Assembly: GCF_011290505.1 (NCBI RefSeq)
Contig: NZ_JAANPV010000003.1
Coordinates: forward strand, 186,001-250,000
Length of the DNA stretch: 64,000 nucleotides
Reading direction: 5' to 3'
Source: Paenalcaligenes suwonensis
GTDB taxonomy: Bacteria > Pseudomonadota > Gammaproteobacteria > Burkholderiales > Burkholderiaceae_B
Shown here: one piece after another, positions 1 through 64,000 of the stretch
How the letters are laid out: each line of letters starts with the position of its first letter
Numbering within the stretch: position 1 is the stretch's first letter
Notes under the pieces: generated by a model
Databases searched by the model: none
Told to the model about the DNA's origin: nothing
What the model saw: the letters and a program-made list of their open reading frames with translations, nothing else
Program-made: the position numbers and the translations under genes

Positions 1-1
1 A

Positions 2-334
2 GATGCCGAGATCAGCCATATTGTTCCTGAGCTTACGCCCGTAGCCGGTGAGTTAGTCGTACGCAAAACCGTACCCTCTGCCTTCTTTGGCACATCACTG
101 GCCGCATGGCTAACCCAACGCGGCGTGCAAACCCTGGTCGTTGCTGGTGCGGTTACCAGCGGTTGCGTACGCGCTTCGGTAGTCGATGCGATGCAGTTAG
201 GCTTTAGACCCTTGGTGGTATCAGATTGCGTAGGCGACCGCGCCATTGATCCGCACAACGCCAATCTGTTCGACATGAAGCAGAAATACGCTTACGTGGC
301 TACCTTAGAAGAAACCAAAGCCTTGCTGGATTAA
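2..334 (+). CDS. nicF: Maleamate amidohydrolase NicF, C-terminal part (gene starts before the window)
   Basis: This is the last 110 residues of an isochorismatase-fold amidohydrolase, open from the left edge to the stop at 332-334. The nucleophile Cys (codon 164-166) lies in the family motif GAVTSGCVRAS, and the conserved Lys is in the RKTVPSAFFGT stretch. NicF hydrolyses maleamate to maleate and ammonia in the cytoplasm, a late step of aerobic nicotinate breakdown. The call over other isochorismatase hydrolases rests on the sequence around the Cys, the ending PHNANLFDMKQKYA, and the neighbouring nicT, nicC and MarR genes. A strong terminator follows at 360-397, so this is the last gene of its transcript. 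The rest of the pathway (nicAB, nicDEX) would lie left of the window. Confidence 0.85.
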   Translation, partial: DAEISHIVPELTPVAGELVVRKTVPSAFFGTSLAAWLTQRGVQTLVVAGAVTSGCVRASVVDAMQLGFRPLVVSDCVGDRAIDPHNANLFDMKQKYAYVATLEETKALLD

Positions 335-359
335 ACTCCACACTGCTAGGTTAGGCATA

Positions 360-397
360 CAAGAAGCCCAGAGCACTGACTCTGGGCTTCTTGTTTT
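360..397 (+). terminator. Rho-independent terminator after nicF
   Basis: A perfect 14-bp stem (360-373 with 380-393) with a 6-base loop is followed by TTTT. The core arms GCCCAGAG/CTCTGGGC are identical to those of the terminator at 1393-1427. Confidence 0.85.
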
Positions 398-482
398 CCA
401 ATGCAACAACACCTTCTTTGTGCTGTGCTCCCTATTTTCTAAATTCCTTATACACTGTGCACCCCTACACAACGAGATATGA

Positions 483-1373
483 ATGATAGACAACACGCGT
501 GGCACCATAGAGATGACTGCAGCAATGGTGATTTCCGGTACCATCTGCTGGTTCGTCGTACTATCGGGGCGCCCAGTAACCGAAGTTGTATTCTGGCGCT
601 GCTTATTTGCCATCGCCATATTGCTGCCGGTCTGTGCGGCCATGGGGCTACTGCGACGCGAACACGCCACCAACAAACAATTACTACTTGCTGCACTGGG
701 TGGCGTCGCTATTGTCATTAACTGGCTCTTACTGTTCGCCGCCTACTCTCGCTCGTCCATTTCCATTGCCACAGCGGTTTACAACACACAGCCATTCATG
801 TTGGTAGGGCTAGGTGCGCTACTGCTACGAGAAGAGCTCACACGTTCTAAAGTAGGTTGGCTACTGCTTTCCTTTGCTGGCGTACTGCTGATCGTTTTGG
901 CTAAACCCGATACCTCCGCCAGCGGCAACAGTTATCTAATTGGGATTTTGATGTCTCTGGGCGCAGCATTCTGCTATGCGGTGGCCGCACTCATCACCAA
1001 AAAACTTAAAGGCATGCCACACCACCTTATCGCCCTAGTACAAGTGCTAGTGGGAACACTACTGCTGCTACCCGTTGTACTAGGCAATCAAGACGCCATT
1101 GCTCCCGCCAGCTGGACCTTTTTGATTACCTTAGGTGTCGTACATACAGGATTAATGTATATCTTGCTCTATAGCGCCATACAACGATTACCCACTTCGC
1201 TAACTGGTGCCCTGTCGTTCATTTATCCAGCAGTCGCCTTTCTGGTGGACGCCTTGGCTTTTGGGCACCGATTGCACCCCCTGCAGATTCTTGGCATCAC
1301 AGCCATCTTACTTGCTGCTGCAGCAATGGTCTTGGGATGGAAATGGCCACTCATTGCCACACGCAGACAATGA
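483..1373 (+). CDS. EamA-family (DMT superfamily) transporter
   Basis: A 296-residue inner-membrane protein with about ten hydrophobic segments, in two EamA repeats (roughly residues 5-135 and 150-285). Members export or import small metabolites, often amino acids or related compounds; the substrate cannot be read from sequence. The ATG at 483 is preferred because it gives the full first helix and follows a purine stretch (ACGAG at 471-475). The gene lies between nicF and the convergent nicT inside the nicotinate locus and is flanked by two near-identical terminators, so it forms its own small unit. Transport of a pyridine intermediate is possible, but only position suggests it. Confidence 0.8.
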   Translation: MIDNTRGTIEMTAAMVISGTICWFVVLSGRPVTEVVFWRCLFAIAILLPVCAAMGLLRREHATNKQLLLAALGGVAIVINWLLLFAAYSRSSISIATAVYNTQPFMLVGLGALLLREELTRSKVGWLLLSFAGVLLIVLAKPDTSASGNSYLIGILMSLGAAFCYAVAALITKKLKGMPHHLIALVQVLVGTLLLLPVVLGNQDAIAPASWTFLITLGVVHTGLMYILLYSAIQRLPTSLTGALSFIYPAVAFLVDALAFGHRLHPLQILGITAILLAAAAMVLGWKWPLIATRRQ

Positions 1374-1392
1374 AGCCCGTATCAATGCCAAT

Positions 1393-1427
1393 AAAAAAGC
1401 CCAGAGTGATTACTCTGGGCTTTTTTT
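1393..1427. terminator. Bidirectional terminator between EamA transporter and nicT
   Basis: The stem AAAAAGCCCAGAG/CTCTGGGCTTTTT has a 6-base loop, with A and T runs on either side. It can end both the plus-strand transporter and the minus-strand nicT transcript. Confidence 0.85.
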
Positions 1428-1446
1428 ACAGCGTAGTTCCACACTA

Positions 1447-2760
1447 TTAACGGTTCACCACTTTCGCAGGAAAGACTAGCGCTAACAAACCACTACCCAC
1501 CAAACACACCGAGAAGAACCACAGTGCTGCATGGCTAGTACCGGTTAGGTCAGTCGCCACACCAATTAAGGAGTTACTGACTAGACCAGCGATATTTGCC
1601 AACGAACACGCCAGTGCAAACCCGGTTGCGGCAGCGGTACCTTTAAGGAAGGTTGCAGGCACACTAAAGAATACCGGCACAGCCCCTAACAACACACCCG
1701 ATGCAATAGTAAACATCAGCACCGTTAAGATCAGGTTGTCGGCCACAAAGGTACTGGTTGCCAAGGCAGCCGCCCCCACCAACAACGGAATACATAAGTG
1801 CCAGCGTCGCTCACGATGACGGTCTGAACTTGCACCAATCGCCAGCATACCAATCACCCCAGCAATGCTAGGAATGGCCGACAACAAGCCAATATGGAAG
1901 GTATCCACCACTCCGGTGTTACGAATGAAAGTGGGCATCCAGAAGCCAATCGCATAGGCCCCTAACAAAATAGAGAAGTCGATGGCACCCAGCATCCAAA
2001 TCTTGATGTTAAAGAACCCATCTTTAAAGCTGGTTTTAATGCCTTTGCCTTCGTTATCATCGTTTTCCAAATCTTTTCGCAGCAGCTCTTTTTCCTCTGC
2101 GGTGAGCCACTTAGCTTTGTCGTAATGATTAGGCAGCGCCCAAAATGTCAGAAAACCCAACAAAATACTAGGTACCGCTTCAATCATGAACAGCCACTGC
2201 CAACCACGGAAGTCATACAGCCCATCAAAATGGCTCATAATCCAACCTGAAATTGGGCCACCAATCACGCTAGATAAGGGCAAACCTATCATGAACAACG
2301 CGATAATTTTCCCGCGTCGGTAAGTAGGAAACCATGTAGTCAGGTAGTACAGCACACCAGGCAAAAAGCCTGCCTCTGCCGCCCCCAACAAAAATCGAAT
2401 GGTATAGAACTGCGCTGGCGTGCTCACCAACATCGTCATGCCCGACAACACACCCCACGAGATCATGATGCGAGCAATCCATACTCGCGCTCCCACTTTC
2501 TCGAGGGCTAAGTTACTGGGCACCTCGAAAAGGATATACCCCACAAAAAACAGCCCTGCACCCAAGCCATAAACCGTTTCACTAAATTGCAAGTCTTCCA
2601 GCATCTGCAATTTAGCAAAACCCACGTTGATCCTATCCAGATACGCAGCTAAATAACAAAAACATAAAAATGGAATGAGCTTCCACGTTATTTTTTTATA
2701 AAGGTCATTGTTATTGTTATCGATGGTTTTCGTAAAAACCGTAGCAGTTTCTGTGTGCAT
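1447..2760 (-). CDS. nicT: MFS transporter, probable nicotinate/6-hydroxynicotinate permease NicT
   Basis: A 437-residue major facilitator with about 12 membrane segments and a central loop (about residues 205-245) rich in Lys, Glu and Asp. It has the make-up of the anion:cation symporter branch, including the early AYLDRINVGFAKLQM stretch. In nic clusters this family member takes up nicotinate-type acids. The ATG at 2760 is supported by an AGGGGA ribosome site 8-13 bases upstream. It is the second gene after nicC on the same strand, 67 bases apart, with a stem-loop in between. Family is certain; the substrate is inferred from the adjoining nicC and nicF. Confidence 0.82.
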   Translation of the reverse strand: MHTETATVFTKTIDNNNNDLYKKITWKLIPFLCFCYLAAYLDRINVGFAKLQMLEDLQFSETVYGLGAGLFFVGYILFEVPSNLALEKVGARVWIARIMISWGVLSGMTMLVSTPAQFYTIRFLLGAAEAGFLPGVLYYLTTWFPTYRRGKIIALFMIGLPLSSVIGGPISGWIMSHFDGLYDFRGWQWLFMIEAVPSILLGFLTFWALPNHYDKAKWLTAEEKELLRKDLENDDNEGKGIKTSFKDGFFNIKIWMLGAIDFSILLGAYAIGFWMPTFIRNTGVVDTFHIGLLSAIPSIAGVIGMLAIGASSDRHRERRWHLCIPLLVGAAALATSTFVADNLILTVLMFTIASGVLLGAVPVFFSVPATFLKGTAAATGFALACSLANIAGLVSNSLIGVATDLTGTSHAALWFFSVCLVGSGLLALVFPAKVVNR

Positions 2761-2790
2761 TATTTGTCCCCTAATGCTGCTAAATCATGA

Positions 2791-2815
2791 ACGCATTCCC
2801 TATTAGGGAATGCGT
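2791..2815. other. Stem-loop in the nicC-nicT spacer
   Basis: Arms ACGCATTCCCT and AGGGAATGCGT pair over a 3-base loop between the nicC stop and the nicT start. No T run follows in the direction of nicC-nicT transcription, so it is more likely an mRNA-stability or processing element than a terminator. A T run does follow on the plus strand, where it could stop antisense transcription. Confidence 0.5.
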
Positions 2816-2827
2816 ATGTTTTTTTTA

Positions 2828-4009
<1,182 letters not shown>

Positions 4010-4022
4010 TCAAACATCCACA

Positions 4023-4043
4023 TTTAAAGTGTACACACTATTT
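4023..4043. promoter_or_regulatory. Operator-like box 1 in the nicC-nicR spacer
   Basis: The box is centred on the palindrome GTGTACAC (4029-4036) with TTTA before and CTATTT after. It matches the box at 4097-4117 at 17 of 21 positions. It lies 44 bases before the nicC start, and is a likely site for the adjacent MarR regulator (inference). A second inverted repeat, TTGAT-TTAT-ATCAA, lies next to it at 4047-4060. Confidence 0.5.
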
Positions 4044-4096
4044 ATATTGATTTATATCAAATGATATTAGGGGTTTTCTCTAATAAAACCATCACC

Positions 4097-4117
4097 TTTA
4101 TAGTGCACACGCTTTTT
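4097..4117. promoter_or_regulatory. Operator-like box 2 in the nicC-nicR spacer
   Basis: Second copy of the box at 4023-4043, with core AGTGCACAC and the same flanks (TTTA before, CTTTTT after). It lies about 70 bases before the regulator start, so one box serves each divergent gene. The match is seen directly; binding is inferred. Confidence 0.5.
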
Positions 4118-4188
4118 ATGAGTTGTGTTAGCACGCCCCTTAGCAACGCGCTATACTTAGCTTCTGTCTCACTCAAACACATAAAAAC

Positions 4189-4665
4189 ATGCAGATGGCG
4201 GAAGAAAATCAGACTATAGATAGCAGTTCGGACTATGACGTTACTGAGCAAATCGGCCACTTGTTACGCCGTGCCACACAACGGCACACCGCTATTTTTC
4301 AGAACAATATCGGTGACCCTCAGTTAACTGCCATACAGTTCGTCACGCTTTGCGCGCTATACGATAAAGGGCCAAGCTCACAGATAGAGCTGGTAGAAGC
4401 CACTGCGGTAGACCAAGCCACCATCCGCGGCATTATCACTAGGCTAAAAGCCCGTGGGCTGGTGCAGTTGTCCACCAGCGACGACGACAAGCGCAAAGTG
4501 ATTATTAGTTTGAGCGCCGACGGTCTAACACTGATTCAGTCCATCATTCCCAAAGCACAGCGTATTAGCCAACTGACTGTGGAACGACTTAACCCAGCCG
4601 AGCAGGTTGCTATCATTTATTTGCTGAAAAAAATGAGTGATGACAGCGGTGATGAGCCTAGTTAA
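4189..4665 (+). CDS. nicR: MarR-family regulator of nicotinate catabolism (NicR/BpsR type)
   Basis: A 158-residue MarR protein. A dimerisation helix is followed by a winged helix-turn-helix at about residues 45-110, including TAIQFVTLCALYDKGP, DQATIRGIITRL and the wing DDDKRKVIISLS. In Pseudomonas NicR and Bordetella BpsR, relatives of this type repress nic genes and are released by 6-hydroxynicotinate. It is divergent from nicC, as in those clusters. The start is uncertain: ATG at 4189 or 4195, neither with a clear ribosome site. Family is certain; the NicR role is inferred from position and from the twin boxes in the spacer. Confidence 0.82.
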   Translation: MQMAEENQTIDSSSDYDVTEQIGHLLRRATQRHTAIFQNNIGDPQLTAIQFVTLCALYDKGPSSQIELVEATAVDQATIRGIITRLKARGLVQLSTSDDDKRKVIISLSADGLTLIQSIIPKAQRISQLTVERLNPAEQVAIIYLLKKMSDDSGDEPS

Positions 4666-4811
4666 GTCGCGCCACTAAGCATAAATAGTTTCCACACCTT
4701 TGTTTCTGATCAACGATTAGAAACACCTTACCCTGCCCATGTGTTTCCCCAAGGCTGCGGATCGCACTATACTTACGCCATAGTCTGATAATTCATCGTT
4801 TTGGAGCGTAT

Positions 4812-5288
4812 ATGCAAGGCCACCCGGAAATCATCGCATGTTTGAATGAGCTGTTGCGTGGCGAGCTAGCGGCTCGCGATCAGTATTTTGTGCACTCACG
4901 TCAATACGAGGATCAGGGTTACCTGAAACTCTACGAGCGCATCAATCATGAAATGGAAGAAGAGACACAGCATGCAGACGCTATCTTGCGCCGCATTCTG
5001 TTCTTAGGTGGCAAGGCCGATATGCGCCCTCACGAGTTCACACCTGGTGACACCGTTGAGCAAATGCTACAAAAAGACCTAGACACCGAATACAGTGTGC
5101 GCGACAACCTGAAAGCAGCCATGGCATTGTGCGAACGCTTAGGCGACTACAACAGCCGCGACATGCTGCTGGCGCAACTGCGTGACACCGAAGAAGACCA
5201 CACCTACTGGCTGGAAAAACAGATCAACCTGATCAAACAAGTAGGGATGGCAAACTACCTGCAAGCCAAAATGGGTACAGAAATCTAA
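4812..5288 (+). CDS. bfr: Bacterioferritin-like iron-storage protein, non-haem (BfrA/FtnA) type
   Basis: A 158-residue four-helix ferritin-like protein with the diiron ligands Glu18, Glu51, His54, Glu93, Glu127 and His130. It would oxidise Fe(II) and store the mineral in a 24-subunit shell. Residue 52, a Met that binds haem between subunits in E. coli Bfr, is Thr here (EEETQHADA). The sequence resembles the Pseudomonas FtnA/BfrA subunit, which also lacks the haem Met. The ATG is preceded by GGAG at 4802-4805. It stands alone with its own terminator, and no bacterioferritin-associated ferredoxin gene is nearby. Confidence 0.9.
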
Positions 5289-5341
5289 GTACCGTAGACT
5301 ATGGCCGCGATGTTACGCAAGCCATAGTCCTAACACGTACC

Positions 5342-5377
5342 CTAAGGCCACACTGTGTAGTGTGGCCTTAGTTTTTT
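5342..5377 (+). terminator. Rho-independent terminator after bfr
   Basis: A perfect 12-bp stem (5342-5353 with 5360-5371) is followed by TTTTTT. It overlaps the stop codon of the convergent methyltransferase gene. Confidence 0.85.
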
Positions 5378-6123
5378 ACCCCTTCCACACTAATTAACTC
5401 ATCATTACTGTGGGGCGCACGACCATACTCATAGCCACCCGAGACCGCCACATTAGAAAAGCCAGCTAATTGCATGGCCATCTTAATTTCACTGGGGCTC
5501 CACCAACGTAAAGAGAACTCTTCCAGCTCTGTGCGTGCTAATTGCCCGTTTTCCCATAGTTCGTAACGATGCAACTCGGTGCTGACTTGATTCGCGTAAT
5601 CAATAGATAGCGGTGTGCTCGCTAAGGTAACAAGGGCGTGATCACTGACCTGCCACTTACGCATAGACGGTTTGCTGTTAAAGATAGCTTGTGCCGCATC
5701 CAGATCTAGCATCAACCTACCGCCTTTATTGAGCTGCTGGTAAAAACGTGCCAATACCAACATCGCCACATTAAAAGAGTCTATAAGCTGAAAGGTGCCT
5801 GCCGGTATCACAATGGCATCAAAACGCTGCTCTGTTTGGAAGCTGGCGAAGTCTCCCACAACCAAGTCAGCTTTTACCTTGTGCTGTGCCAAGGCGGCAT
5901 GAGCCACCTCTAACATATTGGGCGAGGCGTCATAGCCCACAACGGTTTTACCCGCTTTGAGCAATGGCACCAGGAAGCGCCCATTACCAACACCTGGCTC
6001 CAAAATCAGACCATGCACATCACGCAAACGATCTACGTAGTACTCCACATCGCCAAACGAAACGCCCACGGGTTTATCCACCTCATAGACCAGTGAGGAC
6101 AACTGCCCATATTTATTTTTCAT
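5368..6123 (-). CDS. Class I SAM-dependent methyltransferase
   Basis: A 251-residue protein with a Rossmann-fold methyltransferase domain at about residues 38-140. Motif I is EPGVGNGRF, the acidic motif II is VVGYDAS, and GDFASF is the motif III region. The substrate is unknown. The C-terminal half (about 145-250) has the mixed strand/helix make-up of small-molecule methyltransferases. It is a single gene on the minus strand whose stop lies inside the bfr terminator stem, so the two neighbours converge with no spacer. Confidence 0.8.
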   Translation of the reverse strand: MKNKYGQLSSLVYEVDKPVGVSFGDVEYYVDRLRDVHGLILEPGVGNGRFLVPLLKAGKTVVGYDASPNMLEVAHAALAQHKVKADLVVGDFASFQTEQRFDAIVIPAGTFQLIDSFNVAMLVLARFYQQLNKGGRLMLDLDAAQAIFNSKPSMRKWQVSDHALVTLASTPLSIDYANQVSTELHRYELWENGQLARTELEEFSLRWWSPSEIKMAMQLAGFSNVAVSGGYEYGRAPHSNDELISVEGVKN

Positions 6124-6220
6124 AGTATTTGATTACGCCTACATCTCATCTTTATATCGCTGGCGATACCGTAGCACCCCCTCTGTTTGCACACGATTAT
6201 ATCCTCAGCGACCCGCACCC

Positions 6221-7360
6221 TTATCTACCCTTGATCAGTGCCCTACCTATCAACATACGCTGTATGTCGTTAGCGCCTTCATAAATTTGAGAAACGCGTA
6301 CATCTCGGTAGATACGCTCTACGGCATAGCTTTTGGTGTAGCCACTACCACCGTGAATTTGAATAGCATCAGAGCAGATCTTCTCTGCTGCTTCAGAGGC
6401 AAACACCTTGGCCATGGATGCCTCGGTCAAACAAGGCTTGCCAGCATCTTTAAGCTGCGCAGCACGCCACACCATTAAACGCGCTGCATCCAACTGTATC
6501 GCCATATCCGCTAAGCGAAAGTTCACAGCTTGGTGTTCAATAATAGGCTTACCAAAGGTCACGCGCTCTCGCGCATAGGCCGTAGCCGCGTCTAATGCAG
6601 CACGCGCCATCCCTACCGATTGAGCCGCAATGCCGATGCGGCCTTCTTCTAGATTGGATAGTGCAATCTTGTAGCCCTCACCCTCTTTGCCCACCAAAGC
6701 ATCCAAGGGCACCCTGCAGTTTTCAAAAACGATTTGTGCGGTATCTGAGGCGTTTTGCCCCAACTTTTCTTCAATGCCAGATACGATATAGCCCGGCGTA
6801 GACGTAGGCACCAAAAAGCAAGAAATCCCCTTCTTACCCGCCGCTTTATCCGTTACAGCAAACACAATCGCCACATCGGCATTCTTGCCTGACGTAATAA
6901 ATTGCTTGACCCCGTTCAGCACCCACGAATCGCCGTCTTTTACAGCAGTCGTTAATAACGCTGAAGCATCTGAACCAGCCTGAGGCTCTGTCAAACAAAA
7001 GCAACCTAGTTTCTCGCCGCTCGCCAAGGGGCGCAGCCATGTTTTCTTTTGCGCTGCTGAGCCGTACTTATAGGGTATGCCGCACACCAACGAATTCTGT
7101 ACTGACACAATGGTAGAGGTGGAGCCATCCCCTGCCGCTATTTCTTCTAACACCAGCACTAAGGTCATGTAGTCCATGCCTGCACCGCCTTCTGCTTCGG
7201 GGATCGCTACCCCTAATGCCCCTAATGCTCCCAGCCCCTTTAAGGCTTCTGCGGGGAAGGTGCACTCCCTATCCCACTTTGCTGCAAAAGGCGTGATTTT
7301 CTGATGCACAAACTCACGAATAGAATCGCGGACCATCTCGTTTTCTGGCGTTAACAGCAT
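6221..7360 (-). CDS. Acyl-CoA dehydrogenase (short/branched-chain type)
   Basis: A 379-residue flavoprotein with the three standard acyl-CoA dehydrogenase domains: helical N-terminal, beta middle and helical C-terminal. Visible motifs are CFCLTEPQAGSDA (FAD/substrate contacts), QIHGGSGYT and the catalytic-base motif YEGAND with Glu361. It introduces a trans-2,3 double bond into an acyl-CoA and passes electrons to ETF. The Glu position matches short-chain butyryl-type enzymes. ATG at 7360 is supported by AAAGGT upstream. No other beta-oxidation gene is adjacent, so the precise acyl substrate is open. Confidence 0.9.
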   Translation of the reverse strand: MLLTPENEMVRDSIREFVHQKITPFAAKWDRECTFPAEALKGLGALGALGVAIPEAEGGAGMDYMTLVLVLEEIAAGDGSTSTIVSVQNSLVCGIPYKYGSAAQKKTWLRPLASGEKLGCFCLTEPQAGSDASALLTTAVKDGDSWVLNGVKQFITSGKNADVAIVFAVTDKAAGKKGISCFLVPTSTPGYIVSGIEEKLGQNASDTAQIVFENCRVPLDALVGKEGEGYKIALSNLEEGRIGIAAQSVGMARAALDAATAYARERVTFGKPIIEHQAVNFRLADMAIQLDAARLMVWRAAQLKDAGKPCLTEASMAKVFASEAAEKICSDAIQIHGGSGYTKSYAVERIYRDVRVSQIYEGANDIQRMLIGRALIKGR

Positions 7361-7467
7361 AGTTCAACCTTTAATTTATTCAAAAGTAAAAACACTGCCC
7401 TGCTAATAGTGTGTGGTTAGTTAACAAAGTACCGCATCTAGCGGGTAGATACCACAGGTGATCGCAC

Positions 7468-7502
7468 AAAAAAAGAGGACAAGAAGCTATCTTCTTGCCC
7501 TC
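7468..7502 (-). terminator. Rho-independent terminator after the YebE-like gene
   Basis: Read on the minus strand, a stem of 12-13 bp with one G-U pair (7474-7486 with 7491-7502) has an ATAG loop and is followed by TTTTTTT. Confidence 0.8.
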
Positions 7503-7526
7503 CCGCAATCCGCTATGCGTTTGTCG

Positions 7527-8222
7527 TTACGCGGTCACTTGCAAAGCGGTTTGCTCCAAATGCTCTTTCAAACCTGGCTCTAGCTGCAGTTGCTTAGCCA
7601 GCTCATCTAAATAGGCTTTTTCCATAAACGTATCGGCTTCGGTTACTAACACACTCACCAAATACACCTCGGCCTTTTCCTCGGGGGTACTCGCCAGTTT
7701 GGCAATGGCCGCCGGGTCTGCTGGCCCTTCTAACTGCGCAGCCAACCATTTTTGCTCGGCCTCTACAGTAGGCAGCTTAGCAATTTCAGCATCCAACAAG
7801 CTTTGCTCTTCTTGATTGATATGGCCATCGGCTTTAGCCGCCGCAATCATGGCCGCCAACACCAAACGGCTTTGTTGTTCCATGACGGGTGCAGGCAATT
7901 GCTGAAATGCCGCTGGCGTAGTCGCCTGAGCGGTGGAATTCGCGACGGGTTGCCCACCCTTTTGCTTCCAATCACCATAGGCTTTGTATGCCAGCGCCCC
8001 CACTGCGGCCACTCCACCATACATAGCCACCTTACCACCCATTTTCCTAAATTTCTTGTTACCTAGCAGCAAGGCCAGCGCCCCGCCAGACAACGCACCA
8101 CCTGCAAAGCTTTTCACAGAAAAAGGGTTGGACGACGTTGCTTCATTATTGGTCGTAGTCGCTGATTTGGTATATGTCTGAGCAGACTGCAGCAATTGCT
8201 GCAAGATATTCTGTAGCGACAT
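7527..8222 (-). CDS. DUF533 / YebE-like, TerB-fold protein
   Basis: A 231-residue protein. The N-terminal part (1-50) is polar and low in complexity. Residues 40-75 form a Gly/Ala-rich hydrophobic stretch typical of DUF533 (GGALSGGALALLLGNKK, then GGVAAVGALAYKAY). Residues 115-231 are a helical TerB-like domain with the acidic motif AKADGHINQEEQSLLDAEI. E. coli YebE has this layout and is membrane associated; its biochemical role is not known. It has its own terminator, and the divergent SDR gene lies 173 bases away. Confidence 0.8.
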   Translation of the reverse strand: MSLQNILQQLLQSAQTYTKSATTTNNEATSSNPFSVKSFAGGALSGGALALLLGNKKFRKMGGKVAMYGGVAAVGALAYKAYGDWKQKGGQPVANSTAQATTPAAFQQLPAPVMEQQSRLVLAAMIAAAKADGHINQEEQSLLDAEIAKLPTVEAEQKWLAAQLEGPADPAAIAKLASTPEEKAEVYLVSVLVTEADTFMEKAYLDELAKQLQLEPGLKEHLEQTALQVTA

Positions 8223-8395
8223 AAGGCTTGTACTCCAAAAACAGTAGAAAGTAGTTGTTGGATAAGCATCTACGCAATTAGTTCAACATCAACAACCTTA
8301 AAACCCTAACTTCTTTACAGCAAAAACCACGCCTACAGACCCGCTGTAGTACGCTACGATAACGCTACCACACCAAACCAAAACAAGAGACAAGC

Positions 8396-9145
8396 ATGCA
8401 AAACCGTCGTGAAGAAAGCATTATTGTGACAGGGGGTGCTCGTGGCATAGGAGCAGAAATCGTTAAGCTATGCTCACAAGCAGGCTATGACGTTTGCTTC
8501 ACCTTTCAACAACAGCACGATGCTGCCCGTAGGTTGCTAGAACTCTGTCAGACACATACTGGGAAAGTCGTTGCCTTACAGGCCGACGTTAGTGACGCCA
8601 GCAAACGCGATGCCGTATTTGATGCCGCGAACAAGCTGTCACCCTTACGTGGTTTGGTGAATAATGCGGGCATCACCAGTGTGATCGGGCGCTTTGAACA
8701 TGTAGAGGAAGCCACCATACGCCATGTGTTTGAGATTAACGTCATGGGCACAATGCTAATGAGCCAACACGCCATACGTTATTGGTTGCAGCACAATCAA
8801 GCCGGCAATATTGTTAACGTATCCTCCATCGCCGCAAAAACCGGCTCACCAAATGAGTACGTGCATTACGCAGCCTCCAAAGCTGCCGTAGAAAGCTTCA
8901 CTGTTGGCCTAGCCAAAGAGGTCGCTGCCCAGCGCATTCGTGTAAATGCAGTGTCTCCTGGTATTACACGCACCGACATCCATGCGTTGTCGGGTGAGCC
9001 CGATAGAGCCACGCGCATTGCCAGAAAAATCCCTATGCAGCGTGCGGCTGAAGCTTCTGAAATCGCAGCTGCCGTCGCTTGGCTGCTATCGCCCGCGTCG
9101 TCTTACATGACAGGGGCCATCGTCCCTGTTGCTGGGGGCTTATAA
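8396..9145 (+). CDS. Short-chain dehydrogenase/reductase (SDR)
   Basis: A 249-residue classical SDR, cytosolic and probably NADP-dependent. TGGARGIG at residues 12-19 binds the cofactor, NNAG is at 89-92, the catalytic Ser is at 143/144, and the Tyr158-xxx-Lys162 pair is in YAASK. The usual C-terminal VAGGL ends it. Length fits FabG-like and sugar/alcohol dehydrogenases; the substrate is unknown. The ATG at 8396 follows AAGAGA. Position gives no pathway clue, since the next unit is convergent. Confidence 0.88.
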   Translation: MQNRREESIIVTGGARGIGAEIVKLCSQAGYDVCFTFQQQHDAARRLLELCQTHTGKVVALQADVSDASKRDAVFDAANKLSPLRGLVNNAGITSVIGRFEHVEEATIRHVFEINVMGTMLMSQHAIRYWLQHNQAGNIVNVSSIAAKTGSPNEYVHYAASKAAVESFTVGLAKEVAAQRIRVNAVSPGITRTDIHALSGEPDRATRIARKIPMQRAAEASEIAAAVAWLLSPASSYMTGAIVPVAGGL

Positions 9146-9149
9146 AACA

Positions 9150-9180
9150 ACTGCGCCGTACTTTATTAGTACGGCGCAGT
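9150..9180 (-). terminator. Terminator after the racemase-family gene
   Basis: A perfect 12-bp inverted repeat (9150-9161 with 9169-9180) has a 7-base loop. On the minus strand it is followed by TGTTTTAT, so it mainly ends the transcript of the ABC/racemase unit. It also lies between two convergent genes. Confidence 0.7.
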
Positions 9181-9199
9181 GTGCTCTGCCAGTAACCTA

Positions 9200-10243
9200 T
9201 TAGCGAACAATAAAGCCCGCAGCTACAGGATCATCACGGTTGATTTCCCAACGTGCCGTTCCCAATACGCTGGCAGTACCTTTCACAGTTGGGCGTACGG
9301 CTCGCTTACCGTTAAGGTCCACCTCACCCAACAAGCAACCTTCAAATGTGCCGCTACCCAGCAAGCCTTCGGAGCGTATGGGTTGATTCATACCCATTTT
9401 TCCACGCGCTTCAAACATGGCCATCATGGCGCTGGTGCCTGTGCCGCCAGGAGAGCGATCTAACTGTCCCGCACTAAACACGTGCACGTTTTTGTACATA
9501 GCACCTTCAATCGTAGGCTGATGCCAGAAGGTAATAAAGTTCAAATCCGTAATATGTGCTTGGGTTGGGTGCTGTATGGGGTACACCGCATTAATCTGCT
9601 GGCGTGCTAGCAAACCCATCTCAATAAGCTCACGGCCGTTATCGGGCGAAATACGCAGATCACTTTTGCACAAATCGATGATGCCAAAGTAGTTACCACC
9701 CCATACGATGTCTGCATGCAGCACGCCATATTTAGGCAGTTCAATTTTGATATCTTGTGCTTCTACATAGGCTGGCACGTTTTCAAACTTAGTATGCAAT
9801 ACCTTTGCACCGTCGCTGGTGACTTCAGCCACAACCAAACCGGCTGTAGTTTCAAAACGTATGGTTGTCACGCCACTGGGATGACGAGGCACCATGCCAT
9901 GCGCCACCATTGCCATTGCCACAGCAATAGTGCCGTGACCACACATGTGCGAGTAAGTCTCACCGTCTATATAGATCAAACCAGCATCGTAATCAGGGCT
10001 GGATGGTGGTGTTAAAAACACCCCAAACATATCGTTGTGCCCACGAGGCTCACGCATTAATGCTTTGCGTACCCAGTCATAGTTCTGGGTAAGAAACTGC
10101 CTTTTCTCCAGAACGGTGGACTGCAAAGGATACGGAATGCCACTATGAATAATGCATAATGGCTCCCCTTCCGTATGCGTGTAAATTACATCAAATACAT
10201 CTGTAGTTTGCATTCCAATCAATGCAGGCGCTGGCATAGTCAT
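9200..10243 (-). CDS. Proline racemase-family protein (hydroxyproline epimerase/dehydratase-like) with a Cys/Gly active-site pair
   Basis: A 347-residue protein of the proline racemase fold (two alpha/beta lobes). The first catalytic Cys is present as Cys101 in MCGHGT. The second catalytic position, in the motif DRSPxGTGTSA, is Gly266 rather than Cys or Thr. Racemases and 4-hydroxyproline epimerases use Cys/Cys, and trans-3-hydroxyproline dehydratases use Cys/Thr, so this pairing points to a dehydratase-like or different chemistry (inference). The gene overlaps the last permease gene by 4 bases and is the last of a five-gene unit with a PotABCD-type importer. The natural substrate is therefore probably the imported compound, perhaps a hydroxyproline or betaine-like molecule. 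Confidence 0.82.
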   Translation of the reverse strand: MTMPAPALIGMQTTDVFDVIYTHTEGEPLCIIHSGIPYPLQSTVLEKRQFLTQNYDWVRKALMREPRGHNDMFGVFLTPPSSPDYDAGLIYIDGETYSHMCGHGTIAVAMAMVAHGMVPRHPSGVTTIRFETTAGLVVAEVTSDGAKVLHTKFENVPAYVEAQDIKIELPKYGVLHADIVWGGNYFGIIDLCKSDLRISPDNGRELIEMGLLARQQINAVYPIQHPTQAHITDLNFITFWHQPTIEGAMYKNVHVFSAGQLDRSPGGTGTSAMMAMFEARGKMGMNQPIRSEGLLGSGTFEGCLLGEVDLNGKRAVRPTVKGTASVLGTARWEINRDDPVAAGFIVR

Positions 10244-11028
10244 TTTTTATCACTCGCAAAAACATCCAAACCTATCGTTAAATCCAAAACCACAATAACA
10301 ATCAACGATATAAATATTGTTATTGCTGAAACGGCGGAAATCATTGGGTCTACGGAGTACTGCACGTAGTTAAATAACTGCACAGGAGTGGTGTTCAACG
10401 ACGCATTGGTATGGAACATGGACAGCTCCACGTTGATCCACGACGTAATGAAAGCGAAGAACGCACCCGACACAATGCCTGGTCGTATTAAAGGCAAGGT
10501 GATATATCTAAAAGTCATCCATGGTGTGGCTCCTAAGTCAGCCGAAGCCCGTTCCAACTGCAACTGACTGTCATCCAATAAGGCATACACAGCACGTATC
10601 ACAAAGGGAGTCACGATCACCACATGCCCCACCAACAACGACCAAAATGTTTGCGAAAACCCTAGCTGAGACGTGAACTGCAACAACGCAGAACCTATGA
10701 CCAAATAAGGCACAATCAACGGCGCATTAAACAAGCTCGCTAAAAAGTCTTTACCAAAGAAGGTCTCTCGGGCTGTGATCAGTGCAACAGATATGCCCAG
10801 AACAATGGCAATCACCGTGGCACAAAAGGCTAACCACGTACTCAAGATGAAGGCTTGTATATAGGCTTGGTCCTCGAACACTTTCACATACCATTGCAGG
10901 CTGATCCCTTCTGGCGGGAAACTTAAATAACTACTGGTGGTTAACGATGAACCTATGATCACCACCAGCGGCAAGATCAAAAACAAGATCACCAGAAAAG
11001 CAATTAATGACACTACGGTTCTAGCCAT
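10240..11028 (-). CDS. ABC transporter permease, PotC-type
   Basis: A 262-residue inner-membrane permease with six hydrophobic segments. The EAA-type loop (ASADLGATPWMTFRYITLP) contacts the ATPase. It belongs to the spermidine/putrescine/iron(III)-type importer class. It follows the other permease with a 1-base overlap and overlaps the racemase-family gene, so the whole unit is translationally coupled. Confidence 0.85.
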   Translation of the reverse strand: MARTVVSLIAFLVILFLILPLVVIIGSSLTTSSYLSFPPEGISLQWYVKVFEDQAYIQAFILSTWLAFCATVIAIVLGISVALITARETFFGKDFLASLFNAPLIVPYLVIGSALLQFTSQLGFSQTFWSLLVGHVVIVTPFVIRAVYALLDDSQLQLERASADLGATPWMTFRYITLPLIRPGIVSGAFFAFITSWINVELSMFHTNASLNTTPVQLFNYVQYSVDPMISAVSAITIFISLIVIVVLDLTIGLDVFASDKK

Positions 11029-11858
11029 TACGCCCTCCCCCCTGTGGTACGCCCTAGACGATTTGCAAAAGCGACCAACACCAAGGTAGCCACCAGCAAC
11101 ACAATGCTGAGAGCGCCCCCATAATTAAAATTAAAGACAGTGCTGTACTGCTGGAAGATCAACATAGACAACAGCGTTACTCGACCACCCGATAACAGCG
11201 CTGGCGTCACATACGCACTGACTGACAAGGCAAAGACCATCATTGCCCCAGATGCCAAACCTGGTATGGTTTGCGGCAAGTTAATAAACCAAAAAGTCTG
11301 CATGGGGTTCGCACCCAAATCTCGCGATGCGTATTCCAAAGAACGGTCCATATTGCTGATAGACGCACCAACCGAAATCACCATAAAAGGCAATAGGATG
11401 TAGACCAAACCAATCAAAATCCCGGTTTCGGTGCCTAACAACCGCAGTGGCGTATCAATCAACCCTAGGTCTTGCAGTGTTTTATTTAAGAAACCATTTC
11501 TACCCAACAGCACCATCCAGCCAAATGAACGAACAATATTGCTGGTAAACAAAGGCACTAACAGCAAGATCACCAAGGCACGACGCCATGCTTGGCTAGG
11601 CACAAGCCGCACAATAAACCACGCCAAGGGATAACCCAGCAGCGCACAAATAATCGTGGTGTACAGCCCCAGCTTTACCGTGACCCAAATCACACTCCAG
11701 TGATACTGATCCAGCAAAATTTCGCCATAATGCACAAGGCTAAAACTGTCCTCAGCAGTCAAGCTAGACAGCAGCACCACAGCTAGTGGAAACAAAAAGA
11801 AGCATGCAAAAAACAGGATGGGTACAAAAAGCAGCTTGGCTAAACTTGAATGACGCAT
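11028..11858 (-). CDS. ABC transporter permease, PotB-type
   Basis: A 276-residue inner-membrane permease with about six membrane segments and the EAA loop ASRDLGANPMQTFWFINLP. It pairs with the PotC-type permease to form the channel. It begins three bases after the ATPase stop. The final RTTGGRA tail is cytoplasmic and positively charged. Confidence 0.85.
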   Translation of the reverse strand: MRHSSLAKLLFVPILFFACFFLFPLAVVLLSSLTAEDSFSLVHYGEILLDQYHWSVIWVTVKLGLYTTIICALLGYPLAWFIVRLVPSQAWRRALVILLLVPLFTSNIVRSFGWMVLLGRNGFLNKTLQDLGLIDTPLRLLGTETGILIGLVYILLPFMVISVGASISNMDRSLEYASRDLGANPMQTFWFINLPQTIPGLASGAMMVFALSVSAYVTPALLSGGRVTLLSMLIFQQYSTVFNFNYGGALSIVLLVATLVLVAFANRLGRTTGGRA

Positions 11859-11861
11859 CTG

Positions 11862-12896
11862 TTAGCCCTCCAGCGGACATGCCTTGCTGACATTTATCTG
11901 TATAAAGACTGTCTGGCCACTCTGTAGATGCAAGGTGTTTGCCCCCATGCTTCTCACCGTCACCTCTAGCTCGCCTGCTCGCAAAAAGAACATGCTGTGG
12001 CTACCCAAATTAACGATCTCATTAACCTGAGCTGCTACCCCATCTTTGCTATCCAGACTGATGCTCACATCCTCTGGGCGTACTAACAGCAACTGAGTCT
12101 GGGCATTGGCTTGCGGTACAGGTTGATGCGTTGCGGTTAGCCAGCACTGCGCGTCGTGATGGTGCACGGGGAAAATATTGACGTCACCAATAAACTCACC
12201 AACAAAACGTGTAGCGGGCTGGCTATACACCTCGTCACCCGTACCGATTTGTTCGATGCTGCCTTGGTTCATCACCACAATGCGATCCGACATCGCCAAT
12301 GCTTCTTCTTGGTCGTGCGTCACAAAAATGAAGGAGATTGCTAGTTTTTCCTGTAGTGCTTTTAGCTCCATCTGCATACGTTTACGCAACTTCAAATCCA
12401 ACGCAGACAAGGGCTCATCCAACAGCAGCAGTTTGGGTTTATTCACAATAGCGCGAGCTAACGCCACACGCTGACGCTGCCCTCCCGAAAGCTCTGACGG
12501 CATACGCTCAGCAAACCCCTCTAAACCCACTAGCTCTAAGGCTTCTAGCGCTCGCTGCTTGGCCTCTGCGGCCGGCACACCGGTACGCTGTGGCCCATAC
12601 ATCACATTTTTCACAATGCTCATGTGCGGGAACAAGGCGTAACTCTGAAACACTGTATTTAACTGACGTCGGTGTGCAGGCAGATACGTAATATCGGTAG
12701 CGTCATACACAATGCGACCACTGTCTGGATGCAAAAAACCCGCAATCGTGGTGAGCAGAGTTGTCTTGCCACACCCACTTGGGCCTAACAACGTCAAAAA
12801 CTCTCCAGGCATTACATCCAAATGAATGTCTCGTAACGCTCGATAATTGTTGGAATAGGTTTTGTTAATGCCTTGGATGGATAACAACGGCTTCAT
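11862..12896 (-). CDS. ABC transporter ATP-binding protein, PotA-type
   Basis: A 344-residue ATPase subunit with Walker [10 protein letters not shown] at residues 38-46, the Q-loop near 84, signature LSGGQ at 136-140, Walker B ending in Asp160-Glu161, and the switch His in VTHDQEE. A C-terminal TOBE-like beta domain (about 240-344) is typical of spermidine/putrescine and Fe(III) importers, and accounts for the length. It energises uptake by the two downstream permeases. The start at 12896 is 99 bases after the binding-protein stop; a stem-loop lies in that gap. Confidence 0.9.
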
Positions 12897-12940
12897 AGTT
12901 TGCTTACCTGCTTAGATGTTCAAACTGCACGAGTAGCCCG

Positions 12941-12963
12941 CCAGATGGGCTTATGCCCATCCG
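12941..12963 (-). other. Stem-loop between binding-protein and ATPase genes
   Basis: GATGGGC/GCCCATC arms with an ATAA loop and extra flanking pairs lie in the only wide gap of this transport unit. No T run follows. Such hairpins commonly protect the abundant binding-protein message from 3' decay; that role is inferred here. Confidence 0.5.
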
Positions 12964-12995
12964 GATAACACGGTATCAAGAGTAAAAAGTGCGAC

Positions 12996-14024
12996 TTAGC
13001 GACGACCTAATTCACGGTTCCACGTATCGGTCATCTCGGCACGGGCTTGGTTTACTGCCGTCCAATCCGATAGGTTCAGCGTATCCACGGAACCGTTTAG
13101 CCCCCACGGCATACGCTGTTGCAAGGTATCTGGTAGCTCTACGCCTTTCACTGCAGGGCCTAGGTACAGTTTTTCTGCTAAACATGCCGCAGCCGCTGGA
13201 GTCATAGCCGCGTTAATAAACTGCTGAGCAGCTTCTGGGTGTGGGGCATTTTTGATTTGGTGCACGCGAGCATCCGTCGCCCATACTCCCTCTTTGGGCA
13301 CAGCAAAACCTATGGGCAGGCCTTTATCAGCTAAGTCCCATGCTCCCACGTTAAAGTGCGCCCCTATGACCGCTTCACCAGCCTGAAACGCATTGCTTGC
13401 TGCACCGGAGCTGTCGTAATACGAGGCCACATCCAGCTGTTTCAGTTTCGCCCACATAGGGCTCATATCTTGCGGCGTTGCGCCAAACATGTTTCCTAAG
13501 AACACCAAGAACGGAATACCCGATGAGTTCGCTGAGGATGGCAAGATGACAGCACCCGCGTATTGTTTATCCCATAGAGCCTCCCAACTCTCTGGGGCGT
13601 GCTGCACCTCACGTGTGTCGTAGGCTATACCTAATGAGTAATACCCAACGCTCACTGCAAAGGGCTGCCCATTAGCATGGTAAATAGCCTGCGGCTGCAT
13701 AGCACTCATGTTCGGTAACGCTGTGCTATCCAACGGCGCTAGCAACCCCTCTGCTTCGGCTACCTCACTAATCCCACCATCCAAGAACACCACATCCAGT
13801 ACCGGGCGTGCCGACTGCTGGCGCATTTTGGCCAAGCTGGTGGTGGAAGTACCAATTTCTGGAATCACACGAATACCGGTGGCTTGAGTAAACGGCTGAG
13901 CAATACACGCATCAAACGCCTCCCCCCAGTTACCGCCATACCAAGCCACACGCACTTCCTCGGCCTGAATACTTTGACTAAATAAGACTGCTCCCGCTAA
14001 GGCTGTGGCAAAACCTATTCTCAT
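12996..14024 (-). CDS. Periplasmic substrate-binding protein of a PotD/SBP_bac-type ABC importer
   Basis: A 342-residue exported protein. The signal peptide is residues 1-21 (MRIGFATALAGAVLFSQSIQA, with a cut before EEV). The mature part starts with the typical VRVAWYGGNWGEAFDACI strand/helix of the extracellular solute-binding family that includes PotD and Fe(III) binders. The ligand is not readable. AGGAG precedes the ATG at 14024. It is the first gene of the five-gene unit and is divergent from the GlxA-type regulator, with a palindrome in the 115-base spacer. Confidence 0.85.
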   Translation of the reverse strand: MRIGFATALAGAVLFSQSIQAEEVRVAWYGGNWGEAFDACIAQPFTQATGIRVIPEIGTSTTSLAKMRQQSARPVLDVVFLDGGISEVAEAEGLLAPLDSTALPNMSAMQPQAIYHANGQPFAVSVGYYSLGIAYDTREVQHAPESWEALWDKQYAGAVILPSSANSSGIPFLVFLGNMFGATPQDMSPMWAKLKQLDVASYYDSSGAASNAFQAGEAVIGAHFNVGAWDLADKGLPIGFAVPKEGVWATDARVHQIKNAPHPEAAQQFINAAMTPAAAACLAEKLYLGPAVKGVELPDTLQQRMPWGLNGSVDTLNLSDWTAVNQARAEMTDTWNRELGRR

Positions 14025-14074
14025 GGTTGTCTCCTATTATTTTCTTTTCATACTCACTATGATGGGAGCAAAGC

Positions 14075-14089
14075 TCAATTTAAAATTGA
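14075..14089. promoter_or_regulatory. Palindrome in the spacer between the ABC unit and the GlxA-type regulator
   Basis: TCAATTT-A-AAATTGA has perfect 7-base arms. It lies 51 bases before the regulator start and 50 bases before the binding-protein start. It is a plausible operator for the divergent promoter pair (inference). Confidence 0.4.
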
Positions 14090-14139
14090 ACAATAACGAC
14101 AAAAAAATGAATTATTACGACACCCAAAAAGGAGCCTAC

Positions 14140-15150
14140 ATGGAGACAAACCTTGACGCTCACCCCACCCCGCTACGGGTGGGAATAGTCATTTTGGATC
14201 AGTTCACCCTTACGGCTTTTGCCGGTTTTCTGGATGTATTGCGCCTTGGCGGAGATTACGGTGGTCACAGCCGGCAAATACATGTGAAATGGGTGGTCAT
14301 GAGCATGGACGGCAAAGACAGAAGGTCGAGTGCTGGCACCTTAATGACCGAGCTACACCCGTTAATAGAGCCCGAAAATTTTGACTACATCGCCATTTGT
14401 GGTGGCAACAGTTATATAGAGCGCTCACCCTCTACGCCACTACTGCAGTGGCTACAAGACGCTGCTGCCAAGCAAGTAAGCCTGCTGGGCATTTGTACGG
14501 GCACCTTTGCTCTGGCGCAAGCTGAGCTGATTGGGTCGTTACCTGTGTGCGTGCATTGGAACGTAGTAGATGAGTTCTCTAAACGCTTTCCCTCTGCCAG
14601 AACCAGCGTAGACAGTCTATTTATTGATGCAGGCAAGATTATTACCTGCGCTGGCTCTACCGCGGCAATAGACCTCGCCTTGCACATACTCAAGCAGCAC
14701 TTTGGGCGCGAAAAAGCTCAACAGGTTTTGCGCCATATGATGTTGCACAACATACGACCAGCGCGACTGCCGCAAGCCCATTTCATCGCCAACTTGGACG
14801 GCATCAAAGATACGCGTATACACAAAGCCGTGCACTACATTGAACAGCGCATCGACGATAGGTTACGCGTGCAAGATATAGCCTCACACATAGGAATGAG
14901 TGTGCGGCAATTAGAGCGACTTTTTAAACAAGAACTCAACACCAGTCCCACCCGCTTTTATCAAAAGATGCGTGTGGAATATGGTAAATGGTGGCTGATG
15001 AATACCTCTGATAGCATCACGCAAATTGCCCTAAATTGCGGTTTTGCTGATACATCGCACTTTTCCAGAGAGTTCAAATTACACTTTAAGGTCAACCCTC
15101 AAAGCATACGCCAACACGCTACCACACACGCTGGCCCCTCTATGTTGTAG
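14140..15150 (+). CDS. GlxA-family transcriptional regulator (DJ-1/PfpI domain plus AraC HTH)
   Basis: A 336-residue regulator. Residues about 10-180 form a DJ-1/PfpI-like domain; the nucleophile-elbow-like stretch LGICTGTFALAQA keeps a Cys but is used for sensing rather than catalysis in this family. Residues about 230-330 are an AraC-type double HTH (DDRLRVQDIASHIGMSVRQLERLFKQ, then ITQIALNCGFADTSHFSREFK, both shown here only in part). The ATG at 14140 is chosen because AAAAAGGAG lies five bases upstream; a longer reading to 14005 would overlap the divergent gene. Relatives activate amino-acid, carnitine and choline-type catabolic operons, consistent with control of the adjacent ABC/racemase unit. 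Confidence 0.87.
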   Translation: METNLDAHPTPLRVGIVILDQFTLTAFAGFLDVLRLGGDYGGHSRQIHVKWVVMSMDGKDRRSSAGTLMTELHPLIEPENFDYIAICGGNSYIERSPSTPLLQWLQDAAAKQVSLLGICTGTFALAQAELIGSLPVCVHWNVVDEFSKRFPSARTSVDSLFIDAGKIITCAGSTAAIDLALHILKQHFGREKAQQVLRHMMLHNIRPARLPQAHFIANLDGIKDTRIHKAVHYIEQRIDDRLRVQDIASHIGMSVRQLERLFKQELNTSPTRFYQKMRVEYGKWWLMNTSDSITQIALNCGFADTSHFSREFKLHFKVNPQSIRQHATTHAGPSML

Positions 15151-15163
15151 TGCTTTAGCGTAT

Positions 15164-15239
15164 GCGTAGTTATCCCCACAAACTGTGCATAAGGTTGGGG
15201 ATTGCTTTATAACAGCTTCGCCCAACCCAGTAACTACGC
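15164..15239. other. Nested inverted repeat with two DnaA-box-like 9-mers
   Basis: Outer arms GCGTAGTTA (15164-15172) and TAACTACGC (15231-15239) enclose inner arms TCCCCA/TGGGGA (15173-15178 and 15196-15201). Inside are TTATCCCCA (15170-15178) and, facing it, TGTGCATAA (15184-15192). Each is one base from the DnaA consensus TTATCCACA. It lies between two convergent genes, so it could also act as a rho-type or structured 3' end. Confidence 0.4.
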
Positions 15240-15289
15240 GCATCTGGGGTTGCAAGAGCAATTTTTATACACTTCCCCAAACACCCGTT

Positions 15290-16060
15290 TCAGGCTACAC
15301 CACGACAGCAAAACAAACCGGTGATCATAGTGAAGCTGCCTTCGTCTTCGTAATGCAATGCCTCATGCACTTGCTTAGGAGCCACGTTCTGTAATGCACG
15401 TATAGCCTGTACATTAAGTTCTGGCGTACGCATGCGTTCTACCCAACTGCTGAACTCCAATCGTACTGGCCATGCTTGTGTGCCTTCGATGGTGAAACCC
15501 GCATCCGCCAACATACGTTGCCACTCTGTTTCAGCGTAGTCACGCACATGGGAGGTATCACGCAGTAATTCAATGGTTTGAAAGTGTGTATCGACCAAGG
15601 GGTTTTCATAGCCCAGCACGTCAATCACCAACAATACACCGCCCGGTTTCAATACCCGGCGCGCTTCTGACAATGCTGCTGGTACATCGCCCCAATGGTG
15701 AGCACTATAGCGTGTTGCTACCACATCAAACGAAGCATCCGCTAAAGGCAGGCTTTCCACCATAGTCTGCACGGTTTCTATATGCGAAAAACCGCGCTGT
15801 GCAGCGGCTTTTTCTACCACCTCTAGCATGCCAGGCGAGGCATCGGCAGCTACCACTTTAGCCAAAGCAGGAGCCAAGGCAAAACTTAAATGCCCTGCCC
15901 CACAGCCTAAATCCAACCCCACACCAGTAGGCGCTATATGCTGCGCCACATAGTCACCGGCAGCCTTCAAGTCGTCGCCTTGAGCATGTACAGCACTGCT
16001 TAAGTAAGCATTGGCTTGTGAGTCAAATTGGCTGTTCACGGATTCATTATGGGTGCGCAT
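15290..16060 (-). CDS. Class I SAM-dependent methyltransferase (UbiE/Methyltransf_11 type)
   Basis: A 256-residue protein with a clear SAM-binding core at about residues 42-150: motif I LDLGCGAGHLSF, acidic Asp in VVAADASPGML, and the post-motif LKPGGVLLVIDV. Such enzymes methylate small molecules such as quinones, sterol-like compounds or siderophore parts; the target here is unknown. It stands alone on the minus strand and is not in a quinone-synthesis context, so a UbiE role is unlikely. Confidence 0.82.
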   Translation of the reverse strand: MRTHNESVNSQFDSQANAYLSSAVHAQGDDLKAAGDYVAQHIAPTGVGLDLGCGAGHLSFALAPALAKVVAADASPGMLEVVEKAAAQRGFSHIETVQTMVESLPLADASFDVVATRYSAHHWGDVPAALSEARRVLKPGGVLLVIDVLGYENPLVDTHFQTIELLRDTSHVRDYAETEWQRMLADAGFTIEGTQAWPVRLEFSSWVERMRTPELNVQAIRALQNVAPKQVHEALHYEDEGSFTMITGLFCCRGVA

Positions 16061-16261
16061 GTCGTTCTCCAGTTAAAGAAGCTCTACCCTAACAGGTCTA
16101 TAAACCAGTACAAGACCATTGCTCATACTGGTATAAAAAACACCCGTAAGACAGATAGCATTACGACGGCGCTTTGCCCTAAAAACCTCATCCACACATT
16201 CTCTCTACACTGCGGGGTACACTCTCGCTGATCAGGCTGTAGATTTATGGGAGAGACTGAC

Positions 16262-16603
16262 ATGTATGAAAAAAAAGGAAGCCCTCTTTTAACCCGAGGC
16301 GACTTTCTCAAACGCATGCTCTGGCACACGCTTGCCGCATTAGCATTAATTATGCTGGTGTTTTTATTTGGCGTATTGGGCCAAGTCGCCGTTGAAGACA
16401 TTTCACTGCATGATGCATTTTTAAACACGGCACTGTTGCTGGGTGGCATAGGCACACACAGCATGCCTCAAAGCATTGCCGGCAAACTTTTTATTGCCAC
16501 CTATGGCTTTGTAACGGGCTTGCTATTCATTGCCTCTATAGGCGTGATCTTGGCCCCCGTAGCACACCGAATCATGCACAAATTTCACTTGGATGAAGAC
16601 TGA
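16262..16603 (+). CDS. Two-helix ion-channel-like membrane protein without a canonical filter
   Basis: A 113-residue membrane protein with one helix at about residues 17-42, a pore-like re-entrant stretch at about 52-72, and a second helix at about 77-104. This is the layout of the two-TM potassium channel domain, including GKLFIATYGFVTG after the filter. The filter itself, usually TVGYGD, reads GGIGTH, so potassium selectivity cannot be assumed. The ATG at 16262 is preferred over 16247 because GGGAGAG lies six bases before it. It could be a channel relative with changed selectivity or a non-conducting subunit. Confidence 0.6.
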   Translation: MYEKKGSPLLTRGDFLKRMLWHTLAALALIMLVFLFGVLGQVAVEDISLHDAFLNTALLLGGIGTHSMPQSIAGKLFIATYGFVTGLLFIASIGVILAPVAHRIMHKFHLDED

Positions 16604-16756
16604 ATTTCTACCTATTTGATGGCAGGCGCATCCTCACACGACCATGTCCATTAACAATTAGTAATACATGCATCCTTACCCCTAGTGCGAATTTGGCTAT
16701 ATTCCCTCTAGCTTTGAATATCCATTCACCCATATTTGCGCATAGGGAAATTAAGC

Positions 16757-17113
16757 ATGTCTACATCATTTACGAATCTGCAATTAAAGTCTGAGCTTAC
16801 TATTGCAGAAATTATTGGCCACGGCATTATTTGGATACTGCTCAGTATTGTCACTTTTGGCTTAGCGCTATTTGTGTTTCCGTATTACATGCAGAAATTC
16901 ATCATCAGCCAAACTTATGCGTATGACCAGCAAGGCCAACGTGTAGGTAGACTGGTGTGCACCATAGACTTGGCCAGCATCATTGGCAATATTGTGTTGT
17001 GGGCCATTATTAGTGTGCTAACCCTAGGCTTGGGTTACTTGATTTTCATGTACAAAATCAATGCACACTGCATGAGCCATACCAAAATCATTGGCGTAAA
17101 CGACGTACTCTAA
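16757..17113 (+). CDS. Conserved small membrane protein, DUF6693/DUF898-like
   Basis: A 118-residue protein with two hydrophobic segments (about 22-46 and 76-98), each bearing the related pattern IIWILLSIVTFGLALFVFPYY / IVLWAIISVLTLGLGYLIFMY. The two halves therefore look like an internal repeat, a pattern seen in DUF898/YjgN-type proteins. Function is unknown. The ATG at 16757 follows AGGGAAA by six bases. It is a single gene with its own terminator at 17134-17158. Confidence 0.65.
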   Translation: MSTSFTNLQLKSELTIAEIIGHGIIWILLSIVTFGLALFVFPYYMQKFIISQTYAYDQQGQRVGRLVCTIDLASIIGNIVLWAIISVLTLGLGYLIFMYKINAHCMSHTKIIGVNDVL

Positions 17114-17133
17114 ACACGCAGTAGAAACCTTTT

Positions 17134-17158
17134 AACCGCCCACTACGGGCGGTTTTTT
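17134..17158 (+). terminator. Rho-independent terminator after the small membrane protein gene
   Basis: AACCGCCC/GGGCGGTT arms (17134-17141 with 17147-17154) have a 5-base loop and are followed by TTTT. Confidence 0.85.
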
Positions 17159-17266
17159 CATGCCTGTGACATATCATCCCACCCCTCTAGCGCTGAGCTT
17201 CCCTTTTATTCATAGCGCTGTCTACAATACCTTATAGCGTTAATTTTTCTGCTGAGGTCGCCTACG

Positions 17267-18130
17267 ATGAACCATGCCCATGTATTTTTTGAAACGTCGA
17301 TTCTGGAAGACTGGCTTAAAGAGGACATAGGCTACCTAGACCTTACTAGCACCCTACTGCATATAGGCAATCAGTCTGCACGCATTACATGGCGTACTCG
17401 CGGCGCGACGGTCAGCGCCTGCACCGAGGAGGTCGTGAGACTACTGCACACGCGCCAGGTTAGCGCTATAGAGCACCTACCTAGTGGACAGCACGCCAAC
17501 GACGGCCAAGCCTTAGTCACCGCAGAAGGCCCTGCACAAGCATTATTAGACGTATGGAAAGTAGGCCAAAACCTACTGGAGTACGCCTGTTCTGTCGCGA
17601 CGCGTACCCATCAACTCGTAGAAACCGTCAAACACCTTAACCCTAATGTAGGCATACTCACTACCCGCAAACACCCGCCCGGTTTACGTCGTATTGCGAT
17701 TAAATCCACTATGGCTGGTGGTGCGTGGCCGCATCGATTAGGGTTATCAGAAACCATTTTGGTCTTTCCTCAGCACCGTGCGCTTTTGGCTGAAAATGGT
17801 TGGGCCGTGGTCAAAGAAAAACTCAAGCTCAATGCCAACGGTTTGGCAGAGAAAAAAGTAGTGATAGAAGCTGCCACACTGGAAGAAGCCTTACTCGCCG
17901 TTGACGCAGGCGCTGACGTTATACAGTTTGATAAAGTTGCCCCAGCCCACTTGCAAGAGTGGTGCGCGACCTTACGTCAGCAATTTCCCGCACTAAAACT
18001 GCTGGCTGCTGGGGGTATCACTACAGACAACGCCGCAAACTACGCGAATTGTGGTGTTGATGGTTTAGTCACCAGCAGCCTGTACTACGGCCCACCTGCG
18101 GATATTAGTGTAGTTGTTGAACGCCTGTAG
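17267..18130 (+). CDS. modD: ModD protein (nicotinate-nucleotide pyrophosphorylase-like)
   Basis: A 287-residue protein of the quinolinate phosphoribosyltransferase fold: an N-terminal alpha/beta domain (about 1-115) and a C-terminal barrel (about 116-285). Motifs TTRKHPPGLRRIAIK and the barrel strand DVIQFDK and AAGGIT are present. The HPPG form of the motif and the EDIGYLDLTS start are typical of ModD rather than NadC. ModD is named for its usual place next to molybdate transport genes, and its reaction is not settled. No modABC gene is near, so this copy is an orphan. A second phosphoribosyltransferase role cannot be excluded. Confidence 0.8.
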   Translation: MNHAHVFFETSILEDWLKEDIGYLDLTSTLLHIGNQSARITWRTRGATVSACTEEVVRLLHTRQVSAIEHLPSGQHANDGQALVTAEGPAQALLDVWKVGQNLLEYACSVATRTHQLVETVKHLNPNVGILTTRKHPPGLRRIAIKSTMAGGAWPHRLGLSETILVFPQHRALLAENGWAVVKEKLKLNANGLAEKKVVIEAATLEEALLAVDAGADVIQFDKVAPAHLQEWCATLRQQFPALKLLAAGGITTDNAANYANCGVDGLVTSSLYYGPPADISVVVERL

Positions 18131-18178
18131 ACTGGCACCAAGGCGAGGCTGCTGTCATACAGCCCCGCTGACATGCTT

Positions 18179-20176
18179 CTACAGCTTACTTAGCGCTTCT
18201 TGGAATTTCTTACGTGCTGCTTGCCACACTGCATCCTGCTCCAGTGCTTGCTTGCGCAATTCGGCAATTCTGTCTTCCAAAGCCTCTAGCTGTTGTGCAA
18301 AACGCTGACCCAAATTGCTTTGATCACTCACTGCAGCTAGGTTTTCACGTACGCGCTCCTGCTCTGAGACTTGCTCATCCAATAATGCACGTGTGTGTTG
18401 CCACTCTTGTGCCGCTACACTTTGTTTTTCACGTAAGGCAACAAGCTCTGGCATAGCCGCTTTCCATTTGGCATTTAACCCGCCCTGATTCCAGTTATAC
18501 AGTACGCTCTCATCCACCTCATCCAACCTAAGCTCTTCAGCATCCAGGCGACTAAAGGTGGCCTGCACTTGTACCGTTTCCCCTGCGGGAACCGTGACTC
18601 TTAAGCGGTAACTCTGGCTGGTTTGCTCTGTAGTAGCTGAGCTAGAAAACTCCCACCCTTCTTGTCGCGGCATATCAATAATGACCTGACGCGCCTCTTT
18701 CGCAGCACCCTGTACGTTATACGTCCAGAGCTGGCTTTGTTTCCATGTACTGAGCACCACCCCATTGGCCACTTGGGTTTGCGTGATTTCACGAGCAGAA
18801 CTACGCTCTTGATGAACTTGTACTTTGTTATCCCTAGCAAAGTAAATCAAACGCGCCTCACCACTGGGCAAGCCCGTTAGTTGCGCATCACCAATATGAC
18901 CTAACTGGCGATCAAACACAGTGATAATCCCAGGCGGCAAACTACTGTCTAAGGTATTTTTCAGATAAATCGCTGCACTAGGATGCGGGCTGTTTTGGTT
19001 CTGAAAATAAACAGACACGTCCTCGGCTTGTACCTGCTGGTCCTGGAAAGGCACGGAAATAGTTTGGCCACTTGCCGCATTCACGGGATTAGGAATGGTA
19101 AAACGCACAACCGTTTGGCCTTCATCCGCAATGGCTGCTACACCGCCAGCCACACCAGCCGAAGCCCCACTACGCTGCCTGACCCTATCGCTCATGTCCA
19201 TGCTGCGATCTTCTCGCATCACCATCTTAGCGGCCGCTATAGGCGCAGGCGCAAAATTGGCAACACTAGCCCCAAAGTTATCCGGTGCCGGCGCTGTACT
19301 GCTACCTACCGCAACAGGAAGTTCAGGGCGCGTATGCCAATACTGTTGCAACAAGGCTTGCTGATACACCACGGGCGACCCCGAACTCAGCGTTAGACTA
19401 ATATCCCTCCAGTCCTCCCCCGTCGTGTTTTCTACAACGGCCCATGCCTGCAGACGCGCTTTATTCTCGTTGTCTAGCAACAGCCTATAGGTAGTTTTCC
19501 AGATGGGTGCCGCGATGAGGTAGCGCAACTCTAGCTCTTTGGCTTTGGTTGGCGCTAAAGAAAGATGCAACTCTCGGCTGTTGTCGTTGGTTTGTCGTGC
19601 CAAAATTTGGCTAGCTTGCTGTAACTGTGCCTGAATACGGGAATCCAGTACTTGCAAGCTGCTGTCAGGGCCTAGCTCTACCGTTTGCACTTGCCCTTCT
19701 GCACTCAGTAACGACAGGGAATAAACCGTTTTTTGATCCTGTTCCTGAACATCTACACCCAATAGCGTGCCTCGCACACTACGCCCTTGCGAATACGCTT
19801 GTACCTCTACCCCACGCAAGCTACTGGCCAAGGCATGAATAGAGCTAAGACTAGATTCGTTAAAAGGCAATCCTGCCAAACTGCTGTCTAGTGGCGCTTT
19901 ACCCGCCAAGGTTAGGCTTTGAATACGTTGTTCTGCATCGCTGATCAACAAGGTCTTAAGCACATCATCAACTTGATCCAACGGCACGGTTAAGCTGACT
20001 GGGCCTTGCTCAGGAATGTTGACTTGGCGTACTACTTCGGCAATCCCTGCTGTAGACAGGCTAATTTCACGTATAGAATCAGCCCACGTTGTACCTCCCC
20101 ACAAGCAAAGACCAAGAGTAAGACCTAACTGAGTGGTAGTGCGAAGCCTAGCAATAGACAAAGGTAAAGCGGACAT
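18179..20176 (-). CDS. DUF4139-family exported protein (mucoidy-inhibitor A-like)
   Basis: A 665-residue protein. A signal peptide spans residues 1-33 (hydrophobic run ending GGTTWA, cut before DSI). A DUF4140-like beta domain follows (about 34-140), then the long DUF4139 beta domain (about 180-550). The C-terminal 100 residues are charged and helical, with coiled-coil spacing (EEQERVRENLAAV, LEALEDRIAELRK). A Ser/Ala/Pro-rich linker with MSDRVRQRSG sits in the middle. The start at 20176 gives a proper signal peptide; a longer start at 20215 would place a second hydrophobic run before it. The function of the family is not known. Confidence 0.78.
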   Translation of the reverse strand: MSALPLSIARLRTTTQLGLTLGLCLWGGTTWADSIREISLSTAGIAEVVRQVNIPEQGPVSLTVPLDQVDDVLKTLLISDAEQRIQSLTLAGKAPLDSSLAGLPFNESSLSSIHALASSLRGVEVQAYSQGRSVRGTLLGVDVQEQDQKTVYSLSLLSAEGQVQTVELGPDSSLQVLDSRIQAQLQQASQILARQTNDNSRELHLSLAPTKAKELELRYLIAAPIWKTTYRLLLDNENKARLQAWAVVENTTGEDWRDISLTLSSGSPVVYQQALLQQYWHTRPELPVAVGSSTAPAPDNFGASVANFAPAPIAAAKMVMREDRSMDMSDRVRQRSGASAGVAGGVAAIADEGQTVVRFTIPNPVNAASGQTISVPFQDQQVQAEDVSVYFQNQNSPHPSAAIYLKNTLDSSLPPGIITVFDRQLGHIGDAQLTGLPSGEARLIYFARDNKVQVHQERSSAREITQTQVANGVVLSTWKQSQLWTYNVQGAAKEARQVIIDMPRQEGWEFSSSATTEQTSQSYRLRVTVPAGETVQVQATFSRLDAEELRLDEVDESVLYNWNQGGLNAKWKAAMPELVALREKQSVAAQEWQHTRALLDEQVSEQERVRENLAAVSDQSNLGQRFAQQLEALEDRIAELRKQALEQDAVWQAARKKFQEALSKL

Positions 20177-20311
20177 AAACGTATTCCTAACAAGCAAGAA
20201 ACAAGATAGGAACATTATGTAGTATTGAGCGGCACAGTGTCATGCTGCAAGGTAAGTAAAGCTAACACTATTGGCAGGGGGAAAGCGATATCACACGCCA
20301 CCCACAGGCAC

Positions 20312-20343
20312 AAAAAAGGGCCAGACTTTCGTCTGACCCTTTT
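20312..20343 (-). terminator. Terminator of ssrA
   Basis: On the minus strand a 13-bp stem with one mismatch (20314-20326 with 20331-20343) and a GAAA loop is followed by TTTTTT. It lies 27 bases past the tmRNA 3' end. Confidence 0.85.
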
Positions 20344-20369
20344 AACTACGCTAGCAGCGTAGTATGTAC

Positions 20370-20733
20370 TGGTGGAGCCGGCGGGAATTGAACCCGCGTC
20401 CGCAAGCCCTCTACAGGCAGTTCTACATGTTTAGTTGATATATTTTAGAATTTAACCTCGGATTATGCCCATCAACAGGCCTTTCCTTAGCGATTCGCTT
20501 AGATTTAAAACTTGATTGAGCGAACCAACCAAATTCGATTTCTTGTAAGTGACGCTGCTGTTAGTTGCCTAACCTAACCCAAGAACAAATTAGTGCAGCG
20601 GCAAAGCCGCTTAAGCGGCTAGTGCGAAACGCTCTTCGTTTGCGTTTAAAGTTTTCCAGTGGATTTACGAGCTTACTGGTGCTCGACATGCCCTGCTCTG
20701 CTTCGCGACCCACGTCGAAGCCAGATCGGCCCC
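20370..20733 (-). ncRNA. ssrA: Transfer-messenger RNA (tmRNA)
   Basis: The 364-nt gene runs from GGGGCCGATC (5' end at 20733) to the CCA at 20370. The tRNA-like 3' end carries the T-arm GTTCAATTC in the context GGCGGGTTCAATTCCCGCCG-type pairing, and the 5' part has CTGGCTTCGACG as in other tmRNAs. The resume codon and tag (20643 down to 20611) read ANEERFALAA followed by TAA, ending in the LAA degron recognised by ClpXP. It rescues stalled ribosomes by trans-translation with SmpB. A promoter and a terminator flank it. Confidence 0.96.
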
Positions 20734-20758
20734 AAATGTTCGTTTATGCAGTGTGTCT

Positions 20759-20788
20759 AGTATACATGGTTAGCGCTGCTAGCACCAA
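20759..20788 (-). promoter_or_regulatory. Promoter of ssrA
   Basis: On the minus strand TTGGTG (20783-20788) and TATACT (20759-20764) are 18 bases apart. Transcription would begin about 18 bases before the mature 5' end, consistent with a processed precursor. Confidence 0.7.
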
Positions 20789-20804
20789 TGCCGCTGCAAT
20801 TTTT

Positions 20805-21317
20805 TTACTCTGTTGCCGTGCTGTTTTCTTGCCATTCCAAGCCAGTCATTTCCCATGCATCGCTGTCTTTCATATAACGCACGCTTGCTGTGAATATCGC
20901 GTTGTCGCTACGACCTGTTTCAATGATGACACGATCAGCAGGGGCTTGAATAATGAACTCGCATGCTCTGACCATTTTAGATTCGTGCGTAGGCACAAAA
21001 GCAAAAGATAAGGTCATGTCTGCTTTGCTGGCTTCACGCACCAAAATTTGCGTGGCTTTGTACGCTTCCAATACATCTGTGCAGCGCGTTTCTTGTGCGG
21101 CTAGAGTGCGCTCTTGCTTGGCTTCTGGGCTGTCGTAATACAGGTTGTACCAAAACACACACAACAATAACGCTACGGCAGCAACACCACCTTGGGTCCA
21201 CGCGCGCTTACGTTGTTCAGCATTTACATCGGCCACACCAAACAGGATACCGCCAGAGCGTATCAACACGTAGATGGAATACAACCCTACTGCGCCCGCC
21301 ACAATTAGACCAATCAT
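20805..21317 (-). CDS. Hypothetical membrane protein
   Basis: A 170-residue protein with two N-terminal hydrophobic segments (about 2-26 and 43-61) joined by a short charged loop, and a soluble C-terminal domain (about 65-170) with several beta-like stretches and two Cys. The topology suggests a domain facing the periplasm or cytoplasm close to the membrane. I do not recognise a family. The ribosome site is weak (TGGTGA). It lies just upstream of ssrA on the same strand, and the ssrA promoter begins only 17 bases after its stop. Confidence 0.6.
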   Translation of the reverse strand: MIGLIVAGAVGLYSIYVLIRSGGILFGVADVNAEQRKRAWTQGGVAAVALLLCVFWYNLYYDSPEAKQERTLAAQETRCTDVLEAYKATQILVREASKADMTLSFAFVPTHESKMVRACEFIIQAPADRVIIETGRSDNAIFTASVRYMKDSDAWEMTGLEWQENSTATE

Positions 21318-21641
21318 AAATCACCAAAATTCAAAAAAGGAATCGTAGCAGATAGTGTACCTGCGCCTTTGTCTGTACCACCACTCCCACATCTTATTCT
21401 GCGGTTTCTTGCGCCAGCGCAAATAGTCCACCCCCATAATGGGGTGATTATTGCGATAATACTTAAAAATAGTTACAACTCTTTTAAGTGTCAAACGTTA
21501 ACGAAAGCAAAGTTTTCTGATGTAATACAAACATCTACCAATGCAACTTTATGTAGACTTTTGTAGCACTTGTGGACCTATGTAGCACCTTAGTATTTAT
21601 TGCCCAACTTGGACAACATAGTTAAATATTTGAGGGACCCC
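21318..21641. other. Palindrome-rich non-coding stretch
   Basis: No gene is seen over 324 bases. It holds a chain of inverted repeats: CACCCC/GGGGTG (21429-21446), ATTAT-TGCG-ATAAT (21447-21460), ACTTAAAA/TTTTAAGT (21461-21489) and CGTTAACG (near 21497-21504). A TGTAGCAC direct repeat follows around 21553-21590. It precedes a small open frame and probably holds its promoter and operators. Candidate promoter elements TTGCCC and TAAATA, 17 bases apart, lie at about 21600-21628. Confidence 0.45.
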
Positions 21642-21743
21642 ATGATTGATCTTTACTATCTCAGCACAGATCTGCTCCCTGCTATTCTGATTGCTTCTGG
21701 CTCAACAATTGTTCTAGTGTTATTGCTTAGCCGGGATTACTGA
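21642..21743 (+). CDS. Small single-pass membrane protein, 33 residues
   Basis: The frame begins ATGATTGATC and ends TGA at 21741-21743. GAGGGA lies about six bases before the ATG, a good ribosome site. The product has a short polar start (MIDLYYLSTD), one hydrophobic helix (about residues 11-29, LLPAILIASGSTIVLVLLL) and a charged end (SRDY). The design matches known bacterial microproteins that bind membrane enzymes or transporters, but I recognise no family. It stops 12 bases before the convergent DeoR-type gene. Support is the ribosome site, the helix and the palindromic upstream region. Confidence 0.5.
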   Translation: MIDLYYLSTDLLPAILIASGSTIVLVLLLSRDY

Positions 21744-21755
21744 GTACGATCAGGC

Positions 21756-22547
21756 TCACATACTGGTATTGGCAACCTGTACAGCAACATTTGCTTGCTT
21801 CATCGCATCAGCGAGCCAACCAGGCAAGGCTTCATTACAAATGAAGCCATCAAATGCTATTGCTTTGCATACCCGTATATTGGCTTTAGCGTCCTGCCGG
21901 ATTTGAGAAGATAAAGCGATCACTTTATCGGTTTGCTCAATGACCCCCTGCGTTAGTGCCACCTCGCTTAGATCCTCTTGCATGACGGTGCCTTCTTCAT
22001 CAAAAGCTTGCACACTCATGAACGCAATATCGTAGTGAAACATACGTACGATATTCATCACTAAGTCGCCATGCGCAATAAAGACATCGCGCTTAGTTAA
22101 GCGTTTCACTGAGCCACCGGGGATAATGGCCTCAATCGCAGGGCTGGCACTTAAGCGCTGAGCTATATCTAAATTATTACTAATCACTCTGCAACGCGTC
22201 TGGCTGGCCAACAATGCTGAGGCGACGGCACTACTCTCTTCGCCCGCGTCCAAATAGATAGTCATGCCTGGCTGTATATGCGCTACGGCCAACTCTGCCA
22301 AAGGCCGAATAGCGCATGCCCGCTCAACCGGTAATTTCTGGAAAGTAATGGCTGCCTTCATCGCGCCGCCGTGGCAGCGCTGCACCAAACCACGCTCAGC
22401 TAAATAGCTGAAATCGCGCCGTATGGTTTGCTGGGATGTATTGAAATGCGCAGCCAGTGCCTCGATCGTTACATAGCCACGATGTTGAATCATCTCCAAT
22501 ATGCTGGCACGACGATGATTTAACGAGGGAGGAACAACAGGCAACAT
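21756..22547 (-). CDS. DeoR/GlpR-family transcriptional regulator
   Basis: A 263-residue regulator. A DeoR-type helix-turn-helix is at about residues 14-68 (RRASILEMIQHRGYVTIEAL, then TSQQTIRRDFSYLAERGLVQR in part). The C-terminal sugar-phosphate-isomerase-like sensor domain (about 80-250) starts at AELAVAHIQPGMTIYLDAGEESS. Such proteins usually repress sugar or nucleoside catabolic genes and respond to a phosphorylated intermediate. It lies 203 bases after the amidase gene on the same strand and may be a separate unit. Control of the adjacent catabolic operon is possible but unsupported by a visible operator. Confidence 0.85.
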   Translation of the reverse strand: MLPVVPPSLNHRRASILEMIQHRGYVTIEALAAHFNTSQQTIRRDFSYLAERGLVQRCHGGAMKAAITFQKLPVERACAIRPLAELAVAHIQPGMTIYLDAGEESSAVASALLASQTRCRVISNNLDIAQRLSASPAIEAIIPGGSVKRLTKRDVFIAHGDLVMNIVRMFHYDIAFMSVQAFDEEGTVMQEDLSEVALTQGVIEQTDKVIALSSQIRQDAKANIRVCKAIAFDGFICNEALPGWLADAMKQANVAVQVANTSM

Positions 22548-22750
22548 AGCAAACCCAGATCTTCAAAATGGACAGGCCTATTCCAACCCGCCTCTTGCTT
22601 AATTCTCTACAGAATAGCATCAGGGTTTACATTCAACTTCGCCAATCTAGCGCCAACATCCCTTACTCTTTATGTAAATGCCCCCAGAATCATCGGCTTG
22701 TAACGTGCTTACTGCTGCCGAAAAGCATTGCGTATCGGCAGCATTTCTCT

Positions 22751-24028
22751 CTATTTCTGATTAAACACATGCTGATCTATGGTCTGTATGCTTTGCAACA
22801 GCACCTTTAGCCCCGCTTCCATATGCGCTAGCTGTATACCCTCTTCGGGGCAGTGGCTACGGCCATTCAAGCACGGAATAAACACCATGCCTGCTGGCGC
22901 AATACCCGCCAAATACACGGCATCATGCCCTGCTCCGCTGGGTAAGCGTAAAGAGGGATAACCCAGTACTCCAGCCGAGTGCTCAATCCTATCCACTACC
23001 TCAGCATCAAAACGGGTGGGTTTACCGTGACTGACTGATTCGGTGTGCAGTTGTAGCCCCAGAGCCTGCAACTCTGGCTGTAGCATGCTAAATAGCTGTT
23101 CGCCATAATGCTCTACCACGTGGTCTTCATTGCTACGTATTTCTAGCATGAGCTCTACCTTGCCCGGCACCGCGTTAGAGGAATTGGGCATAACGGACAA
23201 ATACCCCACGGTAGATACCACATAGCGCTGTTCAGAGTTCATCTGTATGGCTTTCTGCTGGGTAGCTTGTATCAGTATGGCGGCCCCAACCAGTGCATCT
23301 TTACGGTGATCCATAGGGGTAGTGCCTGAATGATCAGGCTGCCCAGTAATGACGACTCTAAAGCGTCGTATTCCCACTAAGTCGGTCACTACACCAATAG
23401 GAATATCTTGGCGCTCTAGTACAGGCCCCTGCTCGATGTGCAGCTCCACAAAAGCATGTAAGTCACCCGAGCTATATAAAGGTTGTGTGAGTTGCGTTGG
23501 GTCTCCGCCCACTAATGTGATCGCCTCGGCCAAGGTACCTGCGCCCGAAGCTCGCTGCGCCAGCATGTCAGCACTTAACGCGCCTACCATGGCTCGACTG
23601 CCTACGCACGACACACCAAAATCGCTAGGCTCTTCAGACAAAAAATCCACCACCTCAAAAGGGTGTTCTAACTGTTGATTGCTATCGTGTAAGGCGTGAG
23701 CAACTTCTATTCCCGCTAGCACACCAAGAATACCGTCGTACCTACCGCCATCAAACACCGTATCCGAATGCGAGCCTGTCATGATGGGTTTGGCATGGGG
23801 TTGCGTCCCCTCTAAACGGCCTATCAGATTGCCACCACTGTCTATGCGTACCGACAAACCTGCTTGCTGCATTTGCTCGGTTAGCCACTCACGTGATGCC
23901 ATGAAACGTGGGCTAAACGCCCTACGTGTCCAGGGGCGATCCGGGTCAGTAAAGGTGGACAGCGTTTCTAAACGCTGCCATAAACGTTGACTGCTTAACG
24001 CTTGCATGGCTGTAAGGGTGTGACTCAT
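22751..24028 (-). CDS. M20-type amidase: allantoate amidohydrolase / N-carbamoyl amino acid hydrolase (AllC-like)
   Basis: A 425-residue binuclear-metal amidase. Metal ligands are visible in TGSHSDTVFDGGRYDG (His and bridging Asp) and SEEPSDFG (Glu), with further His in QPDHSGTTPMD and near the end in GRSHCPEE. A dimerisation domain at about 215-335 interrupts the catalytic one, as in AllC, UAH and beta-ureidopropionase. The family removes ammonia and CO2 from ureido groups. It is the last gene of the ureide operon and overlaps the preceding gene by four bases. Position next to AllA- and PuuE-like genes favours allantoate or a related ureido acid. Confidence 0.85.
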   Translation of the reverse strand: MSHTLTAMQALSSQRLWQRLETLSTFTDPDRPWTRRAFSPRFMASREWLTEQMQQAGLSVRIDSGGNLIGRLEGTQPHAKPIMTGSHSDTVFDGGRYDGILGVLAGIEVAHALHDSNQQLEHPFEVVDFLSEEPSDFGVSCVGSRAMVGALSADMLAQRASGAGTLAEAITLVGGDPTQLTQPLYSSGDLHAFVELHIEQGPVLERQDIPIGVVTDLVGIRRFRVVITGQPDHSGTTPMDHRKDALVGAAILIQATQQKAIQMNSEQRYVVSTVGYLSVMPNSSNAVPGKVELMLEIRSNEDHVVEHYGEQLFSMLQPELQALGLQLHTESVSHGKPTRFDAEVVDRIEHSAGVLGYPSLRLPSGAGHDAVYLAGIAPAGMVFIPCLNGRSHCPEEGIQLAHMEAGLKVLLQSIQTIDQHVFNQK

Positions 24029-25395
24029 ACAGTGCCCCCTGCTCGATGCGGCCGAATAAACTGCCCATCACCAGCGTGGTTGCGTACAGCAACACCATCC
24101 CACACCAATTGGCCTCGTAAGAAGGTAGCCGCCACTTTCACCATGAATTCGCGCCCTTCAAACGAGCTCCATGTCACCGCAGACAGGCTCTTGGCTGGGT
24201 CAAACACATAACGCTCTTGATCCACAATCACAAAATCGGCATCTGCCCCTGGATTCAAATGTCCTTTACGGTGTTCTAACAAGAAGTGTTTGGCAGGGCC
24301 CTCACACAGCAGTTGCACCACCATCGTGGGTGACAAACCATGCTCTATGCAGCCTGTCCATAAAGCTGGCAATAAAGTTTCCAAGCCCGGACCACCAGAG
24401 GAATTCTTAAACACATTGGGGTCTGATTTACGTTCTAAGCCCCAGCTCACGTGGTCAGAAGAGACGAAGGTGCATTCCCCATTGCCTATGTGAGTCCACA
24501 GTTTTTCTACTTCTGCTTTGGGGCGAATAGGTGGGTAATGCTTGGTTAAGGCACCAAAGCGTTTAGTGTGTTCCTCGTGATTTAGCATTAAGTATTGCAC
24601 GCAGGTTTCTATGCTGGCTGCTGTACCTGCTTGCTTATACATATTGCAAAGCTCAAAACCACGCGACAGCGATACGTGTACAGCGTGTGCTCTAGCCCCC
24701 GTTAATGCCCCTAACTCGTAAATAGTGGCCGTTGCCAAATTCTCTACTAGCGGTGGATGAGCACGTAAAAAGGCATCCCAACCCGTATCACCTTCTTCAG
24801 TCATGCGCAGAATGTTTTTACGTGTGATCTCCTGATTCTGATTATGCACCCCACACGCCAACCCCGACGGGGCGATTAGCCTAAATGCTTCGTACAACAC
24901 GTCCTCCTCTACACGAGGAAAACGATTAGGGCTGGCTTCGAACGTAGAAAACTTAAACGCGCAGGCACCACCCTCAATCAAGCCAGGTATAGCTTCTAAA
25001 CCATGTTCGTTATTTAAGGTGGCGTAAGCCGCCACATCCACATGACTGTCTTTTTCTATCAGTTGGATTTTTCTATCCAACTGGGGGCGTGAGGCCACGG
25101 GTTCGGGATCGTCATACGGCATTTCTACCATGGTGGTAATGCCACCTGCTGCTGCCGCTCGCGACGCCATTCCTATGCCTTCTTGATTAGCTTGGCTACC
25201 CGAGTGCACTTGCCCATCTAACACGCCAGGAATCACCCAGCGCCCTCTGGCATCCATAAACTCACGTGCAGCCGGTCGATTCGCGGCATCGCCAGTGGCT
25301 ACAACTTTACCATCACGCACGGCAAACCAACCATCAAAGCGTATGCGGTCTGCGCCCACAATATTGCCTTGTACCACCAAATCAAATTCACTCAT
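24025..25395 (-). CDS. Dihydroorotase/allantoinase-like cyclic amidohydrolase with altered metal motif
   Basis: A 456-residue cyclic amidohydrolase: a small beta domain made of both ends and a TIM barrel (about 55-390). The first metal motif, normally DxHxH, reads D60-G-Q62-V-H64, so one ligand His is Gln. The candidate carboxylated Lys (ACAFKFS), later His (HAVHVS) and Asp (SSDHVSW) are present. Members open hydantoin, dihydropyrimidine, allantoin or dihydroorotate rings. TAGGAG precedes the ATG. The Gln change may mean a single-metal enzyme. Activity is unproven; the neighbours argue for ring opening of a ureide. Confidence 0.8.
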   Translation of the reverse strand: MSEFDLVVQGNIVGADRIRFDGWFAVRDGKVVATGDAANRPAAREFMDARGRWVIPGVLDGQVHSGSQANQEGIGMASRAAAAGGITTMVEMPYDDPEPVASRPQLDRKIQLIEKDSHVDVAAYATLNNEHGLEAIPGLIEGGACAFKFSTFEASPNRFPRVEEDVLYEAFRLIAPSGLACGVHNQNQEITRKNILRMTEEGDTGWDAFLRAHPPLVENLATATIYELGALTGARAHAVHVSLSRGFELCNMYKQAGTAASIETCVQYLMLNHEEHTKRFGALTKHYPPIRPKAEVEKLWTHIGNGECTFVSSDHVSWGLERKSDPNVFKNSSGGPGLETLLPALWTGCIEHGLSPTMVVQLLCEGPAKHFLLEHRKGHLNPGADADFVIVDQERYVFDPAKSLSAVTWSSFEGREFMVKVAATFLRGQLVWDGVAVRNHAGDGQFIRPHRAGGTV

Positions 25396-25419
25396 TGTTG
25401 TCTCCTAGTTTCTGTGCGC

Positions 25420-26787
25420 TTAACGAGGTGCTCGTAGTGAAGGCAAGGCTTTATTGCTGGCCAGCAAACGCTCCCACGCTTGCGCTGTTGCATTTTCGGC
25501 CTGCTCTAATACCAACGCCTCGTCCATGCTTACTACCTTGCCGTCACGCATTAAGAATTCCCCTTCGACAATGACGGAGTCCACCACACCTGGATCGGCG
25601 TAATGCACAATGTTCGAAACAATCTGGTTTACAGGACGCATACGAGCATGCGCTAAGCTGATCAACGTCATGTCCGCCAGTTTACCTACCTCAATAGAGC
25701 CCAGTTCATCCACACGCCCTAAGGCCTGCGCCCCATTACGCGTGGCGCAATTCAGAATTTCTTGTGGCTGAGGTGTTACGCCACCTCCGGCACTCCCCCT
25801 ATGCACCACAATGCCAAACTGCATGGCTTTAAACATGTCTTCAGTCATGTTGTCGGTACCAAAAGCAATGTTTACGCCTTGCTTCATGGCATAACCCACT
25901 TTCACCTGATGCGGACCACGTCTGGAGGAGTTTGCTGGGCAATGTGCCATGTGCACGCCTTGACGGGCCAAAATATCAATGTCTGCTTCAGTGCAGTGTG
26001 TCCAGTGCGCCGCCGTTAAATCTGCATCTAGCCAGCCCTGATCCAACAAATACTCCACCGACGTTTTGCCCGTCAGTTGGTGTATTTGTTTCAGCTCAGC
26101 GCGCGACTGCGCCAAATGCACGTTACGCTTCACATTATGTTTATGCGCAATATCCAGTAGTTCTTTTAGCATCCACGGTGAGCAATTGTCGGGAGCATGT
26201 GATGCTACCTGACATTGGATACGCCCACCTTTGGCACCGTGATAACGCTCAATTAATGCCTCAGTACGGTCTAGGTATTGTTGGCCCCAATCTCGCTCAT
26301 AGTGGTATTCGCCAGAGGCCATTTTTAAGTTATGCGCATCCGCCCCCAACTCGCTAAACACCACACGCAGTCCAGTATCGACCACAGCATCCGCATAACT
26401 GCCTACAAAACGACTGGAATCGCTAACGGTAGTGGTGCCTGAACGTAATGCCTCTAAAGCCCCCAGCCTTGCCATCGCAGCACGCTCCTCTGGGGTCATG
26501 ATGAAGGTGATAGGCCCCATATAGCCATAGATCACCTCGCCCATATAGTCTTCAATGGTGCCGCGCATAACGGTAAGCACTAAATGCGTGTGCGAGTTAA
26601 TAAAACCAGGCAACAACGCTTTGCCTGTCGCATCAATACGCTCTACTGTGGGGTAACGCGCCAGAATATCGGCAGAGCGCCCTACCGCAGCAATTTTTCC
26701 ATCTACTACGGCCACAGCCCCATCATTGATAATCGTGCCCTTCTGGTCGCACTGAACTAGTGTTGCTCCGTGAATCACATATGTCAT
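25420..26787 (-). CDS. ATZ/TRZ-type amidohydrolase (aminohydrolase) 1
   Basis: A 455-residue single-metal amidohydrolase of the chlorohydrolase/deaminase group. His66 and His68 (NSHTHL), a His in KRNVHLAQS, the His of AHWTHCTE and the Asp of FGTDNMTED form the usual site. The family removes an amino or other leaving group from N-heterocycles (guanine, 8-oxoguanine, S-adenosylhomocysteine, s-triazines). The ATG at 26787 is chosen because AAGGAG lies seven bases before it; a longer reading adds ten unsupported residues. It lies 24 bases before the dihydroorotase-like gene. Confidence 0.85.
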   Translation of the reverse strand: MTYVIHGATLVQCDQKGTIINDGAVAVVDGKIAAVGRSADILARYPTVERIDATGKALLPGFINSHTHLVLTVMRGTIEDYMGEVIYGYMGPITFIMTPEERAAMARLGALEALRSGTTTVSDSSRFVGSYADAVVDTGLRVVFSELGADAHNLKMASGEYHYERDWGQQYLDRTEALIERYHGAKGGRIQCQVASHAPDNCSPWMLKELLDIAHKHNVKRNVHLAQSRAELKQIHQLTGKTSVEYLLDQGWLDADLTAAHWTHCTEADIDILARQGVHMAHCPANSSRRGPHQVKVGYAMKQGVNIAFGTDNMTEDMFKAMQFGIVVHRGSAGGGVTPQPQEILNCATRNGAQALGRVDELGSIEVGKLADMTLISLAHARMRPVNQIVSNIVHYADPGVVDSVIVEGEFLMRDGKVVSMDEALVLEQAENATAQAWERLLASNKALPSLRAPR

Positions 26788-26875
26788 GGTTGTCTCCTTT
26801 TTTAGGGCGCACGTCACCCTCCCGCTTTTTTGGGGATATCAGTTCATCAAAAAGAATCAGTACTGCGAGGAAATC

Positions 26876-27781
26876 CTAGGAAGGGGGATGCACTGTCATC
26901 CAGTGCCGTGCAATGTCTGCACGTCTACACACCCATACATCCTGTTTGGTGGCGATATGGTCTAAGAAACGGGCTAACCCCGCCGCTCTCCCTGCGTGCC
27001 CCGCTACGCGTAAATGCAACCCCACCGACATCATGCGCGGGGTATGTGCCGATTCCTCGTAGAGGAAATCAAAAGCATCACGCAAGGCCGTATAAAAGTC
27101 AGAACCAGACGCTAGGGCACCACGCATGAATTTAGTGTCGTTATTCACCAAACTGTACGGCACCACCAAATGCGAGCGTTGCTGCACATTCACCCAATAC
27201 GGTAGATCATCGTTGTAGGCATCTGAGTCATACAGCAGCCCCTCTTGCTCCACCACCAACCGGCGGGTGTTTGGACTAGGACCATAACGGCAATACCAGC
27301 CTTCGGCAGGTCTACCCAAGCTTTGCTGTATCAATGCCAAGGCTTGCTGTATGCGCGAACGCTCTTCATCCATCGCTAAACCCTGATGATGTTCCCACCG
27401 CAAACCGTGCGCACAAATATCGTAATTACGTTCATTAATTCGCGCACACGCCTCTGGGTGTCTCGCCAACGCCTGGGCACAGGCCATTACCGTTGCTGGC
27501 ATATTGCGCTCTGCCAACAACCTATCCAAACGCCAGAAGCCTACGCGGCTGCCATATTCAAACATGGACTCCGCCGCCAAATCACGCTGCCCAGCCACTC
27601 CTGCACCACCTTCGGTTAACGCGGATTCGGTAATGGCATCACCATCTACCACAGACAGTTCAGCGCCCTCTTCAAAGTTCAGGCAGAAATTAATAGCTAG
27701 ACGCGCACCACCCGGCCACTGTGCCTGTGGTGGTGTTGCACCATAGCCGATGAAATCACGTACAACCTCATGCTGGTTCAT
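26876..27781 (-). CDS. puuE: PuuE-type allantoinase / polysaccharide-deacetylase-fold amidohydrolase
   Basis: A 301-residue NodB-fold protein that closely follows PuuE allantoinase: DFIGYGATPP at the start, NFCLNFEEGAE, FEYGSRVGFWRL, a GHEICSHGYRW-like stretch (here YDICAHGLRW), NTRRLV, DSDAYNDDLPYW and MMSVGLHLR. PuuE opens allantoin to allantoate. The start at 27781 is preferred because GGGAGG and AAGGAC precede it; it overlaps the allA stop by 14 bases. With AllA and the AllC-like amidase this makes a full allantoin-to-glyoxylate route on paper. A related cyclic ureide is an alternative substrate. Confidence 0.8.
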   Translation of the reverse strand: MNQHEVVRDFIGYGATPPQAQWPGGARLAINFCLNFEEGAELSVVDGDAITESALTEGGAGVAGQRDLAAESMFEYGSRVGFWRLDRLLAERNMPATVMACAQALARHPEACARINERNYDICAHGLRWEHHQGLAMDEERSRIQQALALIQQSLGRPAEGWYCRYGPSPNTRRLVVEQEGLLYDSDAYNDDLPYWVNVQQRSHLVVPYSLVNNDTKFMRGALASGSDFYTALRDAFDFLYEESAHTPRMMSVGLHLRVAGHAGRAAGLARFLDHIATKQDVWVCRRADIARHWMTVHPPS

Positions 27782-28298
27782 GTCCTTTGGCCTCCCGTAA
27801 CACCCCCGACTGGTCATGAATTTCTATGGGCTGTGCCAAATCCATGAACACGTCGTCTTCCCCTTTACCTGTTAGGCTCATCACCACAATAAAATCGGCC
27901 TCATCATCCAAGATGGTCAACCCGTGGTGCCACACATTACGGGCATAACACACGCCCTGCCCTGGGCCTGCGGCAAACACCTTTAGGGTAGAGAGGTCGG
28001 GGTTACCATCTGCCTGCGCTGCACACACCACCACCAAATGCCTAAATTCGCGTGTAGGCAAAAAGGTCTGGGCCGAATAGGGGTGACGTTCTAAATGGCG
28101 CACCAACATGGGTAAATCGCGACGTCCTTTCACGCGGCGCAACCACAAGCTGGGCGAGGTTAAGTCGCAGGCTCTATCAAAGGCCTCTGGCACATAGTGC
28201 CTGCCTGGTACTCCGCCATACTCAATGACCCGACCATAGGGGCGGAACATCTCTGCGGATAAGGGCTCTACTTGTACTGCACGTAATTTATCGGTCAT
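27768..28298 (-). CDS. allA: Ureidoglycolate lyase
   Basis: A 176-residue cupin-fold lyase, slightly longer than E. coli AllA (160). Conserved stretches are PLSAEMFRPYGRVIEY at the start, DLPMLVRHLERHPYSAQTF and ARNVWHHGLTIL with the metal/substrate-binding His residues. It splits ureidoglycolate to glyoxylate and urea. The ATG at 28298 is favoured, with GGAG eleven bases upstream inside the GntR gene end; the two genes overlap by 11 bases. No urease gene is in the window. Confidence 0.87.
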   Translation of the reverse strand: MTDKLRAVQVEPLSAEMFRPYGRVIEYGGVPGRHYVPEAFDRACDLTSPSLWLRRVKGRRDLPMLVRHLERHPYSAQTFLPTREFRHLVVVCAAQADGNPDLSTLKVFAAGPGQGVCYARNVWHHGLTILDDEADFIVVMSLTGKGEDDVFMDLAQPIEIHDQSGVLREAKGHEPA

Positions 28299-28962
28299 GT
28301 TGTATGCCCACTCCAAAAGCAGCTAAGAACCCATCACGTATGTTGTCCAAGTGCTTCAACACGCTGGTATGTACGGCCTCGCGGTTGCGATCTATCATGG
28401 CCTGCACAATGCTTAAGTGTTCGTCATCGGCATGGTCGCCTCGACCCGGTACTCGCTCGATGTTGGACACACGTATACGTTTTCTGGCTTGGTCAATCAC
28501 ATCAGCAAGCGAACGGTTGCTGCAAAACTCGGTGATCAGATCGTGCACGTCATCCCCCTTACGCCAGCTTTCAGGACCACCTTGGTCCATCACATGGGGG
28601 TTGCTCAACTCTTCTCTCAGGTTATGTAAGCGTTGTTGGGGAATTCGCTCGACTGCCAACATGGCAGCTTCTGGCTCCAATAAACGCCGTATATACAGCA
28701 GTTCTAGAACCTCTCCTACACCGATTTCCCGCACCACCATTGCACCATTGGCTAAACGTACCAAGTAGCCCTCCCCCAACAGTCGGCTTAATGCGCTGCG
28801 TAGTGGAGTGCGTGACACACTCAAGGCCTCTGACAACCGGCGCTCATCCAACACATCGCCCGCAGCGAGTTCGCGATTTTCAATCCAATTCAACACATCG
28901 CGATACGTACGCTCCGTCGCGCTTAAGGCTGCTGTCGGCACAATTTTGGTTTTTTCACTCAC
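28288..28962 (-). CDS. GntR-family regulator, FCD (FadR-C) subfamily
   Basis: A 224-residue regulator with a GntR winged HTH at about residues 10-80 (AAGDVLDERRLSEALSVSRT and the PLRSALSRLLGEGYLVR helix) and an all-helical FCD sensor domain (about 90-215) with the expected metal-binding His and Asp positions (DDVHDLITEF). The start is GTG at 28960-28962, behind a purine-rich AAGAGAGAAAG. FCD regulators bind TnGTnnACnA-type palindromes; a perfect CTTGGTATACCAAG lies just before the first operon gene at 39141-39154. It lies within the ureide operon between the importer half and the enzyme half. Confidence 0.87.
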   Translation of the reverse strand: MSEKTKIVPTAALSATERTYRDVLNWIENRELAAGDVLDERRLSEALSVSRTPLRSALSRLLGEGYLVRLANGAMVVREIGVGEVLELLYIRRLLEPEAAMLAVERIPQQRLHNLREELSNPHVMDQGGPESWRKGDDVHDLITEFCSNRSLADVIDQARKRIRVSNIERVPGRGDHADDEHLSIVQAMIDRNREAVHTSVLKHLDNIRDGFLAAFGVGIQHDR

Positions 28963-29050
28963 TACTTTCTCTCTTTTTCTTGAGGTCCCATTGAACCTGG
29001 GAAATTATTCTGATCTGTCTCTGTCAGCCCCACTGCCCTGATTCTCCTAC

Positions 29051-30610
29051 TCAATCAATGGCACGATAAGGCCAGTGTTTTTTTCCACAATCTGCACAAT
29101 AGTGCGCATAAAACTGCTGCACGTGCGGTAATAACGCCTCGGAGAAGGCCTGACGTTCGTGCTCTGCCGGCGTCAATGGCTGCTTCAATTGATCTGCCAA
29201 CGCTTCCAAAACGGCCTGCTGATCCACCTTAACAAAACGTTTATCCGCGTAAATCACCTGCCCGTTTACCATCACGGTTTCCACAGCATTACGCTGTGCC
29301 CTATGTAAGATGGCATCCACCACGCTTACTACTGGATCCAAATACGGATAGCGCAATAACGCATCGTTAAGCAGCACCACATCCGCCGCTTTACCAACCG
29401 CCAACACACCAATATCTGCCGCAAAAGGCGTGCTGTTCGCGCCCCCTTCGGTCGCCATCTGCAAGACATCTTCTGCCGTAGGCACATCAGAAGGATCCAT
29501 ACCTGAAACACGATGCAAATGCTTCACCAAGCGCATCTCTTGCAGCATGTCACGGTCTTCATTAATACCAGCTTCATCAATACCCAGCGCAACAGAAATA
29601 CCGCGTTTCTGGAACTGCCGCCAAGGAGCGATGCCACTGCGCAAACGCAAGTTTGAACTGGCATTGGTGCACACCCCCACACCACGCTCGGCCAATAAAT
29701 CCAGCTCGTCTTCTTCTAGCCATACGCCATGCCCTAACGTCATTCTGGGATTTAGCAAGCCAAACTTATCCAGATACTTAACGGCAGAACCTCCGGTGCG
29801 GCGTCGAGCATACTCCCACTGATAACGTGTTTCCAGCAAATGCATATGCATACACGCTTGGTGCGTTTCCGAACACGCTGCCACACGTTCTAAGGCCTGA
29901 TCGGAACACCAATGCAAGTTTACTGGTGCCAGCTGTATACGTGCCAAAGGATGTTGTTTATAGCGCTGATGCAGCGTCTCGAATAGACTAAAGTTGTCTT
30001 CTAGCGGCATGTGCTGTGCGCTAGACCACTGCCTGAAGGCATCACCCAGCCCCGCAGGCAAACGCTGAGCAAACTGGTCGTCTGCTTCGTACACCAAACG
30101 GTTTTGATCCCGTAAACCATAGGAGTACGACACCCGCATACCCAGCTTGGCATAGGCCCCTATTACCGTATCTGCATAAGCACCAATTTGACTAATAGGC
30201 GGTAACACCCTGCCATGCAAATGCTGCACGGTAGTCACCCCAGAGGCCACCAGCTCGAATGCTGAATACAACGTATCGAGTTCAGGGTCTACTGTTCTAG
30301 CACGTAGTCGATGTGCCAACCACAGCTCTAATGGCAAATCGGGAGACCCCAACTGAAACGGCGTCACCCCTACATGATGGTGGCCATTCACCAAACCAGG
30401 AATCACTACATGGCTACCATCGCCTACAACTTGAGCCTCTGGATAACGTGCTCGTAACTGTTCCCAAGGGCCTAGGGCGACAATGCGCCCGGCCTCTTGG
30501 TACAGCGCAGCATTTTCCAGTAGCTCTACCTGATCGCGCCCCGTTACCTTACAGATGATGTAACGTCCACGTACCAGTGAGGCTGATGAAAAAGTCTGTG
30601 CAGTCGTCAT
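29051..30610 (-). CDS. ATZ/TRZ-type amidohydrolase 2, long form
   Basis: A 519-residue amidohydrolase with His77 and His79 (NGHHHVG), a His in MHMHLLETR, a His in LGHGVWL and the Asp of GIDEAG, fitting a mononuclear aminohydrolase site. It is about 60-70 residues longer than amidohydrolase 1. The added C-terminal tail ends in YCADCGKKHWPYR, with Cys505 and Cys508. The start at 30610 overlaps the binding-protein stop by four bases, so it is translationally coupled to the importer. Deamination or dechlorination-type hydrolysis of the imported heterocycle is the likely first step (inference). Confidence 0.82.
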   Translation of the reverse strand: MTTAQTFSSASLVRGRYIICKVTGRDQVELLENAALYQEAGRIVALGPWEQLRARYPEAQVVGDGSHVVIPGLVNGHHHVGVTPFQLGSPDLPLELWLAHRLRARTVDPELDTLYSAFELVASGVTTVQHLHGRVLPPISQIGAYADTVIGAYAKLGMRVSYSYGLRDQNRLVYEADDQFAQRLPAGLGDAFRQWSSAQHMPLEDNFSLFETLHQRYKQHPLARIQLAPVNLHWCSDQALERVAACSETHQACMHMHLLETRYQWEYARRRTGGSAVKYLDKFGLLNPRMTLGHGVWLEEDELDLLAERGVGVCTNASSNLRLRSGIAPWRQFQKRGISVALGIDEAGINEDRDMLQEMRLVKHLHRVSGMDPSDVPTAEDVLQMATEGGANSTPFAADIGVLAVGKAADVVLLNDALLRYPYLDPVVSVVDAILHRAQRNAVETVMVNGQVIYADKRFVKVDQQAVLEALADQLKQPLTPAEHERQAFSEALLPHVQQFYAHYCADCGKKHWPYRAID

Positions 30611-32205
30611 TTTTTCTTAACCGTTTCCAAATGCCATGCCAAGCCAAAGGCGGAAGGTGTCCAGCTTTTTACCCTTGGCCCCACTGCAGTGACCTCATAA
30701 CGCAAGGCCACTGGATAACTATTAAATTCACCATAGAGTTGGTGATTCAATTGCTTCAATTCCGCATCCAGTTCTTCTAAGGTAGTGAGCGAAATCAACT
30801 TATCCCATTCCGCATCAATTTTTGGCAGGTTCCAATAGCCTTGGATCAGACCACCTTTTTCTTGGCTAATGATTCCCACACGCAGTGCTGGAATCACAGA
30901 CGGTCGTGGCGCACCGGCATCCAAATACAGGTGAGCACCGTAATTGGTTTCCCATTGCTGTGGGCTTGAGGCATAACGCGGTCTAAACGCTCCAAACTCC
31001 ATAGGCGTCACTTCCGTTTTGAAACCCGCAGCACGTAAGTAACCGTCCACCAAATCCATAATCTCTGGTGCTTCAGGCATGGCATTAGTACGTACTGACC
31101 ACAGTTTTACCGGCGTACCGTCATAGCCAATTTTCTTCAGCAACTCTGCAGCACGTTGCGGATCATACTTATAGGGCTCAAGTGCGGGGTCATACCCCAG
31201 AGAACCTTCTGTCCAGTAAGCTGTTGCTAAGCGTTCGGCCGTACCTTCGGGGTAGATGCTTTTCATGATGGCATCCATGTCGATGGCTCGCACCAGTGCT
31301 TCACGGAAGTCTTGCTGATGACACAGCATTTCTTCCTGCCAGCACCCGTAGAACGATAGCCCTCCTTTAGAGGACCCACGGTTAGTCAAAATATCCAGCT
31401 TGGCTGCTTTGGCATCAATCACCTGACGAGGATCAATAAATGCCATGTCGGCTTCACCGGCTCGCACCATAGACAAACGTGTGCTGGCCTGACTACGTGG
31501 AATTAACCGTAACTCTGCAAAATCAGGAATACGGGTTGGATCCCAGTACGACTCATTGGCTGTCAGCAACATATCAACGCCGCGATTAAACTCGGCGAAC
31601 TTCCAAGGCCCTGTACCAATAGGCCCTGCAATCATCTCAAACCCCTCTGCGGTAGGCTTAAAGTTGTGGCGAGGTAGTATGCGAATGTCGCCATCACGCG
31701 CGCTTAGCACGGCCATAAAAGATGGATCCGGCTCTTTTAACACTATCTTAACGGTGAGATCATCCTCGGCTGTCACCGTGTCTATCACTTGCAGCAAACG
31801 GCAAAACGTGCAGATGGCATCCTTTGCCACATAGCGCTCACCCAAGCTAAACACCACATCGTCTGCGGTGAAAGGCTTGCCATCGTGCCACAGCACATTA
31901 GGACGCAACGTAATGGTGAAGACTTTAGCACCATCATCCATCGTCCACGATTCAGCCAAACCACGCTCGGCCGCTAGTTGACCATTAGGCGCCGTCCCAA
32001 TTAAGGGTTCATTGGTGTGACCGGTGTACTGCAAGTCTTGCGTAGAGGTTTTGCCCATATCCAGCATTTCTCTACCAAAGTTAGGTACCACTACCGTTAG
32101 CGTACCTTCGGGTGCAGCCACCACAGGCGAAGTCTGTACCAAGGCTCCCAGCGTCAACACCGTAGCCCCTAACAGCTTGCTCAACATATTCAGATTCGTA
32201 TTCAT
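30607..32205 (-). CDS. Oligopeptide-type ABC substrate-binding protein, copy A
   Basis: A 532-residue SBP_bac_5 protein. The signal peptide ends near residue 30 (PVVA, cut before APEG). The mature part has the family pattern GRLAAERGLAESW-like and HDGKPFTADDVVFSL. It is a clear paralogue of copy B just upstream (most positions identical by eye). Both share four Cys, in CTFC and in GCWQE-MLCHQQ, probably two disulfides in the periplasm. The ligand is unknown. It ends four bases into the amidohydrolase 2 gene. Confidence 0.87.
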   Translation of the reverse strand: MNTNLNMLSKLLGATVLTLGALVQTSPVVAAPEGTLTVVVPNFGREMLDMGKTSTQDLQYTGHTNEPLIGTAPNGQLAAERGLAESWTMDDGAKVFTITLRPNVLWHDGKPFTADDVVFSLGERYVAKDAICTFCRLLQVIDTVTAEDDLTVKIVLKEPDPSFMAVLSARDGDIRILPRHNFKPTAEGFEMIAGPIGTGPWKFAEFNRGVDMLLTANESYWDPTRIPDFAELRLIPRSQASTRLSMVRAGEADMAFIDPRQVIDAKAAKLDILTNRGSSKGGLSFYGCWQEEMLCHQQDFREALVRAIDMDAIMKSIYPEGTAERLATAYWTEGSLGYDPALEPYKYDPQRAAELLKKIGYDGTPVKLWSVRTNAMPEAPEIMDLVDGYLRAAGFKTEVTPMEFGAFRPRYASSPQQWETNYGAHLYLDAGAPRPSVIPALRVGIISQEKGGLIQGYWNLPKIDAEWDKLISLTTLEELDAELKQLNHQLYGEFNSYPVALRYEVTAVGPRVKSWTPSAFGLAWHLETVKKK

Positions 32206-32234
32206 TTGTCTCTTCCGTATCGTTGATTTTTGGT

Positions 32235-33830
32235 TTATTGCGCATCATTGCGACGTACGGTTTCAAGGTGCCAAGCAAATCCATAAGGGGTAGGCGCCCA
32301 GCTCTGTACACGCGGTCCAGCTACCGCTACTTGGTTACGCATCACTACGGGGTGGAAACTGTATTCGCTGTAGACCTGACGGTTAAGGTCTCGTAAGGCC
32401 ACATCCAGTTCTTCCAATGAGGTCAAGCTGCTCAGGTGATCCCATTGCTGATCCATCCACGGCATATTCCAGTAGCTTTGAATCAACCCTCCTTTTTCAT
32501 GGCTGATCATGCCCACCTTAAGATTAGGCATGATGGTGGGACGCGGACCTGCACCATTTAAGTACAAATGTGCCGCGTAATTGGTTTCCCAGCGCTGAGG
32601 GCTGGAAGCATAACGGGGGCGAAATGCCCCAAACTCCATTGGGGTAACTTCAGTTTTAAACCCTGCTGCACGCAAGTAACCATCCACCAACTCGATAATC
32701 TCAGGAGCTTCTGGCATGGCATTGGTGCGCACTGACCACAACTTCACTGGCGTACCGGTATAGCCAATTTCTTTTAGAATCTCGGCCGCACGAGCTGGGT
32801 CATACGCATAGGGTTTGAGTGCTGGATCATCACCTAGCGACCCTTCTGTCCAATACACCGTTGCTAAGCGCTCCCCCGTTCCTTCGGGGTAAATGCTTTT
32901 AATTACGGCATCCATATCAATGGCTTTCACCATGGCTTCCCTAAAAGCCTGTTGGTGACACAACATCTGCTCTTGCCAGCACCCATAGAAAGACAACGTG
33001 CCCAAGGCAGAACCTTTAGCCACCAATACATTCAAGCCTGCATTCTTGGCCTCTATGACTTGGCGAGGGTCCACAAATGCCATGTCTGCTTCACCTGCTC
33101 GTACCATGGCCAAACGTGTGCTGGGCTGACTACGTGGCACTAAACGTAGGGTTTCAAAATCGGGGACGCGATCAGCATCCCAGTATTCCGTATTCGCCGT
33201 CAGCAGCATTTCCATGCCGCGCTCAAAGTTTTTGTATTTCCATGGCCCGGTACCTATAGGGTCACCGACCATTTCATAGCCGCCCTCTACCTTCTGATAA
33301 CCATGACGAGGCAACATGCGGATGTCGCCATCCCGGGCAGTGAGTACGGCTAAGAATGCAGGGTCTGGCTCTTTAAGCATGATTTTCACCGTGTGATCAT
33401 CTACCGCTTCCACTTGCTCTACTTGCTCTAACTGCTTGCAAAATGTGCATACCGCATCGGGCGCCACAAAACGCTCGGTCAAACTAAACACCACATCGTC
33501 TGCGGTGAAGGGTTTACCATCGTGCCACTTCACCCCCTCGCGCAAATTCAGTGTGTAGGTACGAGCGTCTTCACTCATGGACCAACTTTTCGCCAACCCG
33601 CGCTCCGCCGATAGCTTTCCATCCACATCTGCCCCAATTAAGGGTTCGTGTATGTGGCCGGTATATTGCAAATCTTGGGTAGAGGTTTTACCCAAATCCA
33701 GCACCTCACGGCCAAAGTTAGGCACTACTACGGTCAAGGTCCCTTCGGGGGCGGCTTGCACCACCGTAGCCGTCATAGAAAGCCCCGCTAAAAACAAGGC
33801 GGCTGATAGTTTTTTAAATGTCATTGTCAT
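32235..33830 (-). CDS. Oligopeptide-type ABC substrate-binding protein, copy B
   Basis: A 531-residue SBP_bac_5 protein with a signal peptide of about 26 residues (ending VVQA, cut before APEG). It shares the whole length with copy A, including the CTFC and GCWQE/MLCHQQ Cys pairs and a nearly unchanged central part (KLWSVRTNAMPEAPEI, VTPMEFGAFRPRYASSP). GGGGAG precedes the ATG. The 29-base spacer to copy A and the shared strand point to a tandem duplication. The two may bind related ligands for the same permease. Confidence 0.88.
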   Translation of the reverse strand: MTMTFKKLSAALFLAGLSMTATVVQAAPEGTLTVVVPNFGREVLDLGKTSTQDLQYTGHIHEPLIGADVDGKLSAERGLAKSWSMSEDARTYTLNLREGVKWHDGKPFTADDVVFSLTERFVAPDAVCTFCKQLEQVEQVEAVDDHTVKIMLKEPDPAFLAVLTARDGDIRMLPRHGYQKVEGGYEMVGDPIGTGPWKYKNFERGMEMLLTANTEYWDADRVPDFETLRLVPRSQPSTRLAMVRAGEADMAFVDPRQVIEAKNAGLNVLVAKGSALGTLSFYGCWQEQMLCHQQAFREAMVKAIDMDAVIKSIYPEGTGERLATVYWTEGSLGDDPALKPYAYDPARAAEILKEIGYTGTPVKLWSVRTNAMPEAPEIIELVDGYLRAAGFKTEVTPMEFGAFRPRYASSPQRWETNYAAHLYLNGAGPRPTIMPNLKVGMISHEKGGLIQSYWNMPWMDQQWDHLSSLTSLEELDVALRDLNRQVYSEYSFHPVVMRNQVAVAGPRVQSWAPTPYGFAWHLETVRRNDAQ

Positions 33831-33852
33831 GTTGTCTCCCCTGCCATACTGA

Positions 33853-34833
33853 TTAGGACAGTGCGCTGCCCTGTATATCGCAACGGTGGCAAGCCACCTC
33901 GTAATCCGTAGCCACCGGCAGCAGCTCTGGACGTTCTTGCCAGCACTTCTGCATCACTACGGCACACCTTTCTGCAAACATGCATCCTGCTTTGCTCACT
34001 CCAGGTGGCGGGCTATTGTGCAAAGGCGCAGCCGAGGTAATATCACCTGGCTTACGTATGCGCGCCGCCTCTATTAACCTCGCGGTGTAGGGATGCTTAG
34101 GGTCACGGAACAACGCTTCCGATTCGCCCTGCTCTACAATGCGCCCCTTGTACATCACCACCACACGCGTGGCTAAAAATCGTACTGTGGCCAAATCGTG
34201 AGAAATCAGCACATAACCCATACCCAAAGACTGCTGCAAGTCTTTAAGCAGGTTCATGATCTGTGCACGTACCGACACGTCTAATGCCGAAACAGGCTCG
34301 TCCAACACAATGGCTCGCGGGCGCAATGCCACCGCTCGAGCAATGGCAATACGCTGACGCTGACCACCGCTAAACTCATGCGGGAAGTTATTAGCAGCCG
34401 CTTTTTCCAGACCTACTTCGTCCAAACTTTGGTACACAGCACGATCAATATGGGCTTTATCAAAGCCATTAATCAGCATGGGTTCCGCAATAATGTCGTA
34501 GACCCGCATGCGTGGATTCAACGAGCTCCATGGGTCCTGAAAAACGGCCTGCACACCTGATCTATACCGTCTACGCAGATCCGCATTCGCACCGGCAAGG
34601 TCCTCCCCCTCGAAGTACACCCCACCCGCACTCAGTTCCTCTAAGCCCAATAGCATTTTGGCAGTAGTACTTTTTCCGCAGCCGGATTCTCCCACCACAG
34701 CCACCGTTTCTTTACTGGCTACAGACAGCGAGATTTCTTCTACTGCGCGTATCTCAGCCCCTTTAGTAAACACGCCTTTACGTCGGTAGGTTTTTTGTAG
34801 TTTTCTACCTTCTAGCAACGCGACTTGAGTCAT
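33853..34833 (-). CDS. Oligopeptide-type ABC ATPase, DppF-like
   Basis: A 326-residue ATPase: Walker A GESGCGKST at 48-56, signature FSGGQRQRIAIARA, Walker B IVLDEPVSALD, the VISHDLATV switch, and the C-terminal oligopeptide-transporter domain with Cys-containing GCMFAERCAVVMQKCW, which often holds an Fe-S cluster in DppD/F. The ATG at 34833 follows GAGGAGG by five bases and overlaps the DppD-like stop, so the two are coupled; a longer frame to 34947 is not supported. Confidence 0.9.
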   Translation of the reverse strand: MTQVALLEGRKLQKTYRRKGVFTKGAEIRAVEEISLSVASKETVAVVGESGCGKSTTAKMLLGLEELSAGGVYFEGEDLAGANADLRRRYRSGVQAVFQDPWSSLNPRMRVYDIIAEPMLINGFDKAHIDRAVYQSLDEVGLEKAAANNFPHEFSGGQRQRIAIARAVALRPRAIVLDEPVSALDVSVRAQIMNLLKDLQQSLGMGYVLISHDLATVRFLATRVVVMYKGRIVEQGESEALFRDPKHPYTARLIEAARIRKPGDITSAAPLHNSPPPGVSKAGCMFAERCAVVMQKCWQERPELLPVATDYEVACHRCDIQGSALS

Positions 34834-35819
34834 AACGCCTCCTCGTACAACCAGCAACTTACTTTTCGGTTTCCTATCTGCACTTGCTCGGGACGCTCTT
34901 GATGACAACGCGCCGTTGCCTGTGGGCAGCGCGGTGCAAAAGCACAACCTGGTAAGGGAGCAAACACCGATGGCGGCTGCCCTTCTATAGAGAACAAGCG
35001 CTCATCCCTACTGGATACATCGGGCACTGATTTCAACAACGCTTGGGTATACGGGTGTAAAGGCTTATCGAACAGCTCGCCAGTTTCTGCCAGCTCTACG
35101 ATGCGCCCTGCGTACATTACCGCAACCCGATCACACATTCGGGTTACCACACCAAAGTCGTGCGTCACCAGCAAAACACCCAACCCTGCCTCGTTTTGCA
35201 ATTGTTTTAACAGTGCCAAAAACTCTTCCTGCACAGTCACATCTAATGCCGTGGTAGGCTCGTCGGCAATAATGACTTGGGGATTCCCCGCCATCGCCAT
35301 CGCCCCCACTACACGCTGTCGCATGCCGCCACTGAAATGATGCGGGTAGGCTTTTAAGCCCTCTGCTGGATTAGGAATACGCACCTTCTCTAGCAGCTCA
35401 CAGGCCGCCGAATGCAACGCCTCACCCTGCAATTGCCTATGCAGTATCAACGCTTCATTCATCTGCTCGCCAATGGTGAGTACCGGGTTCAACGCTCGCA
35501 TAGGGTCTTGCAGAATCATGGCAATATGCTTACCCCGGTAGGAGCGCAATTCGTCATCGCTCATCTTGAGTAAATCGTTGCCATTAAAGAGAGCTTTCCC
35601 CCCCGTTACTTTAGAAGCCGGTTGCGGGTTTAATCGCAGTACCGATAAGCAGGTCAAACTTTTCCCAGAACCCGACTCGCCTACCAAACCTAAGGTTTGG
35701 CCAGCGTACAGCTCGAAGCTCACATCGTTTACGGCATAGCCCACACCACGTTTGCTGTAGAGCCGTGTTTGTAAATTTTCTACCGCCAAAACAGGCGCTG
35801 ATTTATGTTGTGTAGTCAT
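34830..35819 (-). CDS. Oligopeptide-type ABC ATPase, DppD-like
   Basis: A 329-residue ATPase with Walker A GESGSGKSL at 47-55, signature FSGGMRQRVVGAMA, Walker B VIIADEPTTALD, VTHDFGVV and the C-terminal GCAFAPRCPQATARC Cys set. The start at 35819 lies next to the DppC-like stop (35821), giving coupling. It forms a heterodimer with the DppF-like ATPase to drive the importer. Confidence 0.9.
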   Translation of the reverse strand: MTTQHKSAPVLAVENLQTRLYSKRGVGYAVNDVSFELYAGQTLGLVGESGSGKSLTCLSVLRLNPQPASKVTGGKALFNGNDLLKMSDDELRSYRGKHIAMILQDPMRALNPVLTIGEQMNEALILHRQLQGEALHSAACELLEKVRIPNPAEGLKAYPHHFSGGMRQRVVGAMAMAGNPQVIIADEPTTALDVTVQEEFLALLKQLQNEAGLGVLLVTHDFGVVTRMCDRVAVMYAGRIVELAETGELFDKPLHPYTQALLKSVPDVSSRDERLFSIEGQPPSVFAPLPGCAFAPRCPQATARCHQERPEQVQIGNRKVSCWLYEEAL

Positions 35820-35820
35820 G

Positions 35821-36717
35821 TCAGATATTCCGCAACTGAGGATCAAGCACGTCACGCACCCAATCGCCTACTAGGTTGTAGGAGAACACCACAAACAAAA
35901 TGGCTAACCCAGGCATAGTGGAAATCCACCATGCTGACTCCACATAATCCAAGCCTTCAGCAACCATCCCACCCCATGTAGGAGTAGGCGGTGGCACCCC
36001 CGCCCCCAGGAAGGTCAACGAGGCTTCAACGATAATGGCCCAACCCACCTGCAGCGTTGCCAATACCAACAAGGTGTTCGCGACGTTGGGCAAAATGTGT
36101 CTAAACACAATACGGAAACCACCCGCACCCGCTACTCTGGCCAACAACACAAAGTCTCTGTCTTTAAGCGCGAGCACATCACCCCGTACCAAGCGGGCAA
36201 AACGCGCCCACAACACCAACGCCAGCACAATCACCACCACCCAGAAGCTAGGGCCTACAGTGACGGCCAATACCAAGGCCAACAAAATACTAGGAAAGGC
36301 CAAGAAACCATCGGCGGTACGCATAATCAAGGCATCTACCCAGCCACCACGGTAGCCAGCTAATAACCCCAACCCCGTTCCCAAAGCACCACCCAACACA
36401 ATGGTCACAATGGCAATACTGAGGGACACCTGTGTGCCTAAAATAATGCGGCTAAGTACATCACGGCCTAAACGATCTGTGCCTAATGGGTATGTCCAAT
36501 CCCCACCCTCTAGGAACACCGGCGCACGCAATGCGGCAGCAGGGTTAATAGCCAGTGGATCATGCAAGACTAAGTAGTCCGCAAACAATGCCACCAACAT
36601 CGTGATCAGCACCATCAACAACCCCACCCACGGGGCTTTGCTTTGCCGTATCTGCGTGATGATTTTTCGTAGTCGGCCTACAGGGGCCGTATTTTGAGTA
36701 ATAGAGGCTTGCATCAT
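35821..36717 (-). CDS. Oligopeptide-type ABC permease, DppC-like
   Basis: A 298-residue inner-membrane permease with an N-terminal OppC-type helix (about 30-52), the HDPLAINPA loop, and five further helices. The coupling loop reads ARVAGAGGFRIVFRHILPN. It pairs with the DppB-like permease, whose stop it overlaps by one base. The C-terminal DVLDPQLRNI ending is standard for the family. Confidence 0.9.
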   Translation of the reverse strand: MMQASITQNTAPVGRLRKIITQIRQSKAPWVGLLMVLITMLVALFADYLVLHDPLAINPAAALRAPVFLEGGDWTYPLGTDRLGRDVLSRIILGTQVSLSIAIVTIVLGGALGTGLGLLAGYRGGWVDALIMRTADGFLAFPSILLALVLAVTVGPSFWVVVIVLALVLWARFARLVRGDVLALKDRDFVLLARVAGAGGFRIVFRHILPNVANTLLVLATLQVGWAIIVEASLTFLGAGVPPPTPTWGGMVAEGLDYVESAWWISTMPGLAILFVVFSYNLVGDWVRDVLDPQLRNI

Positions 36718-37631
36718 CAGCTCCGTACACGTGGATCAATCAGGCCATAGGCCAAATCCACCAAAAAGTTGATACCCACAATTAAAACGGTGTAGACCAG
36801 CACCGACAGCTGTAGCACAGGGAAATCACGCCACAACGTCGACTCATAGGCGAGATACCCCAACCCTGGCCAACCAAACACCACCTCAATTACCACCCCT
36901 GACGCGATAATCACGCCGTACATAAAGCCAATGAATGTGACAACAGGAATCAACGCATTACGCAACGCATGTTTCCACACCACTTTGTTTTCTTTCAGGC
37001 CTTTGGCACGCGCCAACTTCACAAACTCGGCACCCAATACCTCTAACATCGAAGAGCGCAGCAACCGTACAATCCCGGCACTAATACTCCAGCCCAACAC
37101 TAGACTAGGCAGTACAAAGTGCTTCCACGAGCCTGCTCCCGAGCTGGGCAACCACCGCAGATGCACTGCAAAAATCAGTATCAACATCACACTTAGCCAG
37201 AAAGCCGGCGTAGATTGCCCCAACAAGGCAAAGCTCATGCTGAACTTATCCCACCCTTTTCCTCGGTTGGTGGCCGCTAATACTCCTAGCGGAATACTAA
37301 TAATGATGGCAACTAACAACCCCGAGGTCGCCAAAATCAGCGTGCGGCCTATACGTTCAAACACCAGTTCTGTAGCGGGAGCCCCCGTTCGTATAGAACG
37401 CCCGAAATCCCCTTGAATCGCATCACCCAAAAAGATCAAATACTGCTGAGCAATAGGTTTATCCAACCCCATACGCTCTATGTATTCCGTACGCTCAGCC
37501 GGTGTAGAGTCGGCCGGCAACACCAAGTCAGCAGGGCTACCAGAAGAACGCGCCAATACAAAAATAATGAGGCTAGTCATCAATACCGTCATGAACGCCT
37601 GAAACAGACGAACCAGAATTAACTTAATCAT
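36717..37631 (-). CDS. Oligopeptide-type ABC permease, DppB-like
   Basis: A 304-residue inner-membrane permease with six helices, the DppB-type start (IKLILVRLFQAFMTVLMTSL) and the coupling loop ARAKGLKENKVVWKHALRNA. The C-terminal GLIDPRVRS ending fits the family. It overlaps the stop of the upstream binding-protein gene by four bases. Confidence 0.9.
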   Translation of the reverse strand: MIKLILVRLFQAFMTVLMTSLIIFVLARSSGSPADLVLPADSTPAERTEYIERMGLDKPIAQQYLIFLGDAIQGDFGRSIRTGAPATELVFERIGRTLILATSGLLVAIIISIPLGVLAATNRGKGWDKFSMSFALLGQSTPAFWLSVMLILIFAVHLRWLPSSGAGSWKHFVLPSLVLGWSISAGIVRLLRSSMLEVLGAEFVKLARAKGLKENKVVWKHALRNALIPVVTFIGFMYGVIIASGVVIEVVFGWPGLGYLAYESTLWRDFPVLQLSVLVYTVLIVGINFLVDLAYGLIDPRVRS

Positions 37632-39109
37632 CGTCGCTCCCCTTCTGTAGCGAACTGATGTGGTGGTGCCATCTGGGTATCCAGCTTTTTCACACCACTC
37701 AGATCTATGCCACCACTGGGATGTGGTGTGAACCCTGTGACCAGAGGCGACCAGCCCACCATATTGTCCATGGCGAATAACGAGAAAAATGGCAGCTCCG
37801 CCTGAACCTTATGTTGAATACGTGCATAACTTTGGCGGCGTTTCTGGCCATCTACCTCCCCCCTAACACCATCAATCAAGGCATCCATTTCTGCGCAGGT
37901 ATACCCCCCCGCATTAAAGCCACCTTGACTATGCAACTCGCGCCCCAACAACGTATCCAGATGCGGTCTAGCGGGCGTTCCTTGCAAACAAATATCCCAA
38001 CCACCACGCAGATACATATACGGCCACCATGGTGGGTCGTCATAGCCAGTGAACTGCACCGTTAGCCCTACAGCACGCAAGTCGTTACCTACGTGTTCCG
38101 CCACCAGCGAGAAAGGCGCTGTATTGGTAGTCACCATACGAAACACCTGACTGCTATCAATACCCGCTTCTGCTAATAACTGACGAGCTCGCTCTGGTTT
38201 GTATTCAATAGGGTCTGTGGCGACAAAAAATGGGTCTGCTGCAGCTAACATGCCATCCACCACCTCACCCGAACCACCAGTGACAGCCTGCATTAAGGCT
38301 TCGCGGTTCACTGCATGCGCCAACGCCAAACGCACCTTAGGGTCTTGCAATACGCTGCCCGCACGGCAGTTGAAATACATCACACTGCGATGCTTAGAGG
38401 CTGTTAACTGAGCATGTAATACGCCATCTGCTTCTAGCGCTGCCGCAGCAGAGGTGGGCACACTTTCTACTATGTCTATATCGCCTTGCCGAATGCGGGC
38501 TAAACGCTGCTCTACTCCGGGGGCGAATTCCAAATACACTTCGTCCACATCAGGCGCAGCATGTGGCCCCTGATAACCATCAAAACGGCTGAGCAGTACG
38601 TGGCTTCCTCGTTGCCATGCTTGCAAGCGCAATGGCCCTGTGCCACAGGGCTGATCATAGGTGTCGTCCACGATGTAGGTACGCCATGCCAAGTTCGGCA
38701 GAAAAGCCTCGTTAGGACGTTTCAACACGAACTCTAGTTCATGGTCATTCAGAACATGAATGGCTTCAATATCCTGATAATCACGCGTCAGCAGACTATC
38801 TACTGCCCCACTGAACAAGCGTGTAAAGTTCCATGCCACTTTGCGCGCATCACAGGCGCTGCCATTGTGAAACGTCAACCCAGGACGTAGCTGAAAGCGG
38901 TATCTGCACAAATCGTCTGACACGCTCCAACTTTGCGCCAAATCGGGCACCAACCTTCCATCAAAATCCTGCTTCAGCAAACCTTGGCAGGTGAGGCGCA
39001 AAATAGCCGTAGAACTGCTTGAGTCTGAGTTAAACCCATTGGGTACCAACGCTATAGTTTCGTGCTTAAGCAATACCCTCAAACGGCGTGCTTTTTTGTC
39101 TCTTTCCAT
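37628..39109 (-). CDS. SBP_bac_5-family binding protein without a visible signal peptide (copy C)
   Basis: A 493-residue protein of the same superfamily as copies A and B but only distantly similar. It has LVPDLAQSWSVSDD, LTFHNGSACDARKVAWNF and a C-terminal half of the family type. With the start at 39109, backed by GGGGAG six bases upstream, the binding domain begins at about residue 9 and no signal peptide is present. An upstream frame to 39256 (GTG) would add a hydrophobic stretch but would run through the operator palindrome and has no clear ribosome site. It is the first gene of the operon and overlaps the DppB-like gene. Confidence 0.78.
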   Translation of the reverse strand: MERDKKARRLRVLLKHETIALVPNGFNSDSSSSTAILRLTCQGLLKQDFDGRLVPDLAQSWSVSDDLCRYRFQLRPGLTFHNGSACDARKVAWNFTRLFSGAVDSLLTRDYQDIEAIHVLNDHELEFVLKRPNEAFLPNLAWRTYIVDDTYDQPCGTGPLRLQAWQRGSHVLLSRFDGYQGPHAAPDVDEVYLEFAPGVEQRLARIRQGDIDIVESVPTSAAAALEADGVLHAQLTASKHRSVMYFNCRAGSVLQDPKVRLALAHAVNREALMQAVTGGSGEVVDGMLAAADPFFVATDPIEYKPERARQLLAEAGIDSSQVFRMVTTNTAPFSLVAEHVGNDLRAVGLTVQFTGYDDPPWWPYMYLRGGWDICLQGTPARPHLDTLLGRELHSQGGFNAGGYTCAEMDALIDGVRGEVDGQKRRQSYARIQHKVQAELPFFSLFAMDNMVGWSPLVTGFTPHPSGGIDLSGVKKLDTQMAPPHQFATEGERR

Positions 39110-39140
39110 CCTTACTCCCCATCGCACTTTCATGTATTTT

Positions 39141-39154
39141 CTTGGTATACCAAG
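39141..39154. promoter_or_regulatory. GntR/FCD-type operator palindrome upstream of the ureide operon
   Basis: CTTGGTATACCAAG is a perfect 14-base palindrome that fits the FCD-regulator pattern TnGTnnACnA. It lies 32 bases before the first gene, where a repressor would block the promoter or leader. The GntR gene of the same operon (28288-28962) is the obvious candidate to bind it. Confidence 0.65.
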
Positions 39155-39280
39155 ATTACACCAAAAAAATTTGAGCTGGAAAATAAAACGGATCAGGAAA
39201 ACCCTTACCACACATAACCTATTAATTATTAACAAGTTCCCATGACTAACAAGCACGACAACCGCGTTAAAAATAGGCGA

Positions 39281-39321
39281 AAAAAAAACGCCTGAATCGG
39301 CGTTAACCGTATTCAGGCGTT
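39281..39321 (-). terminator. Terminator after speDE
   Basis: On the minus strand the stem AACGCCTGAAT/ATTCAGGCGTT, with a 13-base loop that can pair further, is followed by a run of T. It separates speDE from the downstream ureide operon. Confidence 0.8.
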
Positions 39322-39370
39322 TAGATACTGCTGCTTTTTTTGTAATAAGCCTATTGGCTTATCTACCTAC

Positions 39371-40627
39371 TTAAGCTTCTGTGGTTACCAGTTCAGGCAC
39401 CAAGTTTTTATAGTAGTTAGGCAACGCAAAAAGCGCACCATGTATTTCACTGTTGTAGTACTGCAAGTCGGTAATATCACGGTCTACCAAGCGTTGCTCT
39501 ATGACCTCGGCAGCCACAGTTTTAGGTGCCAAGCTATCTGACACCACAACCAAGCCCCAGTACGCACCGTACAAGGGGATATGCAGACCAAACGGGCTGA
39601 CTTGCTCAAACACGGTACCCAGCTTGTTAAGCATGCTGCTGATTTGTTCTGGCTCGTAGAATGGTGCACCGATGTGCAACACTACCGCACCACCAGGTTT
39701 CAGCACCGCTTTACAGGACTCGAAAAACTCAATGGTGTACAGCGGACCGGCTGGTGTTTCAGGGTCGGTAAGGTCTAACAGCACTACATCAAAGCGTTGC
39801 TCGGTGGTGCGTACAAATTCGGCACCGTCGCCAACCAACACCTTCGCACGCGGGCTATCTAAAGCACCACGGTTAATGCTGGTCAGATGCTTACGCGCTA
39901 CTTCAATCACATCACCGTCTAAATCTACCAAGGTGGCTTGTTGAACGGTATCGTGCTTCAGCACTTCTTCCAATGCACCACCATCACCACCGCCAATAAT
40001 CAGCACTGAACGTGGATCTGGATGACTTAGCATGGCGGGGTGCACCAGCGCTTCATGGTAGAAGAATTCTTCGTTCTCGGCTGTCATTAAACAGCCATCC
40101 AAGCGCAGCGTCGTGCCTAGCTCTGGAGAATCCAGCAATTCTAAGTATTGGTATTGCGTTTGTTTGGCCAGCAAACGTTCTGGGAAACGGAAGCCATACA
40201 CCGCGTGTTGGTTCAGGTTTTCCAGCAACAATTCGCCACTGCCCACGGGGCCATGCTCGTCGCCACGCAACAGGTTGTTGCGTTGTACTTGGCCGGGCTT
40301 AAAGGCCTCAATTAAGCCATCGATTAACAACTGTGCTTTGGCCGAGTTGTCTGAACTAAAGTTGCAAACATACACGTCTAACGTCACACCCGCCCGTTCA
40401 GGCCAAGTATGCAACGCTAAATGGGACTCTGCTAAAAGCAACGTTCCCGTTACGCCACCAGGTTCACCTTGATACTCAGGAAAGGTTACCCATTTCTCAC
40501 CTACGATGGTAAGCGTGGACTGCTCTGTCAGTTGACGACACAAAGCGGCTAAAGCGTCTTCGTCTACGAAGAACGCGCGGTCACCAGCGCACTGGTACAA
40601 ATCTGCTGTAAGGTGCAGGCCTTGCAT
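39371..40627 (-). CDS. speDE: Fused S-adenosylmethionine decarboxylase-spermidine synthase
   Basis: A 418-residue two-domain enzyme. Residues 1-120 are a class 1b AdoMet decarboxylase: self-cleavage occurs before Ser68 (AESHLALHTWPE) to give the pyruvoyl group, with His73 and Cys88 as the catalytic partners. Residues about 130-415 are a SpeE-type aminopropyltransferase with IGGGDGGALEEVL, DLDGDVIEVARKHL, DLTDPETPAG and YYNSEIHGALFALP. It makes decarboxylated AdoMet and passes it to putrescine in one chain. The ATG at 40627 follows AAGGAG by ten bases; the longer frame lacks support. Fusions of this kind are known but uncommon. Confidence 0.9.
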   Translation of the reverse strand: MQGLHLTADLYQCAGDRAFFVDEDALAALCRQLTEQSTLTIVGEKWVTFPEYQGEPGGVTGTLLLAESHLALHTWPERAGVTLDVYVCNFSSDNSAKAQLLIDGLIEAFKPGQVQRNNLLRGDEHGPVGSGELLLENLNQHAVYGFRFPERLLAKQTQYQYLELLDSPELGTTLRLDGCLMTAENEEFFYHEALVHPAMLSHPDPRSVLIIGGGDGGALEEVLKHDTVQQATLVDLDGDVIEVARKHLTSINRGALDSPRAKVLVGDGAEFVRTTEQRFDVVLLDLTDPETPAGPLYTIEFFESCKAVLKPGGAVVLHIGAPFYEPEQISSMLNKLGTVFEQVSPFGLHIPLYGAYWGLVVVSDSLAPKTVAAEVIEQRLVDRDITDLQYYNSEIHGALFALPNYYKNLVPELVTTEA

Positions 40628-40895
40628 AAGACAATCGCTCCTTGGGGAAAGGAATCCAACCCGAGGATGGGCTGAAAAAAGGCCGAAGCCAGCCGCTAGA
40701 TCGCTAACATTGGCTTCACGTGAAAAACACATCACTATACAACAACATATAGCGAAATAAATATAAGTTTATTCAAAAAAAACAGCTTAACAGCAATTAC
40801 ATTCTTTTCCGTTGGAAATAGGATGCAATAACCGTAAATAAGCCTCAGATATTGCAAGTTAGGGGGAGCAATTCCCCCATAACTTTTAAGGGTGT

Positions 40896-41462
40896 TTAGC
40901 CCTGTATCGCGCTGTATAGGGCGATTACACCCAAAACCAAGAACACACAGGCCGCTATGGCATGCACCATTTTGACGGGTAAGCGTTCTGCTAATTTTTG
41001 ACCAATGAAAATAGCGGGCACGTTAGCAATCATCATGCCTAATGTAGTACCTATCACTACCGACCAGAAGGCTTCGTATTGAGCCGCCAATGCCACGGTT
41101 GCCAACTGCGTTTTATCGCCCATTTCGGCAATAAAAAAGGTACAGACAGTGGTGACGAAAATACCGTGGCGTGCAGTGATACTGGTGTCCTCATCCAGCT
41201 TATCTGGAATCAACATCCAGCCCGCCATCACTAAGAAAGAAATCGCCAATATCCACGTTAAGACTTGTGGATTAAGGGCATCAGATAACCAGGCTCCCAA
41301 ACCGCCCGCCAAACCGTGGTTCAGCAGTGTTGCTACCAGCACACCGGCAATAATGGGTAAGGGTCGTTTGAATCGTGCGGCAAGAATAAATGCCAAGAGT
41401 TGGGTTTTATCACCGATTTCGGCTAACGCGACTATACCGGTAGAAACAAGAAAAGCCTGCAT
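40896..41462 (-). CDS. UPF0016/GDT1-family manganese exporter
   Basis: A 188-residue inner-membrane protein with six helices in two repeats, each with the family signature: AEIGDKTQLLAFIL in the first and AEMGDKTQLATVAL in the second. Related bacterial proteins (MneA type) export Mn(II). A yybP-ykoY riboswitch precedes the gene, which fits manganese-induced expression. It forms its own unit, divergent from azoR. Confidence 0.9.
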   Translation of the reverse strand: MQAFLVSTGIVALAEIGDKTQLLAFILAARFKRPLPIIAGVLVATLLNHGLAGGLGAWLSDALNPQVLTWILAISFLVMAGWMLIPDKLDEDTSITARHGIFVTTVCTFFIAEMGDKTQLATVALAAQYEAFWSVVIGTTLGMMIANVPAIFIGQKLAERLPVKMVHAIAACVFLVLGVIALYSAIQG

Positions 41463-41494
41463 GATACATATTCCTGGCCGGATTTAGGACGATT

Positions 41495-41635
41495 GACTAC
41501 GCCACCCCTCCGGCCATTCCGGGGATGGTGTAGTCAAAGGTCTTGCCAGGCTATGTGCTGCGCATGCCATGCAAGCGAACTTGCAAGTGTGTTGACATGT
41601 GCCTCTAGAAGAAGAGCGGCTACTCCCCAATGACG
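41495..41635 (-). promoter_or_regulatory. yybP-ykoY manganese riboswitch
   Basis: On the minus strand the leader carries GGGGAGTAGCC (from about 41627), the ATGTCAACA segment and GCCTGGCAAGACCTTTG (ending near 41535), the conserved blocks of the yybP-ykoY motif in the right order. A long imperfect stem (41495-41535, ends GACTAC/GTAGTC) follows, 33 bases before the start codon. It lacks a T run, so control may act on translation or on a non-canonical terminator. Confidence 0.88.
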
Positions 41636-41641
41636 AGCGTC

Positions 41642-41671
41642 ATCATAGCAGCTATTAACCATAAAGACCAA
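41642..41671 (-). promoter_or_regulatory. Promoter of the manganese exporter gene
   Basis: On the minus strand TTGGTC (41666-41671) and an extended -10 TGCTATGAT (TATGAT at 41642-41647) are 18 bases apart. Transcription would begin near 41635, just before the riboswitch. Confidence 0.65.
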
Positions 41672-41794
41672 CCCATGTGGTCTAAAGCCAATTGTTGCCA
41701 TTTAAACAATTACTAATTGATATTGATGATCTAAATCATTACTTTAAAAAATTGCATAATGATCCCATCAAATGACTTATGGGTACTACACATC

Positions 41795-42427
41795 ATGCAA
41801 ACCTTGCTACATATTGACTCCAGCATCAACGGCGACAAATCTGTTTCTCGTCAACTTAGCGCTTTTATCGTTGAGCAGTGGCTGGAACGTCACCCTGATA
41901 CACGTGTTGATTACTTGGACTTGGCTGTATCAGCCCCAAACCACTTAAGCCAAATCGCTATAGGCTTTCGCACACCAGACATGCCCGCCTCAGTACTAGA
42001 AGAAGCCGCTCGTGAAAATGCGGTGTCCGAAGCCCTGGTTAGCCAATTTTTAGCAGCAGATGTGATTGTGTTGGGCGCCCCCTTCTACAACTTCACCATT
42101 GCTAGCCAGCTTAAGGCATGGGTAGACCGCATCTTGCAACCACGTCGCACATTCCACTACACCGCCAATGGCCCTGAAGGCTTGGCAGGTGGTAAAAAAG
42201 TAATTATTGCGTCCTCACGTGGCGGCGTATACAGCATATCTGAGCAAGGCCAAGCCATGGAGCACCAAGAAAGCTTCTTGCGCGTGATCTTCGGCTTCAT
42301 GGGCATTACTGACGTAGAGTTTATTCACGCCGAAGGCACTGCTATGGGCCCTGATGCCGCCACTACGGCTCTGCAAGCCGCTAAAGAAAAAAGCATCGCT
42401 TTGCTAGACAGTATGGCTACTGCCTAA
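41795..42427 (+). CDS. azoR: FMN-dependent NADH-azoreductase
   Basis: A 210-residue flavodoxin-like protein. The start [20 protein letters not shown] binds the FMN phosphate, and [20 protein letters not shown] and SSRGGVYS are family motifs. It reduces quinones and azo compounds with NADH and acts as a homodimer in the cytoplasm. The ATG at 41795 is preferred over 41759, since it fits the family's N-terminus, though the ribosome site is poor. The upstream region is AT rich with no adjacent regulator. Confidence 0.9.
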
Positions 42428-42454
42428 CGCATCGTACTGTATGCAACAGCCATC

Positions 42455-42487
42455 AAAAAAGCCTTAGCTAACACCTAAGGCTTTTTT
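42455..42487. terminator. Bidirectional terminator between azoR and the EamA gene
   Basis: AAAAAAGCCTTAG and CTAAGGCTTTTTT arms have a 7-base loop. It serves both convergent genes. Confidence 0.88.
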
Positions 42488-42509
42488 GTAGACCAGCAAT
42501 ACTCGATCA

Positions 42510-43460
42510 CTATACCGTTTGATGACGCTGCCCTCTGCGCATCGCAATGGCAGCAAGAACCATCGCGAAAAAGACCGCGCTTAGCCCTACCATGAACAAT
42601 GGCGACAGCGTATTACCCAGCAACAACACCGATGCCACTATACCGATTAACGGCACACCCAAGGTGAAGTTAGACATACCAAAAGTACTGATACGACGCC
42701 CATATTCAGCAGAAATCACAAAGCACGCCGACGTCGCTACTGGACCAATAAAAAACAATAATTCTACTAAGCGCTGATCAAATGGAATCGCCGTAGGCGT
42801 ACCCTCCAGCACAAATGCAAACCCTGCTAAAGGCACTGTTGCCAGCACCATCTGCCACGGCGCCAATGCCAGCGGCGATGCTGACCAATGGTGTTGTTTG
42901 ACATGCAAAATCACCACAGCCCAACAAATAGCCCCTATCAACAAGAAGGCTGACCCCATTACAGCACCCGGCGCACTCCAGTCCATTTCCCAGGGTGAGC
43001 ATATAGCGGCGATCCCACCCAACCCTACAACCAATGCCAACAATTGCAGACGTGTAGGCACCTGCTTAAACAATAACCAACTGGCCAACACACCCCACAA
43101 TGGCGTGGTATATGCCAACAGCACGGCCCTACTAGTATCCACGTGCGTCATGGCAATCATGCCCAAGCCCGTGAAGGTCATCATCTGCAACAACCCCACG
43201 CTGGCCACAATGGGCCAATCGGCACGCGTAGGCAATCTACATACACCACGCACTATCGCCAATACAAACAAACACAACGCCGCGCTACCAAAGCGTAAGG
43301 CAGCCAGCCACAACGGTGGCACCACATCCAACGCCAATTTTGTCGCTGGCCAGCTTAATCCCCATAGCACCACCATCAGCGTTAGCCATGCAATGGTTCC
43401 TGTTCCCGCTAAGGGATTCGTGGTTTTAGAGGATAAAAGACTGGTAGGTGCGGTGCTCAT
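42510..43460 (-). CDS. EamA-family (DMT) exporter
   Basis: A 316-residue inner-membrane protein with ten hydrophobic segments in two EamA halves (about 20-150 and 170-300), including the WGLSWPATKLAL motif of the first helix pair. Members often export amino acids. It is divergent from an Lrp/AsnC-type regulator 148 bases away, a common arrangement for an amino-acid exporter and its sensor. The ATG at 43460 is preferred to an upstream TTG at 43499. Confidence 0.83.
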   Translation of the reverse strand: MSTAPTSLLSSKTTNPLAGTGTIAWLTLMVVLWGLSWPATKLALDVVPPLWLAALRFGSAALCLFVLAIVRGVCRLPTRADWPIVASVGLLQMMTFTGLGMIAMTHVDTSRAVLLAYTTPLWGVLASWLLFKQVPTRLQLLALVVGLGGIAAICSPWEMDWSAPGAVMGSAFLLIGAICWAVVILHVKQHHWSASPLALAPWQMVLATVPLAGFAFVLEGTPTAIPFDQRLVELLFFIGPVATSACFVISAEYGRRISTFGMSNFTLGVPLIGIVASVLLLGNTLSPLFMVGLSAVFFAMVLAAIAMRRGQRHQTV

Positions 43461-43608
43461 GACTACAGCTAAACGGTTGATTACTAAGGCTATAAACAAG
43501 TGAATAGTCTACTCATTTCCTGGCGAAATTAATCTCCTCATTTACTGATATTTCCCTTAATATAGGTATATCTATCCCATTAACAAAACAAAATAGAAAT
43601 ACTTAACC

Positions 43609-44091
43609 ATGAATACGATTGAGCTAGATAAAGCTAGCCTGCGCATACTGGACGAGCTACAAAAAAATGCAGAATTAAGTAATGCAGAGTTAGCCGAACG
43701 CGTAGGATTATCCGCTTCGCCTTGCTGGCGTCGAGTCGCTGACCTTAAACAAGCAGGCGTACTCAGGGGTTCAGTGTCATTGGTAGACCCTTTAAAGCTA
43801 GGGCTAGCCGTGAACGTGTTTGTGCACGTCACACTAAAAAACCAAGACAAACACTCGCTAGAAGTCTTTACCGATGCCATCAGTAAACGCCCCGAGGTGA
43901 TGGAATGCTATTTAATGAGTGGCGATGCTGACTTTATGCTGCGCGTGGTCATACAAGACTTACAACGCTTTCAAGCACTGCTACTGGAGTGCCTTACCCA
44001 AATCCCTAGCGTGGCCAGCATCCGCTCTAGCTTTGCACTAAGCCAAGTGAAATACACCACTGCACTACCTACCGAGCATTTACGCGGTTAA
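43609..44091 (+). CDS. Lrp/AsnC-family transcriptional regulator
   Basis: A 160-residue regulator with an N-terminal HTH (about 5-60: ASLRILDELQKNAELSNAEL and VGLSASPCWRRVADLKQAG) and a RAM effector domain (about 70-150) with the EVMECYLMSGDADFMLRV core. It binds amino acids and forms octamers in the family. Position suggests that it controls the divergent EamA exporter. It has its own terminator. Confidence 0.9.
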   Translation: MNTIELDKASLRILDELQKNAELSNAELAERVGLSASPCWRRVADLKQAGVLRGSVSLVDPLKLGLAVNVFVHVTLKNQDKHSLEVFTDAISKRPEVMECYLMSGDADFMLRVVIQDLQRFQALLLECLTQIPSVASIRSSFALSQVKYTTALPTEHLRG

Positions 44092-44134
44092 TGGCAGCCT
44101 CAACACGCGCATAACATGCCTACAATGCTCAACA

Positions 44135-44160
44135 AAAAGCCCCTCCATAGAGGGGCTTTT
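44135..44160. terminator. Bidirectional terminator between the Lrp gene and ribA
   Basis: AAAAGCCCCTC/GAGGGGCTTTT has a CATA loop, with A and T runs at the two ends. Confidence 0.88.
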
Positions 44161-44179
44161 ACAGAAGGATGCGGTAGGT

Positions 44180-44782
44180 TTACTCTGTCGTAGCGTCTGA
44201 CGCTAACAAGTGACCCAGCTTTTCTGCTTTGGTTTGCAAGTACCCGCTATTAAAGGGGTTACTCACAATTTGGTGTGGTACACGCTCAACCACGTTATAG
44301 CCCAGCTCTTCCAACGCTTTGGTTTTTCTGGGGTTGTTGGTCATCACACGCAGGTCTTTGATACCAAAATGATCCAACATAGGTTTGCATATATCGTAGC
44401 GACGCATATCAGCCTCAAAGCCCAACTGCTCATTGGCTTGAACGGTATCTGCTCCTTGATCCTGCAACTGATAGGCACGAATCTTGTTAACCAAGCCTAT
44501 GCCTCGGCCCTCTTGGCGCAGGTACATCACGACACCACGGCCAGCCTCGGCAATACGCTCAAGTGCTTTACGCAGCTGTGGGCCACAGTCACAACGCTGA
44601 CTAAACAGCGCATCACCCGTCAAACACTCGGAGTGCACACGCACTAATACAGGTTCAGGTGTAGAAATGTCGCCAAACGCGATCAGCAGATGCTCTTTAT
44701 TTGTTTGATCATCCACGAAAACATGCAGATCAAACACGCCCCAAGGCATGGGTAATTTACTGGAGGTAATATGGTTCAACAA
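44180..44782 (-). CDS. ribA: GTP cyclohydrolase II
   Basis: A 200-residue enzyme, close to the 196 of E. coli RibA. Zinc ligands Cys53, Cys64 and Cys66 are present (SECLTG, RCDCG), as are the substrate-binding [11 protein letters not shown] and the [15 protein letters not shown] segment. It opens GTP to the diaminopyrimidine that starts riboflavin synthesis. It is a stand-alone form with no RibB fusion. No flavin riboswitch is seen before it. Confidence 0.95.
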
Positions 44783-45013
44783 AACAGGAAACCCGCAAAA
44801 AGACGTATAAGCAAACCATCCTGCCCTGCCTTACGTCGTACAAATACCAAGCTATAAGAATACCATTCTTACTCTTTCATCGCACTGCACTATTGTGTCT
44901 TAGCGCTGCGAGCACACCCACCATTCACACTTTTTTGCGGTTCTCTACTTGGCGTGCCCACAACCTACCGCATATGATACGCCTCAATCATTCTTTTTAC
45001 GGAGCCTGCTCTG

Positions 45014-45394
45014 ATGAAACTACTGTCCTTATGCCTAGCTGGCACGGCTCTTTTGCTAAGCGCCTGCTCTACCACTACTCCCGACATCATTGACCCGCGC
45101 ACATTCAGAGCGCAAGGCAATGAACCCGGCTGGCATATAGACCTGCAAAACGGCCACGCTTCTATAGTGCTGAATTATGGCGATACACGTTACACCAGCT
45201 CTGCTGCGCAAACACTAATGGGCTCTACCCAAACGCGCTACAGCGGCCAAGGTCCTAACGGCGACTGGACACTTACTGTGATCAAGCAGGAGTGCTCTGA
45301 CACCATGAGCGACCAAAGCTACGAATACACCAGCATTTTGAAAACCGAAGGTAAAACCTTACGCGGCTGCGGTAACTACATACCACAACCCTAA
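45014..45394 (+). CDS. COG3650-type lipoprotein
   Basis: A 126-residue lipoprotein. The signal peptide ends in the lipobox LLSAC with Cys19. The mature part has FRAQGNEPGWHIDL and a C-terminal CGNYIPQP, typical of the COG3650 'uncharacterised membrane protein' group that is often found near heat-shock or copper genes. Function is unknown. ACGGAGCC precedes the ATG. It is a single gene with its own terminator. Confidence 0.78.
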   Translation: MKLLSLCLAGTALLLSACSTTTPDIIDPRTFRAQGNEPGWHIDLQNGHASIVLNYGDTRYTSSAAQTLMGSTQTRYSGQGPNGDWTLTVIKQECSDTMSDQSYEYTSILKTEGKTLRGCGNYIPQP

Positions 45395-45399
45395 ATGCA

Positions 45400-45432
45400 C
45401 TAAGCCCTGTACTAGACAGGGCTTAGTTTTTC
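45400..45432. terminator. Terminator between the COG3650 lipoprotein gene and purB
   Basis: CTAAGCCCTGT/ACAGGGCTTAG arms (45400-45410 with 45416-45426) are followed by TTTTTC. The stem is long enough to end both convergent transcripts. Confidence 0.85.
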
Positions 45433-45467
45433 TTGCCTACCTAATTAGGTAGAGACAGAAGGCTTTC

Positions 45468-46853
<1,386 letters not shown>

Positions 46854-47105
46854 TCAAAGAAAAATAGCAAAGCGCTATTCTACCATTGCCTGAGCATGGC
46901 TTTCGTTGCTCACATCAGAAGCATGCTATAGACCTACTCGAAAGCGCTAATAATCACAAGACCAACTCTATTAGTGGGTTATTTCTATACATATAAACCA
47001 CACTCTCTCGTACTTACACGATGCTGTATGCCCAGACAGGTAATTTCACATGACTTAATGTTCCTTCCTGCTATACTTTTCTCGGATTGGATTGATGTAA
47101 TACCT

Positions 47106-47723
47106 ATGAAACTTCTCGGTTCTCTAACAAGCCCCTACACCCGCAAAGTTCGGGTGGTGATGGCAGAAAAAAAATTGGATCATGAACTCATACTGGAAAA
47201 CGTATGGTCTGCTGATTCCGACATTGGTCGTTATAACCCGCTAGGCAAAATTCCTTGCTTACTGTTTGATGACGATAGTTCCCTGTTCGATTCCCGCGTA
47301 ATCGTTGAATACCTGGACACACTGTCCCCGGTAGGTAGACTGATCCCGCAATCAGGTCGTGAACGTGCGGCAACCAAATGCTGGGAAGCCATCGCTGATG
47401 GTCTGCTAGATGCTGCCGTCGCCATTCACATCGAACGCAACCGTCGCCCACCCGAGCTGTATTACGCAGACTGGGTGACTCGACAAGAAGGCAAAATTCA
47501 TGCGGCTCTTGAACACATGAATACCGCCTTGGGTGAGCAACCGTTTTGTACCGGTATCAGCTTCACCCTCGCGGATATTGCCGTAGGCTGTGCCCTAGGT
47601 TTTCTGGATCTACGACTGCCCTGCATTAACTGGCGCGAGTCGTTCCCCAATCTAGATCGCCTGCACGAGAAGCTGCTAGAACGCCCTTCGTTCTCAAGCA
47701 CGATTCCGCCCCAGCAAGCCTAA
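47106..47723 (+). CDS. Glutathione S-transferase family protein
   Basis: A 205-residue protein with an N-terminal thioredoxin fold (MKLLGSLTSPYTRKVRVV, then NPLGKIPCL and DSRVIVEYLD) and a C-terminal helical domain (FTLADIAVGCALGFLDL). The Ser-Pro-Tyr-Thr start is typical of small bacterial GSTs of the YfcF/YibF type. The ATG at 47106 gives the normal family length; longer frames to 46974 add unrelated residues. The ribosome site is weak. The substrate is unknown. Confidence 0.87.
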   Translation: MKLLGSLTSPYTRKVRVVMAEKKLDHELILENVWSADSDIGRYNPLGKIPCLLFDDDSSLFDSRVIVEYLDTLSPVGRLIPQSGRERAATKCWEAIADGLLDAAVAIHIERNRRPPELYYADWVTRQEGKIHAALEHMNTALGEQPFCTGISFTLADIAVGCALGFLDLRLPCINWRESFPNLDRLHEKLLERPSFSSTIPPQQA

Positions 47724-47725
47724 AT

Positions 47726-47755
47726 AAAAAAGCACTGTTTTCACAGTGCTTTTTT
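47726..47755. terminator. Bidirectional terminator between the GST gene and mnmA
   Basis: AAAAAAGCACTGT/ACAGTGCTTTTTT arms have a 4-base loop, with A and T runs for both directions. Confidence 0.9.
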
Positions 47756-47775
47756 TATGGTGCTAGAAAGAAGCG

Positions 47776-48891
47776 TTAGCTGATCAAGCCTCCGCCCAAA
47801 CACACATCACCGTCATACATCACCACAGATTGGCCTGGAGTCACGGCCCACTGCGGTTCGGTAAACGTTAACGACAGAGTTTGCGCATCGCTTTGCAACA
47901 ACGTGCACTCTGCATCAGGTTGACGGTAACGAGTTTTAGCACCGTATATGCCTTGTGCGGGCGCCTCACCGGAAATCCAACTCACATGGTCTGCTTTGAG
48001 TTCGCGATCTAATAACCAAGGATGATCATGGCCTTGCACCACATACAGCGTGTTATTCGCCAAATCTTTTCTAGCGGCATACCACGCATCAGCCGTACCA
48101 TCTTCACGCTGATGCCCTTTAATGCCACCTATCCCTAGCCCTTTGCGTTGACCAAAGGTATAAAACGCCAACCCCACGTGTTGACCCAAAACTTCGCCTT
48201 CAGGGGTTTTAATTGGCCCTGGTGCTGTAGGCAAGTAACGGTTCAAGAATTCCCTAAATGGGCGCTCTCCAATAAAACATATACCGGTAGAGTCCTTTTT
48301 CTTGGCATTAGGCAATTGCAGTTCTTCAGCAATACGACGTACCTCGGTTTTGGGTAACTCACCCAATGGGAACAAGGTACGAGACAACTGCGCCTGATTT
48401 AACCTATGCAAGAAATAGCTTTGATCTTTGCTGGTATCCAAGCCTTTTAGCAACTGATACTGCGTACGACCCGCCTCTTCCACCGCTCGCACACGCGCGT
48501 AGTGACCGGTCGCAATCAAATCAGCGCCTAAGGACATGGCATGATCTAAAAACGCCTTAAACTTAATTTCGGCATTACACAGCACATCAGGGTTGGGGGT
48601 ACGGCCAGCCGAGTATTCGCGTAAAAACTCGGCAAATACACGGTCCTTATATTCAGCAGCAAAGTTTACTGCTTCAATATCTACACCCACCAGATCCGCC
48701 ACACTGGCGGCATCCAGCCAATCTTGCCTAGACGAACAGTATTCTGAATCGTCATCGTCTTCCCAGTTTTTCATGAAAAGGCCGATGACTTCATAGCCTT
48801 GCTGCTTTAGCAGCCAAGCACTTACCGAGGAGTCCACACCGCCGGACATCCCCACAACCACACGACCTTTTTTCATGGATGAATGCTGCAT
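47776..48891 (-). CDS. mnmA: tRNA-specific 2-thiouridylase MnmA
   Basis: A 371-residue enzyme with the PP-loop GMSGGVDSS (14-22), catalytic Cys105 ([11 protein letters not shown]) and Cys205 ([10 protein letters not shown]), matching Cys102 and Cys199 of E. coli. It puts sulfur on U34 of Lys, Glu and Gln tRNAs in the cytoplasm. Only 22 bases separate it from the aroG stop upstream, so the two are probably co-transcribed. The start may be 48891 or the internal ATG five codons later. Confidence 0.96.
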
Positions 48892-48913
48892 AACACTTTA
48901 CCGTTTTTCCGTT

Positions 48914-50002
48914 TTAGGCTGTTGCACCAGCCTCTTGTTTGGCGGCCACTACTGTACGACGTGTACGACGAGCCTGTGCCAAACGCTCCAACACTGCGAT
49001 GGAGCTTTCCCAACCAATACAACCATCAGTAATACTTTTACCGTAGGTCAGCTCTTGACCTTCTACTAGGTCTTGACGGCCTTCCACCAAGTGGCTTTCT
49101 ACCATCACGCCAAAAATACGTTCGTCGCCATTTTCGATCTGTTCGCAAATCTCGTTGATCACTTCTGGCTGACGACGGTAGTCTTTGTTGCTGTTTGCAT
49201 GGCTAGCATCAATCATGACACGAGCACGCAAACCATTAGACTCCATTTCTTGGCTAGTTTTTTCTACGCTTTCTGCATCGTAGTTAGCTGTTTTACCACC
49301 ACGCAAAATAATATGGCAGTCTTGGTTACCTGTTGTAGACACAATGGCAGAATGGCCGCCTTTGGTCACTGACAAGAAATGGTGCGGCGAAGCGGCTGCT
49401 TTAATCGCATCTACGGCAATACGTGTACTGCCACCGGTACCATTTTTGAAACCTACTGGGCAAGACAAACCAGAAGACAACTCACGGTGCACCTGACTTT
49501 CTGTAGTACGCGCACCAATAGCGCCCCACGATACCAAGTCTGCAATGTACTGAGGAGTGATCATATCCAAGAATTCGCAGCCTGCGGGCAAACCTAGCGA
49601 GTTCACCTCTAACAACAGCTCACGTGCTGTACGCAACCCTTGGTTAATGTTGAAGCTGCCATCCATGTTGGGGTCGTTGATCAAACCTTTCCAACCCACG
49701 GTAGTGCGAGGCTTCTCGAAGTACACACGCATGATAATCAGCAAATCATCTTTGAAACGTTGCTGCTCCACCTGCAAGCGACGCGCGTAATCCATCGCGG
49801 CTTTAGTGTCGTGAATAGAGCATGGCCCAATCACAACGACAAGGCGGTCGTCCTTAGCGTGCAAAATGTTATGAACCTCACGGCGCGTTTGATGCACGGT
49901 AGAGGCCACTTCTGTGGAACATGGGAACTCGCGCATGACATGGGCAGGCGGGCAAAGTTCTTTAATTTCTTTAATACGCAGATCATCTGTATTGTGCGAC
50001 AC
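48914..50002 (-). CDS. aroG: 3-deoxy-7-phosphoheptulonate (DAHP) synthase, AroG type
   Basis: A 362-residue class Ia DAHP synthase that joins phosphoenolpyruvate and erythrose-4-phosphate to start the shikimate pathway. Motifs include VVIGPCSIHD, KPRTTVGWKG, GARTTESQVHRELSSGLS and the metal-binding IDASHANSNK. The effector-pocket residues NTDDLRIKEI at the N-terminus and HHFLSV (a Phe where AroG has Phe209) fit the Phe-sensitive form. GTG at 50002 is preferred because it aligns with the E. coli start and follows GGAG by seven bases; a longer frame to 50047 begins inside the leader hairpin. Confidence 0.94.
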   Translation of the reverse strand: MSHNTDDLRIKEIKELCPPAHVMREFPCSTEVASTVHQTRREVHNILHAKDDRLVVVIGPCSIHDTKAAMDYARRLQVEQQRFKDDLLIIMRVYFEKPRTTVGWKGLINDPNMDGSFNINQGLRTARELLLEVNSLGLPAGCEFLDMITPQYIADLVSWGAIGARTTESQVHRELSSGLSCPVGFKNGTGGSTRIAVDAIKAAASPHHFLSVTKGGHSAIVSTTGNQDCHIILRGGKTANYDAESVEKTSQEMESNGLRARVMIDASHANSNKDYRRQPEVINEICEQIENGDERIFGVMVESHLVEGRQDLVEGQELTYGKSITDGCIGWESSIAVLERLAQARRTRRTVVAAKQEAGATA

Positions 50003-50047
50003 GATTTCACTCCATTGGATTGTGCCGGTAGCAAATAAATGCGGCAC

Positions 50048-50196
50048 AAAAAAAGCCGCCTTTTTTGCTGGCGGCTTTTTTAAGGATTTCGTTTACTAGT
50101 TTGCTTGTGTAGCAGACATCCTTCCTTGCGCCAGCGGCCTCGGAAAAGCAAAAAAGTAAGCGAAAAAATAAGATTTCTGTAAAAGCATTCAATCAT
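50048..50196 (-). promoter_or_regulatory. Possible attenuator leader of aroG-mnmA
   Basis: On the minus strand a terminator-like stem AAAAAAGCCGCC/GGCGGCTTTTTT (50048-50081) lies 46 bases before the aroG start. Upstream, GCTGGCG at 50129-50135 is fully complementary to part of the 5' arm and could form an antiterminator. A 38-codon frame (ATG at 50194-50196, stop ending at 50080) has four Phe and one Tyr in its first 18 codons. The layout resembles aromatic amino-acid attenuation, but no good ribosome site is seen for the leader frame. Confidence 0.4.
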
Positions 50197-50420
50197 GCTA
50201 GCACAAAGAAAAATGCACCACAACGATAAATTGTATAAAGCGCAACACCCACACACATTGGGTCGCGCGCGCAACGCATGACCCATTTACGCAGGCTATG
50301 TCAACCTTAATTATTATCTATACATACAATTTGAACTGAAATCATTTTTCAGTGTACGATTTCAATGGAAATTATTTGCATATCGCATTATCTGTACGCG
50401 ATACCCACAAGGAGTTTGCA
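50082..50420. other. Divergent spacer between aroG and ehuB
   Basis: Apart from the candidate leader frame and the EctR-type motif, no gene is seen. The part nearest ehuB is AT rich (50300-50400) and should hold the ehuB promoter. Confidence 0.5.
50330..50352. promoter_or_regulatory. EctR-type operator candidate upstream of ehuB
   Basis: TTTGAACTGAAATCAT (50330-50345) matches 15 of 16 bases of the motif at 57326-57341 before ectR. It also contains the inverted repeat CTGAAA-TCATT-TTTCAG (50336-50352). A second small repeat, ATTTC-AATG-GAAAT, lies just downstream. Confidence 0.6.
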
Positions 50421-51278
50421 ATGAAACGTCCCCTATTACGCTCAGCCATCGCCACCTCGCTGGCATTGAGCTGCACCGCCCTACTGCCCGCACATGCCGT
50501 CAGCCTAGAAGACTTACAACAACGCGGCACCGTACGCATCGCCGTTGCCAATGAAATACCCTACGGCTACATGGATATGAGTGGAGAAGCCAAAGGCCCG
50601 GGCCCAGAGGTTGCCGCCGCCATCATGAAAAACTTAGGGGTAGAGAGGATTGAATGGGTGACCACTAACTTTGGCTCCCTGATTCCAGGACTACAAGCTA
50701 ACCGTTTCGACATGGTGGCTGCCGAAATGGCGATATTGCCCGAGCGCTGCAAACAGGTGCTGTACTCCAACCCCAATAGCTCCTATGGCGAAGGGTTACT
50801 CGTTGCCAAAGGCAACCCTAAAGACCTGCACACCTACGAAGAGTTCGCTACAGGCGACCACACTATTGCCATCATGGCTGGTGCCGACCAACTAGAGATG
50901 ATGCAAGCACTGGGCATAGATGAAAGCCGCTTGGTCACCCTAGCCAATAATGCGGATGCCATTTCAGCAGTCTCTACAGGGCGCGCCGATGCTTACGCCG
51001 CCACCAGCTTAACCGTCAGCGAACTCGCCTCTAAAAGCGATAAAGTCGAACCAGCAGCCGAATTTAAAGACCCCATCGTCAATGGCGAGCCAGTACGTAG
51101 CTGGGGTGGCTTTGCTTTCTCCCAAGACTCTGAAAGCCTACGTGATGCAGTGAACGACGAACTACGTTCATTTAAGCGCACCCCTGCGTGGCAAGACATA
51201 CTTTCGCGCTATGGGTTTAGCGATACCGATATGAGCCACTCTAACGAACGCACCACCGAACAGTTGTGCGCTGGCTGA
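50421..51278 (+). CDS. ehuB: Ectoine/hydroxyectoine ABC transporter, substrate-binding protein EhuB
   Basis: A 285-residue exported protein with a signal peptide of about 26 residues (ending LLPAHA, cut before VSLEDL). The fold is that of polar amino-acid binding proteins: GTVRIAVANEIPYGYMD at the start, then EWVTTNFGSLIPGLQANRFD. The match to EhuB, not a general amino-acid binder, comes from the motif set and from the adjoining ehuCDA and ect genes. AAGGAG seven bases before the ATG decides the start at 50421. Confidence 0.92.
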   Translation: MKRPLLRSAIATSLALSCTALLPAHAVSLEDLQQRGTVRIAVANEIPYGYMDMSGEAKGPGPEVAAAIMKNLGVERIEWVTTNFGSLIPGLQANRFDMVAAEMAILPERCKQVLYSNPNSSYGEGLLVAKGNPKDLHTYEEFATGDHTIAIMAGADQLEMMQALGIDESRLVTLANNADAISAVSTGRADAYAATSLTVSELASKSDKVEPAAEFKDPIVNGEPVRSWGGFAFSQDSESLRDAVNDELRSFKRTPAWQDILSRYGFSDTDMSHSNERTTEQLCAG

Positions 51279-51279
51279 G

Positions 51280-51951
51280 ATGAACTGGTTTAGTTATGTG
51301 CCCCCGTTACTAGAGGGGGCTTGGGTGACGGTACAACTCACGTTGTACTCCAGCGTGTTGGGATTGATCTTTGCCTTCGCCTTTGGTCTGGGCAAACTCT
51401 CCTCACACTGGGCGATTAAAAGTGTTTCTATCGCCTTTATAGAAATATTCCGGGGCACCTCGTTGTTGGTGCAATTATTCTGGCTGTATTTCGCACTCCC
51501 TGTACTCGGCGATTATATGGGTATAGACCTACGCCTTCCTGCCGTTGTAGCAGGCACCTTGGCACTGTCCTTAAATATAGGGGCCTATGGGGCTGAGGTT
51601 GTACGCGGCGCCATACAAGCCGTGCCCCCTACACAATTAGAAGCAGCCCTCGCTTTAGACTTCACCCCACGCCAAACCTTGTGGCGCATTAGTATCCCCC
51701 AAGCCATTCCTGAAATGATGCCTAGCTTTGGTAATTTAGCCGTACAAAACCTTAAAGACACGGCCTTGGTATCGCTGATCAGTTTGGGGGACTTGGTGTT
51801 TAGAGCCGAGCAAATACGTAATTTCACCCAAGACAGCACCACCATCTACAGCCTATTACTGTTTATGTATTTTGGAATGGCCTTGGTCTTAACTGCCGCC
51901 ATCAAGCTGTTAGAGCGCTACGTCTCGCGTTGGCGTCAGGGGGAACTCTAA
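51280..51951 (+). CDS. ehuC: Ectoine/hydroxyectoine ABC permease EhuC
   Basis: A 223-residue inner-membrane permease of the polar amino-acid (HisMQ) type, with five helices and the EAA loop EAALALDFTPRQTLWRISIPQAI. It follows the ehuB stop by one base and overlaps ehuD by one base. It pairs with EhuD to form the channel for ectoine uptake. Confidence 0.92.
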   Translation: MNWFSYVPPLLEGAWVTVQLTLYSSVLGLIFAFAFGLGKLSSHWAIKSVSIAFIEIFRGTSLLVQLFWLYFALPVLGDYMGIDLRLPAVVAGTLALSLNIGAYGAEVVRGAIQAVPPTQLEAALALDFTPRQTLWRISIPQAIPEMMPSFGNLAVQNLKDTALVSLISLGDLVFRAEQIRNFTQDSTTIYSLLLFMYFGMALVLTAAIKLLERYVSRWRQGEL

Positions 51952-52643
51952 TGTTATTTGGCTATAGCTGGGACACCAGTTCCAATTGGGCGTTTGCCGA
52001 GTCCATTTTGCCCATGTTGTTGCAAGGCATGATCGTCACACTACAAGCCACGTTATTGGGCTTTGTCGTTGCCGCCCTGCTAGGGCTGGTACTTGCCGGC
52101 CTAAAAAGTGCTCCTGTGAAATGGATTTCATGGCCTGCCACCGTCATCACAGAGTTTATACGTGACACCCCCTTGCTGGTGCAGTTGTTCTTTCTGTATT
52201 ACGTGCTGCCCGACTACGGCTTAGTACTACCTGCTTTTCTTACCGGCGCACTGGCCCTAGGCCTGCAATACAGTGCCTATACCGCCGAAGTCTACAGAGC
52301 TGGTATTCAATCTCTGGCCAAAGGCCAACTCGAAGCCGCACGTGCCCTGGATATTTCACCACTACGCACCTTTGTGATTGTAGTACTACCCCAAGCCATC
52401 CCTCGCGTTATCCCCGCATTGGGTAATTATCTGGTTTCTATTATGAAAGACGTACCGGTGCTTTCCGTCGTGTCGGTACTAGAGATGTTAAACGTTGCCA
52501 AGATCATTGGTGACCGTACCTTTAACTATCTAATCCCCCTCTCTATGGTGGGAGGCCTGTACTTGCTGATGACGTTAGTGGCTTCATGGTTAATACGGCT
52601 ACTGGATCAACGTTTGCCAAAAGAAGGAATTCCACTGAAATGA
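51951..52643 (+). CDS. ehuD: Ectoine/hydroxyectoine ABC permease EhuD
   Basis: A 230-residue inner-membrane permease with five helices and the EAA loop [23 protein letters not shown]. The ATG at 51951 follows AGGGGGAAC and overlaps the ehuC stop. Its own last four bases overlap the ehuA start. Confidence 0.92.
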
Positions 52644-53434
52644 CTATTTCTCCCCCAGACCCTGAAGACATCATCCGCTTTGAAGGTGTGAACAAACGTT
52701 TTGGTGAGCACACCGTGTTAGATCACCTAGATTTCACTGTGAAGCGCGGTGAGAAAGTCACCATTATTGGCCCCTCCGGTTCAGGTAAATCTACCGTCTT
52801 ACGCATTTTGATGACCTTGGAAAACATCCAAGAAGGTGTAATTTGGGTAGCCGGAAAGCCGTTATGGCATCACCTCGAAAATGACCACTTATTGCCGGCC
52901 AGCGCCAATCACCTACGTGAAATGCGTAAGGAAATGGGCATGGTCTTTCAACAGTTCAATCTGTTCCCGCACATGACGGTGAAACGCAATATTACTGAAG
53001 CCCCAAGGCATGTACTGGGCCTAAGCAAAGAAAAGGCTGATAAACGCGCTGAAGAGTATTTGGAGTTGGTGGGACTAGCGGATCATGCCCATAAGTTCCC
53101 GTGCCAACTTTCTGGCGGCCAACAGCAGCGAGTCGCCATTGCCAGAGCGTTAGCGATGCGCCCTAACATTATGCTGTTTGATGAACCCACCTCAGCGCTA
53201 GACCCCGAGCTGGTCGGTGAGGTACTCAGCGTCATTCAGCGCCTCAGCACCAAGCACGACCTCACCATTTTGCTCGTCACGCACGAAATGCAATTTGCTA
53301 AAGAGGTTTCTGACCGTGTGTGTTTCTTTGATCAAGGAAAAATGGTGGAAGAAGGCCCACCCGAACAGATATTTGGAGCGCCGCAACAAGCCAGAACCCA
53401 AGAGTTCTTAAGCAGTTTCCTACAGCACGCTTAA
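52640..53434 (+). CDS. ehuA: Ectoine/hydroxyectoine ABC ATPase EhuA
   Basis: A 264-residue ATPase with Walker [10 protein letters not shown] at 44-52, signature [14 protein letters not shown], Walker [13 protein letters not shown] and the His switch LLVTHEMQF. It drives EhuCD. Last gene of the ehuBCDA unit; the following stem-loop also ends the convergent ectD transcript. Confidence 0.93.
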
Positions 53435-53449
53435 TACTCACTTTATAAA

Positions 53450-53475
53450 AATACAGGCCTGAAAAGGCCTGTATT
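53450..53475. terminator. Bidirectional terminator between ehuA and ectD
   Basis: AATACAGGCCT/AGGCCTGTATT arms (53450-53460 with 53465-53475) have a GAAA loop. TTCTTT follows on the plus strand and TTTTTA on the minus strand. Confidence 0.85.
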
Positions 53476-53499
53476 TCTTTGTGTTCACTAATAAAACTG

Positions 53500-54405
53500 C
53501 TACATAGCGATCACAGGTTGAGTATGTTCTCTGGCAGCCACATACTCAGGACGAGGCGCCAATCCATACTTGGGTGGACGCAGTTGATTTTCCACGCTGT
53601 TATACACCACAAACACATTCGCACGAGGCCACGGCGACAAATTACCCGCCGAGGCATGAAGCGTATTGCAATCAAAAAAGACCACTGAACCCGCTTTAGC
53701 TTCTACGGCTTGCAGTCCTCCTTGATCCGTTAGCATGCGCAAACTTAACTCGTCAGGCACGCCTACTTCCTGTTGGCGTAGCGAGTACTTGTAGTTGTCT
53801 TCAGGTGTTTCCCCTTGGCAACTGACAAACTGCCTATGCGACTGCGGTATTAACATTAAAGGGCCATTGCACGCTGTGTTATCGGTTAACAGCACAGAAC
53901 AACTCAGCGCCCGCATCGCGGGCATGCCGTCCTCCACATGCCAGGTTTCAAAGTCCGAATGCCAATAAAACTCTTTGCCATTTAAGGCAGGTTTCAGATT
54001 AATACGTGACTGATGTACATACACCTCTGAACCCAGTATTTGCCTCGCCACATCCAGCACGCGACGGTCGCGCACCATACGCTCTACCGCCTTAGCTAAA
54101 TAATGCACACCAAATACCGAGCGCAAGACTTGGCTGTCGGGCTCAAGCACGCACTCAGGTCGTTTACGAATTTTCGGATCGTTTTCCAGCTGCTGTAAGG
54201 CTTCCCATAAGGTCTGCACTTCTGCCGCATCAAACACCTGATCCACCACCACAAAACCCTGTGTTTCGTAGCGCTGCAATTGCTGCGCAGTCAGCCCTTG
54301 GGCGTACTCTCCCTCGTCGTACACCACCGGCTCTTGGCGCACAATCAGTGCACCGCCTCGGTCTGTGCGTGATACATAAGGATCTGCTACCAACACATTC
54401 ATCAC
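53500..54405 (-). CDS. ectD: Ectoine 5-hydroxylase
   Basis: A 301-residue non-haem iron dioxygenase. Iron ligands His149, Asp151 and His250 are in the EctD signature (FYWHSDFETWHVEDG) and in NTLHAS. It turns ectoine to 5-hydroxyectoine with 2-oxoglutarate and O2. GGAGGTGATG precedes the start (ATG at 54405 or 54402). It is the last gene of ectRABCD, 18 bases after ectC. Confidence 0.96.
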   Translation of the reverse strand: MMNVLVADPYVSRTDRGGALIVRQEPVVYDEGEYAQGLTAQQLQRYETQGFVVVDQVFDAAEVQTLWEALQQLENDPKIRKRPECVLEPDSQVLRSVFGVHYLAKAVERMVRDRRVLDVARQILGSEVYVHQSRINLKPALNGKEFYWHSDFETWHVEDGMPAMRALSCSVLLTDNTACNGPLMLIPQSHRQFVSCQGETPEDNYKYSLRQQEVGVPDELSLRMLTDQGGLQAVEAKAGSVVFFDCNTLHASAGNLSPWPRANVFVVYNSVENQLRPPKYGLAPRPEYVAAREHTQPVIAM

Positions 54406-54423
54406 ATCACCTCCATTGGCTAC

Positions 54424-54813
54424 TTAGGAAGACTGCAAGGGATACACCCCCTTCTCATCGTGCACTTCTTGACCGGTTAGCGGCGGGTTAAACACGCAAA
54501 TCACACGTAGCGGTTTTTCACCACCACGCAACCAATGCTCATCATGCTCATTCAGGGCATACACCACGCCGTCATGCAACGCGTATTTCTTCCCATCTTT
54601 AATGGTTTCAATCTCCCCATCACCTTCTATGCACCACACCGCCTCTAAGTGGTTTTGGTAATGGATGTGTGTTTCGGTACCCGGAAAAATCACTGTTTCA
54701 TGGAAGGAAAAACCCATACCGTCTTTACTCAGCAGTACTCGTCTGCTTACCCAGTTATCAGTACGCACCTCATCGGCAGTGCCTTTCACATCCTCTACAT
54801 TTCTCACAATCAT
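54424..54813 (-). CDS. ectC: L-ectoine synthase
   Basis: A 129-residue cupin that closes N-gamma-acetyl-diaminobutyrate to ectoine. Visible features are [12 protein letters not shown] at the start, [22 protein letters not shown] with the metal ligands, and [20 protein letters not shown] precedes the ATG. The length is normal for the family. Confidence 0.96.
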
Positions 54814-54837
54814 GTTCTGCCTCCTTAGGTTAATAGC

Positions 54838-56097
54838 TTAGGAAAGTGCGGCTGTTACGCTGGTTTCCAAAATAGCCAAGCCCTGCTGCAATACCTCATG
54901 CTCAATCGTGAGTGCAGGCAAAACCTTTACCACTTCATCTTGGGCACCGGCTGTTTCAATCACTAAACCACGCTCAAAGCAGCCTTGCGTAATACGCTCA
55001 GCCAAACCGTTAGGCGAGCAGACCAAACCTTGAATCAAACCGCGCCCTCGCACACTTAACCCTGCTTCAGGATGGTTTTGAACGATGTTTTCCAAGAAGT
55101 CAGCCACACGGTCAGCTTTATGCTGGGTTTGCTTCACAAACTCGCCATCCGCCCAATAGTGTTCCAACGCATGGGTAGCCCCCACAAAGGCCAGATTATT
55201 TCCTCGGAAAGTACCGCTGTGCGCACCCGGCTTCCATACATCCAGCTCAGGTTTTAGTAGGAGCAATGACATGGGCAAACCAAAGCCCGATAACGACTTC
55301 GATAAGGTGATCATGTCGGGCTCTATGCCCATACCATCAAAGCTAAAGAAGCTCCCCGTACGCCCGCAGCCCACTTGGATATCATCAATAATCAAAAGCA
55401 TGTCGTGGTGCTTGCAAAGCGCAGCCAACTCTTGCAGCCATGCCTTAGTAGCCACATTCACGCCCCCTTCGCCCTGTACGGTTTCCACAATCACCGCAGC
55501 AGGTTTATCCAAGCCACTGCTAGGGTCTGTCAGCATGCGCTCAAAGTACGCTAAGGTATTTACGTCTGGGCCCAAGTAACCGTCATAGGGCAAGAAGGTC
55601 ACATTCCCCAGTGGCATTCCCGCCGCTTCGCGAAACTTTCGGTTTGCGGTTACGGCCAGCGAACCACTGCTTACGCCATGAAAACCATGGGTAAAAGACA
55701 CGACATTACTTCTGCCTTTGACTTGTCTCGCCAACTTCAATGCGGCCTCCACCACATTGGTACCGGTAGGCCCAGTGAACTGCAGCACATATTCCCAACC
55801 ACGGGGCTGTAATAAATGACGCTGCACAGCCTGAATAAAGGCACGCTTTGCACTGGTGGCCATATCTAGCCCATGCAGCACGCCATCGGCAGCGATGTAG
55901 TCGATAATTTTCTGCTTGAGAAAAGGGTTGTTATGCCCGTAGTTCAGCGTACCTGCGCCGCTAAAAAAGTCCACATACTGTTTGCCTTGCTCATCAAAGA
56001 GTATGGAACCTTTGGCTTTGCTAAACACCACTGGAAAAGATCGTACATAACCACGTACCTCGGACTCCATCGTTTCAAAAATTTTAAGATCGGTCAC
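54838..56097 (-). CDS. ectB: Diaminobutyrate-2-oxoglutarate aminotransferase
   Basis: A 419-residue class III PLP aminotransferase. The PLP Lys is in the TLSKSLSGFGLP stretch, the ring-binding Asp is in LLIIDDIQVGCGRTG, and TFRGNNLAF is near the C-terminal third. It makes L-2,4-diaminobutyrate from aspartate semialdehyde and glutamate, the first committed step. The start is GTG at 56095-56097, behind AAGGAGAAC. It is separated from ectA by 103 bases that can fold into small stems. Confidence 0.95.
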   Translation of the reverse strand: MTDLKIFETMESEVRGYVRSFPVVFSKAKGSILFDEQGKQYVDFFSGAGTLNYGHNNPFLKQKIIDYIAADGVLHGLDMATSAKRAFIQAVQRHLLQPRGWEYVLQFTGPTGTNVVEAALKLARQVKGRSNVVSFTHGFHGVSSGSLAVTANRKFREAAGMPLGNVTFLPYDGYLGPDVNTLAYFERMLTDPSSGLDKPAAVIVETVQGEGGVNVATKAWLQELAALCKHHDMLLIIDDIQVGCGRTGSFFSFDGMGIEPDMITLSKSLSGFGLPMSLLLLKPELDVWKPGAHSGTFRGNNLAFVGATHALEHYWADGEFVKQTQHKADRVADFLENIVQNHPEAGLSVRGRGLIQGLVCSPNGLAERITQGCFERGLVIETAGAQDEVVKVLPALTIEHEVLQQGLAILETSVTAALS

Positions 56098-56200
56098 AAG
56101 TTCGTTCTCCTTTTTTTAGGGTGCACTTAAGCCCCCATCCTGAATGAGGATAGGTATGTAGTACACACCAACATAAAACGTCACCCTCTAGCGGGGTGCC

Positions 56201-56770
56201 TTAGATTGCCGCACGCGCTGGCAGTGGGCCAATGCGTAACAGCGGTTCTTCTGCATGCTGCTGCTGTCCGAAATGCTCCGCCTCAAACCATGTCTGTTCG
56301 TTCATGCTTGTGCTGTACTCTTTAGCCGCACGTGCAAACATGGCGCGCGACGCAGGGTTATCGGGGCTAACGGTAGTTTCCACATACCGTATATGGACCA
56401 AAGAGCGACGCCGCAGCAACTGCTGCAACATGCGTAGCCCCAAGGCCTGCCCACGACACTGCGAATGCACGGCAACCTGCCATACAAACAGCACATTGGA
56501 TTTTGAGGGGGGGATGTAGGCAGACACAAATCCGACGATGCGGCCCTGCTGCTCTGCTACTAGACTGGTTTGCGAAAAATGCGTGGCGAGAAGAAGATAG
56601 GCGTACAGTGAGTTTACGTCCAAAGGTGGACACGCCTGAATGAGTTGATGAATGCGTGCCCCGTCTTTTTCTGACGGGGCACGCAGCACAATATCTACGT
56701 CTGTCTCCGCCGTATGAGCCAGCGATGCCGGCTCGGCTGATGCTATAGGTGTTGTAGTAGTATCACTCAC
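56201..56770 (-). CDS. ectA: L-2,4-diaminobutyrate acetyltransferase
   Basis: A 189-residue GNAT acetyltransferase. The EctA core PPLDVNSLYAYLLLATHFSQTS and the acetyl-CoA stretch VAVHSQCRGQALGLRML are present. It acetylates diaminobutyrate at N-gamma. The start is a GTG (56768-56770) that overlaps the ectR stop, giving coupled translation with the regulator. The first 25 residues are Ala/Thr-rich and variable in the family. Confidence 0.93.
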   Translation of the reverse strand: MSDTTTTPIASAEPASLAHTAETDVDIVLRAPSEKDGARIHQLIQACPPLDVNSLYAYLLLATHFSQTSLVAEQQGRIVGFVSAYIPPSKSNVLFVWQVAVHSQCRGQALGLRMLQQLLRRRSLVHIRYVETTVSPDNPASRAMFARAAKEYSTSMNEQTWFEAEHFGQQQHAEEPLLRIGPLPARAAI

Positions 56771-57294
56771 ACGACCAACCCGGATTCGGGAGGAACACCC
56801 CCGACCGGGACCTCCAGAATTGGTGTGATGGAATCCAATGGCTCTGACGCCACTTCTGGATCCGAATCAATTAAGTGAACAATGCGCTCAAGTGACAAGG
56901 TAATAGTCGCCCTTTCATGTTCGGGCAAATCATTTAACGCATCCGCTAACTTTTTCTGTAATGGGGAAGGCGTGTCTTTCGCTAACTGAATACCTTCTTC
57001 AGTAGGCGTGACATACACGATACGACGGTCTTCTTTACCTCGTTCACGGCAGATCAGATTTTTGTCTTCCAATCTATCCAAAATACCAACAACCGTACTA
57101 GGGCTGACATGCATTTCACGGCTAATGGCCGTTGCCGTCAGTGGCGCCTTATCAATTACCGCACGTAAACAGATCAACTGCGGAGCAGTGATTTTGTTAT
57201 ACGCCGACAATTGACGTGAGTGCAGTGCAATAGAACGAGTAATCATGCGCAGTGCACGTAGAATGCGCAAATCGTATCCATCTTCAGTCTTCAT
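56767..57294 (-). CDS. ectR: MarR-family regulator of ectoine synthesis, EctR
   Basis: A 175-residue MarR protein whose winged HTH (about 38-105) includes TAPQLICLRAVID, VSPSTVVGILDRLEDKNLI and the wing ERGKEDRRIVYVT. EctR proteins repress ect operons and are released by osmotic stress. The start at 57294 gives the usual N-terminus. It is first in ectRABCD, and a 16-base motif 32 bases before its start recurs before ehuB. Confidence 0.93.
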   Translation of the reverse strand: MKTEDGYDLRILRALRMITRSIALHSRQLSAYNKITAPQLICLRAVIDKAPLTATAISREMHVSPSTVVGILDRLEDKNLICRERGKEDRRIVYVTPTEEGIQLAKDTPSPLQKKLADALNDLPEHERATITLSLERIVHLIDSDPEVASEPLDSITPILEVPVGGVPPESGLVV

Positions 57295-57325
57295 TGACAA
57301 CACATAACCCAAAACAAAAAAATAG

Positions 57326-57341
57326 TTTGAACTGAAATAAT
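57326..57341. promoter_or_regulatory. EctR-type operator candidate upstream of ectR
   Basis: TTTGAACTGAAATAAT differs by one base from the motif at 50330-50345 upstream of ehuB. It lies where the ectR promoter is expected, so autorepression is plausible. Confidence 0.6.
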
Positions 57342-57391
57342 ATGACTTCTAACTAACCAAGTCAAATACCCTTACGCAAGACTGCAACAAA

Positions 57392-57419
57392 AATGCCGAA
57401 CATCTAGATGCTCGGCATT
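57392..57419 (-). terminator. Terminator after tldD
   Basis: On the minus strand AATGCCGAGCAT/ATGTTCGGCATT (one G-U pair, CTAG loop) is followed by TTTGTTG. Confidence 0.8.
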
Positions 57420-57446
57420 CTGTACTACACAGACCAAGCGCGAGAC

Positions 57447-58910
57447 CTAACCGCCAGTACCACCCACGGTCAATCCATCAATGCGCAAAGTAGGCATACC
57501 CACGCCCACCGGTACACTCTGGCCCTCTTTGCCACATGTACCCACACCGGAATCCAACGCCATGTTGTTACCGATCATGCTGACTTTGTTCATGGCATCA
57601 AAACCATTACCAATCAGCGTGGCTCCTTTAACCGGGCATACCAACCTCCCGTTTTCGATCAACCATGCCTCGGATGTAGAGAACACGAATCGGCCACTGG
57701 TGATATCCACTTGGCCACCGCCAAAGTTAGATGCATAAATACCGTTTTTCACCGACGCAATAATTTCATCGTGCTCATGTTGACCGCTCAGCATGTACGT
57801 ATTGGTCATACGTGGCATAGGCACATGCGCATACGATTCACGTCTGCCATTGCCCGTAAGCGGCGCATTCATAAAGCGCGCGTTACGACTGTCTTGCATG
57901 TAGCCTTTTAAGATACCATCTTCAATTAAGACGGTTCGCTGAGTGGGGTTACCCTCATCGTCCACGTTTAAGGACCCACGTCTATCGGCCAAGGTACCGT
58001 CATCAATCACCGTAACACCAGACGCTGCCACTTTTTCACCAATACGGCCCGAGAACATACTAGAGCCTTTGTGGTTGAAATCGCCCTCTAAACCATGACC
58101 CACGGCCTCATGCAGCAAAATACCCGGCCAACCCGAACCCAGCACTACTGTCATTTGCCCAGCCGGTGCAGCCACTGCTTCTAGTGAACGCATGGCAGAC
58201 CCTACAGCCTGTGCAACATACTCATCAATGATCTCGTCCGAGAAATACGCTAATCCAAAACGACCACCGCCGCCGGATGAGCCCATTTCGCGTCTACCCT
58301 CGCGCTCTACCACCACATTCAGCGACAAACGCACTAAAGGTCGTACATCGGCCACCAAGCGACCATCGCTACCCGCAATCAGCACCACATCGTACTCGGC
58401 ACCCAAGCTCGCCATGACTTGAATCACTGCCGAATCTGCTGCTCTAGCACGTTTTTCCACGCGCTCTAGCAAGGCCACTTTCTCGGCAGCACTCATCGTA
58501 AGCAATGGGTCTTGTGCGGGATACAATAACGGCTGTGCCTGAGCAGGTGCCACATACCCTTTCACACGCTGGCTCTGCCCTTGTCGGCCAATGCTACGCA
58601 CTACGCGAGCAGATGACAGTAAGGCATCGGGGCTTAAGGTATCTGAATAAGCAAAAGCGGTTTTCTCACCCGACAAGGCACGTACACCCACCCCTTGCTC
58701 GATAGAGAAGCTCCCTGCTTTAACAATACCCTCTTCTAAGCTCCACCCTTCACTACGCGTATATTGGAAGTAAAGATCGGCATAGTCCACTTTATGTTCA
58801 AAGATCTCGGACAACGCTTGATCTAAATTTGCTTCGTTTAACCCCCAAGGCTCCAACAAAACAGATCGTGCAATTCCTAACGCTTCAGAGCTCGGATTAC
58901 TCGGTTTCAT
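57447..58910 (-). CDS. tldD: Metalloprotease TldD
   Basis: A 487-residue zinc protease subunit, close to the 481 of E. coli TldD. The metal motif HEAVGH is in LLHEAVGHGLEGDF, and GTCGKEGQSVPVGVGMP near the C-terminus is conserved. With TldE/PmbA it unfolds and digests peptides such as microcin B17 precursor and CcdA. The ATG at 58910 follows AAAGGATG; longer frames are unsupported. It follows the nitrilase gene by 29 bases, as in many proteobacteria. Confidence 0.95.
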   Translation of the reverse strand: MKPSNPSSEALGIARSVLLEPWGLNEANLDQALSEIFEHKVDYADLYFQYTRSEGWSLEEGIVKAGSFSIEQGVGVRALSGEKTAFAYSDTLSPDALLSSARVVRSIGRQGQSQRVKGYVAPAQAQPLLYPAQDPLLTMSAAEKVALLERVEKRARAADSAVIQVMASLGAEYDVVLIAGSDGRLVADVRPLVRLSLNVVVEREGRREMGSSGGGGRFGLAYFSDEIIDEYVAQAVGSAMRSLEAVAAPAGQMTVVLGSGWPGILLHEAVGHGLEGDFNHKGSSMFSGRIGEKVAASGVTVIDDGTLADRRGSLNVDDEGNPTQRTVLIEDGILKGYMQDSRNARFMNAPLTGNGRRESYAHVPMPRMTNTYMLSGQHEHDEIIASVKNGIYASNFGGGQVDITSGRFVFSTSEAWLIENGRLVCPVKGATLIGNGFDAMNKVSMIGNNMALDSGVGTCGKEGQSVPVGVGMPTLRIDGLTVGGTGG

Positions 58911-58939
58911 ATATGCTGCACATCCTTTAAACAACTTGA

Positions 58940-59749
58940 TTACATAACACGGTGTGCCAATGCTGGCAGGTTTTCCCGTATTTTTCGTAAATAATCCAGA
59001 TCCAGTAAGCCAGATACACAACCTGGCCCCTCACCCAATACATTCTGCACCTCACCCCATGGCGTAATCAACATGGAATGTCCCCAAGTACGTCTACCAT
59101 TTTCATGTTTTCCGCCTTGAGCAGGTGCCAATACATAACACTGATTTTCTATCGCTCGCGCACGCAGCAAAATTTCCCAATGCGCCTGCCCCGTAGTATA
59201 GGTAAAAGCAGAGGGTATCACTAATAATTGAATGTCACCCATCGCGCGGAACAACTCGGGAAAACGTAGGTCATAACATACAGCCACCCCTACACGACCA
59301 AAGGGGGCATCGAACACGTGTGGCTCCGGTTTTCCAGCGCGAATTGAAATAGCTTCGTTATAGGATTCTGACCCTTTAGTAAAACTAAACAGGTGTATTT
59401 TGTCGTAGCGTGTAATACGTTGACCGTCTGGTCCATAAACCAATAATGAATTGTAAATACGATTTGGGTCATTCGTTTCTATAGGTAATGTGCCACCTAT
59501 AATCCAAATTGCATATTTTCGAGATATTTTATATAAAAAATCTTGAATCCTACCGCTACCATCTGACTCCTTAATCGCCAGCTTATCGCGGTCCTTATGC
59601 CCCATAAAACAGAAGTATTCTGGCAGTGAGACCAATTGGCAACCAGACTCTGCCGCTTCGCGAATCAACTTTTCAGCTTGGTCCAAATTATCATCTAGTA
59701 AAGATGATGAAACCATTTGCAAAGCAGCGACTTGAAATGAAGAAAGCAT
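58940..59749 (-). CDS. Nitrilase-superfamily carbon-nitrogen hydrolase (Nit2/YbeM-like)
   Basis: A 269-residue protein with the catalytic triad Glu (LPEYF), Lys (YDKIHLF) and Cys (VAVCYDLRFPELFR). It resembles Nit1/Nit2 and NLP enzymes that hydrolyse deaminated glutathione or omega-amides. The ATG at 59749 gives the normal start of the fold (LSSFQVAALQMVSS). It is upstream of and co-directional with tldD, with AT-rich DNA before it. Confidence 0.88.
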   Translation of the reverse strand: MLSSFQVAALQMVSSSLLDDNLDQAEKLIREAAESGCQLVSLPEYFCFMGHKDRDKLAIKESDGSGRIQDFLYKISRKYAIWIIGGTLPIETNDPNRIYNSLLVYGPDGQRITRYDKIHLFSFTKGSESYNEAISIRAGKPEPHVFDAPFGRVGVAVCYDLRFPELFRAMGDIQLLVIPSAFTYTTGQAHWEILLRARAIENQCYVLAPAQGGKHENGRRTWGHSMLITPWGEVQNVLGEGPGCVSGLLDLDYLRKIRENLPALAHRVM

Positions 59750-59784
59750 GGATACAAGTTTCCTAAACGAAAACAAATTAAGTA

Positions 59785-59812
59785 TTTACAGAGCTCAAAA
59801 AAAAACTATAAT
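59785..59812 (+). promoter_or_regulatory. Promoter of the H-NS-family gene
   Basis: TTTACA (59785-59790) and TATAAT (59807-59812) are 16 bases apart with an A-tract spacer. Transcription would start near 59819, leaving a leader of about 80 bases. Confidence 0.7.
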
Positions 59813-59899
59813 TTCATACTGGTGCAAAAATTCTAAAATTAAAAAAGCTTGACTTTAAGAATGCACCAGAACAAATCCCTAACTAACAAAGGAACTATA

Positions 59900-60250
59900 A
59901 TGCCACAAGAGTCCTACACATCTGAAAAGCAGAAAATTGAGAAAGAAATTCTCAAGCTACAGCGTCAAATGCGTACTTTGCAAACACGTCAACGTCGTCC
60001 TGTAATCAACTCCATCGTCCGTTCTATGGTGGATTACGATATTACATTGGAAGAAATCACTGAAGCCTACAGCCGCCGCGGTACACGCAGCGCCACAGCC
60101 GGTGAAAACGCAAGCAAAAGCGCACTGCCTCCAAAATTCCGTAATTCCGCAACGGGTGAAACATGGACTGGCCGTGGCCGCCCACCACGTTGGATTACCG
60201 ATGCTGAAGCAGCTGGAAAAAGTCGAGACAGCTTCCTAATTAAGGATTAA
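59900..60250 (+). CDS. H-NS-family nucleoid-associated protein
   Basis: A 116-residue protein. An N-terminal coiled-coil region (about 8-40, KQKIEKEILKLQRQMR) mediates oligomerisation. The C-terminal DNA-binding domain has PKFRNSATGETWTGRGRPPRWI, with the WTGRGRPP hook that enters AT-rich minor grooves. This short form with a linker is common in Burkholderiales. The ATG at 59900 follows AAAGGAAC. It probably silences AT-rich DNA. Confidence 0.93.
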   Translation: MPQESYTSEKQKIEKEILKLQRQMRTLQTRQRRPVINSIVRSMVDYDITLEEITEAYSRRGTRSATAGENASKSALPPKFRNSATGETWTGRGRPPRWITDAEAAGKSRDSFLIKD

Positions 60251-60276
60251 GTCTCGACTAGCTAATTAGCTTTTCC

Positions 60277-60309
60277 ATAAAGCGCAAGTATGAACTACTT
60301 GCGCTTTAT
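60277..60309. terminator. Terminator between the H-NS and DUF4136 genes
   Basis: ATAAAGCGCAAGTA/TACTTGCGCTTTAT arms have a 5-base loop and are followed by TTTTTA on the plus strand. It overlaps the end of the convergent gene. Confidence 0.85.
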
Positions 60310-60924
60310 TTTTACTTCTCGCACCTGACCATTACTGCCAGGGAAATCTTCAAAAATAGCTTGTGCCAAACTTGCCATTTCCGCAAGCAAGCCACGCCCA
60401 TCATCATCGGTTACCGCTGTAGTGCGATACACCTCTTTTTTGTCTTGCTCTGTATCTAGAATCAGAACACTCAAACTGTATTCTTTATATTCTACCGGCA
60501 CATTCACGACGCGCGGGCTGTAATAAATACCACCGCCCCAGCCGCCATAATAGCCCATATAGCCACCCCAGCCCGGCCAGAAAGGCCCCCAGCCATCTAC
60601 ATACGGATCAGCAAAGCGTTGTGCCCAACCCTTTTTATTCTGATCGCTGTAATCCAGGTACACAATAAAGCGCGCATTTTCGCCCCCTTCAACCAACCCG
60701 GTAGGCCCCATTGCAGCACGTACAGTATCTGCAATAGATTCAAACTCTATTTTGCCAGCTTGGGCAGGCCCAGCTTCAATACGATAGGTTTGTCCCATCG
60801 TATTTTCTGGCCAAAACTCGAAAGTCGATACCTTGGCTGACCACGTATTTGCACAACCCGACAATAGCAGGACAGCAAATACCCACATAAGAGAGCGCAT
60901 TCCACCAAAAATCTGTTTGCCCAT
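60295..60924 (-). CDS. DUF4136-domain lipoprotein
   Basis: A 209-residue lipoprotein. The signal peptide ends in the lipobox LLSGC (Cys about residue 24). The DUF4136 domain (about 30-205) carries a Gly/Trp/Tyr-rich loop (GWGPFWPGWGGYMGYYGG) in its middle. Function is unknown; relatives are anchored in the outer membrane. The ATG at 60924 follows AGAGG and is preferred over 60993, which would add non-signal residues. Confidence 0.82.
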   Translation of the reverse strand: MGKQIFGGMRSLMWVFAVLLLSGCANTWSAKVSTFEFWPENTMGQTYRIEAGPAQAGKIEFESIADTVRAAMGPTGLVEGGENARFIVYLDYSDQNKKGWAQRFADPYVDGWGPFWPGWGGYMGYYGGWGGGIYYSPRVVNVPVEYKEYSLSVLILDTEQDKKEVYRTTAVTDDDGRGLLAEMASLAQAIFEDFPGSNGQVREVKIKRK

Positions 60925-61103
60925 TTTCAGCCTCTTTTCATGTAAATGGTTCATAAAGAACCAGCACAAAACCAGCAAATTCTCTTCACGCACATCATAC
61001 CGTCAAAACACCACGGCATGCGGTTACAGTTAGCAATACTGAAGAACTTATCTATTCGCACTACAATTAGGTTTGACTCACACTTGCTTCAACTTATCCC
61101 GTC

Positions 61104-63794
61104 ATGCGTACTGAAATCAGCCCCACTATTAATCGTCACGACTGGAAGGCATTTGCGTTCCACATTCCAGACATCAGCCTGACGCTGGAACTGGATAACG
61201 ACCTGACCACTGTCACTACTCAATTTACTGCCACCATGCTGCATGAAGGCCAGCATGTATTGGAATTGCAGGGTGAAGAGCTCACGCTAGTCAGCCTAAA
61301 AGTGAACGGCCAGCTCTGGGATGCATCGCGTTATTCGCTAGATGCTCAGATGCTGCGTATTCCTTTAGAGACTACAGATAGTCAGATCGAAATTATCAGC
61401 CAATGTTCCCCAGCCCAAAACAGTGCGCTGATGGGGCTGTATGTATCTAATCAGCAGTTATTCACACAATGTGAACCCGAAGGCTTTAGACGCATTACCT
61501 GGTTTGCCGACCGCCCTGATGTGATGTCACGTTACCGTGTCACCTTAATTGGCGATGCCACGCGTTACCCACTCATGCTGTCTAACGGTAATTTAATCGC
61601 TACGAAACAATTACCAGATGGCCGTCAACAAGCCATCTGGGAAGACCCCTTCCCTAAGCCTTCTTATTTGTTTGCAGTAGTGGCCGGTAATTTTGATTGC
61701 CGTGAAAAACGCGTGAATACTCTGTCTGGCCGTGAAGTACTGCTGCAAGTCTATAGTGACTTAGGCGATGGCGACAAAACTGAATGGGCACTAGAAAGCC
61801 TAGAGCGCTCACTACGCTGGGACGAACAACGCTTTGGTCTAGAGCTGGATCTAGACCGCTATATGATTGTGGCGGCTCGCGACTTCAATATGGGCGCGAT
61901 GGAAAACAAAGGGCTGAACGTTTTTAACTCTGCCTATGTGTTGGCCGACCCACAAACCACCACCGACGCCAGTTACCGCGATATAGAAGCCGTTATTGGC
62001 CACGAATACTTCCATAACTGGACCGGCAACCGCGTCACGTGCCGCGACTGGTTTCAATTGTCCTTAAAAGAAGGGCTAACCGTATTTCGTGAGCAAGAGT
62101 TTTCCGCTGATATGTTGGCCGACGGCCTAGACAGTGCCGAAGCTGCCAGCGCCAAAGCCGTCAAACGCATTGACGATGTGTGCACCTTACGCGTGGCACA
62201 GTTCAGCGAAGATCGTGGCCCTATGGCCCACCCCATTCGCCCCGAAAGCTACGAAGAAATCAGCAACTTCTACACCGCCACCATTTATGAAAAAGGTGCA
62301 GAAGTGATTCGTATGCAGCACACTCTACTGGGCGAGGCTGATTTTCAAGCTGGTATCAAAGAATACTTCCGTCGCCACGATGGCCAAGCCGTTACCTGCG
62401 ATGACTTTATCGACGCCATGGACTCGGTTTACAGCCGCAACAACCCCGGCAAAAACCTCAACACCTTCCGTCGCTGGTATCAACAAGCAGGCACCCCCAC
62501 CGTCACCGTACAAGAACAGTACGATGCGGCCACGCGCCAGTATCGCCTTACGCTACGCCAACATAACCCTGCCGTGGGCATAGAGCGTTTAAACACGAAC
62601 GCAGCACCTAAACAACCTTTGCTGATTCCTATCAAAATGGGGTTACTCAACCAGCAAGGCCAACCCCTACGCGTAGAGCTTAATGGCGAGCATCAGCACG
62701 AGTTCTTATTAGAACTGGATCAGGCTGAGCAAAGCTGGACCTTCAACCATGTCGATAGCCAACCTGTGCTGTCTATGTTGCGTGACTTCTCTGCCCCCGT
62801 GCAGTTGCATCACGAACAAAGCCTAGACACACTGCAACTGCTAGCCAGATTCGACAGCAATAGCTTTGGTCGCTGGGAAGCCGCACAACAACTTGCTCGC
62901 ATGGCTTTGCTAGCTCTGTCTAGCTCCGAGCAACACAGTGTGGACATCGCTAGCGTTCAAGCCGTTGTACAAGTATGGGAAGAGCTGCTGCAAGACCACA
63001 GCCTCTCGCCTGCGTACTTGGCCCGTATTTTGTCCTTGCCGTCGGTGCGTGAGCTGCAAACCTTACAAGACCCCATGCGTCCCTTGGATTTAGCAGCTGC
63101 CCGTCACACGCTACAGGTGCATTTGGGAACGCGTTTGGCTACGCTCTGGCAACAGCGCTACGAACAGCACCAACTGCCAGCACAGCCTTACTCGCCCGAC
63201 GCCCTATCGGCCGGCCACCGTGCTCTGAAAAATCTAGCCCTACACTACCTAGCGGCTACAGCTAGCTATAGCGCCTTAGCACTGGCTGAAACACAGTACG
63301 ACAATGCAAATAACATGACAGACTCATTGGCAGCGCTACAAGCCATCGTCTATTATGCTAAGCCTGCAGTCAGCCAACCGTATCTAGACCGTTTTTATGC
63401 CCAATGGCAACATAACCCATTGGTGGTAGACCGCTGGTTTAGCGTACAAGCGTGCTCACCACAAACGGATGTGGCGGCCTTGCGCACGCTGATGCAACAC
63501 CCCGCATTTACCTTACGTAATCCGAATAGAGCACGTTCGCTGATTTTCCAGTTTTGCATGAATAACAGCACCAGCATTCACCGCCCTGAAGGCTATGAGT
63601 TCTGGGCCGAGCAAGTGATTGCTTTGGACGCCCTTAACCCGGAAATTGCAGCGCGCCTTGCTCGTGCATTTGACAACTGGGCACACTATGCTGAGCCCCA
63701 ACGCCACGCTCTGCACACCGCATTTTTGCGATTGCAAGAGCAAGCACAATCTGCCAATGTGACTGAAATCATTGGCAAAGCACTAAACATCTGA
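61104..63794 (+). CDS. pepN: Aminopeptidase N
   Basis: An 896-residue M1 zinc metallopeptidase (E. coli PepN, 870). The substrate motif GAMEN is at 264-268, the zinc motif HEYFH at 300-304, and the third ligand Glu323 (LKEGL). The beta N-domain, catalytic domain, small beta domain and long helical C-domain are in the usual order. It trims N-terminal residues from cytosolic peptides. The fbp gene follows 17 bases later. Confidence 0.97.
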
Positions 63795-63811
63795 TCCCCC
63801 GGAGCACTACG

Positions 63812-64000
63812 TTGAAAAAAAACCTGACTCAATATCTGATTGAACAAGAACGTCAGAACCAAAACGTTCCCACTGAACTGCGCTTGCTAATTGAAACCAT
63901 TGCACGCACTTGCAAAGCTATTGCACAAGCCGTGAACAAAGGCGCATTGGGTAATGTGCTGGGCAGCCAAGACACCGAAAACGTGCAAGGTGAAATTCAG
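63812..64000 (+). CDS. fbp: Fructose-1,6-bisphosphatase class I, N-terminal part (runs off the window)
   Basis: The first 63 residues of a class I FBPase: [20 protein letters not shown], then [21 protein letters not shown] and ENVQGE. The start is TTG at 63812, with GGAG at 63801-63804. The order pepN-fbp is typical of Burkholderiales. It removes the 1-phosphate in gluconeogenesis. The gene is cut by the right edge. Confidence 0.92.

Follow-up and report, generated by a model that had tools for sequence, protein, structure and literature searches.

What reaction can an enzyme of the proline racemase family carry out when the second of its catalytic positions is occupied by glycine? The window analyzed here, a 64,000-nucleotide stretch of Paenalcaligenes suwonensis (GCF_011290505.1, NZ_JAANPV010000003.1, positions 186,001 to 250,000), encodes such a protein. 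It is a member of PF05544, scoring 302.7 bits in a profile search against a cut-off of 27. Its predicted structure (mean pLDDT, 94.7) has as nearest solved structures the proline racemases and the Thermococcus litoralis hydroxyproline dehydratase, with Z scores of 48 to 49; a structure search matched the model to 1w61_B over 334 residues (Z, 49.1; rmsd, 1.7 Å) and to 6r76_A over 340 residues (Z, 48.5; rmsd, 4.2 Å). The gene and its key codons are as follows.

9200 to 10243, minus strand: proline-racemase-family enzyme with Cys101, His254, and Gly266, ATG start, 347 amino acids, last gene of its operon (open reading frame and profile search)
9446 to 9448, minus strand: codon 266, GGC (Gly), at the site of the second catalytic cysteine, TcPRAC Cys300 (alignment to solved homologues)
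9482 to 9484, minus strand: codon 254 (His), at the site of the pocket residue TcPRAC V288 (alignment; position counted from the gene start, 10243)
9941 to 9943, minus strand: codon 101 (Cys), first catalytic residue retained, TcPRAC Cys130 (alignment; position counted from the gene start, 10243)

Codon 266 is the ggc at 9448 to 9446 in gat-cgc-tct-cct-ggc-ggc-aca-ggc-acc (DRSPGGTGT, minus strand), and Cys101 sits in YSHMCGHGT, which bears out both residues named in the initial annotation. That annotation also held that glycine cannot serve as an acid-base, and we agree; judged from the sequence, the second catalytic function is absent at position 266.

The Cys/Cys pair of proline racemase is therefore lacking, and the protein scored well below the NCBIfam models for proline racemase (NF010576, 295.1 bits versus a cut-off of 556) and 4-hydroxyproline 2-epimerase (NF010578, 260.2 versus 376; NF052296, 169.3 versus 450; NF010577, 139.7 versus 442), as well as below two further models (272.1 versus 540 and 190.4 versus 550). 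The Pseudomonas aeruginosa homologue Q9I489 is presumably PA1255. It is listed as Ser/Cys in the available text of PMC1964878, and Cys101/Gly266 lies outside the known pairs as described in the available text of PMC4113996. The initial annotation gave these pairs as Cys/Cys, Ser/Cys, and Cys/Thr, all of which exist, and omitted Ser/Thr (PMC4113996, available text). Because the pair differs and no NCBIfam equivalog cut-off was reached, the protein should not be filed as a proline racemase, a 4-hydroxyproline epimerase, or a trans-3-hydroxyproline dehydratase, although a dehydratase-like function may still be possible.

Comparison with close relatives settled whether the glycine is real. All of C101, H103, H254, G266, and G293 were identical in 58 of 58 distinct sequences examined at 70% or greater identity to the window protein, and because these relatives agree, a sequencing error at 9446 to 9448, the flaw against which the initial annotation had warned, is excluded for practical purposes. 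Decay of the window gene to a pseudogene was rejected as well, given an open frame and the strict retention of the checked residues in the same 58 sequences. Separately, in one same-family relative (G036) the gene is broken and split between two short frames (L014/L019; G036:C41:2340-2616).

Within the same family, 48 of 268 genomes contained a match at 76% or greater identity over nearly the whole protein, and samples of the class (369 genomes) and phylum (349 genomes) yielded nothing above 37% identity besides the window itself. Scanning the genome collection for the pattern DRSPGGTGT returned at least 118 stretches. Among the matches listed (118 loci), 52 held a Cys/Gly protein with MCGH as in the window protein, 55 held one with MCGA instead, and 11 held a partial protein or none. 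The 52 MCGH loci among the matches listed include Achromobacter, Bordetella, Cupriavidus, Pseudomonas, Halomonas, Marinobacter, Azospirillum, Paracoccus, Bosea, and a few Bacillales. In 164 representatives less than 85% alike, only five residue pairs occurred (C/C, 58; C/G, 57; S/C, 20; S/T, 15; C/T, 14), with C/G over-counted since Gly sequences had been sought by pattern.

Two trees were used to follow the pair through the family. On a quick tree of the 164 rows, which omitted the alignment columns for residues 101, 103, and 266, 6 changes were needed to account for Cys/Gly, at least 4 of them forced by starred branches. A careful tree of 64 rows, similarly Gly-enriched and built without columns 101, 103, 254, 266, and 293, gave 2 changes for the MCGH type and 3 for the MCGA type, the latter turning up in three places among the Cys/Cys and Ser/x groups. 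A single-origin Cys/Gly subgroup was rejected because several origins appear on both trees, both alignments being Gly-enriched. By these trees Cys/Gly is widespread and arose several times, and it is therefore no isolated change. The 27 window-type rows of the careful tree grouped together with moderate support (84/72) and probably represent one clade.

The sister of this clade consists of two Stickland-type proline racemases (97/90), Acetoanaerobium 7pb3 and a Ligilactobacillus protein encoded beside prdAB. The window protein is 36% identical to 7pb3 and, like the Stickland-type enzymes, keeps Phe73, Phe256, His103, and Asp262. Unlike them, it has Gly for the Cys300 equivalent, His254 for Val, and Gly293 for Ser, and its gene lies in an importer operon instead of beside D-proline reductase genes.

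Glycine was seen in none of the 14 PDB sequences, from 17 homologous ones, in which the pair was inspected (8 C/C, 1 C/T, 3 S/T, and 2 S/C; 7qpo, Cys/Thr, was taken from text, and 4q60 and 4k7x were left out). Some proteins of an earlier proline-racemase-family study are reportedly listed in UniProt as being without the standard activities. The Cys/Gly pair is widespread in public genomes, and no description of it was found in the literature searched, a body of text that excluded Tables 1 and 2 of PMC4113996 and the supplement of PMC5144071, either of which could hold an assayed Cys/Gly protein. The motifs DRSPGG and RSPGGTG were likewise not mentioned in the literature searched, and "Cys-Gly" in the available text of PMC4364671 fits the motif names Met-Cys-Gly-His and Pro-Cys-Gly-Thr.

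The genes around the enzyme, overlooked by the initial annotation, bear on its function. The operon and its flanks are as follows.

9150 to 9180, minus strand: terminator-like hairpin of 13 pairs followed by a T-rich tail, about 20 bases past the enzyme stop (hairpin scan)
10240 to 11028, minus strand: PotC-like ABC permease, 4-base overlap with the enzyme gene (open reading frame and profile search)
11028 to 11858, minus strand: PotB-like ABC permease (open reading frame and profile search)
11862 to 12896, minus strand: PotA-like ABC ATPase with a TOBE_2 domain (open reading frame and profile search)
12996 to 14024, minus strand: PotD-like substrate-binding protein (SBP_bac_8), first gene of the operon (open reading frame and profile search)
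14107 to 15150, plus strand: divergent GATase1-AraC regulator of the GlxA/GbdR type (PF01965 and HTH_18)

The hairpin likely marks the end of the operon; in the region as a whole, such sites show no excess over shuffles. The regulator frame as listed starts at GTG 14005, with ATG 14107 or 14140 the more likely start, and the protein scored 206 bits against a GbdR model with a cut-off of 480. Among five same-family relatives (20 kb each), importer genes were upstream of the enzyme gene in all five (PotC not separately called in L023) and the regulator was recognized in three. On plasmids of Bosea, Azospirillum, Shinella, and Ensifer, a GlxA regulator, an ABC transporter, and a proline racemase family protein are annotated together. 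The layout of importer, one enzyme, and regulator is kept across Alpha- and Betaproteobacteria. Thirty loci among the pattern matches listed were at 70% or greater identity; 4 of these start inside the enzyme gene or no more than about 130 bases from it, which makes them uninformative, and Pot permeases were directly upstream in 26 of the 26 others. Among the 22 more distant loci in the matches listed, a DctM-like TRAP gene adjoined the enzyme in 11 and a Pot set in 2. An importer and a single enzyme thus stay linked even as the kind of importer changes; one enzymatic step seems enough for entry into general metabolism.

This setting also speaks to whether the protein turns over anything at all. 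A sensor, a decoy, or a decaying gene could be imagined from the loss of one catalytic residue and from the broken copy in G036, but the open frame, the strict residues of the 58 close relatives, and the permeases at all 26 informative loci among the matches listed make it very improbable.

The substrate pocket provides a second set of clues. Residue 254 aligns with TcPRAC V288, one of 22 residues that define the ligand pocket according to the available text of PMC6224121. Against that list the window protein is identical at 15 of 22 places, including His103 and Asp262, and differs at seven (S98, H99, N235, F236, H254, S257, and G266), so the pocket should still be of the type that accepts a proline-like ring and carboxylate, more polar and with one thiol fewer. 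In the 164-row alignment, His254 was found in 26 of 28 MCGH Cys/Gly rows (the others having Tyr and Val) and in none of the remaining 136 rows, and 51 of the 52 MCGH loci among the pattern matches listed have it. Elsewhere, position 254 is Val in 56 of 58 C/C rows and Cys in 14 of 14 C/T rows, and thus tracks catalytic class. Gly293 follows a similar course (27 of 28 MCGH Cys/Gly rows versus 10 of 136 others), and Ala103 occurs only with Gly266 (29 of 29 rows).

These patterns, which lay outside the initial annotation's focus on the residue pair, raise the rival that we take most seriously, in which His254 is a relocated second acid/base. Cys101 and His254 would then form a racemase, an epimerase, or an anti-eliminase (of cis-3-hydroxy-L-proline, for example) in which Cys101 would be the base and His254 the acid. 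The histidine would lie on the strand of the ligand-contacting Phe256, two residues away, at a listed pocket position, with Gly266 and the Ser293-to-Gly change making room for it, and a racemase would also explain how an importer and one enzyme suffice. The association of His254 with Gly266 is suggestive and falls short of statistical proof: because it has in effect one evolutionary origin, coupling cannot be separated from hitch-hiking by statistics, and the three other Cys/Gly origins, of the MCGA type, have Val or Leu at 254. On balance a catalytic His254 appears distinctly unlikely; an equally doubtful corollary is a new architecture in which the second catalytic role has passed from a residue of the DRSP-C loop to His254, within an import-and-convert operon found across Proteobacteria.

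Our tentative preference, held at slightly less than even confidence, is that Cys101 works as the single base of a lyase that dehydrates an imported L-substrate resembling 3-hydroxyproline. The substrate, reaction, and part played by His254 that we infer would fit together as follows. The ABC importer would supply a zwitterion that resembles proline and is probably hydroxylated; once the cleft has closed, Cys101 would remove the alpha-proton of the L-configured substrate; and a beta-substituent, most likely a 3-hydroxyl, would depart to leave an enamine/imine. From 3-hydroxyproline the product would be pyrroline-2-carboxylate, which reductases encoded elsewhere could convert to proline. Compared with proline racemase, His254 and Ser257 would give a more polar pocket, and they may bind the leaving group or donate a proton to it.

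Ordinary racemization is unlikely because, with Gly266 at the site of TcPRAC Cys300, the opposite face has no thiol that could return a proton to the carbanion. In the available text of PMC4113996, the first residue acts in the trans-to-cis direction (L form) and the second in the cis-to-trans direction (D form), the Ser/Thr dehydratase uses the first catalytic residue, and both Cys/Thr and Ser/Thr enzymes dehydrate trans-3-hydroxy-L-proline. The human Cys-to-Thr enzyme also dehydrates, according to a review (PMC8142540, available text), and P. aeruginosa HypE no longer epimerizes once its second Cys is replaced by Ser (PMC1964878, available text). A one-base eliminase is the simplest reading because enzymes without the second cysteine dehydrate and the HypE mutant loses epimerization; by analogy with these relatives, dehydration or a different substrate, the options named in the initial annotation, were sensible suggestions.

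Comparisons with characterized groups only partly favor the one-base lyase. Like the Cys/Thr enzymes (T. litoralis 6r76/6r77 and human L3HYPDH 7qpo) and the Ser/Thr enzyme (4k7g), the window protein has the same fold and keeps the first catalytic residue without a second cysteine. It also shares Ser98 with 14 of 14 C/T rows, a residue found in 0 of 2 ProR rows and 0 of 56 other C/C rows, but within the window's own branch Ser98 is present in 12 of 27 rows and is lost outside the closest clade. Unlike the C/T enzymes, it has Gly rather than Thr, His254 for Cys, and Phe73 for Tyr, and Phe73 is a ProR-type residue said to restrict hydroxyproline in the available text of PMC1964878. Unlike both C/T and S/T enzymes, it lies on a separate branch, grouping with Cys/Cys proline racemases away from the Cys/Thr dehydratases, and its operon has no reductase gene. 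The 4-hydroxyproline 2-epimerases (Cys/Cys; Ser/Cys) share the fold, the first catalytic position, and the DRSP motif; in contrast to them, the window protein lacks the second Cys and has Phe236 where 53 of 56 C/C rows have His, and no oxidase, deaminase, or alpha-ketoglutarate semialdehyde dehydrogenase gene was found among the ten operon and flank proteins scanned. Lhp clusters resemble the locus in joining a proline-racemase-family gene to putative hydroxyproline importer genes, but the window protein is Cys/Gly and its gene is outside any Lhp cluster.

Candidate reductases are available elsewhere in the genome, where two OCD-family proteins exceed NCBIfam cut-offs for pyrroline-2-carboxylate reductase families (426 versus 322 bits and 341 versus 266 bits). 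Among 24 hand-chosen genomes, PF02615 was present in all 12 that carry the gene and in 9 of the 12 that lack it, and PF02423 in 11 of 12 and 10 of 12, respectively; because both are common either way, finding them makes the route possible and does not decide the matter. In G257, a genome that carries the gene, neither of the candidate reductases exceeded a specific cut-off, a point against the lyase. In its favor, a separate Cys/Gly lineage in an Anaerolineales MAG (L184 767-1780 and 3-698, minus strand) adjoins an ornithine-cyclodeaminase-family open reading frame on the same strand. This protein is perhaps a separate Cys/Gly dehydratase, and it says little about the window's branch because it lacks His254 and its OCD frame is below specific cut-offs.

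Neighbors of other relatives point toward a different chemistry, in which the substrate would be something bulkier than hydroxyproline, admitted by Gly266 and Gly293, that undergoes a 1,3-proton shift or a beta-elimination driven by Cys101. An FMN-dependent alpha-hydroxyacid-dehydrogenase-like gene adjoins the enzyme in L092 and L137, a DMSP-demethylase-like GcvT protein (384.5 bits, below the cut-off of 410) in L190, and an FAD oxidoreductase with a peptide-type importer in L025. The isomerases PrpF and PhzF have the same wider fold, and the seven departures from the 22-residue TcPRAC list (PMC6224121, available text) would suit a changed ligand. We nevertheless regard this explanation as unlikely: the family's carboxylate and ring-nitrogen binders (Cys101-Gly102-His103, Asp262, and Gly267-Thr268) are kept in 12 of 12 clade-a rows, as are Phe73/Phe256.

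Several other observations may be of use. In the MCGA type of Cys/Gly protein (L097, L128, L089, and others), Ala replaces a His said to contact the ring nitrogen; one MCGA branch adjoins ProXVW importers, GlxA regulators, and Rieske-like and oxidase/DHDPS/aldehyde dehydrogenase genes, and the two members scanned were over the NCBIfam 4-hydroxyproline epimerase cut-off. The type is possibly devoted to N-methylated (betaine) hydroxyproline. In Izhakiella australiensis (L109 2140-4244, minus strand), two proline-racemase-family genes lie in tandem with overlapping frames, and each encodes a Cys/Gly protein with MCGA. Elsewhere in the window, 22751 to 39256 (minus strand) holds a long cluster of genes that by eye are amidohydrolase-like, M20-amidase-like, AllA-like, and deacetylase-like, together with Dpp/Opp-like ABC genes and a tandem pair of paralogous substrate-binding proteins of the peptide type, and 50352 to 57312 holds what by eye is an ectoine-like set (amino-acid-type ABC importer and hydroxylase-like, EctB-like, EctA-like, and MarR-type genes).

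Because the Gly change and the pocket histidine are kept throughout an importer-linked branch, the window protein is probably an uncharacterized enzyme of a known family, neither an error nor an ordinary racemase. Records for this branch carry only the name "proline racemase family protein," suggesting a reaction that finds no support in the residues. Enzymes of this family serve as a standard model of how the choice between racemization and elimination can hang on one catalytic residue. The Cys/Gly branch, which is large and conserved and in which a pocket histidine has been inherited along with the glycine, provides a natural test of that model, and its operon of a substrate-binding protein and one enzyme provides an easy route to the substrate.
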